Below are positions 1 to 64,000 of a stretch of DNA of 64,000 nucleotides, piece by piece. The notes under the pieces are model-generated. The model saw only the letters and a program-made list of their open reading frames with translations, was not told the DNA's origin and did not search any database. The translations under genes and the position numbers were made by a program. Every line of letters starts with the position of its first letter. Positions within the stretch are counted from its first letter, which is position 1. The stretch comes from Rutstroemia sp. NJR-2017a BVV2 (Eukaryota > Ascomycota > Leotiomycetes > Helotiales > Rutstroemiaceae), in assembly GCA_002946415.1 (NCBI GenBank), contig NJPS01000001.1, positions 1 through 64,000 of the forward strand, read 5' to 3'.

Positions 1-2651
1 TCCTCATAATCGCCACCAGGACTTAGGGAACCCTCCCTTTGTTGTAGCTCAGCTACTTGTTCTATTCGTTGACGTTTTGCTTCACGAATCTCTTCATTTC
101 GTGGAGTCGGTACAGGAACTCGGGGAGGATCTGCCTCTACATCAGATAAGTATTGGAAATCGAGTTTATCCTGTAATATATGTAGGCGGATCTGGTATTT
201 ATTCTCAATTTCATCATCCAGGAGCTCATTAACTGGAAGAATATTAGATATCTCCTCAAATAAGCTCTCCTTTTTAAGCCTTTCTTGCTTATCATCAGAT
301 CGAAGTTGGCAAGAAAGGAGGACTAAAGAGCAAATAGTTGAAGGATTAAGATGTCCTCGGCGATAACCACAAATATCACGACCAATATTAAAAACCCGCT
401 CTACTGAGGTTCCAGCTAATGGAATACAAAGCATATCTCGTGCCATTCGTGCAAGATTAGGATATAAGTGTTCATTTTGCTTCCAGTATTGTAGAGGCAA
501 ATCATCGATGGGAACTGGAAAAGTCAGTGATTAGTATAAAGATTAGTATAGGATATGTACTTGTTTGAAGATAACGATCCACTTCTGACAAATTCTGAGA
601 AGATCCACTAGTTCCATTACGTCTAGCTGCATTGAAAAACAATGTCATACCCCTGAGATTCGGATGAGAAGTCCGCGAAGACTGTGGACTAGTAGAATCT
701 TCGTAATGTACTTGAAAGTAAGTAGTAAATTGTTCTCGAAATGTAGTCGCCCAATTAGTATCGGTATAAGTAACCCAGGAGTATCTCTCTCGAAAACAAG
801 ACAGCTTAAAAGTAGGATTCAGAATTGTAGCGAAAACACAAAGAGAATCATCCTGGAGAAATATCTTCCTATAATATTCGAAAAGCTTATCCATTGCTTT
901 TCGAATACCTTCTTTGAGGGTTTGGGCCCATAGTTCAGCTCTTGCAGATAATCGTCGACTCGATTCTTCAAGATGTTCAAAAAGCTCTTCGTAGATAGGA
1001 AGAATATAGGAGGTAGTAGAGTCCTCTTGACCGATAGATTCAGTCATGAAATTAAAAAGCCGAGTAATATCCACAATAACTCCACATTGATCCCACTCTT
1101 GACGAGTTAAACGAAATTTCTGGGCATGGGCAGCAACCTCGGTATACCTATCAATTGCAGAGTATAGGCATAATGCTCGAACAAGTATTAGGAATATTGA
1201 ATTCCATCGTGTTGCAACATCTTGAATTAAACGTAAGGGTTTCTTTCCAGACGGAACTTCCTGATATTGTTCGAACATTTCTCGACATACAGAACTACTA
1301 TTTACCCAAATAGTGAGTTTTCGCAGCTGCTAAAGCGATTAGTATAGAGATTAGTATAAAACCAGAAGGGTACTTACTTTAGCTAAAGTATATGGAAGAC
1401 CTTGATTCCTGATCTGCTCTAACTGAAGCTCTTGTTGCTCCTCCCAATTCCTCTGAAGTTCGTCATTGGTGGGGTTAAGACGGATTGTAAGGAGAAGTTG
1501 CTTGAGTGCTAATTGGATAACATGTGCTACACAAGGAATATGTAAAATAGTACCAAGTCCCAGGTTTTGCTCTGAAATAACACTATTAACTGCAGCAAGC
1601 AAAGTAATATTGTTCGACGCATTATCAGTAGTAATCGAATGGACCTGATCAACGATATTGAACCTCCTGAGGATATCTAGTAAGACTCTACCTAGATGTT
1701 GTCCAGTATGAGACTCAAAAATAGGTTCAAACCCAATAAGAATACACCGGTAGTTCCATTCCTTATCGATAAAACAGCAGTTAATACCCATAAAAGAATC
1801 CCTCATGGGACTCGACCAACAGTCCAATATAATCGCACATTTTGAGCCAGAAACAAGATCTTGAAGAGCAGTAGCTTCGAAGAAGCTAACTTGGTCTGCT
1901 AAGAGATTATGTATAGTAGTTGCAGAGGGAAGCTGGAAAAGTGGATTCTGCAAGGAACATAACTTTCTCCACTCCGGATCTTCCACCGAGCGAAAGGAGG
2001 TCTTGAGAGAAACAATCGTCCGAAGAACATGAAGGTTGAACTCCTCTTGTGTAACTACCTTTGGTGGTGGTCTAGCCTAGATCAATATATTAGGATAAGA
2101 TCTTTATACTAATCTTCATACTAATCACAAGACCTTACCTGGAAAGAAAGAGTAGATTGAGATTCCCGTGAAGTCTTTTTACATGAACTTGAGCTGGAAT
2201 GGTTGCTTAAGGATGTAGTACCATTGTGTTTCCCGTTGTGATTTGGATGGCGAATAAGTGTTTCACATGACCGACAAACAGCTACAGGTCGTCCAGTAGC
2301 AATATGAGCAGCCAAGTCGAATTTATCCCAGATACTTGCAGTTCTTTTGGTATCCCATCCGATCCTTTTAACAAGATCAGTATCAGAAGTCTTATTATCT
2401 TTGTACTATGTTGTTTGTTTCCACCAGCGTAAGAAAACAGCCTTTCGAGAAACCACAAATAAATAACAATCCTTAGATCTACCAATCTTAGGAAGGTTAG
2501 GGGGTAGATCATTATCATCATCAGATATCTCATATTGAGTAGGAGAGTTAGGAACTGTACTTGTCTCAACGAAGGGATCGGATCCTAGAACTGATATAGG
2601 CATTTCAGTGAAGGAGGAGGAAGCCATTTGAGAGAAGGATGAAGAAGCCAT
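1..2651 (-). CDS. hAT transposase with BED zinc finger, one in-frame TAG, 3' end outside window
   Basis: This is a cut-and-paste transposase. Exons by hand: 2139-2651, 1378-2076, 561-1326, <1-514; all junctions keep phase. The N-terminus is a Ser-rich tail (MASSSFSQ). A BED-type finger follows, with SIWDKF and a CRSC...H pattern. The RNase H-like core shows LDCWSS (first Asp), TTDNASNN (second Asp), CVAHVIQLAL and TRWNSIFLIL. The last exon has the hAT dimerisation region, with LAGTSVERVFNIGRD. A TAG at 2406-2408 lies between the N-terminal tail and the BED finger; CAG-to-TAG or TGG-to-TAG would explain it, and no Met follows before the finger. A 5'UTR intron is likely upstream, around 2698-2755. 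Apart from the TAG the visible frame is intact, so inactivation looks recent or the stop is a single lesion. Confidence 0.9.
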
Positions 2652-2851
2652 TTGAGTGAAGAATAAAGAAGTTATTTGAGAGTAGAGTAGATGAGTTTCT
2701 CGGTCGATTAGTATAAAGATTAGTATAATAGTGAGATAACTCCAGTACTTATACTCAAATTTCTATCTGCTTAATGAGAAAACTTAAAGAGAATCTCATG
2801 TGTGTTTATCATACGAAACTCGCCAGAAGCAAAATCAATCCGCCCAAATAC

Positions 2852-3884
2852 CTATGGAATAGCATCTACTTTAGCCGTCAACAAATCATATGCCTCCTTG
2901 AACAGCTCCATATTTCGCTCCTTTGGAACAAAAAAGCCATGCTTGCGGTAGTTGTAATTCTCCGGATACCAGTCAACAGGACCAGGCAAATCTACCCAAT
3001 CAAGATCATTGCGCTCAGTATCCCACATATTTATGTTACGCCACATAGCAAGCTCATTTTTCGTAAAGAACCGCTGTGGTGGACGAATATCATAATATTT
3101 GCTAAGATTGAGGATTAGTATAAAGATTAGTATAGAAACAATCACGATAAACATATCCAGAAGTGTAAGAGATATATGGACCCAGCGATCGGAGAAAATC
3201 CATACCACCCAAGTTTAATTGGTCGAGTTTCTTTTGAAGAGAAGACCGAACATTCTTCTAAGTTCTTTGCCAAGCACGGAAGACAAGGAGAGCTTGCTTC
3301 TGACACTCAATCAGTATCATACTAATCTTCATACTAATCAGTTTTGACTTACATCTACTCTCTGTCGTAGAATTTGCACCTCTTGAATAGCAAGATCACC
3401 AGTTGCTTGAATAACAACTTCTCCATTACGTGCATCATCCTCTCGCTACAATTTCTCTTGGATAAGCTCATCCTCTTCTTCACAATCTTCAAAATTGGAG
3501 TTATTATCATCGAACTGTGCAAATTCACCACCCTCTTCTCCATAGCCCAACTGTCTAGCAATTACAGAAGCATGGATACCCTGAACCTTGCTGTACTACT
3601 AGTTAGTATACTAATCTCTATACTAATCAGAAATGAACTTACCGTTTATGGGTCACCTTATCTTTAACCGCCTCTTTGATCCTGGCTTTGGCAGCATCAT
3701 CACCTTGAATCCATTCATCGGTTTGGCGCATTTGATTCAAGCGATAAGTAATTGCAGCTTGATCACTTGCTTTGGCCTTCTCAATTCGAACCTCATCTTC
3801 ACTCTTGCCAACTAGGCGTACACGTGCTTTCGCAGTGTAAGGATTTTGCGAGAGTTCATTTTGAGCTTTGCGCTTAGGAGGCAT
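2852..3884 (-). CDS. unrecognised gene inside the hAT element, broken by TAG codons
   Basis: I do not recognise this protein. Exons by hand: 3643-3884, 3353-3590, 3153-3299, 2852-3101, with a probable 5'UTR intron just upstream (GTAAGT start, motif at 3897-3918). It begins MPPKRKAQNELSQNP with a basic N-terminus. Exon 2 has an acidic stretch (EDCEEEDELIQEKL), and the C-terminal exon is rich in Trp, Tyr and Pro (WVDLPGPVDWYPENYNYRK), ending ..VDAIP. In-frame TAG codons occur at 3446-3448 and 3258-3260. The junction from exon 3 to exon 4 is one base out of phase in my model, so either a donor is mis-placed or there is a frameshift. Every intron carries the same tandem motif as the neighbouring transposase and histone genes. 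No signal peptide or membrane segment is visible. Confidence 0.55.
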
Positions 3885-4263
3885 TTTGCTTCAAGAGATT
3901 AGTATAAGGATTAGTATAATGTAGAGAGTTACTTACACAGAGGAAAATCGTACTAAGTGGTTGGTTGTATGTAAAAGGTAGGGATCAAAGGTAAGTTGTA
4001 AGAAGTTAAAAATTTAGTTGCATAAAATTTAGGTTATATCCATATGGTAGTAACCTTAAAATTCGCTTAAGGGTCTTGCCCTGTACATGTATATTCACTA
4101 TACTCGTTTAAGTAAATTTCCACTTTTTTCTCTTCTCATTTTTACAACTTACCACCAATACGACAACTTCACGCGCAATTTACTCTATTCACAGTCTAAA
4201 CTTATACTTCTCAAGTAAGTAAATCCATATTTTCAATTATTATTACTAATAATATCAAGAACT

Positions 4264-4800
4264 ATGGCTACTACACGATCTTTCGGTAGCTACCGTAATG
4301 GTGTTAAATCACCGCACAAAGCATCCAAAAAATCCAAAGCATCCAAAGCACCTGCTGCAAGGAAGTCCTATCGATTCAAGCCAGGAAGTAAGTTATCTGA
4401 TTAGTATGAAGATTAGTATAACGATCTAATGTTTTGAAGCTGTCGCACTTCGTGAAATCAGAAAATTTCAAGCTTCCTTCCACCTTTTGATCCCGAAGGT
4501 ACCTTTCGGTCGTCTCATTCGCGAGATCACATATGTCAATTTGAATAGACTATAGATGCGATTCACACAGGAAGCTCTAGCTATTCTTCAAGAAGCTGCA
4601 GAGGGAATGTTGGTCGATGAGTTCTATAGTAAGTATTTTTTGTTTCTGTTCTATACTAATCTTTATACTAATCAATCCCAGTGACAAATCTCTGTGCAAT
4701 TCACGCCAAACGTGTTACTATTCAGCAGAAAGATATGCAGTTGGTTCAAGCACTTCGTAGGGCTATGACTGGATATTCTTTCCCTGGGAGGCTTGATTGA
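4264..4800 (+). CDS. histone H3 / CenH3-like histone-fold gene inside the hAT element
   Basis: Exons 4264-4387, 4440-4628 and 4682-4800 join in phase to about 142 residues. A basic tail (Lys, Ser and Ala rich, no ARTKQTARKS-type H3 tail) leads into [43 protein letters not shown] and [20 protein letters not shown], which match H3 alphaN to alpha3 in order. Loop 1, between REI and RF, is about two residues longer than in canonical H3; that is a CenH3 trait, but one trait does not prove CenH3. A TAG at 4553-4555 sits in this loop, where CAG (Gln) is the simplest ancestor. The C-terminus runs on past the usual H3 end ([16 protein letters not shown]). As it stands the product would stop in loop 1. 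The gene lies about 420 bp from the hAT right end, on the strand opposite to the other two genes. Confidence 0.85.
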
Positions 4801-4999
4801 CTGATTGAAAGGAGGATTAAGTAGATAGATAATGATTGAATGAATGGTTTGGTTCGGAGCATGGATTTTCAATGGGTAATAGTTAAAACATAATGAATAA
4901 TACCTTTATAACCTTCACAAAGATATCTAAATTATGAATGATTTGTGAATTGAAATATGATTAGTATAAAGATTAGTATACAGGGTACGATTTCTAAAT

Positions 5000-5218
5000 A
5001 TAACAACACATTCTCCACTATCCGTCAACTATCCACGGATTCACGGATATCCGCCGGATTTCTAACAATCCGCCGGATTTCAGGAGCTACTGCGGATATC
5101 CGCGGATTATCCGCAGTAGTACCACTTAGAAATCGCCAAAATCCGCTCCGGTCCGGATTAATCCGCGGATCCCCTTGAACCTAAGTGGTAGTACCACGGA
5201 GCTCCGTTTGCGCAGCCT
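5000..5218. repeat. hAT right terminal region with subterminal CGGAT/ATCCG repeats and hairpins
   Basis: About 220 bp hold more than ten CGGAT or ATCCG units, in both orientations, as expected of subterminal transposase-binding repeats in hAT elements such as Ac. Positions 5087-5119 form a near-perfect inverted repeat (CTACTGCGGATA against TATCCGCAGTAG). A second, larger inverted repeat pairs TACCACTTAG near 5119-5128 with CTAAGTGGTA near 5181-5190. The end is ..GTTTGCGCAGCCT. The reverse complement of the whole region is present at 20718-20920. Confidence 0.85.
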
Positions 5219-8200
5219 AAGGAAAGGGCACTTAGTGCCCAAGCACCCTCTAAAGGGAAGGGCTCTAAGGGCAAGGCTAAAAAGCCTAAAGGAGCTTGCT
5301 TTAATTGCGGCCAGCAGGGTCACTTTAAAGCCGAATGCCCAGAATCAGAGGGCAAGAAGGAAAGCAAGAAGTCCAGTACTGGGCCATTGGCTACCCCTAG
5401 CGGTGGGGGAGGCCTATCTCCTAAGCAGACTCAAGCTAAAATGGCTGAAATCAGCTGGATATCAACTATAGCTAAAGGGCAATCAGGCCCTAAAGTGCTA
5501 GGATATAGTGATCAAGAGCCTATATGGATAGTGGACTCAGGCTGCTCCAGATATATAACTTATACTAAATAGAAGTTCGACAACTATATAGAGCTGGACG
5601 AGCCTATTGACGTCACTACGGCCTCAGGGGCTACAATACAGGCTATAGGCTAGGGGATAGTTAGGCTACAAGCTCTTATCCAGAGCCAAATTAGGCTAGT
5701 TAGGCTACTGGATATACTATATATTCCAGAGCTAGCTGGCTCCCTTATTTCAGTACTATAGCTACAGAATAAGGACTTAACAATCCAGACTACTATAGGC
5801 CCAAGGAGGGAGCTTCTAATCAAGTTCCAGGATACTATAGTAAACCTAGCCTGTAGGGTAGACCAAGTATATATCCTTCAAGGGCCTACTTTAGAAGCAG
5901 ATATAAGTATACTGAAAATAACGACTTAGGAGCCTAATAGTCCTGAAGCAATAAGATAGTATCGAAGATTAGGCTATCTAAGCCCAGGCTCAATTCGGAA
6001 CCTGCACAAGATGACTATAGGCCTAAAGGAGCCTATAAAGGGGCTAAAAGAGCCCTACGAAGTATATATCACTTCTAAATCAGTAAGGGTACTAAACAGG
6101 AAAACTTTAGAGCATAGTACTAAGTTTTTGGAAAAAGTGTTTAGCGACTTTTGGGGGCCTTATAGTACCCCTGGGCTAGCTGGAGAGCTCTATATACTCA
6201 CTTTTACTGATGATTATACCCGGAAATTATAGGTTTATTTTACTAAAGAAAGGAAGGAGCTTAGGGAGCTGTTCCAGGTATTCAGAGCCCAAGTAGAAGC
6301 TGAAACTAGCTTGAAAATCAAGTAGGTTAGGTATAATAATACCCCGGAATATAGAGCCTTAGAGAAGGCTATAGCGACTACAGAAGTACAATTTGAGTTC
6401 ACTACCCCCTATACGCCCGAACAGAATAAAGTATCTAAGAGGCTAAACAGGAGCCTAATTACAGTAACTAGGTCTATACTATAAGATACTCAGCTATCTA
6501 CTAAATTCTGAGTTGAGGCCGCAAATACAGCCTGTTATTTAAAAAACAGAACTCTTATAAGCCTAGAGGGTATAACCCCGGAGGAGGCCTACAGTAGCAA
6601 GAAGCTGTATATAGGGCACTTAAGGGTATTTGGGTATATTATATATACCTATATCCCTAAAGAGAGATACTATAAGCTAGACCCAAATACTAAGAAAATG
6701 GTCCTTATAGGCTATATACCTATAGCTAGACAGTATAGGCTATACAACCTAGTAGCTAATAAGGTGGTAATAGCTATAGTACCTATATTCGACGAAAGCA
6801 AATATATTAGGCTATCCAAACCTAATTCGATCCCTGAGCTAGAAACATAAGTTGAGCCTAAGCTCCCTGAAGGAGATATAATTGTAGTAGATACCAGTTA
6901 CTTATATACCTCCGGGAACCCTGAAGTTGAAAGCTTTGAAGCAGGGGACCCAGAAAGCTCAAAAAGCCTTAAAGCAGCAGAACCTAAGGGCTCTGATAGC
7001 TCGGAATTAGAAGAGCTTAGTAGCTCAGAATCGGAAGACTCTGAGGCCTCTGAGTTAGGGGGGAATAGTATAGCCGAGAGTACTGAAACCTAGGGGACTC
7101 AGAGCCCGGGATTAAAGTATACCCTCAGGGTTAGAAAGCCTGTAAATCATACTTTGTTAGCGGCCACTAAAGTGAATATACCCTGGAACTATACTGAAGC
7201 AGTTAATAACCCAATATAGGGAGCCTATTGGAAGGATGCTATTAAGGATGAATTAGCCAAATTACAGGTCCTAAGTACCTAGGAATATACTATACTCCCA
7301 GAAGGAAAGAAGCCTATAGATACTAAGTAGGTATTCACAATCAAATATACCTTTATAGGTCTAATCAACTGCTTTAAGGCTAGGCTAGTTGCATAAGGCT
7401 TTAGCTAGGTATCCGGAGATAACTTCCTAGAAACCTTTAGCCTTACAATCAGATAAGAGAGCTTAAGGGTTTTATTAGCTATAAAGATATATAAGGATCT
7501 AGAAATCAAGTAAGTAGATATAGTTAGCATCTACCTAAGGGCTAAACTATATATTATTATATATACCAAGATGTTTCTAGGCCTAGAAGGATATCCAGAA
7601 AGAAAGGTACTATAGTTAAAAGCACCCTTATATAGACTTAAACAGTTAGATAGAGAATAGTATATTGAAGTCTATAGTAGGCTTAAGAAGCTAGGCTTCC
7701 AGTCCCTATATAGCAATTCTAGTATATTCAGGAACCCTGAATCAGGAATGCTAATAGACCTATATATCGATGATATACTTATATTGGGTTCTATATTATA
7801 GAAGATATAGAGAGTAATCAAGGGTATTTCAAGCCTATAGCAAATAAAGGATCTAGGGGATATAGATACAATTTTAGACTTACAAGTAGTCCGGAACCGA
7901 AAGACTAGGATACTAAAACTAACCCAAGGAACTTATATTAGGGACCTAATCGCTAGGTTCAAGCTCGAGGTAGCTAAGCCTATAAACCTCTCTATAGCTA
8001 ATAGGAATAGTCTAACTAAGGAAAAGGAGAACAAGCTCTAGACAGATCAAGCTTTATATCAAAGCACTATAGGGGGCCTACTATAGTATACTAAGGGTAC
8101 TAGGCTAGATATTACTTATATCATAGAGCAGCTAAGCCAGTACTATAGTATATCTAAAGTTAAGTACTGGAATATAGCCCTTAGGGTACTTAGATACCTA

Positions 8201-9050
8201 AGCGGTATACTAGGATATAGTTTGTAATATAGGTATATAGGTAGCTAGAAGCCTATACTACAGAACTACTGCGATACTGACTATATAGAAGATACAACCG
8301 ATAGATAGTTAGTTTCAGGGTATCTATATCTATTATTAGGTAGACCAGTTACCTGGAATTTAGTTAAATAGCACTATATAAGCCTGTTGACTACTGAAGC
8401 TGAATATATAGCTCTATCCGAAGCTAGTAAACAGGGATAGTGGTTGCAGACTCTAATTAAGGAGGTGGATAGGCTTTAGTATCTAGGAGACTACTTAGAG
8501 GTACCTATCCTTAGTGATAACTAGAGCTATATTGCCCTAGCTAAGGACTTTATAGCCTATAGTAGAACAAAGTATATAGAGGTTCGGTACCACTATATTA
8601 GGGACCTTATAACTTATAGTAAGGCCACTATAGTATACTGCTCAACTAAGAATATACTAGCCGATATACTAACTAAGCCTCTACTATTTAGAGCCTTCAA
8701 GAGATATATTCAGGAACTAATAAACTTAGAATAAGAAGCTAGAGAGGGTATCTATAGTAGTCAGGAAGGGGACTATTGAGTAAGGTAGCAAAATAGGATT
8801 GGTAAATCTATAGTATTAAGCTTATAAAGTCTATAGGATTTCGGCTTTTAGATATATATCGGTCTTCGGTACTAAAGCAGGGCCTATAGGTATTAAGAGT
8901 TATTCTAAGTTGTCTACTTATATAAAGAGTCCTTTCTATTATAGATAAGTCTATAGAACAGTTAAATCAAGTACAAATTATCTCTACTTTTAAATTTATT
9001 TGAGCCTATAGACACTATATTATTAGTACTATCCCGATCAACCTCCAAGA
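5219..9050 (+). mobile_element. Ty1/copia retrotransposon, copy 1, 5' part cut off by the hAT insertion
   Basis: A degenerate gag-pol reads through stops on the plus strand. In order: zinc knuckle CFNCGQQGHFKAEC (5297-5338), protease IVDSGCSRYIT (about 5529-5562), GAG-pre-integrase and integrase (FWGPYS, TFTDDYTRK, TPEQNKV; 5950-6480), reverse transcriptase (KDAIKDELAKLQ at 7230, LYIDDILILG near 7755-7795) and RNase H (TTEAEYIALSEASKQG near 8395). This integrase-before-RT order is the copia order. I count about 25 TAG, 6 TAA and 1 TGA in frame, nearly all at positions where related proteins have Gln or Trp. The 3' LTR is 8774-9050. The 5' LTR and most of gag lie left of the hAT, outside the window. 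Confidence 0.93.
8774..9050 (+). repeat. copia copy 1, 3' LTR (277 bp)
   Basis: The LTR starts TATTGAGTAAGGTAGC directly after a purine tract (AGGAAGGGGAC) and ends ..ACCTCCAAGA. It has the same length as the copies at 10791 and 15362, and the differences are mostly transitions. It contains a run of ATATATCGGTCTTCGGTAC. Confidence 0.88.
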
Positions 9051-10790
9051 CTTATATCTTAGTCAATATAACTACCGAAAGATAATAAATAATCTCTTAT
9101 ATCAGCGACAAATCTAGAGATAGAAATAATTCCTATTTATATGATTTTGTAATTATATAGAGCGAAGAGAGTATAGTCTTATATATATATCTATATATAT
9201 AGAAGTAATAACTCCAATTAGCAAATTTCCTTGCTATTACTATTATTAAACTGGTTAATATTAGAACCTTGCTTATATAGTTGCTCTACTAGAAGATCAG
9301 CTTTTATAAGCTATTTATAAGTCTTATTCAGAGATAAAGTAGAAAAGGTAATATAATAAAGATAATATCTGCTATAAATTAATTATATATTTAATTATAT
9401 TAAACTGCTATTGTAGTTAGGATTATATTATTCTCTATTATCGATATAGAAATTTGTGAAGTCTCGTTCTATAAAGGTATCTCCTAACTAAGGTTTTAGA
9501 TTAGGAAGATAATTATAGAAATCAACTAGTTTATCTTGGTTATCTCTTAGCTTTGTATTATAGCTAATAAGATAGATTATAGTACTATCGGTAGATAAGA
9601 CCAATACAATTGGTTATCTATATATATAGTATAAAAGTTAGTAAAGCTGCTACTATTTTCGGATCTGGTATTTGTAATATTAGTAAGGGTTTTGAAGACT
9701 TAAGAATGAAAAATATATAAGAAGAGTAGTTAATCTATTAGATAAGGGAATTTGATACTCGAGATAGGATTAGCTACTAGAAGGTTACAACGATCTACTA
9801 AATCAAAAGATTAATATCCAAATTCGTTCTAGAATATTTATTTCTATATTAAGTAAACTATTATAGAGAATTTTGTTTTATAGAGTAGTCTTGGTAGTCT
9901 CCTGTAAAGTAGAATATTATAGTTACTGATAAACTATAATTGTTACTCTTAGAAATAGTATCACTTTTGGGTTTATATTATAGATCAGGTTATATATATA
10001 CTAGATATTCAAGTAACTTGAAGGTAGCTATATATGATTCTATATAAATTACAAGTTATATATATTTATACCTGGGTATATACCTAGGCACTTTATAGTT
10101 TGGTAGAAAAGTCTATACTTTAGCTAGCTACTGAATCTACTTAGGTTCAGTACCTTAATAATATAGTTATATATATTACAACTCTATATATTTTGATAAT
10201 ATACCAAAATCAATCAAAATCATATATTGAGAAGTAATAGAATTTAGTCTATTATATACTACTTATATTTGAGTTTACTATCTAGTACTATACTAAGTTC
10301 ATTACTATAGAGCTATAATAACTATATTGACTATATTGATTATCTAGTTCCAATCTCACTACCTGATAGAATAATAATAAATATCTCCGAAAAATAGTAT
10401 AGTCTATCTTACCTACTATCGGGACTAATAATAGCTCGACAACAAATTTATACTAGATTATACTGAATATCAGTATATAATTAGAATCTACTTAGTCTCT
10501 ATATATAAGTCTAATCCTACTAGATATATAGTTTACTTCCTATTCTTTAGTCTATATAAGACCTGGAGGTCTCAGTAGTTCTGATATTACTAAACTGCTT
10601 CTTGAGAGCTATAATATATAGATAAACTTACTTTGCAATCCGAGATTCACAACTTCTAAACAGAACTTCGCTATTAGCAACTATAAGTATCAAAAGTTGT
10701 AATTTTATCTTCTGTAATCTATATCTATATTATTTGGGAAATATTTCAATATAACTCGGTAAGGTATTAAAGGTTGAATAAAGAAGTAAG
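9051..10790. repeat. segment X, copy 1 (1,740 bp, downstream of copia 1)
   Basis: This AT-rich segment is repeated at 15639-17378 with the same length and mostly transition differences. It directly follows the copia 3' LTR in both places and ends ..AAAGAAGTAAG. There is no intact ORF, and neither strand gives motifs I recognise; some plus-strand stretches read through many TAG/TAA stops, so it may be an old coding repeat. It was probably duplicated together with the copia. Confidence 0.8.
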
Positions 10791-11067
10791 TATTGAATAA
10801 GGTGGCAAAATAGAATTGATAAGCTTGTAATATTGGGTTTATAAAGCTTATAGGATTTCGGCTTTTAGATATATATCGGTCTTCGGTACTAAAGCAAGGC
10901 TTATAGGTATTAAGAGTTACCCTAAGTTGTCTATCTATATAAAAAGTTCTTTCTATTGTAGATAGATTTGTAGAATAGTTGAATCAAGTATAAGTTATCT
11001 CTACTTTTAAATCCATTTGAGCCTATAGATACTATATTATTAGTACTATCCCGATCAACCTTTAAGA
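10791..11067 (+). repeat. copia copy 2, 5' LTR (277 bp)
   Basis: It starts TATTGAATAAGGTGGC immediately after segment X copy 1 and ends ..ACCTTTAAGA right before the primer-binding site. Confidence 0.88.
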
Positions 11068-11081
11068 GGTTATAAGCCCGG
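11068..11081 (+). other. copia primer-binding site, half-tRNA initiator-Met type
   Basis: GGTTATAAGCCCGG follows the 5' LTR directly. Allowing one G-to-A change it is GGTTATGAGCCC, the complement of the anticodon arm of initiator tRNA-Met, the primer type known from Drosophila copia and yeast Ty5 rather than a tRNA 3' end. Confidence 0.65.
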
Positions 11082-14000
11082 AAATACTGTAAGCTCCGGA
11101 TTTAACTATATTCAGTTATTCGAATAGTCTATTTACAAGCTAATATTCAACTATAATAGAGGATTATAGTATTGAGAAACCTAGAATCGCTAAGTTTATA
11201 GAGTCTAACTACAGGTCCTAGAGTATTCAGATCAGAACCTTATTAAGAGGGTTAGATCTGTAGAAGGTAGTTAAAACTGGGCTTAAGGATATTATAGCTA
11301 AGGGAGCTATAGGGGTATCCGAGAAGCCTAAGGAGGAGATAGATACTCCCAAGGACCCTAAATTAGTAGCTAAGGATATTAAGATAAGCTTCTTTATTAT
11401 GGACTTATATAGTAAGGAGGTACTAGATTATATATTACTATATAATAGTACTGATATCTAATAGAAAGTACTTAAGACCTTATATAGGCCTCTGGATCTA
11501 TAGCAACTAAGTACTAAGATTCGAGTATTTATAGGCTATAAGATACCTAAAAGAAGTACTAAAGAGGTAACTAAGGTAGTTAATTATCTTAGTACTTTAT
11601 AGTCAGAAATAGGCTTTATCGAGTCTAAAAAACAGTTTTCGAATATACTTAAACTAGCAACTCTATATAAGGTAGTTAGGGAGCTAGACTATAGGTTTAA
11701 GTTTCTAATTCTATAGCTAGAGATAAGAGATCAAATTCTGAATTTTGAGAATATAGTAGCTAAACTCGCTAAGTAGGAATACCGATTAGGCCCAAAAGAG
11801 AGTATTAAGGAAAGGGTATTTAGTATCTAAATATCCTTTAAAGAGAAGAGTTCCAAAAGCAAAGCTAAGAAGCCTAAAGGAACTTACTTTAATTGTAGCT
11901 AATAGAGTTACTTTAAAACCGAATACTCAGAATCAGAAGATAAGAAGGAAAGCAAAAAGTTCAGTATTAGACTATTAGCTACCTCTAGTAGTAGAGGAGA
12001 TCTATCTCCTAAATAGACTTAAGCCAAAATAACTGAAATCAACTGAATATCAACTATAACTAAAGGGCAATTAGGCCCTAAAGTACTAGAATATAATGAT
12101 TAAGAACCTATATAGATAGTGGACTTAGGCTACTCTAGGTATATAACTTATACTAAATAGAAGTTCGATAACTATATAAAGCTGGATAAGCTTATTGATA
12201 TCACTATAGTCTCAAGGGCTATAATATAGGCTATAGGTTAGAGAATAGTTAGGCTACAAGCTCTTGTCTAAAACCAAATTAAGCTAGTTAGGCTATTAGA
12301 TATACTATATATTCCAGAACTAGCTAACTCCCTTATTTCAGTATTATAACTATAAAATAAAGACTTAATAATCTAGATTACTATAGGTCTAAGGAGAGAG
12401 CTTCTAATCAAGTTCCAGGGTACTATAGTAGACCTAGTCTATAAGGTAGGCCAAGTATATATTCTTCAAGGATCTACTTTAGAAGTAGATATAAATATAC
12501 TGAAAGTAACAACTTAGGAGTCTAATAGTCCTAAAGCAATAAGATAGTATCGAAGATTAGGTTATTTAAACCCAGACTTAATTCGGAATCTGTATAAGAT
12601 AACTATAGACCTAAAGGAGTCTATAAAGAAGCTAAAAGAGTTCTATAAGGTATATATTATTTCTAAATCAGTAAAGGTACTAAATAAGAAGATTTTAGAA
12701 TATAGTACTAAGTTCTTGGAAAGAGTATTTAGCGACTTTTGGGGGCCTTATAGTACCTCTAGGCTAGCTGGAGAGCTCTATATACTTATTTTTACTAACG
12801 ATTATATCCGGAAATCATAGGTTTATTTTATTAAAGAAAGAAAGGAGCTTAGGAAGTTATTTCAGGTATTTAGAGTCCGAATAGAAACTGAAACTAATTT
12901 GAAAATCAAGTAGGTTAGGTATAATAATATTCCGGAATATAGAGCTTTAGAGAAGATTATAGTAACTATAGAGATATAATTTGAGTTTACTATCCTTTAT
13001 ATATCTAAATAGAATAGGATATCTGAGAAGCTAAATAGGAGCCTAATTATAGTAGCTAGATCTATATTATAGGATACTTAGCTATCTACTAAATTCTGGG
13101 CTAAGACTGTAAATATAGTTTATTATTTAAGGAATAGAACTTCTATAGGTCTAAAGGGTATAACCCTGGAAAAGGCTTATAGTAGTAAGAAGTTATATAT
13201 AGGGTACTTAAGGGTATTTGGATATATTATATATACCTATATCTCTAAAGAGAGGTACTATAAGCTGGACCCAAATACTAAGAAAATAGTTCTTATAAAC
13301 TATATATTTACAACTAAATAGTATAGATTATACGATTCAGTAACTAATAAGGTAGTAATAACTATAATACCTATATTCGACGAAAGTAAATATATTAAGC
13401 TACCCAAACCTAATTCGACCCTTAAACCAGAAATACAAATTGAGTCTAAGCTCCCTGAAGGAGATATGATTATAGTGGATATCAGTTATTTATATATTTC
13501 CAGGAACCCTGAAGTTGAAAGCTTTGAAGTAGAGGATCCAGAAAACTCAAAAAGCCCTAAAGTAGCAGAGCCTGAGGGCTTTGATAACTCGGAATTAGAA
13601 GAGTTTAGTAGCTCAGAATCAGAAGACTCTAAGGCCCTTAAGTTAGAGAGGAATAGTATAGCTAAAAGTATTGAAACTTAAGGAACTCAGAGTCTAGGAT
13701 TAAAGTATATCTTTAAAGTTAGAAAGCCTATAAATTATACTTTATTAGTAGCTACTAAAGTGAATATATCCTGGAACTATACTGAAGCAGTTAATAACCC
13801 AGTATAGGGAGTCTATTGGAGAGATACTATTAAAGATGAATTAGCCAAATTACAGGTCCTAGGTATCTAGGAATATACTATACTCCTAGAAGGAAAGAAG
13901 CCTATAGATACTAAGTAGATATTTATAATCAAATATACCTTTATAGGCCTAATCGACCACTTTAAGGTTAGGCTAGTTATATAAGGCTTTAGCTAGGTAC

Positions 14001-15361
14001 CTAGAGATAACTTCCTAAAGACTTTTAGCTTTATAATCAAATAAGAGAGCTTAAGGGTTTTATTAGCTATAAAGATATATGAGGATCTAGAAATCAAGTA
14101 AATAGATATAATTAGTATCTACCCAAGGACTAAACTATATACCACTATATATACCAAGATACCTCTAGGCCTAGAAGGATATCCAGAAGGAAAGGTATTA
14201 TAGTTAAAAACATCTTTATATAGGTTTAAATAGTTAGGTAGAGAATAATATATTGAAGTCTATAGTAGATTTAAGAAGCTAGGCTTCCAGCCTCTATATA
14301 GCGATCTTAGTATATTCAGGAACCCTAAATCAGGAGTGCTAATAGGCCTATATATCGATGATATACTTATATTAGGTTCTATATTACAAGAGGTATAGGA
14401 AGTAATCAAAGGTATTTCAAACTTATAACAAATAAAGGATCTAGGGGATATAAATATAATTTTAGATTTACAAGTAGTCCGGAACCAAAAGGCTAGGATG
14501 CTAAAACTAGCCTAAGAGGCTTATATCAGGGACCTAATCGCTAGGTTCAAGCTCGAGGCAACTAAGCTTATAAACTTCTCTATAACTGATAGGAATAGCT
14601 TAACTAAAAAGAAGGAGAACAAGCTCTAAATAGATCAAGCTTTATATTAGAGCACTATAGAGGGTTTGCTATAATATATTAAAAGTACTAAGCCAGATAT
14701 TACTTATATCGTAAAGTAGCTAAACCAATACTATAATATATCTAAAGTTAAGTACTAGAATATAGCCTTTAGAGTATTTAGATATCTAAGTGATATGCTA
14801 GGATATAGTCTATAATATAGGTATATAGGTAGCCAGAAACCTATACTATAGGGCTACTATGATACTAACTATATAGGGGATACAACCGATAGATAGTTAG
14901 TTTTAGGATATCTGTATCTATTATTAGGTAGGCTAGTTACTTGGAATTCAGTTAAACAATATTATATAAGTTTATCGATTACTGAAGCTGAATATATAGC
15001 TCTATCCGAAGCTAGTAAGTAGGGGTAGTAGCTATAGGCTCTAATTAGGGAGATGGATAGGCTCTAATATCTAGGGGATTACCTAGAGGTATCTATCTTT
15101 AATGATAACTAAAGCTATATTACTCTAGCTAAGGACCCTATAGCCTATAGTAGGATGAAGTATATAGAGGTTCGGTATCACTATATTAAGGATCTTATAA
15201 TTTATAGCAAGGCTACTATAGTATATTACTTAATTGAGAATATACTAGCTGATATACTAACTAAGCCTTTACTACTTAGAGCCTTTAAGAGATATATTTA
15301 AGAGCTAATAAATCTAGAATAAGGAGCTAGAAGGAGTATCTATAGTAGTTAGGAAAGGGAT

Positions 15362-15638
15362 TATTGAGTAAGGTAGTAAAATAGGATTGGTAAGTCTGTA
15401 GTATTGGGTTTATAAAGCCTATAGGATTTCGGCTTTTAGGTATATATTGGCCTTCGGTACTAAAGCAGGGCTTGTAAATATTAAGAGTTACTCTAAGTTG
15501 TCTATCTATATAAAGAATCCTTTTTACTATAGATAGACTTATAGAATAGTTGAATCAAGTATAAGTTATCTTTACTTTTAAATCTATTTGAGCTTATAGA
15601 CACTATATTATTAATACTATCCTGATTAATCTCCAAGA
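15362..15638 (+). repeat. copia copy 2, 3' LTR (277 bp)
   Basis: It starts TATTGAGTAAGGTAGT after the purine tract AGGAAAGGGAT and ends ..TCTCCAAGA. It is followed by segment X copy 2, just as the copy 1 LTR is followed by segment X copy 1. Confidence 0.88.
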
Positions 15639-17378
15639 CTTGTATCTTAGTTAATATAACTACCGAAGGACAACAAATAATCTCTTATATCAGCGATAAA
15701 CCTAGAGATAAGAATAATTCCTATTTATATAATTTTGTGATTATATAGAGCGAAGAGAGTATAGTCCTATATATATACCTATATATATAGAAGTGATAAC
15801 CCCAATCGGCAAATTTCTTCGCTACTACTATTATTAAACTGGTTAATACTAGAACCTCGTCTATATAGTTACTTTGCTAGAAGATTAGCTTTTATAAGCT
15901 ATTTGTAAGTCTTATTCAGAGGTAAGATAGAAGAGATAGTATAATAAAGATAATATCTACTATAAATTAATTATATATCTAATTATATCAAGCTGCTACT
16001 ATAATTAGAGTTATACTATTCTCTACTATCGATATAGAAATTCGCGAAGTCTCGTTCTGCAAAGGTATCTTCTAGTTAAAGTCTTAGATTAGGAAGATAA
16101 TTGTAGAAATCGATTAGTCTATCTTAGTTATCTCTTAGCTTCGTATCGTAGCTAATAAGGCAAACTACAGTATTATTGGTAGATAAGACCAATATAACTA
16201 ATTATCTATATATATAATATAAAAGTTAGTGAAGCTACTATTGTTTTCGGGTCTGATATTCGTAATATCAGCAAAGGTTTTGAAGGCTTAAGAATGAAAA
16301 ATATATAAGAGAAGTAGTTAATCTACTAGATAAAGGAATTCGATATTCGAGGCAGGATTAGCTACTAGGAGGTTACGATGATCTGTTGAATCAAAAGATT
16401 GATATCCAAATTCGTTCTAGAGTATTTATTTCTGTATTGAGTAAGCTATTACAGAGAATCTTGTTTTATAAAGCAGCTCTAGTAGCCTTCTATAAAGTAG
16501 AATACTATAATCACTGATAAACTACAATTATCATTCTTAGGAATAGTATCACTTTTGGGTTCATATTATAGATCAGGTTATATATATACTAGATACTCAG
16601 GTAGCTTAAAGGCAGCTATATATGATTCTATATAAATCGCGAGTCGTATATATTTATACCCGGGTATATATCCAGGCGCCTTACAGTCTGGTAGAAAAGT
16701 CTGTACTTTAGCTAGCTACTGAATCTACTCAGGTTCAGTACCTTAATAACGTGGTTGTATATACTACAACCCTGTGCACCTCGATAATACACTAAAATCA
16801 ATCAAAATCATATATTGAGAAGTAATAGAATTTAGTCTATTATATACTGTTTATATCTAAGTTTACTATCTAGTACTATACTAAGTTCACTACTGTAGAG
16901 CTATGATAACCATATTGATTATATTGACTGCCTAGTTCCAATCTCACTGCCTGATAGAATAACAGTAAGTATCTCCGAAGAATAGTATAATCTATCCTGT
17001 TTACTATCGGGACCAACAATAGCTCGACAACAAATTCATACCAGATCATACTGAATATCAGTATACAATTAGAACTTACTTAGTCTCTATATACAAGTCT
17101 AGTCCTACTGGGTATATAGCTTACTCCCTGTTCTTTGGCCTGTATAAGATCTGGAGGTCTCAGTAGTTCTGATATTGCTAAACCGCTTCTTAGGAGCTAT
17201 AATATATAGATAAGCTTACTTTGCAGTCCGAGATTCATAACTTCTAAACAGAACTTCGCTGCTAGCAACTACAAGTATCAAAAGTTGTAATTTTATCTTC
17301 TATAGTCTACATCTATATCATTTGGGAAACATTTCAATATAACTCGGTAAGGTATTAAAGGTTGAATAAAGAAGTAAG
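15639..17378. repeat. segment X, copy 2 (1,740 bp)
   Basis: This is the second copy of the 1,740-bp segment, less AT-shifted than copy 1 (for example CCCGGGTATATATCC near 16658). It ends ..AAAGAAGTAAG at 17378, where unique sequence begins. No product is recognised. A 62-codon minus-strand ORF at its right end crosses the boundary and is probably chance. Confidence 0.8.
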
Positions 17379-17863
17379 GAATTGTTGCTAAGAGCCAGTT
17401 GTTCTTAATATCTAACAAACCTATATTATCTGGGTTAATAGAACAGCGAGTAGAGTCTATATGAAATGTACATCGCGTCATCGTTAGTGCTCTAGCCTCC
17501 TATAGTCTGCTATTTCCCTGTTGACAGATCTATGCATTAGGCTACCCACATCCTTAATGTAGATCTTGTTGATCGGATCCAGCCGAGATCGTCCGAGTAC
17601 CAATGGTTTTTTAGCTTCTATGTTGATCTTTGGCCCTATATACTAGTGTCTTGGCAGGAACCTCCACAGGGAGAAGAATATACCTATAGTGTAAACTATA
17701 GGTCTCTGTGAGTTTTGACAGCAGCTCGATCAGCGATATTCTAAGTGAATCTAAGTATTCGGAAAATACAAATACAGGATAGTTTAAGTGATTGTCTCAA
17801 TCACACTGATACCCCTAAGAGAGGGAGCCCCCGATTAGCAGATCATAGAGCTAAGATGCTTAG
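17379..17863. other. unique intergenic DNA upstream of the effector-like gene
   Basis: This is the transition from the RIP-affected repeats to the gene island. I see no gene, RNA or repeat in it. Base composition becomes balanced within about 100 bp of the segment X end. Confidence 0.6.
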
Positions 17864-17980
17864 GTATATAAACCCCCATTTTCCTGTACAAGCTCAACAA
17901 TTGAAGTTCACTATCAGATTTTATTCTTATTTCCTGTACAAGCTCAAAACTTGAAGTTCACTATCAGATTTTATTCTTAT
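17864..17980 (+). promoter_or_regulatory. TATA-like box and tandem 50-bp duplication upstream of the secreted protein gene
   Basis: A TATATAA sequence sits at about 17865-17871, some 150 bp before the start codon. It is followed by a direct tandem repeat, 17881-17930 and 17931-17980, each starting TTCCTGTACAAGCTCAA and differing at only about three bases. The duplication probably lies in the 5' leader or core promoter. Confidence 0.6.
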
Positions 17981-18016
17981 TCCCTTTCCAAATCCAGCAT
18001 CTTTCTACCACCAACC

Positions 18017-18463
18017 ATGGTCCGTTGGATTTCCTCGCTGGCAATTGCCGGACTTCTCACTATCGCCAGCGCACTGTCCCCAGCAGCCTACCTCACTAAG
18101 CGCGAGAGCGGGCTGAGATGCAAGTTCGGGGAACAATGTACTTCCTGGTACACCACCGGCAGCGCGCAATGCTCATCCGGATACGAGAGGACCCACCTTG
18201 AAGCAGGCGGCTATTCCTCAGGATCCTACTGCGAGAGGCCCTGTACTCAGTCCGAGAGGACCACCTGCGGAGGCAAGAACTGCAAATTCTACTCAGGCGA
18301 ATGCCGTAACTACCCAGGCAACAGCATCTGCGGTAAAGCCCTCTACTTCTGCGGTACTCCTATGCCTATGCCTAAGGAATACTGTACTTCAAAGCATCTC
18401 GGGCTTGCCGAACCCGTGGCCTACAACGACGAGAGCCACACCTGTGCGATTTCCCGCAATTAA
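18017..18463 (+). CDS. small secreted cysteine-rich protein, effector candidate
   Basis: This is a single-exon gene for 148 residues. The start at 18017 has the strong context CCAACCATGG and begins a clear signal peptide (MVRWISSLAIAGLLTIASA), so I prefer it to the longer open frame from 17951. A KR dibasic site (YLTKRES) after the signal suggests a Kex2-type propeptide. The mature part has 12 cysteines, an even number that fits disulfide bonding, and many Ser/Gly/Thr residues; no enzyme motif is visible. It lies next to a repeat block, and its codon use is GC-rich like the intact genes, unlike the repeats. Known fungal effectors often look like this, but the function is inference; it could also be a cell-wall or antimicrobial protein. 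Confidence 0.82.
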   Translation: MVRWISSLAIAGLLTIASALSPAAYLTKRESGLRCKFGEQCTSWYTTGSAQCSSGYERTHLEAGGYSSGSYCERPCTQSERTTCGGKNCKFYSGECRNYPGNSICGKALYFCGTPMPMPKEYCTSKHLGLAEPVAYNDESHTCAISRN

Positions 18464-18663
18464 GCCATTCAACCTCGATGTGGGTGCCGAAAAATCTTCA
18501 GTGACCCGGCTATATCTAAGCTGTGATCGTCTTTCGCCGGCTGCTGTTAGATCCTTCCGACTGGAGACCGTCTTCGTGAACGGCGCTCCGTACGACTGGG
18601 AATTCTCGGGGAATAGTGTTACGAGTTGTCGAACATGTGACTGTGGGGACCTTAGGCTCAGAG

Positions 18664-18815
18664 ATTGGAATAGGCCAATCACAGTAGGACCCCACGGTAG
18701 TGGTCATATAATCCCAAGGAGCGGATAGATCCTGAGTGCTCCCAAGGCTCCTGGAGAACGAAGGTCTATATAAGCAGAATGTATTTCCTTAGTATATAGA
18801 GCTTCGTACTCAACT
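18664..18815 (-). repeat. inverted repeat arm, left
   Basis: The reverse complement of this stretch matches 20325-20515. Shared blocks include TGATTGGCCTATTCCAATC and ATATAGACCTTCGTTCTC with AGCACTCAGGATC. Together the arms bracket about 1.5 kb of degenerate sequence. They are either ends of one inverted-repeat element or two oppositely oriented LTR fragments. Confidence 0.7.
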
Positions 18816-18889
18816 CAAATAGTAGTTCATTACCAAATCATTCCCGCCTATTTGACCCCTGTAACCCCAAGATAAAGATCTACCAATGA

Positions 18890-19350
18890 AGCTAAGCCTT
18901 GTTCAGCAGATTGGCAGTTAATTCCTCGATACTTGGACGAGCTCTCGACCGCAACAGACTGTAAATTTCTCCTATCTACACAAGCTTCTTAACATTTTCT
19001 ATAGCTCTCGCCTTCTCCTCTGCTCTCCTCTTTGTAGCGCGTTCTGCTCTTCGCTCATATAGAGCTACCATCTCCAATATTTCTTGTCTCTTCTTACAAA
19101 TTGCCGTGAGTTTATGAGTTTATGAACTCGTGTCTCTTGTGCTCTTCTCTGGTAGCTTTCTCCTCGGCTTCCTTGCCAAATACCCTTCTTCTTCACGGGA
19201 AGCTCTCTTATACTCTTTCTAATTTCTCTTCTCTCGGATCTTATATTCCTTGAACTATTTCCTGCGGAAAGTGTTATTCTTCTCGAGTTCCTTCTCAGTA
19301 TCACGACTGAATTCGTCGAATTCTTTGTACCTTTGCTCAACTATAATCTC
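18890..19350 (-). pseudogene. degenerate coding relic, Lys/Arg/Glu-rich
   Basis: On the minus strand one frame reads highly charged, coiled-coil-like protein (EIIVEQRYKEFDEFSRDTEK, later RAEEKARAIENVKKLV and RARPSIEELTANLL), interrupted by TAG at Gln-like positions and one TAA. It resembles a C-terminal part of a transposable-element protein, but I cannot name the family. It lies between the inverted repeat arms. Confidence 0.35.
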
Positions 19351-19479
19351 ACGGAAAGAGTTTTAGAAAGGTACCAATTTAGTCAATCTGTGCTTTTTCT
19401 CGATATTTGAATGCATCTAACAGTCGAGACCCAAGGAGCCCTCACGTGTTAGCAATATGGAAAGCAACAATGTCACCCC

Positions 19480-19970
19480 GCAAAATGACAATTGAAGAGT
19501 CTACCACATCGCTCGCGTTCTTCACAGGAAAGTTTCCTATGTCCTTCTAAAGATCTACAGCTTGAATGTAAAGGAAGTCAAAGAACCAGTAGTCCACGTC
19601 GGAAGCATATGGACATTTGGTATCCCTCCTTTTGATAACATTGCGGTGTATCTCTCAAATGCCGAAACATGTGAAGCGTCTCCTGCACCGACCACTAATT
19701 CAAGCGCCAATGAAGTCGCATTTCCACATACAAGCTCATTATCTATCGAAAATACAACAACTCCATTGGTTCTAAACAACAGCGGACTACCAAGTGACTT
19801 CGCTGCTCCATGAGAAGGTTCGGCAGCCAACAAAAAGTATGATGCACGCTGTCTTGGCATCCAGACATCTCCAGACTTCGTCCTTAGATTTCACGTGGCT
19901 GATCCACATGAACGTAAAGCATTTAATCCCGGTCAAGGAATCAGCTATTACAGGGCTGCCGAGAACATAT
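19480..19970 (+). pseudogene. unassigned coding fragment between inverted repeat arms
   Basis: A plus-strand frame without an ATG reads from about 19505 (VLHRKVSYVLLKIYSLNV..) through Asn/Ser/Thr-rich sequence to a TGA at 19811-19813. It then continues sensibly to about 19970 (SPDFVLRFHVADPHERKAFN). The minus strand of the same stretch is also open for 101 codons (19555-19860), so the coding strand is not certain. No domain recognised. Confidence 0.3.
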
Positions 19971-20165
19971 AACCATACAGGACCTTAGACTCAGTGATTA
20001 GTTGATCATAGTAGAACCTATATATAGGGTAGTTATATATTCCTACTGATATCCCAGCAAGAACTCCGGCAAAGGGTTAATGAGATAGTGATGGGATAGT
20101 AGTAGGATAGGAGAACAAAGGTCTATATAACTAGATAGTATTTCCTTAGTATATAGAGCTTTATA

Positions 20166-20391
20166 TTTTACGAATACTTGTCTTCTGAGTCACATAGAAG
20201 TGGCCAGGCTCGCGGAATATTATAAGCTAGAGGGCTTTTAGTGTTATCATAGGTTTATTGTTGATAACAGTTATATAGGGAATCGATCGTAATTGCAATG
20301 GTAGGTAAAAAAGTAGTAATTGTCGGTTGAGCACGAAGCTCTGTATTCAAACAAAGGAAACTATCTGATTATATAGATCTTCATTCTCTGA
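20166..20391 (-). repeat. partial solo LTR related to the right-block Gypsy LTR, little RIP
   Basis: Sequence such as AATACTTGTCTTCTGAGTCACATAGAAGTGG matches 57663-57890 position for position with mostly C-to-T/G-to-A differences, but here it keeps many C and G. Only about 226 of the 550 LTR bases match. An inverted partial copy of one end lies at 20112-20165. Confidence 0.65.
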
Positions 20392-20515
20392 GAGCCTGAG
20401 GAGTGCTGAAGATCCGTCCGCTCTACAAGCCCTGGAAGCACTCAGGATCCATCGGCTCCTTAGGGTTATATAAGTATTTAATATAGTGGTCTACTGTGAT
20501 TGGCCTATTCCAATC
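20325..20515 (+). repeat. inverted repeat arm, right
   Basis: Partner of 18664-18815. It contains an extra block of about 40 bp that looks like a local duplication (GTGCTGAAGATCCGTCCGCTC beside GCACTCAGGATCCATCGGCTC). It overlaps the partial LTR. Confidence 0.7.
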
Positions 20516-20717
20516 CTGTGGGTTGACTGCTCAACCGTGGTATAAGATCACTTCCAAAAGAGTGATCTGATACTTGGTTGATAAAGTCTGATTCTCTAAA
20601 AGATAGGGGAAGAGCAGGGTGGCTAAATACCCAGCTTTGCGTACAACTACGGATCTAGCTAATTCTACGAATGCCCTCATTTCAGCCCTATTCCGTATAT
20701 TCAATTAGCCCTTATAT

Positions 20718-21206
20718 AGGCTGCGCAAACGGAGCTCCGTAGTACTACCACTTAGGTTCAAGGGGATCCGCGGATTAATCCGTACCGGAGCGGATTTTGG
20801 CGATTTCTAAATAGTACTACTACGGATAATCCACAGATATCTGCAGTGGCTCCTGAAATCCGGCGGGTATCTGTAAATCCGACGGATTATTTTAAATAAG
20901 TAGAGATTTAAGATCTAAAAAAAGTATATCCTCAAAATTTAAATATTTTCAGCCTCAAATTCAAGGTTTTATACTAACCTTTATACTAATTATAAAAGTT
21001 ATACAGCAATTTATATATTTATATACAAGTTATATATCTTTTATATAAACGGATATCCGCCAGATAATCCGCAGATTATCCGTTTTAGGCCGGGGCGGAT
21101 TGTTTCCTAAACGGAGCTCCAACGGAGCACAAAAGTAGGGGGGGCTCCTCCGCGGAGCGGAGCGGATCAGGATATCCGGACGGAGCGGATTATTTGTGCG
21201 CAGCCT
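20718..21206. mobile_element. 489-bp non-autonomous hAT (MITE) related to the element at 1-5218
   Basis: It begins AGGCTGCGCAAACGGAGCTC, which with the next 200 bp matches the reverse complement of the hAT right end (5000-5218). It ends GGATTATTTGTGCGCAGCCT, so the terminal inverted repeat is AGGCTGCGCA. The interior holds a copy of the tandem motif at 20970-20991 (TATACTAACCTTTATACTAA) and more CGGAT subterminal units, but no coding sequence. Flanking CCTTATAT and CCTTGTAT may be an 8-bp target duplication with one mismatch, though one lies two bases off the inferred end. Confidence 0.82.
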
Positions 21207-21465
21207 ACCCTTGTATTGCCCTTCCGTAGTCCATGCCCCATTTAATCTCGCTTGACCAACAAATCCTCTGAGCCTAAGGTCCCTACAGTCATATGTTCGA
21301 CGACTTGAAACAAATATAGTGCACAGTAGCTTTGTACTTAACGGAATATTATTATTCCGGGTATATATATAGTAAGCTTACTACTACGCAATCTTGACGA
21401 AATTTAACATACTGATATATAATCTAACTCTCTTACCGTGCATAATTCCTACAAGACCTGCTACA

Positions 21466-23340
21466 ATGCAATCCAGCTCCGGCACCCCTATCTACAGGCC
21501 CCTAGACTCTTTGCGCCGCGAAATCCGTCTCGTGAAGCTGCTGCCGGCTGCTTCGGATCGTACTTCGGTTTGGTGCGTCCTATCTCACGCCCTTTTAGAT
21601 GATCCAGATACACATTACGAGGCCCTCTCGTACCTCTGGGGGGATGAGAAATACAAGACGCGGATTAACCTAGACGGGCGTGAGTTTCCAGTTACCTTTA
21701 ACCTATCATCCGCACTGCATCATCTGCGTTTGCACGATGAGCCCAGGACCCTCTAGGTTGATGCTCTATGCATCAACCAGCAGGATGACGTTGAGAAAGG
21801 CGGCCAGGTGGCTTTCATGACCGAGATCTACAAGCGCGCCGACACGGTTCTTTCGTGGCTTGGGCCGAGTGCGCACCGGACAGATGACCTCTTTGACTTT
21901 TTGAATGATGATAACCGCTTCCAGGGCCTGAGGAGGGAGGGATATCCATACGAGATGCAATCAAAACTGCGCATCACCTGGGTCGGCGATGCTGTCCGGG
22001 AGGTCTTCGAGGAGAACTACGTCTGGCGGCGTATCTGGATTGTGCAGGAACTATGCGTGACTAAGAAGGTCCGCTTCTGCTGTGGCCAAAAATCGATAAC
22101 CATGGACGGTATGGTATCGTTCGTAATTTATCTAAACAAATTCATTGATGCCATTATGAAGGACGCGAGGACGTGGTACCACCCCGGAGGGCGAAGAGGC
22201 GGCAAGGAGCACACACCGCATCAGCTAATGCTCGGTGAATGGGCCCGAGAAATAGACAAGACCCTCACGAACCTGAGCTACTTCAACAAGAGAGGGAAAC
22301 TCCTTCCGAACATGCAGGACGCGATTCTAGAGTACGGGGCCTGGCTGGCATCGGACCGGCGTGACATGATCTACGCGTTGATGGGGATCTGTGAAGACTC
22401 GCTTGATATCAAAGTCGACTACACCAAAGGCCCGAAGGACTTGTACTGCGAATTTGTGAAGAAATGCATCCTAAGCAGCGGCAGCCTGGATATCTTACTC
22501 ATTGACTCACTCTATCCGTCCAGATCATCGCCCGAGGCAGCGGCTAACATGAAGACGTCGCCGCAACCACACGCTATCATGGCACCTCTGCAGAATCTGC
22601 CCAGCTGGGCCTTGGATTTGGGGGCGACTTTGAAGGACGGAAGCAAGCTACATCACGATCTCAGGTTTCAGAATTACGACTCCGGCTCAGAGTTCGAGGG
22701 TAGGAAGGACAAGGGCTTCAGCTGCATTCTCCCTAATCTTGAAAATGACACCCTCTACGAGCTCTCGGTTGGAGGACTAATTGTCGGCGAGGTGAGTAGG
22801 ATCGAGAATGGGGAACCATTCGAGAAAAAGTGGTCCGTGGATAGGATATTCCGGGGCAGTAAGAAGAAAGACCGATACTTCACCAGCGACTCCCACGAGG
22901 AGGCAAGATGCCTCACCTACCTCGGGGATTTCGACTGGGCGAACCGGTACGGGGGTCGGCTACGCGGCGAAAAGAGGGAGCAGTTTTTGAACGTCTGGAA
23001 GAGTCTCTCGTCCGGCCCCCGAGGTCTCTTCGCGCCGCTCACTAACACACAGAAGGACGATGCGGTCAAAGTTGCCATTCAATCAGCCCTCAGCGCCGAG
23101 GGTAAGAAGTTCGGAATGACAGATACAGAATATTACTGCCTGCTCCCTTTCAGTGCAGAATTGGGCGATATTTTATTTGTCCCGGTCAAATGCAGAATGC
23201 CGCTTGTGCTACGTTGGTTAAATAATGAGGAGGGCGACGTAAGATGTCGTCTCATCGGCAGTGTATACATTCACGGCCTTATGGACAACGAGATAAGTGA
23301 GAGAGAGGACATCGATTATAATATACTAAAACTAGTTTGA
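21466..23340 (+). pseudogene. HET-domain (heterokaryon incompatibility) gene with a single TAG
   Basis: ATG at 21466; the frame is open to 23340 except for TAG at 21754-21756 (624 codons in all). HET-domain landmarks are clear: YEALSYLWGD near residue 53, then VDALCINQQDD directly after the stop, QVAFMTEIYKRADTVLSWLG, WRRIWIVQE, and later SDRRDMIYALMGI. In the family the residue before VDALCINQ is an almost invariant Trp, so TGG-to-TAG is the likely lesion. As it stands a truncated protein of 96 residues would be made. The family controls non-self recognition between hyphae and triggers cell death. Codon use and composition are those of a normal gene, so the loss looks recent. An intron cannot remove the TAG in my reading. 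Confidence 0.92.
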
Positions 23341-24392
23341 AAGCTAGAAGACTTTAGAGAAAAGGAGCTTGCAAGAGTTGAGGATTATCCACCGTGTGCA
23401 TCAGGTAGTTCCTGAGGAGGAGGATAAGGACGATGTGAGATTCCAATTTCACAAATTCACAGTCAATAAGATAGCCATGGAGATAGCAGAGCGACAAGGC
23501 TCGTCCTCAAGACCGATCTCGCCCAAAGCATAAATCAGCAGTTCATCTTAAAACACGTTGTCCAGCTACATCGATGTCGAATTTGTTGGCTGTGATCCAT
23601 CGCTCGAACTAGAAATATTCTAGAGATGTTGTACCCAAAGCTGAACCGCTTGAAGAAAGCTTTCATTTTCGAACGACGACTTCAGAGAATTAGAATTATT
23701 ATTACTGTGGCGATTCGGCCGTAACCACCACGAATAGCACCGATATACCACGCATCCTGTGTGCGTCCATGTGAGATTCTGAGATTTTGAATGTGCATTA
23801 TAAAACGATATTTTCTTTCTCGCTATCACGAAATAGGCCAGTCGCTGGGAAAAGTACCCGCCTTGGCATTGGTTCGTCGTCGGGGGAAAAAGGCGTACGC
23901 CTAGAAACTAAAGTGTCGCCGGCGCAGAACGTTCGTCAGAAATGCTATCATTTCATCTACCTCGTCCTCGATCTCTATGATGAACCTTCAATAATAGAGT
24001 AGATTTAACCTTAGAATTAACAACTAAAGAACTAAGGGAGCTTTGGAGCTCGAAGAGTTTAAATACAGAAGGCCAGTCACGTACAAGGCACGGGGCCAGT
24101 TTAGGCCAGCTCAATGCCGCAGCAACTTAGATGGGGAGTATAACTAAGCAGGAAGATTAACTAAATATACCTTCCAGTTTAGGCCAGCTCGAAGCTATAG
24201 TACTTTAGGCAGAGCATTTGACTAAACTATTTTCGTATAGTTTGTTGTATTATTTTCTCCTCTAAATAAACTTACTTTTAAGTATTATTATCTTAGCTAA
24301 TAGCTATTAATTAGTATTAGTTAAATAAGTATAAGATAAAGAATATATTAAAGAAATATGCTAAAGAATATATATCTTTAAGTTACAGAAGA
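23341..24392. other. intergenic region after the HET gene, no gene seen
   Basis: The short ORFs on both strands have no domain or coding character. The phrase CCAGTTTAGGCCAGCTC occurs twice (near 24097 and 24176). The part after 24200 is AT-rich. Confidence 0.5.
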
Positions 24393-24660
24393 TCAGACTT
24401 ACCTCTTGTCATGCCCTTTATTCGCTTGGTAAATCTTTGTTTACAAACACGGACTTCCATCCTATCACAGCTTTGAATTTTTATTAGGGTTGATCTATAT
24501 AAGGAAAAGAAAAGAGATCAGTAGTAATTAGTTTGTATCTAAGCTATACCCTATTATTGAGCTACGAATGCCTTACGGTTGTCTAGTGGTGCTCTTACAA
24601 TTCCCTACCAAGTACACCCTTACACTTGGTCACATGGTGACTTCGTAACACTCCGAGCCT
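24393..24660 (+). repeat. LTR-like relic containing direct repeat R1
   Basis: The first 87 bp (24393-24479) recur at 29401-29487 and share CGCTTGGTAAATCTTTGTTT. The continuation has a TATATAAGG box near 24502 and the phrase CACATGGTGACTTCGTAACA near 24641, which look like the end of an LTR and a primer-binding region. No internal retroelement sequence follows. Confidence 0.45.
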
Positions 24661-24860
24661 TTCTCTGAGCGCGATATCACGAAAATAAATTAATATGTGT
24701 TTTACGGTTTTGATCCGGAAAAGGATCATCTCAGCTCTGATAGAAAATGCACTCGGACTAGATCAAAATCAACAAATATAAAATAAGTGTCGGATATTCT
24801 TGATTGTTGTCCAACAGATCTAGCACAAAAGCATAACCAACCTAACACAGGCGCTCAACC

Positions 24861-26052
24861 ATGAAGGTAGAATTGAACTTTTATTCCTAGATTAAAATAC
24901 TGACTTAGTCTAACAGCTCCTTCTGTCTCCATTCCTCGTCCAACTCACCATCGCTACAGTCACCAACACTCCGCGTTTAACAGTGCTGCATTCCCATTTG
25001 TACCTACAGCATTACCATGGAGCAAGAATTCACCAGGAGATTTCAATCACCCAGGATTATGGCATAGCCACGATGATTTAGAGCGAATGAGAACCAACGT
25101 TATTGCAGGAAATGACCCTTGGAAATCTGCCTTCGATAAATTCAGCGTCGACAAATACTCTTTAGCGAATTACACCATGCAAGGTCCAAAAACAGTGTTG
25201 GTGAGAGGAACTGGGAGTAACTATACGAACTTCACCCAGGATGTGAGAGCTGCATGGCAAAACGCGATCATGTGTAAGTTTCTTTCCTGCCTCAGCTTCG
25301 ACTGACCCAAATACAGGACACATCACGAAAGACGAGAGCCACTGGAATAGAAGCACGACGATCCTTGATTCATGGGGAACAGCCCTGTCGATGTTATCGG
25401 GACAGATGCATCACTTCTCGTAGGTCTATAGGGAGACATGTTTGCAAATGCTGCAGAGATTATGCGTTGGGAAGGAGGATGGCTTGAAGCCGGCGCCAAA
25501 TGGCAAGGGGGCAACGGATTCTCGATTCAACTTTATTGCTTGTTTGCGAGACAGTCAATCATCAACGGGCAAGCAAACTATGGTATGGTTAGCATTAAGG
25601 CACTGCTCTCTTTCGCTGTATACCTTGATGATGTCATCATGGTAAGTTCATCTATTCGAGTCGGATCTCACTGACGCTTTTAGTATAACTATGCGTTATA
25701 TCTTATGCTAAGTGATCAATGTGCTGGAATATATGGAAACTATGACTCCGGGACTGGAAAGCCTCTGGAGGCAGGTCATGACTCGTGATCAAGGTCATGC
25801 TCAAAGTGGACTGGCCTGGACAGCTGAAGGAGCTCATGTTATCAAGAACCAGGGCCATGGACTCAAATTTCCACGGCAAACCGAGGCATTGGAGTTCCTG
25901 CCTGGGACATCATCTACTACGAGTACGTAGCATCAAAACAACTAAATGCGCCATGGACAGCAGAGGCCAAGGCAGCACGAGGATTTGAAGGTGCTCCTAC
26001 GTCAAATATTGATGATTTGTCTGGCTGGGGTGACTTGATTTGGGCGCAATGA
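24861..26052 (+). pseudogene. alginate-lyase-like polysaccharide lyase (PF05426 family), dead
   Basis: The start MKLLLSPFLVQLTIA (a signal peptide after a short intron at 24867) is followed, with frame changes, by FNHPGLWHSHDDLERMRTNV, YTMQGPKTVLVRG, DVRAAWQNAIM, LDSWGTALSMLSG, FANAAEIMRWEGGW, TRDQGHAQSGLAWTAEGA, GVPAWDIIYYEYV and FEGAPTS..GWGDLIWAQ; this order and wording match fungal PF05426 proteins. Lesions: the Trp codon split by the intron near 25274 reads TGA; a TAG at about 25430 (GL-stop-GDMFANAAE); frame changes near 24950, 25775 and 25870. Near 25775 about eight extra bases would explain the shift. Several independent breaks show it is an old pseudogene. Confidence 0.75.
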
Positions 26053-28129
26053 AAACTGGACTGTAGAAGGCGAGAGTTCGGAAATAAACATATAACCCAT
26101 ATCATTACTTCCCAAAAATATCACGACCATCTAAAGTGACCCGAAAACAACCACAGAAACTGTACAATCTACAGCAGTGACAATCCAGCACAACACGGGT
26201 AAACATCAGGAGATTGCCATAGTAGGCCAGGAGGCTGATCACGCTGTGAAGGAAGTGTCCCAATTGAGCAGAACTGCAATCGCACTCCTTCAGGAGAAGC
26301 ATGACATAACCAAAGCGACAAACAATATTGCGCAAGTCCTCCAGACTATGCTGTCTTCCAAATCTTCATACGTGTCGGTACTGACTAGAAATGCCGCGCG
26401 TCTTAGCAAACCAATCAACTCAGGCACCATCGTTCATTCAAGCACAACGTGGGACTATCGTGAAGATTACAGACCTATCTATTATCGAGAACCTCCGAGC
26501 CAATGGTCACGTTGATAGTGCGTTAAACAGAACAGAAACAAACACATTCTACGGATCCGCATGGCATTGGCTAACCAATTAGAAAGTGGACATCAGCGCG
26601 AATACGACGAACGGAAACAAAGCAGAGGCTTAAAATAATTCTCAAATGATCGGAGAAACCGGATCGGTTGAGGACTTTAATGCGATGCTCTGTATTACGG
26701 ACAGCATATGCACAGTCGGTGCAAGAGCTGAAGCACATCTTTGAACCAGATCGAGTCAGCTCGCCATCATAACTCCCGTGGCCTGGGATGGTTACATCGA
26801 CGATTCTGGCTTGCGGAACGCGGAGGAATGATCGGACGAGTTTCCGGACAGCGATACAAGGTACCCACGATTTGAATTTAACCTGGCAGAACTTCCGGCC
26901 ATAAACTGCGTAGATATTACAATTTGATTGTATTCTTTATGTTAAGTTCAAAAACTTGAGAGAGCTGAACTGCATACTTGCCCTCTCTGTTTGGCGTGCC
27001 CAACTTCTTGTGCGCTTTCCGGAACGCTCAAGATATAGTCGAGAATCTTTCCGTTATCAAAGCCTCCCATTGCATCTTTACCCAGATCATCTGAAAGTTT
27101 GAATCCATTGCTTTCACACCTTCTAATAACCCGAGACCTTCGGGTTTTTCCCACTCACCATATGAACAAGAATTTGAACAAGGAGGAAACTGTTCCTGAG
27201 GTTTGTCATGACGATGGTATCACCCCGTACACGGCTCCAGCCGTCCCGCAAAGCCACCTTGACCTAGATGAGGAGGTTTGCTTTACTCCATCCTAATTCT
27301 ATCCTATGGATAGTTGACCTCATTTAGACGGCGACATATGCTGGGGTAAGTGGCGCTTTCATTGATGATCAAACCAGCAAAAGGCTCTTCTGGACAGTGA
27401 ACAAGAGGATTCTAGCTTGCATGCTAGGCACACGTATGAGGGATCGGTGTACGGACGATGGGGAGGAGAGGCCTGGATATCGATTTGATTGAGCTGCTGC
27501 AATTCTCCTTTCGCACAAGTGGTGTATCTTGCAATGTTGCATTGTAGGATCAATGAGTCGTTACGTCTCACATAAAAGAGAACTTAATGGAGATAGTTTT
27601 GAAGTGAATGTTAAAGCACAAAATTAGATGTGAGTACAGTACTTGACCTCGCCTTCCGAGCCTCAACTCAGAAGTTCCTCCCTTCAACTTCGGGGCTAGA
27701 CCAGGAACATTATTTCAGCAAGGAATCAAATTTACCTTGCGCATTCCTGCAAAGATAGGTTGCCGGGTTCAATCTTATATTTCTGGTCGTGATTTCCCCC
27801 GTATAACATCCACCTGGGCCTCTGGTGGCAGAAAAGTTGCCGGTCAGAGATTCCGACAGAAAGCACCATCTAGTGATTTCCAACGGCTCTGTTCCAGGAG
27901 ACTGATTCTAACCGGCGCCGAGTGATTTTCCAATATAATCGAAATTAGAAGGCACAGGAAATAGATTTAACATTGATTGGCTGACGATGGGTGGTATTCG
28001 TAAGTTATATGAATTTGAGGTCGTCCCCATTAACCAAAATGTGTCAACATCTTCGCGTCGCTTGTCGCGTGCCTCTTTCCTTCGACACTTGCTTCACCAA
28101 TCACTCCCTCCACCACCTACACCGGACAC
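26053..28129. other. unassigned stretch with weak coding fragments
   Basis: A plus-strand frame from about 26147 to 26515 reads Thr/Gln/Ala-rich, helix-like protein (TTETVQSTAVTIQ.., VSQLSRTAIALLQEKHDITK, IAQVLQTMLSSKS), ending at TGA-TAG. It could be the tail of a lost gene. Around 26770-26830 WDGYIDDSGLRNA is readable. I could not assign either. The rest to 28129 shows no recognisable gene or repeat. Confidence 0.35.
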
Positions 28130-28920
28130 CAGATATCATCCGGCTCCCGTAGTTTCAAGAGTCAATATCAAAGATGATATGCCTCAGAGGTTATATCTCC
28201 CTTAGGGACCTTCGATGAGGATGTGTTCCTCGGAGTCCCTTTTGCAGTCTATCCAGTTGGCGACTTCAGACTGAGATGTCCTAAGTAATAGCAATCCGCC
28301 TGGAAGAGTATGCGAAATGCTACAATAAGAATCCCAAGCTTTCCACGGTACATAGGTTTTAATATCGGACTAGCTTTAGGAGAACGTGAACATATAATGG
28401 TTTGGCTGTGCGCCGATGCTGAATGCGGCGCAGATTGCTTGACGCTAGATATCTTACGACCCGTGAAACCAGCCCACGACTTTTGAATATACAAAGGAGG
28501 TATACTTTTCTTCGCATCAACTCTAGGACTCTCGCTGAGTATGTGCAGGATTCGATACTAGTGGAGATGCAAATCTGATATAAAACACCTTCTACCTCGT
28601 GAATGCCTCTGTTGCGATCGAGAAACACATCATTCTCGTCTCTATATACTATCACATCGGTAGATAAGGATTCTTAGAACCTAAAGAGGTTATCTCAGCT
28701 GGCGAAACGAACATTAGCCTCTTCGATCAGCAACTGGCTTTAGAATAGATACAGGAAAAAATATATATATTCAGCGGCGATCTGGACAGAGTTACGATCT
28801 CAGAGATATTACTAGCAGATTTAGTATCGGATATCATCTCACTGCTTTTGATCGAAAGAATACAGAGCTCTTCAGAGCTACCGCACTTGAGAGTAGTAAT
28901 GCACTAGGGCCAAGAAGTAA
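28130..28920 (+). pseudogene. type-B carboxylesterase/lipase, N-terminal half, dead
   Basis: Fragments in family order on the plus strand, in changing frames: GTFDEDVFLGVPFA..PVGD (28209-28263), DCLTLDILRPVKP (28435-28473), SAGETNISLFDQQLALE then TAG where the family has Trp (to about 28749), KNIYIFSGDLDRVTI (the FGGDP.RVT block), then FSIGYHLTAFDRKNTELF (28819-28872). The nucleophile elbow GESAG is destroyed, and the C-terminal half with the rest of the catalytic triad is absent. At least three frameshifts are present. In life it would have been a secreted esterase of the family that includes fungal lipases and feruloyl esterases. Confidence 0.72.
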
Positions 28921-29786
28921 GCACAGTCGAAATCGAAGGGACCTTCTTGAGCTGATTGTTTAAGTCAATTCCATTGTATAAGTGAACACGATCTACCAAC
29001 CGGTTTACGACAATGTTAGAAGAACAGTATCATATTCCAAGGCGGCAGATTCTCTAGTCTGCCTTCGTACTATCTCCCACGTCTCACTCTTCCCAGCATT
29101 TTCGCTATAAATCTGTCTATGATTGCAATCTTCATACAGTGCCTAATATATTCCAAGGTTAGAATTATAGTCCCAATGCCTCCCTCCGGCTCGTACTTGC
29201 TAGGTTCAAGTACGGAGCTTCCCTTAATGAGCATATCCTATCTCCCGCTCGCGCAGCTTCATAGTCATACGTCTCACATTGCCATTTACTCCTATTATCC
29301 CATATTGCAAGACCATTCTTCATTCATCTAAATAAGATCTAAATAGGACCTGAGCATCATGATCTGCGTAACAAGGTTGAACCGGTACGGCAGTAGAAGC
29401 TCAGACTCATCTCGTGTCATGTCGTTTATTCGCTTGGTAAATCTTTGTTTACAAACACGGGCTTCCATCCTGTGACAGCTTTGAATTGATTTTTAGTTGG
29501 ATGTCATTGCACTGGCCAAGCGACTCGCATCGCTCAGTAAGTGTCTGTCTGTTGGCGAATCACATAGTAGGACTAGCATTCTATCTCAAAATTCCGTTCT
29601 TTATTAGCGTCCAATAAAAGAGGAATATTGATCGCTGGTATCCTGATTTGCCTACCCAGTGATAAGCCTGCTTCAGTGTTGCCTGTGATCTTCATCAGAT
29701 CTCATTATTCTACTTCTATGTGTGTGTGTACATGTTTCTAATGTAATACTGACGTGTTAGTCATTAGTTATAGAACTGCAGGATAA
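28921..29786. repeat. intergenic region with direct repeat R2 (29401-29487)
   Basis: R2 is the partner of 24393-24479, in the same orientation, about 5 kb away. The right part of the R1 region is not repeated here. The remaining sequence shows no gene. Confidence 0.5.
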
Positions 29787-31975
29787 TTACAGTCCATTCA
29801 TCTTAGCCAAAGATACCGCAGGAAGCTCCGCCATATGCAACTTCGCCTTCCCAAATGGCACCAATCGCACCACAAAAGGATCTCCAACCACAACTGGCAC
29901 ACTAGGTGGTAAATCCGGCGTATCTCCAACTATCGCCCACTCTATCTTGCTAGCTGCAGCATTGATCCATATGTCTTCCTCCTCGCCACTGGAGTGGAAG
30001 ACGAGCTGAGAAGGATCAATGGCAATGGACCAAAAATTTAGGTCGTTGGGCGTGATAACGTGGTCCATAGAACGAGGATCAGTGGTGGTGTCCGGAAGAG
30101 GCGTACGGTCTGTCCAGTTGAGCGGTGCAGTTGAAGTGATTGTGTATGGTGTGGAGAGGGCGTACAAGAGAGCACCGTAGTAGATTACAACGGTATTATT
30201 GGGTTTAGAGACGACGCGGATAGAGGTTGAAAGGTTGATTGTCAGACATGTGATTCCCTTATGAATTAGTGTGCTGAAGATAGAGTTAGAGTCTGTCGTG
30301 AGTGACTTTCCGCCTGAGAGGGATGAACCGAAGGATATGGTAGAGTTTGAAGATGCCCAGGCGGGAATTCGAATCGAGAGCGTGAAGGAACCCGTGCTAG
30401 TGACGGTGTAGGGTAGGATGTTAGATGATGGATACAATGTCTCGGATGTGATAGAGACAGAGGCGCCGTTGATTTGGATCTTGACTGTGGATGGAACAAG
30501 GATCATGTTTAAGATTTCAGACTTCCCTACTGTCACCCAAGACGAAATCAAGGCTTTTGGAAGCGCTTGACCATGATTTACAGTGCAACAGGGCTATGTG
30601 CTATCAACGAATGCTTTCGGAAATTGAGTAAGAAAAGACAAGACTTACGAAGTTTGGTTCTAACCCATAGACATTTCCATAAGAGACAACATTATAATAC
30701 GGAATGGCTGTCAAATTCCGACTCCAGGGCTGGTTCGTCTGCGTCACGTATTGATGACTCCACCAATCTTCTGAAATTCCGGCAGGAAGCGCATTGAACA
30801 AGGCGAGTTCGGCATGATCTGCAAACGAGTTGTCGCCCAATAAGCGATACAAGTATGACATGGAAAATATCATTTCAACTGCCATACATAGTTCGGAGCC
30901 ACGGCGCGTACTCTGGCCTCCAAGGTATTCATCCGCAATAATCGTACCAGAGTCTGCTCCATGGTACTTTGTTGTCAGACTTACAGCAAGTCTAGTTTGC
31001 GTGAGGAGACTGGCATCGTATGTCATCCTGTACTGTTGGGCCATATATCGAAGTCCTAGATTTCTCAGCCCTGTCACCTTATTACAATAATATAAGGGAA
31101 CCAACCTTGAGCGAGATTTACACCGTGCATGAAACTCGAAGTTTTGTCACCCTTCACAAGAGGTACCTTTGGAAATGTCTCTTCAACGAAGAACCTCGTC
31201 CAATCCTTCTTTGCTGCAACAGCTCCAGACCACATCAACTCCATCGTCTCCCAAATCAGCGCCTCTTGTCCCTGAGGATATTCTGCAAGAAGCCATTGCA
31301 GTGATGTTGACAATTCATGAGCTCTAGTTGTCCCAAAACCGTAGGGATCAAAGTCGTCGCCAGGTTGCTGGATAAAGCCGGTGTAATTATTCTTCAGCAT
31401 CTCATTTGCCAAGCCCACGAACCGTAGCATTGCAGTCACGATCTTCTCTGTTTGCGCTGGATCCGCAATTGCATGGTTCTACACAGAATGAGAGGATGAA
31501 TTTTCAGAAGCCTAGCGAGCTCACTCACCATCATTCCTTGTAGCAACAAACACCGGGCCCAAATCCCCCTTGTCGCCTTCGTCATCTCTGGACCCAACCA
31601 CCCATCACTTGCCTGATGTTCCAACACATAATTCAGAAAATAATTCGCCTGCCAGATCAATCTCTCGTCGCGCAACGTATAAGCAAGCGGAACAATTCCA
31701 TTATACCAATATGGCGCCGCCTCGTGCAGCTCGCTGTACTCATACGCGCCGCCAAGCCACAGGCTGTCGTTTACGTACCTGTAAAAGTCAAACAAATGCC
31801 CTGCGAGTCCATTGGCTTGCAATTCAAGCTGCGATTTCATCCACCCTTCCGGCTTGATGGAACCGATGGGTAGCAGGTCGTATTTGTATAGTGCGAGACT
31901 CAGGTTGCTACTTGATACCTCCATGGCGAGAAACGATAAGAACAGGAATCTCAATATATGGGAATACATTTTCAA
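29787..31975 (-). CDS. GH127 beta-L-arabinofuranosidase family protein, secreted
   Basis: Four exons, 31529-31975, 31106-31478, 30649-31070 and 29787-30593, join in phase to 682 residues. The signal peptide is MKMYSHILRFLFLSFLAMEV. GH127 landmarks: PIGSIKPEGWMKSQLELQ, GWLGP near residue 130, HGVNLAQGL, ADEYLGG (position of the acid/base Glu), SELCMAVEM (Glu and Cys of the metal site), YRLLGD, and PCCTVNHGQALPK (the Cys pair whose first member is the nucleophile in HypBA1). All inferred active-site residues are present, so it should be active. Family members remove L-arabinofuranose from arabinan or glycoprotein side chains. The second intron is only 35 nt with a GTTGGT donor. CreA-like sites lie upstream. 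Confidence 0.95.
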
Positions 31976-33257
31976 AATTTCAATTGAATTTTGGCCGTGG
32001 GCTTTGTCTTAGCTAACGCTGCAATATTTTGGGGAAATGGTAGACTTAACACTTGCAAGCGGCCTGACGTCCGGCGGCTCTCCCGAACGACATGATGCTA
32101 ACGGTTAAAAATACCCCCCACATTCCCCCTATCGCACCGATCTATTGAGAATCGGGGTTATCTTCGGCGTTTAAACTTACCACCTAGGGGTAAGATGGAG
32201 GCGGGGTAAATTTGTTGTCTCGTCGACGACGCTAGCACTGCTGAGACTTGAGTGAATGCTCCATTTTTTCTACTAAGTGAGAGGCTCTGTACGATGAATC
32301 TGACGCTGCTGTATGGTCGGCATCGGCTGCTTCTACGAATCAATCAGGTTAGTGGACACACAATGTGAGTTTTGAGGATGAGCTATGCTGACCTTAAGTG
32401 TCGAATTTACATAATATAAGAATAAAATTACTTGCGGTGGATCACAACGTTCAAGATAGACGGGCCGACGCTGAGTGACTGCTATCGTGAGTAATCCTAC
32501 TTTTACATCTACAGGATTTAGAGAAAATGACGGTCAAGATACAGAGTCGGAGATGAGGCCGATAGCTACTCCGCAGCGTTTTTGTTCGCGTACAGGACCT
32601 TACTGTTAGGTTCAGGGTCATTGCAGGAGCCTTGTAGGTGTTCTGGGCCTGGGGGTGCGGGGTGCGGGGTGCGGGGTAACGACCCCCGACAGTGGGAGTT
32701 GGCTTCGACACCTGCCCAGGTCCACACCGGAGAATCTCTATACCAAAATCACTTACTCAAGAATAACGTGAAATCCGAAAAACACACTATCCATGGAGTT
32801 ACTACTATTTGTTTGTACCGTAGGTAGGTAAGCCTTGGTGATATACGAATTCATCACAATATGATTAGTTTCAAGATGACAAGACATCAATGGTCTGCTG
32901 TGTAACCTTCTACAAGTAGAGTTGCAGCATTAAGAGACACCTCTTATGATGAAGTCCTATGGTGAAGATTCGAAATGATTGCATTTTGACTTGATTTAAA
33001 GATCTTCAGTGAACAAAAAAGTCAGCTTTTGCCTGGCGAGCGATTATGGCGTCATCTCCACCTCGAATAAACAAGGGAAAGTAAAACTTTCCACTTTCTA
33101 CTTCTGCTTTGCAGGACCTATGACAGAAGGTGTTCTTTATGTCTAATAGAAGATGTTCCAGGGGCAAGACAACGCAAGCATCACATTTCAGATTCTAGCT
33201 TGAATTCATTCTGATAATTATATTCACATTATAGTTCAACGTTACAAGACTTTAGCC
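31976..33257. promoter_or_regulatory. intergenic region upstream of GH127 with CreA-like sites
   Basis: GCGGGG (a match to the CreA/Cre1 consensus SYGGRG) occurs at 32201-32206 and three times at 7-bp spacing at 32657-32676. The latter forms a small tandem repeat GGTGCGGGGTGCGGGG. They lie 225-700 bp upstream of the GH127 start. No gene was found in this stretch. Confidence 0.45.
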
Positions 33258-34647
33258 TCATGCAGAAGATAGCCTCAATACTTTCGTCTGAGCCACACTG
33301 ACGTTTTTCAGCGTTATGCTGTCAGTGACTACACCTAATTCCTTCCCAGCCCATACGTCCCTCACCCAATATATAAATGGCGACTTCGTTTTCAGCACAG
33401 GTACCTTGCTCCAGGGGATTAAGATATCAGTCGTCACATTTCCGTAGTTCAATGCCAAAATAACATAACCTTTCGTCAGGGGCCCAGCCCAAATTTGGGT
33501 GTTACCTTCAACACTCAACTCTGGAACATACGAAATAGCTGTTCCAAGATCGTCCTGGTTGATGGCAATAATTTCTTCGTTGAGCAGAATGTCAAGGGAT
33601 GTCTGATTCATCTTGGTAATATCCGCACCAATAATTAAGGGGCTCTTCAGGGCAGCCCAGAAGCTCTGATGTGTTTGCTCTTGAAACTCGTTCATTGATC
33701 CGGTACCAATCTCCAACATATCCATATCAGCTAATCAATCATCAGCAATTAGAAACTGAAGCCATTACTTCATGTTACGTACCCCATGAACCGGGACTTT
33801 GGAAACCGGAGATTTCGCGCATCTTGTTGATCATCGTCAAGACACTGACGCCAGCATAGCCAGTATTTAGGCAGTATGCTGTCTTGCAAACGCCACTGTT
33901 GTCTGTTTCAAAGGAGGCGTGTATATCACCAGACATACGATACGACTCACTTATCTGGTCGGCCCAGAACCAAGGAAATTCTTGTCCCCATTGGCAAAGC
34001 GAGAAGAGAATCTCGGCTCCAGTACTCAGTAATGCGGATTTCATTGTTGCGAATCGTTCTCGTGGTGAAATTGTGCCTGCATGAAAGCCGCCACAGTTGT
34101 CATACTTGAGATAATCAATACCCCAATCAGCATAGGTCTGCGCATCCAGTTCTTCGTTCCCGTAGCTACCTGGATAGAATCCGCAGTCGTAAATTCCAGC
34201 GTCACTGGGTGAATTTAGAATTTTGACTGAATGGCTTATATGAAGGATATGCTAACCTGTAGAGACCGATTTTCAAGCCCAAGTTATGTATGAACTTTGA
34301 GATGCTTATAGCGCCGTCCGGGAATTTAGTTGCATTGAACTGCTGACGGCCATTTGAGTCCCGAGTCATCGCTTGCCAGCCTTCGTCGAGCACAACATAG
34401 TTGTATCCAGCTTTGGCCAAGCCATCGGACACCAACGCTTGTGCTGACTTCTCGATTATACTCTGGTTGAAATTGGTCTTCAAGGTATTCCAAGTATTCC
34501 ACCCTGATTAGTAGAACATTAGTATCAAAGCATTCGAAGTATTTTTGAGAGTTCCTCACCCATTTGTGGTTTAGCGCCCAATGATTCCTTGCCAAGGCAT
34601 GGAGAGACGGCCACGATCACGGCGACAAGTACTTGAGTGAATAACAT
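33258..34647 (-). CDS. GH27 alpha-galactosidase, secreted
   Basis: Exons 34560-34647, 34257-34503, 33783-34204 and 33258-33730 join in phase to 409 residues, a normal length. The start at 34647 gives the signal peptide MLFTQVLVAVIVAVSPCLG. Landmarks: GWNTWNT near residue 30, YVVLDEGW, SDAGIYDCGFYPGSYG, YLKYDNCGG (nucleophile Asp), SESYRMSGDIHASF (acid/base Asp) and KSPLIIGADI, then the C-terminal beta domain. Introns are 52-56 nt with regular splice sites. It releases alpha-1,6-galactose from galactomannan or raffinose-type sugars. With the neighbouring GH127 it forms a small group for plant side-chain sugars. It is divergently arranged with the FAS1 gene. Confidence 0.96.
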
Positions 34648-34938
34648 GATACTAAGAGATCGAAGACTAAAGATTGCTTTGTGTACTCCTATTGAGTGAT
34701 GTGAAAGTTTATCTAAGTCCGCACATCTGCATCTCAAAGTTTGTCGATCTGACTAGTTGACGTCGGGCGAATAACCGGAGCATAACTCCGCGTCTAGTGA
34801 CGCCTCACTTCCAAGGGTCTGATCAGGGATTGTAAAGATCTGGATGAGACGACAGAAATTTAACATCCTGCTCTGAGAGTGGTGCTCGACATCTACATCA
34901 ACTTTGCCAGCACAGGAATATTCTATACACCTCTCAAC
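34648..34938. promoter_or_regulatory. shared 291-bp divergent promoter, GH27 and FAS1
   Basis: The two start codons face away from each other across 291 bp, so the control regions must overlap. No clear binding site stands out. Co-regulation is possible but not shown by the sequence. Confidence 0.5.
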
Positions 34939-35685
34939 ATGAAGCTCTCCAATGTCTTGTCAATTACAACAGTAGTAGCAAGTGCTTTTTGTATCAACAC
35001 AAGTCGTCAACCGTTATCGTACGCCTCAGTTCCCAACGACACTTACGTTGCAACGAAACCCGCGGGAGTAACCACACTGCTAGATTTCGTCAAGTCAAGG
35101 GAAGAACTTTCGGTTTTGGCTAGCCTCCTAAGTCAACTTGGCGGTGAGTGGGAAAATAATGTGTTGAGATCCGTTTCTGACACGCTATACAGGCTTTACT
35201 GAAGCATTTGACACTGCCCCGGGGTGGAAATACACCTTCTTCGCCCCCTCCAACACTGCTTTTAGCAACACTGGAACTTATTTCTCGACCTACTTGGCCA
35301 CCCCCAACGGTAAATTCTGGCTCGGGAACATCTTGCAACATCACTATGTTCCAAATGGTCAACTAAAAACGAGCGACTTCAACGTATCCTACACGCGCAT
35401 TCAGACTGGAAGTTACCTCTATGTCGGGACCCAGCTTTTAGGCTCGGAATTGATGCTGAACAACGTGTCAAAGGTGACGACGGGTAATCTACCTGTGACG
35501 AGTGTAAGAGAGTTTTGAATTTTGGTACAAATAAGAAATAATTACTGATTGAATTCAAGGGGATCGTCCACATCGTGGACCACATTTTGGATCCGTCTGC
35601 TCAGGTATTTGAGGCTGACGTGGCAAAGACACCGCAGAGTTTCATCCCTGGTAGTTGTTCAAATCCGGCCTTGCCATATTGCTAG
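34939..35685 (+). CDS. secreted single-FAS1 (fasciclin) domain protein
   Basis: Exons 34939-35143, 35193-35503 and 35560-35685 join in phase to 213 residues. A signal peptide (MKLSNVLSITTVVASAFC) is followed by one FAS1 domain. The H1 block is YTFFAPSNTAF, the middle has LGNILQHHYVPNGQ, and the H2 block is GIVHIVDHILDP near the end. The C-terminus ends ..SCSNPALPYC, without a hydrophobic tail, so there is no GPI anchor. FAS1 proteins mediate cell-surface or matrix adhesion in fungi and plants; some small secreted ones are effectors. Possible N-glycosylation sites include NDTY, NVSY and NVSK. Confidence 0.93.
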
Positions 35686-36533
35686 ACCGTGTGGTTTATG
35701 AGCGGATAAGACGTCAGCACATGATGAGATTAATTTCCACAAAAATGGAGAAATACTCTAGGAAGAAGTGCTCTTCACTCATTTTGTTTCAACAATTAAG
35801 GTCTTGTGGCCTTTTTGTACTGTGTCAACGTGATGCTGAGTTTTATAATTGGGTACATAACACCTCGTATTCTGGACCCCACATCCCACACCTGCAGCGG
35901 TTCTACCATGGGGTCGATTCTTTACCTTTCGCAGACCAATTCATAGTCTGACTAGATGTTTTCAAATGCTGGTGCACGCCTGCTTCTGCCGAGGACAATT
36001 GATAACAATTTTCGCAATCGCTGAAAGTGTATCATAGCTTAAAGTCTTGATTCTATTTCTAAATTCTAATATTGCAACTCTGCAGATGTCCTCCATCTCC
36101 GCACATGGAATCTGGCCATGTCTGACGAACGAGATTCTCACATGCCTCACCGCCTGGCAGAAAACTCTGCACTTAAGCCAGCTGCTGAACCCAAAGTGGT
36201 TCGGCACTTTAGTATTTCAAGTAATAGAATTCAGTTCGCTACACCTGGTGCCATCCCTTCTTATTCCGAAGTTTATATTTTCTCAGGAGGGCGCAGCGTG
36301 CTACACAGCTGCGCAATCTGTAATTCATAGTCCAGCTAGGATTCAGACCAGTTGGGTACATTTTGTGCGACGATCGAACAACTGAAAGAGTTATCGTAGA
36401 TGGATGAGGTCATCGATTTCTGTTTAGACTTTGGATTCTTGAATTCCATCATCAACTTCTGAACTGCGAGCTGCCAACAGTCTACCTGCATGTACTTTGT
36501 ACCAGTATCCTCTGACATACTATAACTGCAAAC
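35686..36533. other. intergenic region, no gene seen
   Basis: Several overlapping short ORFs on both strands lack domain, codon or splice support. It contains the 3' flank of FAS1 and the upstream region of the transcription factor. Confidence 0.55.
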
Positions 36534-39401
36534 ATGGAAGGAGACCTGAGTACATCCCTTGATGAATTTGTCGGCAAACGCGCGGTATGATGAACAACTT
36601 ATACATTATGGCGGTTCTAACGTTTCTGTTGTAGTGTGAATCTTGTAGGACGAAAAAAATCCGATGCGATAGGTCGGTGCCATGCTTGAATTGTAGAACG
36701 AACAAAATCAGTAAGTTTGATGATTGACAGGTAATCAGAGTTGATGGTTCCTGTTAAGCTCTGTTTCCGGGCAAGCATTGCCGTCAAGTTTGAAATCCAT
36801 TACATCTCTGTCTTTCGCGGTAGAACCTAACAAGCCAAGCTTGCAGAGTAGTGGCACCTGTACAGAAGGCCCAGAGACAGAGAGTTCACATATCTGAAGA
36901 GTAGTATGTTTCCCGAACTACCCTTGAGTCTCAGGCCTTTAACCCTTGGCAGTGAGAAGAAGATAGACGGTCTCGAACATCGTCTCGCCAGCATCGAGAC
37001 TGTCCTCGTCAATCTTGCTTCGAAACTGGAGGGTATCAATGTACACACAGTCTCCAATGAGCGGATCAATCAGGCAGAATCATCGTCGAGTCGACTCACT
37101 GGAAGCTCCTCTGTCCGGGAGAGTGGGGTGGTAACACCTGTCCCTTTTGAGGGCGCGACTGGGATCAACAGGCAGTCAGACTATGTACGACAGTTGCTTG
37201 TTCAGGTGGTTCGTCAGACACCGTCAGTGGGCCAAAACACAGAAATTAAAGCAGCGTTGAAAGCGCTCGAAGAGCTGGTTACCCCGCATAACCACGACAA
37301 CGTTTCTGCAACATCGGCTATGCAGCCATTGATCGATCGCTCACTTGCAGGAATCGATACTGCAAAGTTAGAGCAGCCTCCTTGGAGTGTGGTGAGAGTT
37401 GCTATAGACAAAGCCATAAGTTGGTAATAATTTACAGAGGGACCTTCAAACCTGCTAACATTTATAGAACACCCGACTATGATCTTCGCTGCTCTCTTCT
37501 CTATCTTAAAAATGAAGAATCTCTATGAGGTCATCGAAGATTCTTATTTCAATCCGGCCACATGTGGCGCTCCACGTCGTCTTCTTGCATATGGAGTATT
37601 ATTCAACATCTTTACAGAATTTTCATCAGCGCCCTGGAGTGGCACTAACACGACGAGTTTGACTAAGTGCGTATAACTCCTTTTGACCATAAACTATCTT
37701 ATGACAACAGCGTTGACCGTTCCCAGATATGCTTCTTTGAGTATGGCTTCTACCGCAATCCATCAATCATACATTCCCTAATCCCGAATACTTATAGCTA
37801 GGTCACATTTGGAGATTGCCATAAGCCAGCTTGATATGCTTATACCAGCTAGCTATGAGAACATTATGGCTTTGGGCGTAGGTACAGCTTGCGCAATTGA
37901 GATGTGCAAACCGTCACTTGCTTGGGTATTGATTTCTCACGCCGCTGAGCTGTGCCAGAATCTAGGCTATCATCGTTTCGGAACTATGAAGAACGACACC
38001 GAAGAGGAACAAAGATCCAAGATGCATCTTTTCTGGATGATATATATGTTTGATAAGCAGCTGTCTCTGCGCTTAGGTCGAGCGAGTCTGATCCAAGATT
38101 GGGATGTGTCATTGCCCCTTCTTGCTGTGAGAGATGCATCACGTAACAGCTTCGAAGAAAGCGACATGCTGTCATACTGGGTCAAAGTTGCTAAGGTTCA
38201 AGGGCAGATTTATGAGAACCTGTTCAGTGCAACTGCGTTCCTCAAGACATCAACTGAGCGACACCAGACAGCCATCACTCTCGTTAGTGCGATGGAACAA
38301 GCTTGGCATGAACGAGGTTACGCAAGCGTTATGAACTTCACAAATTTATTAAGTCCAAACGAGACGGAGCCGCCTTCCAAGCGCAAGCGAGCTTCACACA
38401 AAAATTGTCAAGATGCTCTAAAGCCGGATACCTATATTCGAGGTCAGTTTGCTTCATCTCTCAACAGATAGATTAGACTTAATTTTCTAGGCTACTTTGA
38501 TCGCGTAGAGGATGTCTTCTTCCATGCAGATGTTGTAGTGCATTACTCAATCTGCGCACTTATACAACGAGCAACGAGTCCAGACAATAAATTCAGTAAA
38601 GAATGTCTCGAATATTCTCGGGCAGCACTTGTAGCGCATATGAGATGTAATGCCCAATTCAACACCAAAGGAAATACAGAGTTGTGGTCGGGATACATTC
38701 ATTGGTCAATTCTTCAGGTATGTAAGGCACGGAAGCACCCTAAAAGTTACCCGAATATGTTCACCTATGTTAAAACAATGATAGGCTCCACTCACTCCGT
38801 AAGGCGTCTCTCGAAATATGCTATAAGTTTAGTATTAACTTTTTTCAGTTTCATTGTCTTATTTTGCAACCTAGTCCAAGAGGCCGATTGCACAGATTTG
38901 AAGTCTCTCACAGACTTCGTTACCAGTCTCGAATCTTGTCGAACCGTCTCCGAGGGCGCAGAAAAGCTCTACAAGATGTGCCTTCTCTTCCTGAAAGTCG
39001 CTAGACTCTACATCCAAGCGACAGGCCAAGAGATCGAGAAGAGTCATGTACAATCCTTCTCATATTCAGAACAGAGCAGCTTCGACGCGACAGCAGATGG
39101 TAGTTCGATGAATTCCAGTACAATGTCACTATTCGACCCGTATCTGAGCGCTCTTGGCCTAGTGTCTAATTCGGCATGGCCAATGGCTAATTATGCACCA
39201 GTTTCATCATCCCAAGGACAGGATCAATATGCATCAATTAACAATGCGCAAGAGTTTGATGCTACAGGCATAAGCTATAGAAGCTTGAGTACAAGCCAAA
39301 ACTCAGTACAAGACTGGTTCTCGGGCTCGCGATACTTAATCAACTTTTTAGATTCAAGCAACGATATACAAATGCCTGATATAAATAATACAGACTTCTA
39401 G
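36534..39401 (+). CDS. Zn2Cys6 transcription factor with fungal-specific regulatory domain
   Basis: Exons by hand: 36534-36584, 36635-36710, 36840-36903, 36953-37419, 37468-37666, 37711-37740, 37802-38442, 38491-38717, then about 38849-39401. Splicing rebuilds a perfect C-x2-C-x6-C-x5-C-x2-C-x6-C cluster (ACESCRTKKIRCDRSVPC..) over three small exons. A linker with KKIDGLEHRLASIETVL (dimerisation coiled coil) follows. The PF04082 domain shows ISHAAELCQNLGYHR, LFWMIYMFDKQLSLRLGR and a C-terminal helix bundle. The tail is Ser/Gln/Asn-rich and acidic, likely activating, and ends DINNTDF. The junction of the last intron (38718 to about 38848) is one base out of frame in my model, so a small frameshift or an unusual splice site is possible. 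It lies next to a dead P450 and a PDR transporter and may have controlled them. Confidence 0.88.
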
Positions 39402-39959
39402 TAAATAATATATAGATACATTATTATATACTGAATCAATTCAAACTATTCAAACTTTATATATTTATTTATTATTAGAAATATCCGGGCTAGTTGCTTC
39501 TGCTCAGCCCGCTTGAACAAAAGTTCGACGTAAGGTTCCAGTGGTCTACTTTCCTTGCTCAGCACACATAGTTTACCTTTTGGCAATGTTATGAAGTATG
39601 TCACAGGCTCTATATCTTCCTGAACGATTTAACGTTCGCTGCGCTGACGCCTTCCGGAAAAGTGCGGTAGAAATTAGCAAAGACATGACGAAGCTCAAGT
39701 AGGGCAAAGTGTGAGCTTATGCAGGCTAAATATCATATCAGTTGATATTTGTTCGTTAGACTTCGATTCGGGGCACCACCGTACTACATATGGGGATACG
39801 AAATGCTGGTTGAATTGAGCCTGATTCTCTTCTAACTAAGTGGAAGCTCTAAGCTCCTTATATAGCTCATCTCTCCTAATACGAAGCGCTCTCCCTTAGT
39901 CAGAGTGTTGGAATCATGAATTAGTGATTCCGTTGTACGGGATGGATTCACTTTCATGC
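39402..39959. other. intergenic region between transcription factor and P450 relic
   Basis: A short AT-rich stretch (39402-39480) follows the stop codon; the rest has no recognisable gene. It may include the lost C-terminus of the P450. Confidence 0.5.
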
Positions 39960-41395
39960 GACAATATTCTTAGACCATATATACAAAAGGCGAAGACTTG
40001 CCTCGGGTGCCTCCACCAAACGGGTAGTAGCTATATAGCATATCTTTAGAAGGGTTATCCCATCTTGCAGGAATAAGCCTTTCTAGATCCGTCCATGTTT
40101 CGGGTTGCGATGCATTGTACAAGCCTAGATACCAACGATTGTGCGTTGTAGAATGTGATACCCGTATAGCTCGGTCCCTCCATCAGGGAAAACACGAGAA
40201 AGGCCCTAACCAATAATAGCTCTCAGGCAGAGGCTTTCTCTAATGACGTTGTTGAGTAGCCTCAATATCCGCAGATACTCATCAACTAACCCTTCCAGGA
40301 GGACTGAGACTTCTTGAATAACCGCTTTTTCAATATCCCACTAGCAAGCTACCATCCACACAGCGAAGGTGGCTGTAAGTGCGGTGGTTTGTGTATTTGT
40401 GACGATATACAATGTAGCCTCACGTTCTAATTGAGTAGCACTCCTACTACCATCTTCAGCGGCAGTGTACACGTTCATCAAAAACGTAGGTTTGACGTTA
40501 TTTGGTTCTCCTTTCAACTGTCTCCAATATCCTATTTGCAAGGTAGTATTAGTGAATTTTCCGATTGTTCTGAGCGATCCGTGTGTTTTGTAGATAAACT
40601 TACTTATAACTGATCCTCCTGAGTACTTTTTTATCCAAATGACTGAGCGTTGAACCTTCTTCGAATTTCGAAGAGCCAAAAGGTAATACAATATATATAT
40701 CAGAAGAAGAAATTAGGCCCCAAGAATACCTCGCACAGGAGCCTCCTCAAGGTCTCTTATATACTAATGTTTCTATGATGTTCATTAACATGAGATAATA
40801 TTGTAGAGGGATAGGCAAGTATTCAGAAAGTGTGAGAATATGACGGGATTCCCAGATTTGCCTTCTTATTCGAGCAAACAAACCTTCCCTCTTCACAATA
40901 GATTGGATACCTATAAGAGGTTCCTACTTTCTATAGTTTGGATAGAATCAATCAAGTCTTTTACTTAAATATCTGTATATTGAGGTATACTATGAAGGTA
41001 AACCACTTATATATATTGTTGTACTCCCTTCGTCTTGATATCCTTTGCTATTCACGTGATAGCTACTTCTTGGCAATATATAGATCCTAATTTAGATATA
41101 TTTTTCTGAAAAATTGTAGGCAACCAATTTACAGAAGGCAGAATATATATGGGAATCGACTATAGTAAATAGATCCTGTTCCTTTTTCGCGCCAATTAGG
41201 GAACTGTACTAGTTAGACTTCAAAAACGGACTGGCAACCCTTGTAGATAGTTTGAACAGTAGTTTGAACAGCGGATATCTCAACGATTGAGACCTTATAA
41301 GAAGATATGCGAACGATAGGGCCTATTTTGTCCTGGATTAGTATATAGTAAAAGTCCGTGACGCTATAATTTACCATAGTGTTCGTGAAAGGCAT
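39960..41395 (-). pseudogene. cytochrome P450, dead
   Basis: On the minus strand, family landmarks appear in order. The N-terminal block is IGPIVRISSYKVSIVEISAVQT (41220-41330). The I-helix region is EREATLYIVTNTQTTALTATFAVW (about 40350-40430), with the AGxDTT motif damaged. The K-helix is NNVIRESLCLR. Then come WTDLERLIPARWDNPSKD and SYYPFGGGTRGKS, the haem loop, where the ligand Cys is missing. Several TAG codons and frame changes interrupt it (for example ..MVAC-stop-WDIEK). Typical fungal microsomal P450s have about 500 residues. It lies between a regulator and a drug-type transporter, as in detoxification or metabolite clusters. Loss of the haem Cys rules out activity. Confidence 0.8.
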
Positions 41396-42384
41396 ATATG
41401 TATTTCTCCCTTGTTCCTGTCAATACTGCAAACCCAATGTTGTTGAGTATCTGATTAGTAATCTGATTAGTTATTTTTTAAGTGTTCATCAAAATCGCTG
41501 TTTTCGTGGCGTACGACAACTAGGAATAATTCTGCGAACCATCCAAGAGACATTAGGATGTTGCGACAATGCTTAAAGCTATACTGGAGAGTGAAGCAAA
41601 ATTTGCTCTTAGGATGTGCTATAAGAGTTGCACGAAGGTATAGAATAATTGAGACGGTCTTTTGAGTGGAATGTCAGGCTAGTTGTTCAGCCAGTTCTGC
41701 TCCAACTTGCCAACATCACGCAGAAACAGACCGTTTCACTTAAGCTCCACCTGAGTAGTCTACTGCAGCACTAATCGATCGCAGATATCAACAATTTCCA
41801 ATCTCGATCAATTCTGTTTGCATCAGCGCTAAGATTCACCCACTTCCGCCGGAACCCGAGGTTTCCATGAATCCGGCTGACTAAGCAGGGACAGCCAAAC
41901 ACAACTCGAATATGCGGCTCAACATCTCTCCGGTCCAATACACTCACCGTTCTAGACACCAGCAATCATGATCACTCAAACAACCGGATACTTTAAAGTC
42001 CGACTACGCTACTCTCCTTCCATGAATCATGAATCATAGTCCTTCACCGCACCCTAATCTTGCATGGTCATTAGCTTTAACCTAACCGGATTCCTTAAAA
42101 GTCCGACACTGATAGCTTGATTACTATACTATCATAGTCCTTCTAGCTGCGTGAAATTTTGACTGCATTTAACGGTCATCATCCAGAGATTGCAAAATAG
42201 CATGATTCGATATTTCATTGCTTTATTTCGCATCACTATCACTTGTACCACGCTTCTCATCATCCATTGCGTTGCACCGTCGCACGCGCAATTCAGTACA
42301 CGTTCCCCCTAACTTGATCGAGTCCATTTACGAGCTATTGTGCTGCAATAAAACCATCTATAAGACCGAGCACAGGATTTGGAG
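41396..42384 (+). promoter_or_regulatory. upstream region of the PDR transporter with two CGG-N12/13-CCG sites
   Basis: Two similar sites, CCGGATACTTTAAAGTCCGA (41984-42003) and CCGGATTCCTTAAAAGTCCG (42086-42105), are inverted CGG/CCG triplets 12 and 13 bp apart, the class of site bound by Zn2Cys6 dimers. They lie 280-400 bp before the ATG. The rest of the region has no gene. Confidence 0.55.
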
Positions 42385-45300
42385 ATGCTGGAACGGCCGT
42401 CTAGCTCTAGCACCGAGCATGCTGAAGGAGAGTCTGCAATCGAAGAAAGTTCTGGAGAGAAGAATTTCTGGCCTATTACCCACGAGGTTCAAAAGCTGCT
42501 AGACCGCAATGAGGGCGGTGGCGAGAAGTCTAAGAAGCTGGGAGTTACCTGGTCAAATCTGACTGTGAAAGGTGTCAGCAATGATGCCGTTTTCAATGAG
42601 AATATATTGTCACAGTTCAACCCCTTTGGAAAGAGAAACAAAGGCACTCCACTGAAGACTATCATCCAGGACTCGTCTGGATGTGTGAAACCTGGAGGTA
42701 CGTTATCGAATAACTAAACGGGATGATTGTATTTACTGACGACGCTTCCCAATGAGTAGAGATGCTCCTTGTCCTTGGAAACCCTGGTGCAGGTTGTACC
42801 ACCCTTCTCAACATTCTTTCGAACCGATGTCTTGGATATGCGAAAATTGATGGTGAAGTTTTATTTGGATCCATGTCAAGTGAAGAAGCAAAGAGTTACC
42901 GCGGTCAAATTGTGATGGTAAGAATCATCATTACACCTGTGTACTGGATCATTCGCTAATCGAAAGAAAAGAACGCCGAAGAAGAGGTCTTTTTTCCGAC
43001 ACTGTCAGTCGGTCACACACTCGATTTCGCTACTCGATTGAATGTTCCCTCTCAGCTGTCACCCGATAAAAACTCTCCTGATGAGTATGCTCGAACGTAC
43101 AAAGAATTTCTTCTCAAATCATTGGCTATGGAGCACACGCACGACACCAAAGTGGGCGATGCGTATATACGTGGTGTCTCCGGAGGCGAACGGAAACGCG
43201 TGTCAATCCTTGAGTGCCTTGCTACCCGCGGTAGTATTTTCTGCTGGGATAACTCCACACGTGGTCTTGACGCGAGTACAGCTTTAGATTGGGCCAAGGC
43301 CATGCGCGTCATGACTGATACCCTTGGCCTTACCACCATCGCGACACTGTACCAGGCGGGAAATGCTGTCTTCGAGCAATTCGACAAGGTGTTGGTCCTA
43401 GATGAAGGCAAGCAGATTTTCTATGGCCCTCGAGAAGACGCGGTCCCTTTTATGGAGGACCTCGGTTTCTTATGCGATCCCGCTGCAAATAAGGCCGACT
43501 TTCTGACCAGCGTTACTGTACCCAGTGCCCGTGCTATTGCTGAAGGTTACGAGAAAAGATTCCCACGCACTAACGACGAAATTCTGGCATCATATCAACA
43601 GTCACCATTTCACGAAAGGTTGAGGGCTGAGCTTGACTACCCTCAAAGCGATGAGGCGAAGAGAAACACGACAGCCTTCAGAGAAATAGTGACCGGAGAA
43701 AAACACAAACTCCTTCCAAAGAACGCTACTGTCACGACAAGCTTCTACTCTCAAGTAAAGGCAGCCGTTGTCAGGCAGTATCAGATCGTATGGGGTGATA
43801 AGGCAACGCTTATCGTAAAGCAAACGTCTACACTCATTCAAGCACTGGTAGCAGGATCGCTCTTCTATCAGGCTCCTGATCATTCTGGTGGTCTTTTTCT
43901 GAAGGGTGGTGCACTATTCTTTGGTCTCCTTTACCCTGCCTTTATGGCTATGTCAGAAGTTACGGATTCATTCACTGGCCGACCTATCCTTGCTAAACAC
44001 CGATCATTCGGCTTGCACTACCCAGCTGCCTGGGTTGTTGCCCAAATTGCTGCTGATATTCCTGTAGCATTATTTCAGTGGTCACACTTTGGCATCATCA
44101 TCTACTTTATGGTAGGCCTGAAGACTTCAGCATCTGCGTTCTTCACTTTCTGGATTATCATTTTTTCATCAGCTATGGCCATGACAGCTCTCTACCGTAT
44201 GATAGGAGCCGCCTTCCCAACCTTCGACGCCGCAACCAAAGTTTCTGGGCTGACTACATCCGCATTCTTCATCTACATGGGGTACATGATCGCAAAGCCA
44301 GCAATTAAAGACTGGTTTGTTTGGATATTTTGGATCAACCCGATGTCCTATGGCTATGAGGCTTTACTTGGGAACGAGTTTGAGGGTACTGAATTTCCTT
44401 GCGTTGGTCCAAACCTCATCCCCAGCGGCCCAGACTACAATCAAGGGTTGGGTGGGCAAGCCTGCGCAGGCGTCGGCGGTGCACAACGTGGCGCATCTAT
44501 TATCAAAGGAGAGCAATACCTTGAATCACTATCCTTTAAGTCTAGTAACATTTGGCGCAACTTTGGTATCATCTGGGCATGGTGGATATTCTTTGTTGTC
44601 GTCACCATTGTTTTCACCTCAAATTGGAAAGAGATTGGAGAAGGCGGACGCGGCTTACTTATTCCAAGGGAGAAACAGCAGAAGTCAATGCAGACCCTGT
44701 CAAATGACGAAGAGTCGCAAGCTGCTAGAAATCCAAAGCCTGGATCCAACTTGACTGAGTCAAGTGAGCACTCCGTTGGGGGGCTGATTCGTAACACTTC
44801 GATCTTCACGTGGAAAAATTTGACATACACAGTTAAGACATCATCTGGTGACCTCAAATTACTTGATAACGTGGCTGGCTATGTAAAACCAGGCATGCTA
44901 GGGGCACTCATGGGATCTTCTGGTGTAAGTATCATTTTACCTCGCTTGACTGGCTAAAAATTCGCTAATGCAACTCCACCTACAGGCAGGTAAAACGACT
45001 CTACTTGACGTCTTAGCTCAACGCAAAACCGATGGTACGATACACGGATCCGTCTTGGTCGATGGTCGCCCTTTGCCGGTCTCATTTCAACGGTCTGCCG
45101 GCTACGTTGAACAAATGGATGTTCACGAATCGCTAGCAACCGTTCGCGAAGCCCTAGAATTTTCGGCGTTGCTACGTCAGTCGCGAGAAACACCACGACA
45201 AGAGAAACTTCGCTACGTTGACACAATCATCGACCTGCTTCAGCTCCAGGATATCCAGCATACACTTATCGGATCTCCAGGTGCTGGTCTTAGTGTAGAG

Positions 45301-46881
45301 CAACGAAAACGCCTGACTATAGGGATTGAATTAGTTGCGAAGCCCAGCATCTTGATTTTCCTCGATGAGCCTACGTCAGGATTAGATGGTCAAGCTGCCT
45401 ACAACACGGTGCGCTTTCTGCGGAAGCTTGCTGAAGTTGGCCAAGCTATCCTTGTTACTATTCACCAACCTTCTGCACAACTGTTCTCGCAATTCGATAC
45501 TCTCCTCTTGTTAGCTAAGGGGGGTAGAACAGTTTACTTTGGCGACATTGGCAATAAAGCAAGTACAGTGAAGGAATACTTTGAGAGCCACGGCGCTCCG
45601 TGCCCTCCGGACGCTAATCCCGCTGAGCATATGATCGAAGTTGTCTCTGGCAATCTATTCCGAAGCAAAGATTGGGCCCAGGTCTGGTCTGAATCTCCAC
45701 AGTGCGAAACCTTATACCGAGAGATCGACGAATTTGTAGCTGATGCAGCCGCGAAGCCACCAGGTACTGTCGACGACGGACACGCATTTGCCTCGCCCAT
45801 GTGGGAGCAGGTTAAACTCGTAACACAGCGTATGAACGTCTCGTTGTACCGCGACACGGAGTACGTCAATAACAAGGTTATAATGCATATACTTCTTGCA
45901 TTGTTAAATGGGTTTACCTTCTGGATGATTGGCGACAGTTTAGGAGACCTGAAGCTTCGACTTTTTACAATCTTCAGCTTCATCTTCGTGGCACCGGGGA
46001 CTATCTCCCAACTACAACCTCTATTTATCAATCGCCGCGATATCTACGAAACACGAGAAAAGAAGAGCAAAACATACCATTGGGTACCGTTCGTGACAGG
46101 TCTCATTGTATCAGAGCTTCCTTATCTGATTGTGTGCGCTGTCATGTACTTTGTTTGTTGGTACTTCACCGCTGGACTGCCTGGTGCAGCTCGGTACGCT
46201 GGTAGTACATTTTTCGTTGTGGTAAGTTGAACAGCTCTTAAATGAGATCGTTGTGTCTAAATTTGAAGGATTACAGTTTTTTTACGAGCTTCTATACACT
46301 GGAATTGGGCAAATGATCGCGGCTTACTCACCCAATGCGGTCTTTGCCTCGCTTATCAATCCTCTTTTCGTGACGACATTGGTCTCCTTCTGTGGTGTTC
46401 TAGTACCCTACAGCCAAATTGAACCGTTCTGGAAATACTGGTAGGTTCCTCCACATCACTTCCTGAGTTTATATGGATGAACAATCTCTGACAAATGCGA
46501 CATAGGCTGTATTACCTGGACCCTTTCAACTACCTCATGAGTTCGTTGCTTGTCTTCACTACGTGGAACACCGATGTTTCTTGCAGGACAAGCGAGCTCG
46601 CTATCTTTGATCCCGCTCCGAATCAAACGTGTGGTCAATACCTGGAGTCTTATCAGAAAAGCGCTGGTGTGGGTACGAACCTTCTCAACCCAGAAGCAAC
46701 TACCGAGTGCCGTGTTTGTCAATACACTACCGGCGCTGATTTTCTTCGAACGCTCAACCTGAATGAGGAATATTATGGATGGAGGAACGCAGGTATTGTG
46801 GTACTCTTTTCAATTAGTAGCTATATACTAGTTTATCTTATGATGAAGCTTAGAACAAAAGCTACAAAGAGAGCATTATAA
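42385..46881 (+). CDS. PDR-type ABC transporter (ABCG full-size), apparently intact
   Basis: Six exons (42385-42697, 42760-42917, 42972-44924, 44986-46221, 46277-46440, 46506-46881) give exactly 1,399 residues in phase. The layout is NBD1-TMD1-NBD2-TMD2. NBD1: [11 protein letters not shown] (Walker A with the fungal Cys), [23 protein letters not shown] (degenerate Walker B). NBD2: [42 protein letters not shown] motifs include [26 protein letters not shown] after NBD1 Walker A and a Cys-rich loop before the last membrane segment ([17 protein letters not shown]). The upstream in-frame TAA fixes the start. It sits in the plasma membrane and exports lipophilic compounds or drugs; the substrate cannot be told from sequence. 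Two candidate Zn2Cys6 sites lie upstream. Confidence 0.97.
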
Positions 46882-49849
46882 AGAAGTAATTCTAGTAAGC
46901 AAAAGGCAGGTTCAGATTTCGGGTGGGTTCATGTAAAATACAATATAACTATACCAAATTTGCTCTATTATTCCGCGATAAATAACCGCTATTCGGTCGA
47001 GATCCGGCGCGCGGATTGATCGCTTCTTCTAAATAAGGAGAAAGAAGATTGCTATTCGTTCTAACTATAATCTCTATTTATTCCAGTCTCTATAGTAGTT
47101 CTATATTATATTGTAAAGATATATCTTGATACTTTAATATCTCTATTTATAGTTATATCTTTTCTATATTGTGAAATATATGATAAGATATATATATACC
47201 TCTTTTTAACTTAATATAGTTCACTCTATAGTATAAGGGACTGGTTCCTATCTAGATTAAGAAATATATCGACCTTTTATCTCTCTTTTGAAGATCTGAA
47301 GTTGTAGTACTAGAATTATCTTCTAGATCTCCTTCTATATATACTATTAGGATATATATACTCTTATTTCGATCTACTTACAATAGTAATCTATATAGAG
47401 AACTTCTAATCTAAATATCGATTCTATTTATTCAAATAAGAAATTCTATTTATAAATAGAAAGATCCTATAAAAAGATAAAAAAGAAAAAGAGAGATCAA
47501 GGAAGTTTTTATTAATAAAGATAACTCAATAATTATTAAGATATATTATATTATAGAAAACTCTTCTCAAAAATAGAATACTAGTATATCTCTAAACTGA
47601 ATATAGAAATAAAGATTATATTATATCAACTTATATTACTAGGAAGATATCAATTAATCAGGATTAAGTTCCTAAAATAAGTAGTTGATTCTAAAAAGAA
47701 AATACTATATTTGAGATATTTTCTTATATAGAATACCTAAATTAGAAGAGATCCTTTTTAGATACTATTTATTTTGAGAGATCTAAGTATTTAGAAAGTT
47801 ATAGATTTTGGTTAATATAAAGAATATATACTATTCGGATATTATTAGGAATAAATTATATTTATATTTCAATTCTATATAACTTATTATATTGCTCTAA
47901 TAGATTAGAAAGGATTTTTGGATTAGTTTATATTAAGTTAGAATTATTTTATTTATCTTTTTCCAATTTAATCTTTTCCTAAACAAATATTATTATAAGT
48001 TTTGATTAGTATAGAGATCAATCTGATAACTTAGATAATTTATTTATTTTATTACTTAAAATAGTTATTATATCTTCAAGCCTAAATACTATAAATAATA
48101 TAACTAGATTCGAAGAAATATTTCTTTAGAGAGAAACTTTACTTCAAACCAAAACTATATTAGATATTCCACAAATATCTACTAACTTAGATATAGTAGA
48201 TATAGACTAGAAATATAATAAGAATAATATAATCTTTCTAGATCAACAAAATAAAGAAGCAACTAGGATTTATAAAAAGAGAAAATATAAAAACAAAGAA
48301 ATCTCTAATACTAATTATAAGTTATTATTAGTAGATTCTAGTTCTAATAGAATATATTATCATTAATCTGATTCTAACTCTAGAATATATAAGATAGATC
48401 TAATTCAGTTAATAGATATCTTCAAGAAAGTAATCTTATATTAATCTATATTCTTTATTAGTACTATTAGTATTAAGATATTTGATAATCGCAATATTAT
48501 TTTATTCTTGGAAGAAATAAATAAAGTTAAAGAAGAATATTAACTTTTAGAAATCGAAATATATATTAGAATCTATTATTTCTTAGAAAAGGATATTATC
48601 AAATAAATTAAATTGATATCAGAATATAATTTGTTCTTTTATAACTATAATCAATTTAAATATACTTTATTGAAGAAATTCTATTAGATTGATAAATAGT
48701 AATAGATATTCAATTATAAATTCCTAAAGATCTATATTCAAATTAGAATTAAAAAGAACTATAATAAAGATAAATCGGATTTAGATATCTATCTATATAA
48801 ATATAACTAAATAATAAAAATCCTTATTATAAAGAAGACTTTTTCCAATTATAATATAAACTAATATTTCTTTATAGATTTACTTAAATAATTAGATAAA
48901 CAAATAGTAACTAAATATAAAGTGGATTTAGATAAATTTAATTTAGTTTATTATAATAAACTCTTTTAATTTATATAGTTCAATATAGATATAGAGAGAA
49001 CTATTATATTACTTTATAACTAGGATAAAAAGATAGAAAAAAAGATAATTAAGTTTATAAAGAATTATATAAAGAAGTTTCTTATATATCTACTTAGATT
49101 ACCAAAATCCTCAAATATAGCTATTATAGAAGATCTTATATAAATATTCGAAAAACTATTAGTTAGAATATTTAATCTAGCTAAGAAGAAAAATATTAAC
49201 TATTTCCTAAATAATTGTTTTAAATATTATTATATCGAAAATATTTCTAATTTCAACTAATATTATAATAAAGATATAATAGACTTCGAAATAAATATAT
49301 TCTCTATATATACAAAATATTATTATTACTATAATTTATCTCTATATATCAAAAGCTATTTTCAAAGTAAGTATTTTAAATTTAAAAAATATATCGAAAA
49401 AGGCTAATTATATTATAATATTATAGAAATATAGTTAATTAAATTAGCTAGTTAGAATAAGTTATAATAGATTATTTAGATTAAGAATATCTTTTATTCG
49501 AAAATAGTAGAAATAAAGATTATAAATAGTAACTAAGAATAAATATAATTATAAAAAGATTAGTATATTTTAATATTAATATCCTTTATAGATTTCAATA
49601 AACTAAAAAAAGTTAATAATATCAAAATCAATATTAGTAATTAATATAACAATAATAGTAATTATCTAAATACTAATAATAACTATTTTATCTAAAACAA
49701 ATATATATTCGCTACTATAGTATCTATTTATATTAGTTAATCAAATAATAGATAACTATAACAAAGTTATAATATAAAATAGATATCTACAAAGAATATT
49801 ATTAAATTTAAGAAATAGATAATAATTTTAGAAAATCTTAATAGATATA
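46882..49849 (+). mobile_element. AT-rich RIP-destroyed retroelement relic (gag-like)
   Basis: Composition drops sharply to AT-rich within about 150 bp of the PDR stop codon. From about 48000 to 49800 one plus-strand frame reads long Lys/Asn/Ile-rich stretches through many stops. These include a possible zinc-knuckle remnant near 49320-49375 with Cys converted to Tyr (YYYYNLSLYIKSYF). It ends exactly where the Gypsy LTR begins, so it was probably interrupted by that insertion. The family is not identified. Confidence 0.5.
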
Positions 49850-50399
49850 TATTATAATATATCTAAATAAGAGTTTAAGGATTTTAGGCTTAGAGAATAA
49901 CTAACTATTATTTGATAAAGTCGAACTATTATATAAAGATTATATAATAAAGTAGAGTTTAGATATCTATATCTATAATATAAAGATAGGAAAAAGATAT
50001 TTATAATTATTAGTATATCTTTATAAGGAATAATATTATAGAAATAAAGTATCTAGAAATAGATAAATATTAAAGTAATTAATAATACTTTTAGTAGAAT
50101 CTTAAATAGAGATTATTTGATATCCTAATAATCTTAATAATCCTAGTATTACTAGAACTAGTAGAACTAATAAGATAATAGAAAACAAAGATCTATATAA
50201 CTAGATAGTTTTCTTTAATATATAGAACTTTATATTTAATAATAATTACTATTTATTTATTTACTATTATAATTACAATCAATTCTCTATATAACTATTA
50301 TCAATAATAAATCTATAATAGTACTATTAATTATTATAATCTCTAGTACTCGAGATTCTAATTACTTTTATATAATTTAGAAGATAAATATTTATAATA
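49850..50399 (+). repeat. Gypsy A, 5' LTR (550 bp)
   Basis: It starts TATTATAATATATCTAAATA and ends AGATAAATATTTATAATA. It has the same length as its partner at 56268 and as the inverted copy at 57663. Confidence 0.87.
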
Positions 50400-50499
50400 C
50401 TTTAAATACTTTTATTACTTTATATACCGAATTAATATAATTTCAAATAATATTATAATAGTTAGATCTATAAACTAATTACTAGCTCTATTACCTATT

Positions 50500-53400
50500 A
50501 TAAATATAACTATATCTTTACTAGATTATAATAGTAATATTACTATAACTTATAATAATACTAATAATAAGAAAAGTGATAATAATAATAATAAACCAAA
50601 AAAGTTCAGATTTTAGAAAACTTTGAAGATTATATTAATAGATAAATATAATAGTAATAAAAGGAAATTGAAAACCTTTTTTTTATAATTAAGAATATAT
50701 TTCAGATTCAATACTGATAAATTCGATATCTAAAATACTAAAAATCTCTAAATTATCTTTTATCTAAAAGATAAAATAACTAAATAAATTGAATTTTTTC
50801 TATTTAACTATTTCAAGAATAGTTATAATCTTGTTATAATAATAACAATTACTATAGTTATATTTATAAATTATAAAGAATTTCGTAAAGAGATTAAATA
50901 AGTATTTAAAGATATCGATATTATAAGAACTATAGAATAATAACTTTTTAATTTATAATAAACTAGATTTATAATTAACTATATAACAGAATTCCGAAAA
51001 TATAGAAATCAAATTAACTAAGAAATAATAATATTACTTAGTTATTATATAAAAGAACTAAAGAGAAATATCAAATTTGAACTATTTTAGAAAGATTTAA
51101 TTGATAATATAAATAATCTAATTAAAGAAACTATTTATATTGATAATAGAGATTATAAATTTCAAAGAGAAATATATTTCAGTAGTATAAACTAATATTC
51201 TCAATAATATTAATAAAACAAGAAAAGATCAAAGTTTTCTAAAAAATAATATATTAGAGAAAAGATTTATAATAACTTTATATAACTAGATATAATAAGT
51301 TTAAAAAACAACTTTTCCTAAAATAAACAAAATTATTAATAAAAGTAGAAACTTTATTTTGAATATAGATTTCTAAAATATCAAATAAAAGATTATCGAA
51401 AGAGATCTTAAAAAGTAAAAACTAAGTAAACTAATTAGAAAAAAAAGAAATAGTTTAAATCTATAATAGAATAAAATAGTAACTAAACTATATCTAAATA
51501 CTAATTAAGTATAATAAATAGTTATCAGATTATTCAGAAAACGAATTATATATAACTAATATAAATTACTTACTATAAAGACTTTTATCTAATTTATAAA
51601 ATAGATAAAAAGAGAATAAACTAGTATTTAAAAAAATCTAATAATAAGAAAACTATTATTCAAGATAAATCTTCAAAATAGGAAAAAATATAATTTCTAA
51701 AAAGAATTAGTTATTATAGAACTAGATTTTAGAAATAAAAGGAATTTATAGATTTACTAAATAATAATAGATTCTAGAATAATATTCGAAATATCTGAGA
51801 TCAACTAATTATAAATTATTACTACAAATTAGAACTTGAGATTAGCTTTACTAAGATATAATAAGAGATTTGAATCTATAAAGAATTTAGAGAATTCTAG
51901 TAATATAATTTACTAAATAACGAAGAGATTTAGGAAGTTATTTATTAATATAGTTATAAGAACTAATAAAATATATTATTATAGAAATTAACTTAATTAT
52001 AAAAAGTAATATTATAGATCTTCAGATATAAAATATCTACTAAATATATTGATATTCTTATTAGATAAATCTTCAGAATAAAGACCAAAACGAACTTAAA
52101 TATAGTTTGGGAAAATATAATCAATATCTAGAAAAGATTCTTTAGTTTTATAAAAAATAGTAAACTTAAAATTATAAATCGAAACTAGAAAAGAATTAAT
52201 TAGAAATAACTTACCGAAAATATAAATAAAAGACTAATTAGAGAACTTAAAGCTATTTTAGAATTAAGATAGATTCTTTACAAAATATATATAAATAGAT
52301 ATTTACTTTAAGTAATAATAAACTTGGAAGTAATAGAAAATTTTATAATATTAGAAACTATAATATCAGCAAAATTATAAACTCTCGAAAAACCAGTTCT
52401 ATATAGATTTTACCTTGTTAATAAACAATTAGCTAAAAAAGATAAATTAGTTTAGTACGAAATATAAGAATTTGAGATATAGCTAAGATAATATTCTAAA
52501 TAGATAAAAATAGATTTGATCTTATTAAAAGAATATCAACTAATTTTGGGAATATTATAACTAAAGAACTATAACCTATATATCAACTAAGTTGTAATAA
52601 CTATATAGTATAATAAATATAAATATAAGATAAAGTTTATATAAAGTTTTGCAAGACTAATACTTAATCAGAAACTGAAAGTAATATATTCATCGAGATT
52701 AGATATCTTAGTTCAAGATTCTCTACTAAAAGATATACTAATATAGTACTAGAAATATATCGAGATTTTTAAGAAAAGGTTTTATAAGGATATCTTATCA
52801 AAGTACCAGTTTTAGAATTATAAAATAAAATTGGAAAAAGAAAAGAGATTATTATTTTTACCAATTATATTACTATTAGAAGAGAAACTTAGAATACTTC
52901 AAAAATATATTATAGAAAATTTAGTAAAAAAATTTATTAAGAAATTCTATTTATCTATAAATATACTAATCTTCTTTATATCTAAACTCTATACTATAAA
53001 ATTAAGATTAGTTATCGATTATCGAAAACTGAATATTATTATTATTAAAAACTAATATATATTATTATTAGTTAGTAAACTACAAAATCGAATTAGGAAA
53101 ACTAAATATTTTATTAAATTAAATCAATATATAGAATTCAATTTAATCCAAATCAAAGAAGAAAATAAATAAAAAATTGTATTTTATATATAATATAGAT
53201 ATTACAAATACTAAGTTATATTCTTCGGGTTTACTAATATATTTATAATATATATATATTTAGTTAACAACTTATTAAGAAAATATTTTAATAACTACTA
53301 TATAATATATTTAGATAATATTTTAATTTTTATCAAGATTCTTGAAGAATATATCAAAATTATATAAGAGATATTATAAGTTCTAATAGATATAGATATC

Positions 53401-55720
53401 TTATTTAAATTTTCGAAATACGAATTCTATATTACTAGAATCGAATTTTTAGAATATATTATTAAGATTTACAAATTCGAAATAAATCTAGGAAAAGTAA
53501 AAGAAGTTTTGAAGTAGATATAGTTTACTATAGTTAAAGAAATATAATTATTCTTAAAATTTATAAACTTCTATAGATAATTTATTAAGAATTATTCGAA
53601 AATTGCAATACTATTTATAAAACTAACTAAGAAGGATTATAAATATAAATAAAGTAGTATAATATAAAAGGTATTTGAGATTCTTAAATAAATCTTTATA
53701 TAGATATTAGTTTTTATTATCTTCGATCTAGAACTACTAATTACTATTAAGATAAATATATCGAATTATATATTAGATATAATCCTTAATTAGTTAGATA
53801 AAGATAAGAAACTATAATCAATAATATATTATTTAAAAAAGCTTTAATTAGCTAAACTGAACTATAAAATTTATAATAAAGAGTTTCTAATAATTGTTAA
53901 TATTTTCAGAAAATAGAAAGTTTATTTCAAAAAATCTAAATATATAATCTAGATTTATTTAGATTATAAGAATTTAATATATTTTATAATAACTAAAGTT
54001 CTAAATAGATAATAGATATAATAAATAGAAATACTAATTATATATAATTTCAAAATACTATATATCAAAAGAAACGAAAATATTAGAAATAATATATTTA
54101 GTAGAAAACCGGAATATCTAGAAAATAAGATATATAAATTATATATTATATTTTACTAAGATAGAGATTTGTTAATATTCAATTTAGTCTAATTAACTAT
54201 AATAATATTACTTTGTAATAATTATTTAGAAAAGCAAATATAAAGATATTATAGAAATAATTCTATTATAAAATAAATACTAGAATAATTAGATAAAAGA
54301 TTTATAATCAAAGATAGTATTATATATTTCTATAAGAAGATATATATTTCTTCGATCTTGGTCAAATAGTTTATTTAGGAATAATATAAGTTACTAATTT
54401 ATAAATATTAAAGAATTATAAAGATATTTATAAGAATTAAAGTAAACTTATATTTTTCACAAATAAAAAAGATAATTAAGAAAATTATCGGAAACTATAA
54501 TATCTATATATAAAATAAAATCTTATAATATACTTTATATAGTTAGCTTAAAACTCCAGATATATCTTCTTAGTTATAGAAGTCTATTATATAGAACTTT
54601 ATAATTAAATTACTATCTTCGAAGAACCTAATAATAGAAATAATATATAATTCTATTTTAGTTATAGTAGATCGACTAACCAAGTTTAGATATATAGTTC
54701 TATATAAAGAAAGTAATATAATTGAAAACTTAGTTTATATATTTTTATAAACAATAGTTAATATATATAATATACTAGAAGAAATTATTTTGGATCGAAA
54801 TAAGTTCTTTATATCAAAGTTTTGACAAATATTTATAATATTATTTGAGATTAAAAGAAAGTTTTCAATAATATTCTATCTATAAATAGATAGTTAAATA
54901 GAATAATTAAATCAAACTATAAAACAATATTTATATTATTATATAAATTATCAATAGAATAATTAAATAAAACTATTACTATTGATATAATTTATATATA
55001 ATATATCTAAAGTTGCAATAATAAATATATTACTAATATATATTAACTTTGGGTTTGAACCAAAGATATATAATATCTAATTTCCGAATATAGTAAACTT
55101 AGATATTGGTATAATAAAGACAGAAAATTTAAAGAATTTATATAAATAACTATTATTTGATATCAAGTTTATTATATAACGAATAATATAATATTATAAC
55201 TAGAAGTATAATATAAAACCAATATTTAAGAAAAAAGATAAAGTTTATCTCTTTAAATAAAATATTAATACAAAAAGATTAAATAATAAACTAGATTATA
55301 AGAAATTAGGATTCTTCAAAATCAGTAAAGTAGTTAAACTAATTAATTATTACTTAAAGTTACTACAAATAATAAATATATATTTAATATTTTATATTTT
55401 ATTTCTTGAATTAGTACTATTAAGAATATCAAATATACCTTATACCGAAATTGAACTAGTTAATTCAAATACCAAATATAAAGTTAAAGAGATATTAGAT
55501 CAAAAATATATTAAAGAAAAGTTTTATTACTTAATCAAATAAGAAAGATATTTATATTCGGAAAATATATAGAAACTAATTAAGAACTTAAACTATTTAT
55601 AAGATTTGGAGAAATTCTATCTAAGGAATCTTTAACTTTCAATTAAATAGCTAGTTCAGAATTATTTATTAAAGAAAGCTTAAAAATCGAAAAGTTAATC
55701 TCGAAGAAATTAGATATCTA
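50500..55720 (+). pseudogene. Gypsy A gag-pol remnant
   Basis: Reading through stops, gag lies at about 50530-51500. Reverse transcriptase includes LRLVIDYRKLN (53005-53037, inside a 74-codon surviving ORF at 52831-53055) and YLDNILIF (53308-53331, from YLDDILIF with the second Asp lost). RNase H and tether follow to about 54000. The integrase has VDRLTKFRY near 54667, and a chromodomain-like end has KEILDQKYIKEKFYYLIK near 55490. Dozens of TAG/TAA stops and Cys-to-Tyr changes make it dead. Confidence 0.85.
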
Positions 55721-56267
55721 AGGAATTTATTTAATTTATTTAACCTATTCCTTTTCCAATTTTTTTTTCTTTTCAAATTCCTCTAGTATATCAATTATAT
55801 ATAGATTATATTATAATATTTTTCTAGTTTTTTCTTTCAAAATCTTTTATTATTTCCTTAAATATATATAATATATAAAAGCTTTTTACTTCTATTAAAT
55901 AATTATTTCTTTTTTAATTTCGAATTAGGTTTCTTCTTAACAAATACTTTTCTATAAAGATACTGAATTATTATATATATTATAAGAAGATCTTTTAGTA
56001 CTTTTTATATATTCTCTATATTAATCGAAATCAAGAAGAATATAATATTCGAGATTCTTCGATATATAACAAAAATACTTTATAGATATTATTTTTCCTT
56101 TTTTTTTAAAATGAAGATATATATTATAACAACTTTTTGTAGATTTGGAAATATATTTAGATATAATAAAGAAAAGAAAGAAAACAAAATATTTATTATA
56201 AATCTAAATAGATACTTTATATTATTATAGTAAGTATCAGAATAATACTAAATTAAAAAAAGGATAA

Positions 56268-56817
56268 TATTATAATATATCTAAATAGGAATTTAAAGAT
56301 TTTAGATTTAGAGAATAACTAACTACTATTTAGTAAAATCGAATTATTATATAGAAATTATATAATAAAATAAAGTTTAGATATCTATATCTATAATATA
56401 AAAATAGAAAAAAGATATTTATAATTATCGATATAGTTTTATAAAAAACAGTATTATAAGAATAAGATATCTAAAAATAGATAAATATTAGAATAATCAA
56501 TAATACTTTTAGTAAAACTTTAAATAAGAATTACCTAATATTCTAGTAGTTTTAGTAGTCTTAGTACTACTAGAACTAATAGAACTAATAAGATAATAGA
56601 AAACAAAAATCTATATAATTAGATAGTTTTTCTTAATATATAGAGCTTTATACTTAATAATAATTACTACTTATTTACTTACTATTATAATTACAATTAA
56701 TTCTCTATATAACTATTATCAATAATAAACTTATAATAGTATTATTAGTTATCATGATCTCTAATATTTAAAATCCTAACCACTTCTATATAACTTAGAA
56801 GATAAGTATTTATAATA
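56268..56817 (+). repeat. Gypsy A, 3' LTR (550 bp)
   Basis: It pairs with 49850-50399 over its whole length. It is the inner arm of the large inverted repeat with 57663-58212. Confidence 0.87.
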
Positions 56818-57662
56818 TTATAAAAGTTTAAGAAAAATTGAATATCTTTTATAATATTAGGATATTACTATTTTTATATAATAATAATCTTTTCTAGATC
56901 TATTTCAATATTTTTAATAAAGATAATAAATTTCGAATACTTTATTTATTTGATATCGAATTTATATTTCTTTATATTAGTTTAGAAACTAGTATCTTAG
57001 AGATATTATAAAACTAACTTTATATATATTATATATTCTAATTTATTTTTAAAGTAAATCAAGATAATATCTAAATAAATATTATAGAATATATTTAGAT
57101 AATCGAAAAATATATTATTTATATTATATTAATAGATTATAAAACTATTTATTAATCTAAAAGATATAACTTTATATTTATATATTTTATAATATATTTG
57201 AAAGATAGTATATTTTTCTAAAATAGAATCTATTTAAATATAATAAAAGATCTTTATATTTATAATACTAATAAATATTTTGTTAATTAAAGATAATAGA
57301 TATTAATCTTTATAAATAAAGATATTAAGTATTCGGAAATCGATATAAAAATATAAATTTTTTATAAATTTTTTAATAAAGAGAATAAAGATTATAAATA
57401 ATATTTAACTAAACTTAATAAAATCTTTTAATAGATTTTCTATAAGATATTTTTTAATAATCTCAAGTTTTTCAAATAATATCTTATAAAATAAATTATA
57501 TTTCAATATTTTCTTATTATTATTTTTTAAATAGATTTTATAATTATAAATATAATAAGATAATAAAATATCGAATTCAGTTTTAAAGAAAATATAAATA
57601 TAGTTAATATATTTATTAGAAATTAATAACTTGATAATATCTATTTATAATAATAAATATAT
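56818..57662. other. 845-bp AT-rich spacer between the two inverted Gypsy elements
   Basis: No LTR or coding similarity to the flanking elements is visible, nor is any gene. It may be remains of the older repeat at 46.9-49.8 kb into which both elements inserted. Confidence 0.45.
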
Positions 57663-58212
57663 TATTACAAATACTTGTTTTCTGAGTTATATAGAAGTGG
57701 TCAGAGTCTCGAGTACTAGAAGTCGCGATAATTGATAATACTATTATAGGTTTATTATTGATAATAGTTATATAGGGAATTAATTGTAATTGTAATAATA
57801 AGTAAATAAGTAGTAATTGTTGTTAAGTACAAAGTTCTATATACTAAGGAAAATTATCTAGTTATATAGATCTTTATTCTTTACTATCTTATTAGTTCTA
57901 CTAGTTCTAGTAGTATTAGGATTACTAGGACTATTGGGATATTAGATAATCTTTATTTGAGGTTCTACTAAGGATATTATTAATTATTCTGATATCTATC
58001 TATTTCTAGATATCTTATTTCTATAATACTGTTCCTTATAAAGATATATCGATAATTGTAAATATCTTTTCTCTATCTCTATATTATAGATATAGATATC
58101 TAGATTCTACTTTATTATATAATTTCTGTATAATAGTTCGATTTTATTAATTAATAGTTAATTACTCTTTAAGTCTAAAGTTCTTAGACTTCTATTTAGA
58201 TATATTATAATA
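57663..58212 (-). repeat. Gypsy B, 3' LTR (550 bp)
   Basis: Reverse complement of the element A LTRs over the full 550 bp. Its first 226 bp (plus coordinates) match the little-mutated fragment at 20166-20391. Confidence 0.87.
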
Positions 58213-61200
58213 TTATCTCCTTTCTAGTTTAGTATTATCCCGATATTTACTATAATAGTATAGAGTACCTATTTAGATTTATAATAAATATTTTATTCTC
58301 CTTCTTTTCTTTATTATATTTAAGTATATTTCCAAATCCGCAAAAAGTTGTTATAATATAAATCTTTATTCTAAGGAAAAAGGAAAAATAATATTTATAA
58401 AATACTTTCGTTATATATCGAAGAATCTTAAGTATTATATTCTTTCTAATTTCGACTAATATAGAGAATATACAAAAAATACCAGAAGATCTTCTTATAA
58501 TATATATAGTAATTCGGTATCTTCGTAAAAGAGTATTTATCGAGAAGAAGTCCGATTTGAAGCTAAAGAAGAAGTAATTACTTAATAGAAATAGAAGACT
58601 TTTGTATATTATATATATTTAAAGAAATAATAAAAGGTTCTGAAGGAAAAAGCTAGAAAAATATTATAGTATAATCTATATATAATTGATATACTAGAGA
58701 AGTTTGAGGAGAAAAAAAGACTGGAAAAAGAATAGACTAAATAAACCGAATAAACTCTTTAAATATCTAATTCCTCTAAAGTTAATCTTTCGATCTTCGA
58801 GCTTCTTCTAATAAATGATTCTAAACTAGTTATCTAATTAGAAACCGAGAGTTCCTTAGATAGAATTTCTCCAAATCTTATAGATAATTTAAGTTCTTAA
58901 TTAGTTCTTATATATTTTCCAAGTATAGATATCCTTCCTATTTGATTAAATAATAAAGTTTTTCTTTAATATACTTTTGATCTAATATCTCTTTAACTTC
59001 ATATTCGGTATTTGAGTTAACTAGTTCAATTTCGGTATAAAGTATATTTGGTATTCCTAGTAATATTAGTTCTAGAAGTGAAATATAAAATACTAGATAT
59101 ATATTTATTATTTTTAGTAATTTGAAGTAGTAGTTAACTAGTTCAACTACTTTGCTAATCTTGAAGAATCCTAATTTTTTATAATCTAGTTTATTATTTA
59201 GTCTTTTTATATTAATATTTTATCTGAAGAGATAAACTTTATCTTTTTTCTTAAATATTAGTTTTATATTATATTTCTAGTTATAATAGTATATTATTCG
59301 TTATATAATGAACTTAATATCAAGTAATAATTATTTATATAAGTTCTTAAAATCCTCTATTTTTATTATCTTTATATCTGATTTTGCTATATCCGGTAAT
59401 TATATATTATATATTTTTGGCTTAAATCCAAAATTGGTATATATCGGTATTATATTTGTAATAACTACCTTTATAGTATTATAAACAAATTATATAAATA
59501 GTAGTAATTCTACTTAATTATCTTATCTATAATTGATATAATATCTTAAATATTATTCTATAGTTTAATTCAACTATTCTGTCTAATTATTTATTTGTAA
59601 ATAGAATACTATCAAAAACTTTCTCTTGATTTTTAGTAAGATTATAAGTATTTACTAGAATTTCGAGGTAAAGAACTTATCTCAATCCGAGATGATTTTG
59701 GTAGATATCTTATATATACTAGCTATTATTTTTAGAAATATATAAACTAAATCCTTAGCTATACTATTTTCTTTATATAGAATTATATATCCAAACTTTG
59801 TTAATCGATCTATTATAACTAAAATAGAATTATATATTATTTCTATTATTGGATTTTTTGAAGATAATAGTTTAACTATAAAGTCTTATATAATAGACTT
59901 TTATAACTAAATAGATATATCTGGAGTTTTGAGTTAGCTATATAAAGTATATTATAAAGTTTTATTCTATATACAGATATTATAGTTTCCGATAATTTCC
60001 TTAATTATCTTCTTTATTTGTAGGAAATATAAGTTTACTTTGATTTTTGTAAATATCTTAGTAATTCCTTAATATCTATAAATTGGAAGTTTATATTATT
60101 CTTGAATAAATTATTTTGCTAAGATCGAGAGAATATATATCTTCTTATAAAAGTATATAACTTTGTTTTTGATTATAAATTCTTTACTTAGTTATTCTAA
60201 TACTTATTTTATAATAGAATTATTTCTATAGTATCCTTATATTTATTTCTCCAAATAGTTATTATAAAGTGATATTATTATAGTTAATTAAACTAAGTTA
60301 AATACTAACAAATCTTTATCTTGACGAAATATAATATATAATTTATATATTTTATTCTCTAAATATTCCGGTTTCCTACTAAGTATATTGGTTTTAATAT
60401 TTTTGTTTCCTTTGATATATAGTATTTTGAAATTGTATATAATTAATATTTCTATTTATTATATCTATTATCTATTTAGAACTTTAGTTATTATAAAGTA
60501 TACCAAATTCTTATAGTCTAAGTAAATCTGGATTATATATTTAGATTCTTCAAGATAAACTCTCTATTTTCTGAAAGTATTAATAATTACTAAAAGTTTC
60601 TTATTATAAATTTTATAGTTTAGTTTAGCTAGCTAAAGCTTTCTTGAATAATATATTATCGGTTATAGTTTTTTATTCTTATTTAGCTAGCTAAGGACTA
60701 TATCTAATATATAATCTGATATATCTATCTCAATAATAATTGGTAGTTCTGGATCGAAGGTAATAAGAACTAGTATCTATATAAAAGTTTATTTAAGGAT
60801 CTCAAATATTTTTTATATTATAATACTCTATTTATACTTATAATCCTTCTTGGTTAGCTTTATAAATAATACCGCGATTTTCGAATAATTCTTGATAAAT
60901 TGTTTATAGAAGTTTGTAAATCCTAAAAATAATTATATTTCTTTGATTATAATAAGTTATATTTATTCCAAAACTTCTTTTACTTTTCTTAGATTTATTT
61001 CGAGTTTATAAATCCTAATAATATATTCTAAGAACTCGGTTCTGGTAATATAGAATTTGTATTTCGAAGATTTAAATAGGATATCTATATCTATTAGAAT
61101 TTATAGTATTTCCTATATAATCTTGATATACTTTTCAAAGGTTTTAGTAAAGATCAAAATATTATTCAAGTATATTATATAATAGTTATCGAGGTACTTT

Positions 61201-64000
61201 CTTAACAAATTATTAACCAAATATATATATATTATAGATATATTAGTAAGCCTGAAAGATATAACTTAGTATTTATAGTATCTATATTATATATAAAATA
61301 CTATTTTCTATTTGTTTCCTTTTTTGATTCAGATTAGATTGAATCTTATATACTAATCCAATTTGGTAAAATATTTAGTTTTCCCGATTTAATTTTATAG
61401 TTTACTAGCTAATAGTAATATATATCGATCTTTAATAATAATAGTATTCAGTTTTTGATAGTCGATAACTGGTTTTAATTTTGTATTATAGAGTTTAAAT
61501 ATGAAGAAGATTAATATATTTATAGGTAAATAGGATTTTCTAATAAATCCTTTTGCTAAATTTTCTATAATATATTCTTGAAGTATTCTGAGTTTCTTCT
61601 CTAATAGTAATATAATTAGTAAGAATAATAGTTCCTTTTCTTCTTCTAATTTTATTTCATAATCTCAAAGTTGGTACTTTAGTAAAGTATTTTTATAAGG
61701 CTTTTTCTTGAAGATCTTGGTATATTTCTAGTATTATATTGATATATTCTTCAGTAAAGAATCCTAGGCTAAGATATCTAACCTTAGTAAATATATTACT
61801 TTCAGTTCTTAATTAGATATTAGTTTTGTAAGACTCTATATAAACTTTGTTTTGTATTTATACTTATTATACTATATAGTTATTATAATCTAGTCGATAT
61901 ATAGATTATAGTTCTTTAGCTATAGTATTCTCAAAATTAGTTAGTATTTTCTTAGTAGAATTAAATCTATTTTTATCTACTTAGAATACTATCTTAGCTA
62001 TATCTCAAATTCTTATATTTTGTACTAAATCAATTTATTCTTTTTAGCTAATTGTTTATTGGTAAAGTGGAGTCTATATAGAATTGGTTTTTCGAGAATT
62101 TGTAATTTTACTGATACTATAGCTTTTGGTATTATAAAATTCTTTATTATTTCTAAATCTATTATTATTCAGAGTAAATATCTATTTATATATATTTTGT
62201 AAAGGATCTATCCCGATTCTAAAGTAGCTTTAAACTTCTTAGCTAGTCCCTTATTTATATCTTCAATAAGTTATTTCTGATTAATTCTTTTCTGATTTCG
62301 ATTTACAATTTTAGGTTTGCTATTTTTTATAAAACTAAAGAACCTCTTCTAGATATTGATTATATCTTCTTAAACTATATTTAGATTTGTTCTAATCTTT
62401 ATTCTGAGAATTCGTTTAATAAGAATATCGATATATTTAATAAATATTTTGTATCTGAAGATCTATAATACTACTCTTTGTAGTTAAATCAATTTCTATA
62501 ATAGTATATTTTATTGGTTCTTGTAACTATATTAGTAAATAATTTCTCAAATCTCTTTGTTATTTAATAGATTATATTATTAGAACTCTCTAAATTCTCT
62601 ATAAGTTCGAGTCTTTTGCTATATTCTAGTAGAATTAATCTTAAGTTCTAGTTTATAATAGTAATCTATAATTAGTTAATCTCGGATATTTCGAATATTG
62701 TTCTAAAGTCTGTTATTATCTAGTAAACTTATAAATTCCTTTTATCTCTAAGACTTGATTCTATAATAACTGATTTTTTCTAGGAATTATATCTTTTTCT
62801 ATTTTGGAGATTTGTTTTAAGTAGTAGTTTTCTTATTACTAGGTTTTTTTGAATACTAGTCTACTTTCTTTTTATCTACTTTGTGAATTAGATAAGAATC
62901 CTTATAGTAAGTAATCTATATTAATTATATATAATCTATTTCTTAAGTAGTCTGATAACTATTTATTATATTTAATTGATATCTAGATATAATCCAGCTA
63001 CTATTTTATCCTACTATAAATTTAAATTATTTCTTTTCTTTCTAATTGGTTTATTTAGACTTTATCCTTTAAGATTTCTTTCGATAATCTTTTGCTTGGT
63101 ATCCTGAGAATCTGTATTCAAAGTAAAACTTCTGTTTTTATCAATAGTTTTGTTTATTCTAGGAAAGGTTATTTTTTGAGTTTATTATATTTAGTTATAT
63201 AGAGTTATTATAAGTCTCTTCTCTAGTATATTATTTTTTGGAAAACCTTGATCTTTTCTTATTCTATTAATATTATTAAAAGTACTAGTTTGTATTACTG
63301 AAATATATTTCTCTTTGAAATTTATAATTTCTATTATCGATATAAATAGTTTCTTCGATCAGATCATTTATATTATTAATCGGATCTCTCCAAGATAGTT
63401 CAAGTTTGATATTTCTCTTTAGTCCTTTTATATAATAACTAAGTAATACTACTATTCTCTAATTGGTTTGATTTCTATATTTTCGGAATTCTATTATATA
63501 GTTGATTATAGATCCGGTTTGTTATAAACTAAAAAGTTATTATTCTATAGTTCTTATAATATCGATATCTCCAAATACTTATTTAATCTCTTTACGAAAT
63601 CCTTTATAGCTTATAAATATAACTATAATAATTGCTATTATTATAGCTAAGTTACAGTTATTCTCGAAATAGTTGGATAGAAAAAGTTCAATTTATTTAG
63701 CTATTTCATCTTTTAGATAAAAGATAACTTAGAGATTCTTAGTATCTCAAATATCGAATTTATCAGTATTGAATCTGAAATATATTCTTAACTATAAAAG
63801 AAAAATTTCTAATTTCTTTCTATTATTATTATACTTATCTAGTAATATGATCTTTAAGATTTCCTGAAGTCTAAATTCCTTTAGCTTATTATTATTACTA
63901 TTATTTTCCTTATTATTGATATTATTATAAACTATAACGATATCGTTATTATAGTTTAATAGAAATATAGTTATATTTGTAGTAAGTAATAGAGCTAATA
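57663..64000 (-). mobile_element. Ty3/Gypsy retrotransposon B, same family, inverted, 5' end outside window
   Basis: The 3' LTR is 57663-58212 (read on the minus strand). The pol follows leftward: the reverse complement near 61450 reads KPVIDYQKLN and near 61160 reads YLNNILIF, the same RT blocks as element A. The visible part mirrors element A as far as its gag-proximal region. It keeps slightly more G and C than A in places (for example near 57700-57780). Confidence 0.88.

Follow-up and report, generated by a model that had tools for sequence, protein, structure and literature searches.

Why should a transposon carry a histone gene, and is such a gene part of the element or host sequence caught up in it? 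The question is raised by the first 64,000 nucleotides (hereafter the window) of contig C1 from the helotialean fungus Rutstroemia sp. NJR-2017a BVV2. The window opens inside a hAT DNA transposon and contains, at positions 4264-4800 of the forward strand, a three-exon gene for a protein with the histone H3 fold (hereafter H3L). H3-carrying hATs have so far been read as the capture of housekeeping genes, occurring separately in Pyrenophora and in the Mycosphaerellaceae. The explanation that we favor for the locus as a whole, with a probability of roughly 45%, is a hAT of the Pyrenophora kind in which H3L and a central gene are working parts of the element.

The H3L gene is composed of the following features:

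4264..4387, + strand: H3L exon 1, encoding the N-terminal tail (from the splice model and NCBI model P0001)
4388..4439, + strand: H3L intron 1, GTAAGT...GAAG, with a 21-bp double motif (described below) at 4399-4419
4440..4628, + strand: H3L exon 2, encoding alphaN to alpha2, with an in-frame TAG at 4553-4555
4629..4681, + strand: H3L intron 2, GTAAGT...CCAG, with the double motif at 4653-4673; P0030 has an intron at this site
4682..4800, + strand: H3L exon 3, encoding alpha3 and a GYSFPG tail, with stop codon TGA

Once spliced, H3L spans 144 codons, encoding 143 residues (the TAG counted as one) and a stop. With an X at the TAG, its product has the Histone family as sole Pfam match (E-value 2.3e-29, 102.5 bits against a cut-off of 26.4, in a search admitting E-values up to 0.01), and it matches 176 distinct PDB sequences at E <= 0.001, the best of them (2.3e-31) being histone H3.1/H3.2. 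Intron 2 is supported by a metagenomic relative, P0030, the translation of which includes an intron at the identical position. Compared with canonical H3, the window H3L has R4, Y9 or N9 (depending on the alignment mode), E103, M106 and an additional C-terminal tail, and a canonical histone H3 was ruled out because K4 and K9 are missing from the tail and the LFEDTNL helix end is altered (E103, M106). Loop 1 has 10 residues versus 8 in host H3, and 419 bp separate the stop codon from the right tip of the element at 5219. These results bear out an earlier note on this DNA, which had described a three-exon H3-fold gene about 420 bp from the hAT right end, without the canonical modified N-terminus and with a loop 1 some two residues longer than in H3. 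The top database match is the NCBI annotation of the gene itself, P0001 ('histone protein', Rutstroemia sp. NJR-2017a BVV2). Seven residues around the TAG are missing from this model, which seems to treat the 21 bp as a pseudo-intron; the public annotation therefore conceals a broken gene.

Two further genes precede H3L in the element, both on the strand opposite to it:

1..2651, - strand: hAT transposase, exons 2651-2139, 2076-1378, 1329-561 and 514 to the contig start, with one in-frame TAG
2771..3884, - strand: central gene (gene 2), exons 3884-3643, 3590-3353, 3305-3157 and 3101-2771, with relatives P0186 and P0187

The transposase, as read, comprises 831 residues in four exons with one TAG. 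Its dimerization region (Dimer_Tnp_hAT, PF05699) scores 52.7 bits in Pfam against a cut-off of 21.4, and its RNase-H part falls below the cut-off (17.2 versus 27); a Pfam search of seven single-exon frames likewise placed hAT dimerization above and hAT RNase-H below the cut-off, and two further sub-threshold matches of these frames were taken as chance. Gene 2 contains three in-frame TAGs followed by a TAA, and the donor of its intron 3 reads AT; one acceptor, one donor and the end of the model were set after comparison with relatives. In a protein search using a preliminary gene 2 model plus 195 transposase residues as query, 16 of 5896 candidates reached E <= 0.001. The top two matches to gene 2 are P0186 from Monilinia laxa (EYC80_006413, 318 aa, 51% identity) and P0187 from Botrytis aclada (EAE96_001784, 320 aa, 47% identity), which are 61% identical to each other. 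Neither matched a Pfam family, with only one sub-threshold match, and an AlphaFold model of P0186 with P0187 (mean pLDDT 43.5) was unusable for fold search. No relative of gene 2 was found in viral contigs, nor anywhere in the Rutstroemia genome outside this element. The in-frame TAGs total five (one in the transposase, three in gene 2 and one in H3L): the copy in the window is broken in all three genes, in agreement with the earlier reading of a probably dead copy from the single TAG in H3L, which we confirmed.

The boundaries of the element can be placed as follows:

5021..5219, no strand: right terminus of the hAT, tip TAGGCTGCGCAAACGG when read inward (tip pattern search)
5220..5227, no strand: target-site duplication AGGAAAGG, with its partner on contig C39, bases 275-268

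Since the window begins where C1 begins, the left end of the element is absent from it. We joined the 8 bases following the right tip to the tip itself and searched the 43.4 Mb genome with one mismatch allowed, which returned a single match, exact, on C39. There, outside the window, the left end occupies bases 267-1, at which point the contig ends. The element has terminal inverted repeats, with tips TAGGCTGCGCA at 5219 and on C39, and the 8-bp duplication AGGAAAGG flanks both ends of the insertion. The joined flanks, taken as a 700-base empty site, align across the junction with each of the seven Copia copies examined; identity is 73-85% for L082-L086 and, along a shorter alignment, 66% for L087 and L088. 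A search of positions 1-5219 with the tip patterns gave no match besides the right tip. Based on the shared duplication, the Copia empty site and the lack of an internal tip, the transposase, the central gene and H3L are all parts of a single insertion that interrupts a Copia element. Both ends and their common duplication thus uphold the location of the H3-fold gene within the hAT; a left end between the transposase and H3L, named at the outset as the observation that would speak against it, was looked for and no such tip was found. We regard this anatomy of the element as close to certain. The element measures at least 267 + 5219 = 5486 bp, with a gap in the assembly between C39 and C1. Six contigs (C12, C44, C45, C59, C66 and C68) carry parts of the right end, 98-100% identical, at or close to their own ends. 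Copia sequence is found twice in the window, at 5228-9000, where it is interrupted by the hAT, and at 11808-12148.

The layout has a published precedent. The first reported case of an H3L-carrying hAT, from the wheat pathogen Pyrenophora tritici-repentis, was described in 2013 as a ~5.6-kb element with a transposase, a central ORF and H3L, present in 10 near-identical long and 16 short copies and represented by ESTs, the H3L of which is reported to match neither H3 nor CenH3 (Manning et al., 2013; PMC3538342). The same report describes a chimera made of the 5' part of the central ORF and the 3' part of the transposase, which would imply the same gene order and strand as in the Rutstroemia element. 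A second group of hATs, bearing copies of H3, was described in six Mycosphaerellaceae, including Pseudocercospora fijiensis (Dhillon et al., 2019; PMC6710886). According to that description, these elements span 9.5 kb, have 8-bp duplications and carry one or two intronless H3 copies, with the extra H3 copies all inactivated by RIP; the authors regard the Pyrenophora case as a recent event that took place independently, and report no similarity between the Mycosphaerellaceae and Pyrenophora hAT sequences. Both reports (PMC3538342, PMC6710886) contradict the earlier note, which knew of no described fungal hAT that encodes an H3-fold protein.

Compared with the Pyrenophora element by its published description (layout and size), the Rutstroemia element has the same transposase, central ORF and H3-like gene between terminal repeats, in at least 5.49 kb versus ~5.6 kb. 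It differs in its setting, Pyrenophora being a Dothideomycete with 26 copies and ESTs and Rutstroemia a Leotiomycete with one assembled, broken copy. With the Mycosphaerellaceae hATs it shares 8-bp duplications and H3-like cargo, the extra copies there being RIP-inactivated; unlike them, with their intronless H3 and no central ORF in their description, it carries a distinct H3L with introns. By its layout, the Rutstroemia element is a Leotiomycete member of the Pyrenophora kind of H3L hAT. No protein named Pyrenophora occurs among the best 120 + 120 H3L matches or the 16 gene 2 matches, many of which are nameless, and no H3-carrying hAT outside the Dothideomycetes was found in the open-licence literature, as judged by titles and the starts of abstracts among the matches listed. 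A more distant parallel is the bracovirus protein CpBV-H4, reported as a viral core histone that enters host nucleosomes and has a functional tail (PMC5423620): both are core histones on foreign elements, CpBV-H4 being an H4 of a wasp virus that acts in another host. What is new here is the adjacency of H3L and gene 2 by locus tag in two genera, the E103/M106/GYxxxG signature, the absence of K9 in seven of eight tails and the placing of a sequence motif in introns.

The H3L signature emerged from two protein searches, in which 7993 and 7997 proteins were scored and the best 120 listed in each. Relatives of H3L were first chosen by eye, and a scan of the 185 listed proteins then returned the same set. 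Among the matches listed, they come from Xylogone, Clarireedia jacksonii, Botrytis aclada, Stromatinia cepivora, Botryotinia calthae, Monilinia laxa and Talaromyces marneffei, together with the metagenomic P0030, and their clusters hold one sequence each, except for P0030 (2) and P0135 (4). E103 and M106 occur together in 8 of the 185 listed proteins (P0001 included) and neither occurs alone in any; P0030 stands outside this count, its intron being read through at that point. The GYxxxG tail, which was no criterion in choosing the set, is present in six of these eight proteins and in P0030, and in none of the 176 others listed. In the eight aligned H3L (P0030 not included), the nucleosome-fold residues H113, K122 and D123 are kept throughout, and K9 is missing from seven of the eight tails under two alignment modes. 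K4 is lost in 7/8 or 4/8, depending on the alignment mode, and given this loss and the general divergence of the tail, the absence of K9 may be drift. P0135 from Talaromyces marneffei (146 aa) combines E103 and M106 with a retained K4 and K9 and has no GYxxxG tail; judging from its sequence, this protein may represent a host variant of H3 near the point from which H3L arose.

The identity of the window H3L is 47-51% to other H3L, 73% to P0030 and 49% to a CenH3. Overall identity being no higher than to CenH3, the H3L family rests on the signature residues and the tail. The AlphaFold model of the Botrytis H3L shows the H3 helices at pLDDT 81-89 over residues 61-130, with a low-confidence tail (mean pLDDT 70.7, pTM 0.49), and the listed PDB matches to this model are nucleosome entries (best E-value 7.1e-08, TM-score ~0.46 by query length). 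The host H3 and CenH3-like genes have no introns at KPG/T and EF[E/Y]/M, where those of H3L lie, and H3L is consequently neither a retrocopy nor a copy of present host genes. A captured intronless housekeeping H3 of the Mycosphaerellaceae type was also considered and set aside, as H3L has two introns, the second of them also in P0030.

These observations bear on passive transduplication, whereby the hAT caught a fragment of a host H3 gene that is now drifting and of no use to the element. The Pyrenophora and Mycosphaerellaceae elements have been interpreted in this way (PMC3538342, PMC6710886), and the interpretation agrees with the TAG of the window copy, with its divergent tail and with an H3L identity no higher than that to CenH3. 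Separate recent captures would not, however, yield two residues found jointly in 8/185 proteins and a GYxxxG tail confined to the set and P0030, nor do they fit introns that host H3 and CenH3-like genes lack or the fact that H3L and gene 2 are neighbors by tag in two other genera. We consider transduplication unlikely.

A different origin was suggested by the loop 1 length, from which the earlier note had proposed an affinity to CenH3; H3L might then be a CenH3 paralogue conferring centromere-like behavior on the element. Like fungal CenH3 (CENP-A), H3L has the common H3 fold, a divergent tail and, in the window copy, a longer loop 1, besides the 49% identity to a CenH3 given above. It is unlike CenH3 in its E103, M106 and GYSFPG tail, and in its position in a phylogeny with H3 and CenH3. 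In the full tree (29 rows, all columns), nine H3L rows form one branch (97/95) versus 20 H3 and CenH3 rows, apart from the three CenH3 rows. A shortened tree of 76 columns and 26 rows, from which the signature and tail columns were removed and P0011, P0083 and P0149 dropped, does not have H3L as one clade in its best tree, and holding the H3L rows together gives an AU p of 0.129 and is thus not rejected. The phylogeny proposed at the outset accordingly separates H3L from CenH3 when all columns are used and leaves the relation undecided when shortened, and the single origin of H3L rests on the signature and tail, since the clade is lost from the best tree without those columns. Loop 1 ranges from 7 to 10 residues in the 5/8 H3L relatives counted, so its length is not a mark of CenH3, and the host has a separate CenH3-like gene, L002, named by its sequence. 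The affinity to CenH3 is hence not upheld, and we give a CenH3 paralogue hardly any weight.

Outside Rutstroemia, H3L and gene 2 are found as neighbors. The Monilinia laxa H3L relative P0133 (EYC80_006414) bears the locus tag next to that of P0186 (EYC80_006413), and the Botrytis aclada relative P0043 (EAE96_001783) the tag next to that of P0187 (EAE96_001784); from these tags and the equal listed contig sizes, the two genes appear to be adjacent in both species. No transposase adjoins by tag among the other 14 matches of the gene 2 search, the query of which included 195 transposase residues, repeats being often left unannotated. Such pairs could mean that H3L and gene 2 are a Leotiomycete host pair, an H3 variant and its partner, which the hAT acquired later in Rutstroemia, in keeping with their adjacency in Monilinia laxa and Botrytis aclada without an adjacent transposase seen with the 195 residues searched. 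Yet H3L occurs in few species among the matches listed, a patchy distribution for a host gene; in Rutstroemia, no gene 2 was found outside this element, and no H3L outside it and the remnants on C23 and C29; and the Pyrenophora element, as described, shares the three-gene layout (PMC3538342). A host pair is in our view improbable.

The element further contains a 21-bp double motif, which occurs at eleven positions:

529..549, + strand: double motif GATTAGTATNNNGATTAGTAT, transposase intron 3
1337..1357, + strand: double motif, transposase intron 2
2106..2126, - strand: double motif, transposase intron 1
2706..2726, + strand: double motif, upstream of the transposase
3113..3133, + strand: double motif, gene 2 intron 3
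3319..3339, - strand: double motif, gene 2 intron 2
3608..3628, - strand: double motif, gene 2 intron 1
3897..3917, + strand: double motif, 5' of gene 2, perhaps in a leader intron
4399..4419, + strand: double motif, H3L intron 1
4653..4673, - strand: double motif, H3L intron 2
4959..4979, + strand: double motif, downstream of H3L, 240 bp before the right tip

The genome contains 16 exact matches to the double motif, 11 of them in this element, versus 0.012 expected from the base composition of the window and none for a reversed-motif control; the remaining matches lie in a C23 copy (2), a short C29 copy (1) and a stretch duplicated between C31 and C35 (2). Each of the eight introns has exactly one double motif and the exons none, with three more in non-coding gaps. 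Because it is sense in four introns and antisense in the other four, the motif is not just a splice branch site, which was ruled out as the reason for its presence. In P0030, the intron carried into the translation gives YTNPYTNQ, which is what the double motif would encode, and the placing of the motif therefore seems older than this genome. The full double motif is found in two of the ten complete short copies described below, half of it in five and none in three, so that it is not strictly needed for movement (8/10 without the full motif). Other hATs have subterminal sites, to which the double motif can be likened, and we tentatively propose, at somewhat less than even odds, that the transposase or the central protein binds to it. 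The C31 and C35 matches (L049, C31:480416; L050, C35:7127) lie in an identical 3021-base stretch on opposite strands, without a tip pattern and with a hAT left tip ~7 kb away on both contigs.

Taken together, the shared signature and tail, introns absent from host genes, the intronic motif and the adjacency in two genera favor a long-kept module over passive capture. H3L and gene 2 are thus probably an old conserved module of the element and not recently captured host cargo, and we think that H3L serves a function in this hAT lineage, by a mode of action that we infer. In the mechanism we propose, H3L would pair with host H4 and take the place of H3 in nucleosomes; most H3L tails would be unable to carry H3K9 methylation, and chromatin containing H3L would then withstand transposon silencing by the H3K9 pathway of these fungi. 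The double motif, in introns and near the ends, would be the address for H3L, delivered there by the transposase or the central protein. That H3L lets the element escape silencing is plausible from its sequence, and the missing K9 in 7/8 tails is compatible with such an escape; resistance specifically to H3K9 silencing through H3L is possible, with the odds against it. An altered tail and C-terminus on an intact fold would also suit a poison histone that loosens host silencing everywhere instead of marking the element, as would the reported presence of H3L in 26 Pyrenophora copies with ESTs (PMC3538342). The spread of the motif across the element suggests local action instead, and we hold a poison histone to be quite improbable.

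The most far-reaching form of the working-part reading, which we put forward as a rather doubtful proposal, is a hAT lineage that brings its own chromatin kit: a partner protein, 21-bp intronic address sites and an H3 on which K9 methylation is impossible. The module would be old and common to Dothideomycetes and Leotiomycetes. If true, the element would package itself in chromatin that host H3K9 silencing cannot mark, with its address sites in introns, free of coding constraint. A case in another fungal class, with the same three genes, a shared H3L signature and the pairs of H3L and central gene in Botrytis and Monilinia, suggests a lineage that keeps a histone it needs, and makes testable the question of whether a transposon builds its own nucleosomes to avoid H3K9 silencing.

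In the Rutstroemia genome, a search with positions 4000-5180 gave 48 matches, ten of them to a 33-base inverted stretch and most others to no more than the last 180 bases. The ten complete short copies of the family measure 491-900 bp, and their duplications comprise seven perfect 8-bp pairs, one with 7/8 identical bases, one mismatched and one with its left side lost at a contig start. H3L sequence is found in the genome only in the window copy and in two remnants of the same hAT family: the C23 copy (900 bp) retains the last 20 H3L codons (QLVQALRLAMTGYSIPGRLH and the stop), and the C29 copy, 68% identical and with a G+C content of 12%, retains most of exon 2 together with exon 3 and the right end. 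Across all family loci examined, an identical right-end duplication exists for 16 of the 27 at left ends, and three such pairs join contig ends ~200 bases inside the element (C15/C66, C19/C44 and C40/C12). Nine contigs (C12, C15, C19, C40, C44, C45, C59, C66 and C68) begin or end ~200 bases within the hAT family; with contigs breaking inside the element, the assembly hides further copies and the number of long copies cannot be counted. A 491-bp non-autonomous copy of the family lies in the window at 20717-21207, with a near-perfect duplication (CCCTTATA/CCCTTGTA).

Strong RIP of the window copy was ruled out by a TpA/ApT of 0.80-0.91 and a second index of 1.08-1.30 over the element. The adjoining Copia (5228-9000) has a RIP-like dinucleotide shift (TpA/ApT 1.71, second index 0.69). 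All five in-frame stops of the element are TAG, a type that RIP can create. The C29 copy, at 12% G+C, looks worn by RIP, which would mean that the hAT family has not altogether escaped from it. The far end of the window (48001-64000) is a long block of 15-21% G+C, as often seen in RIP-worn repeats.
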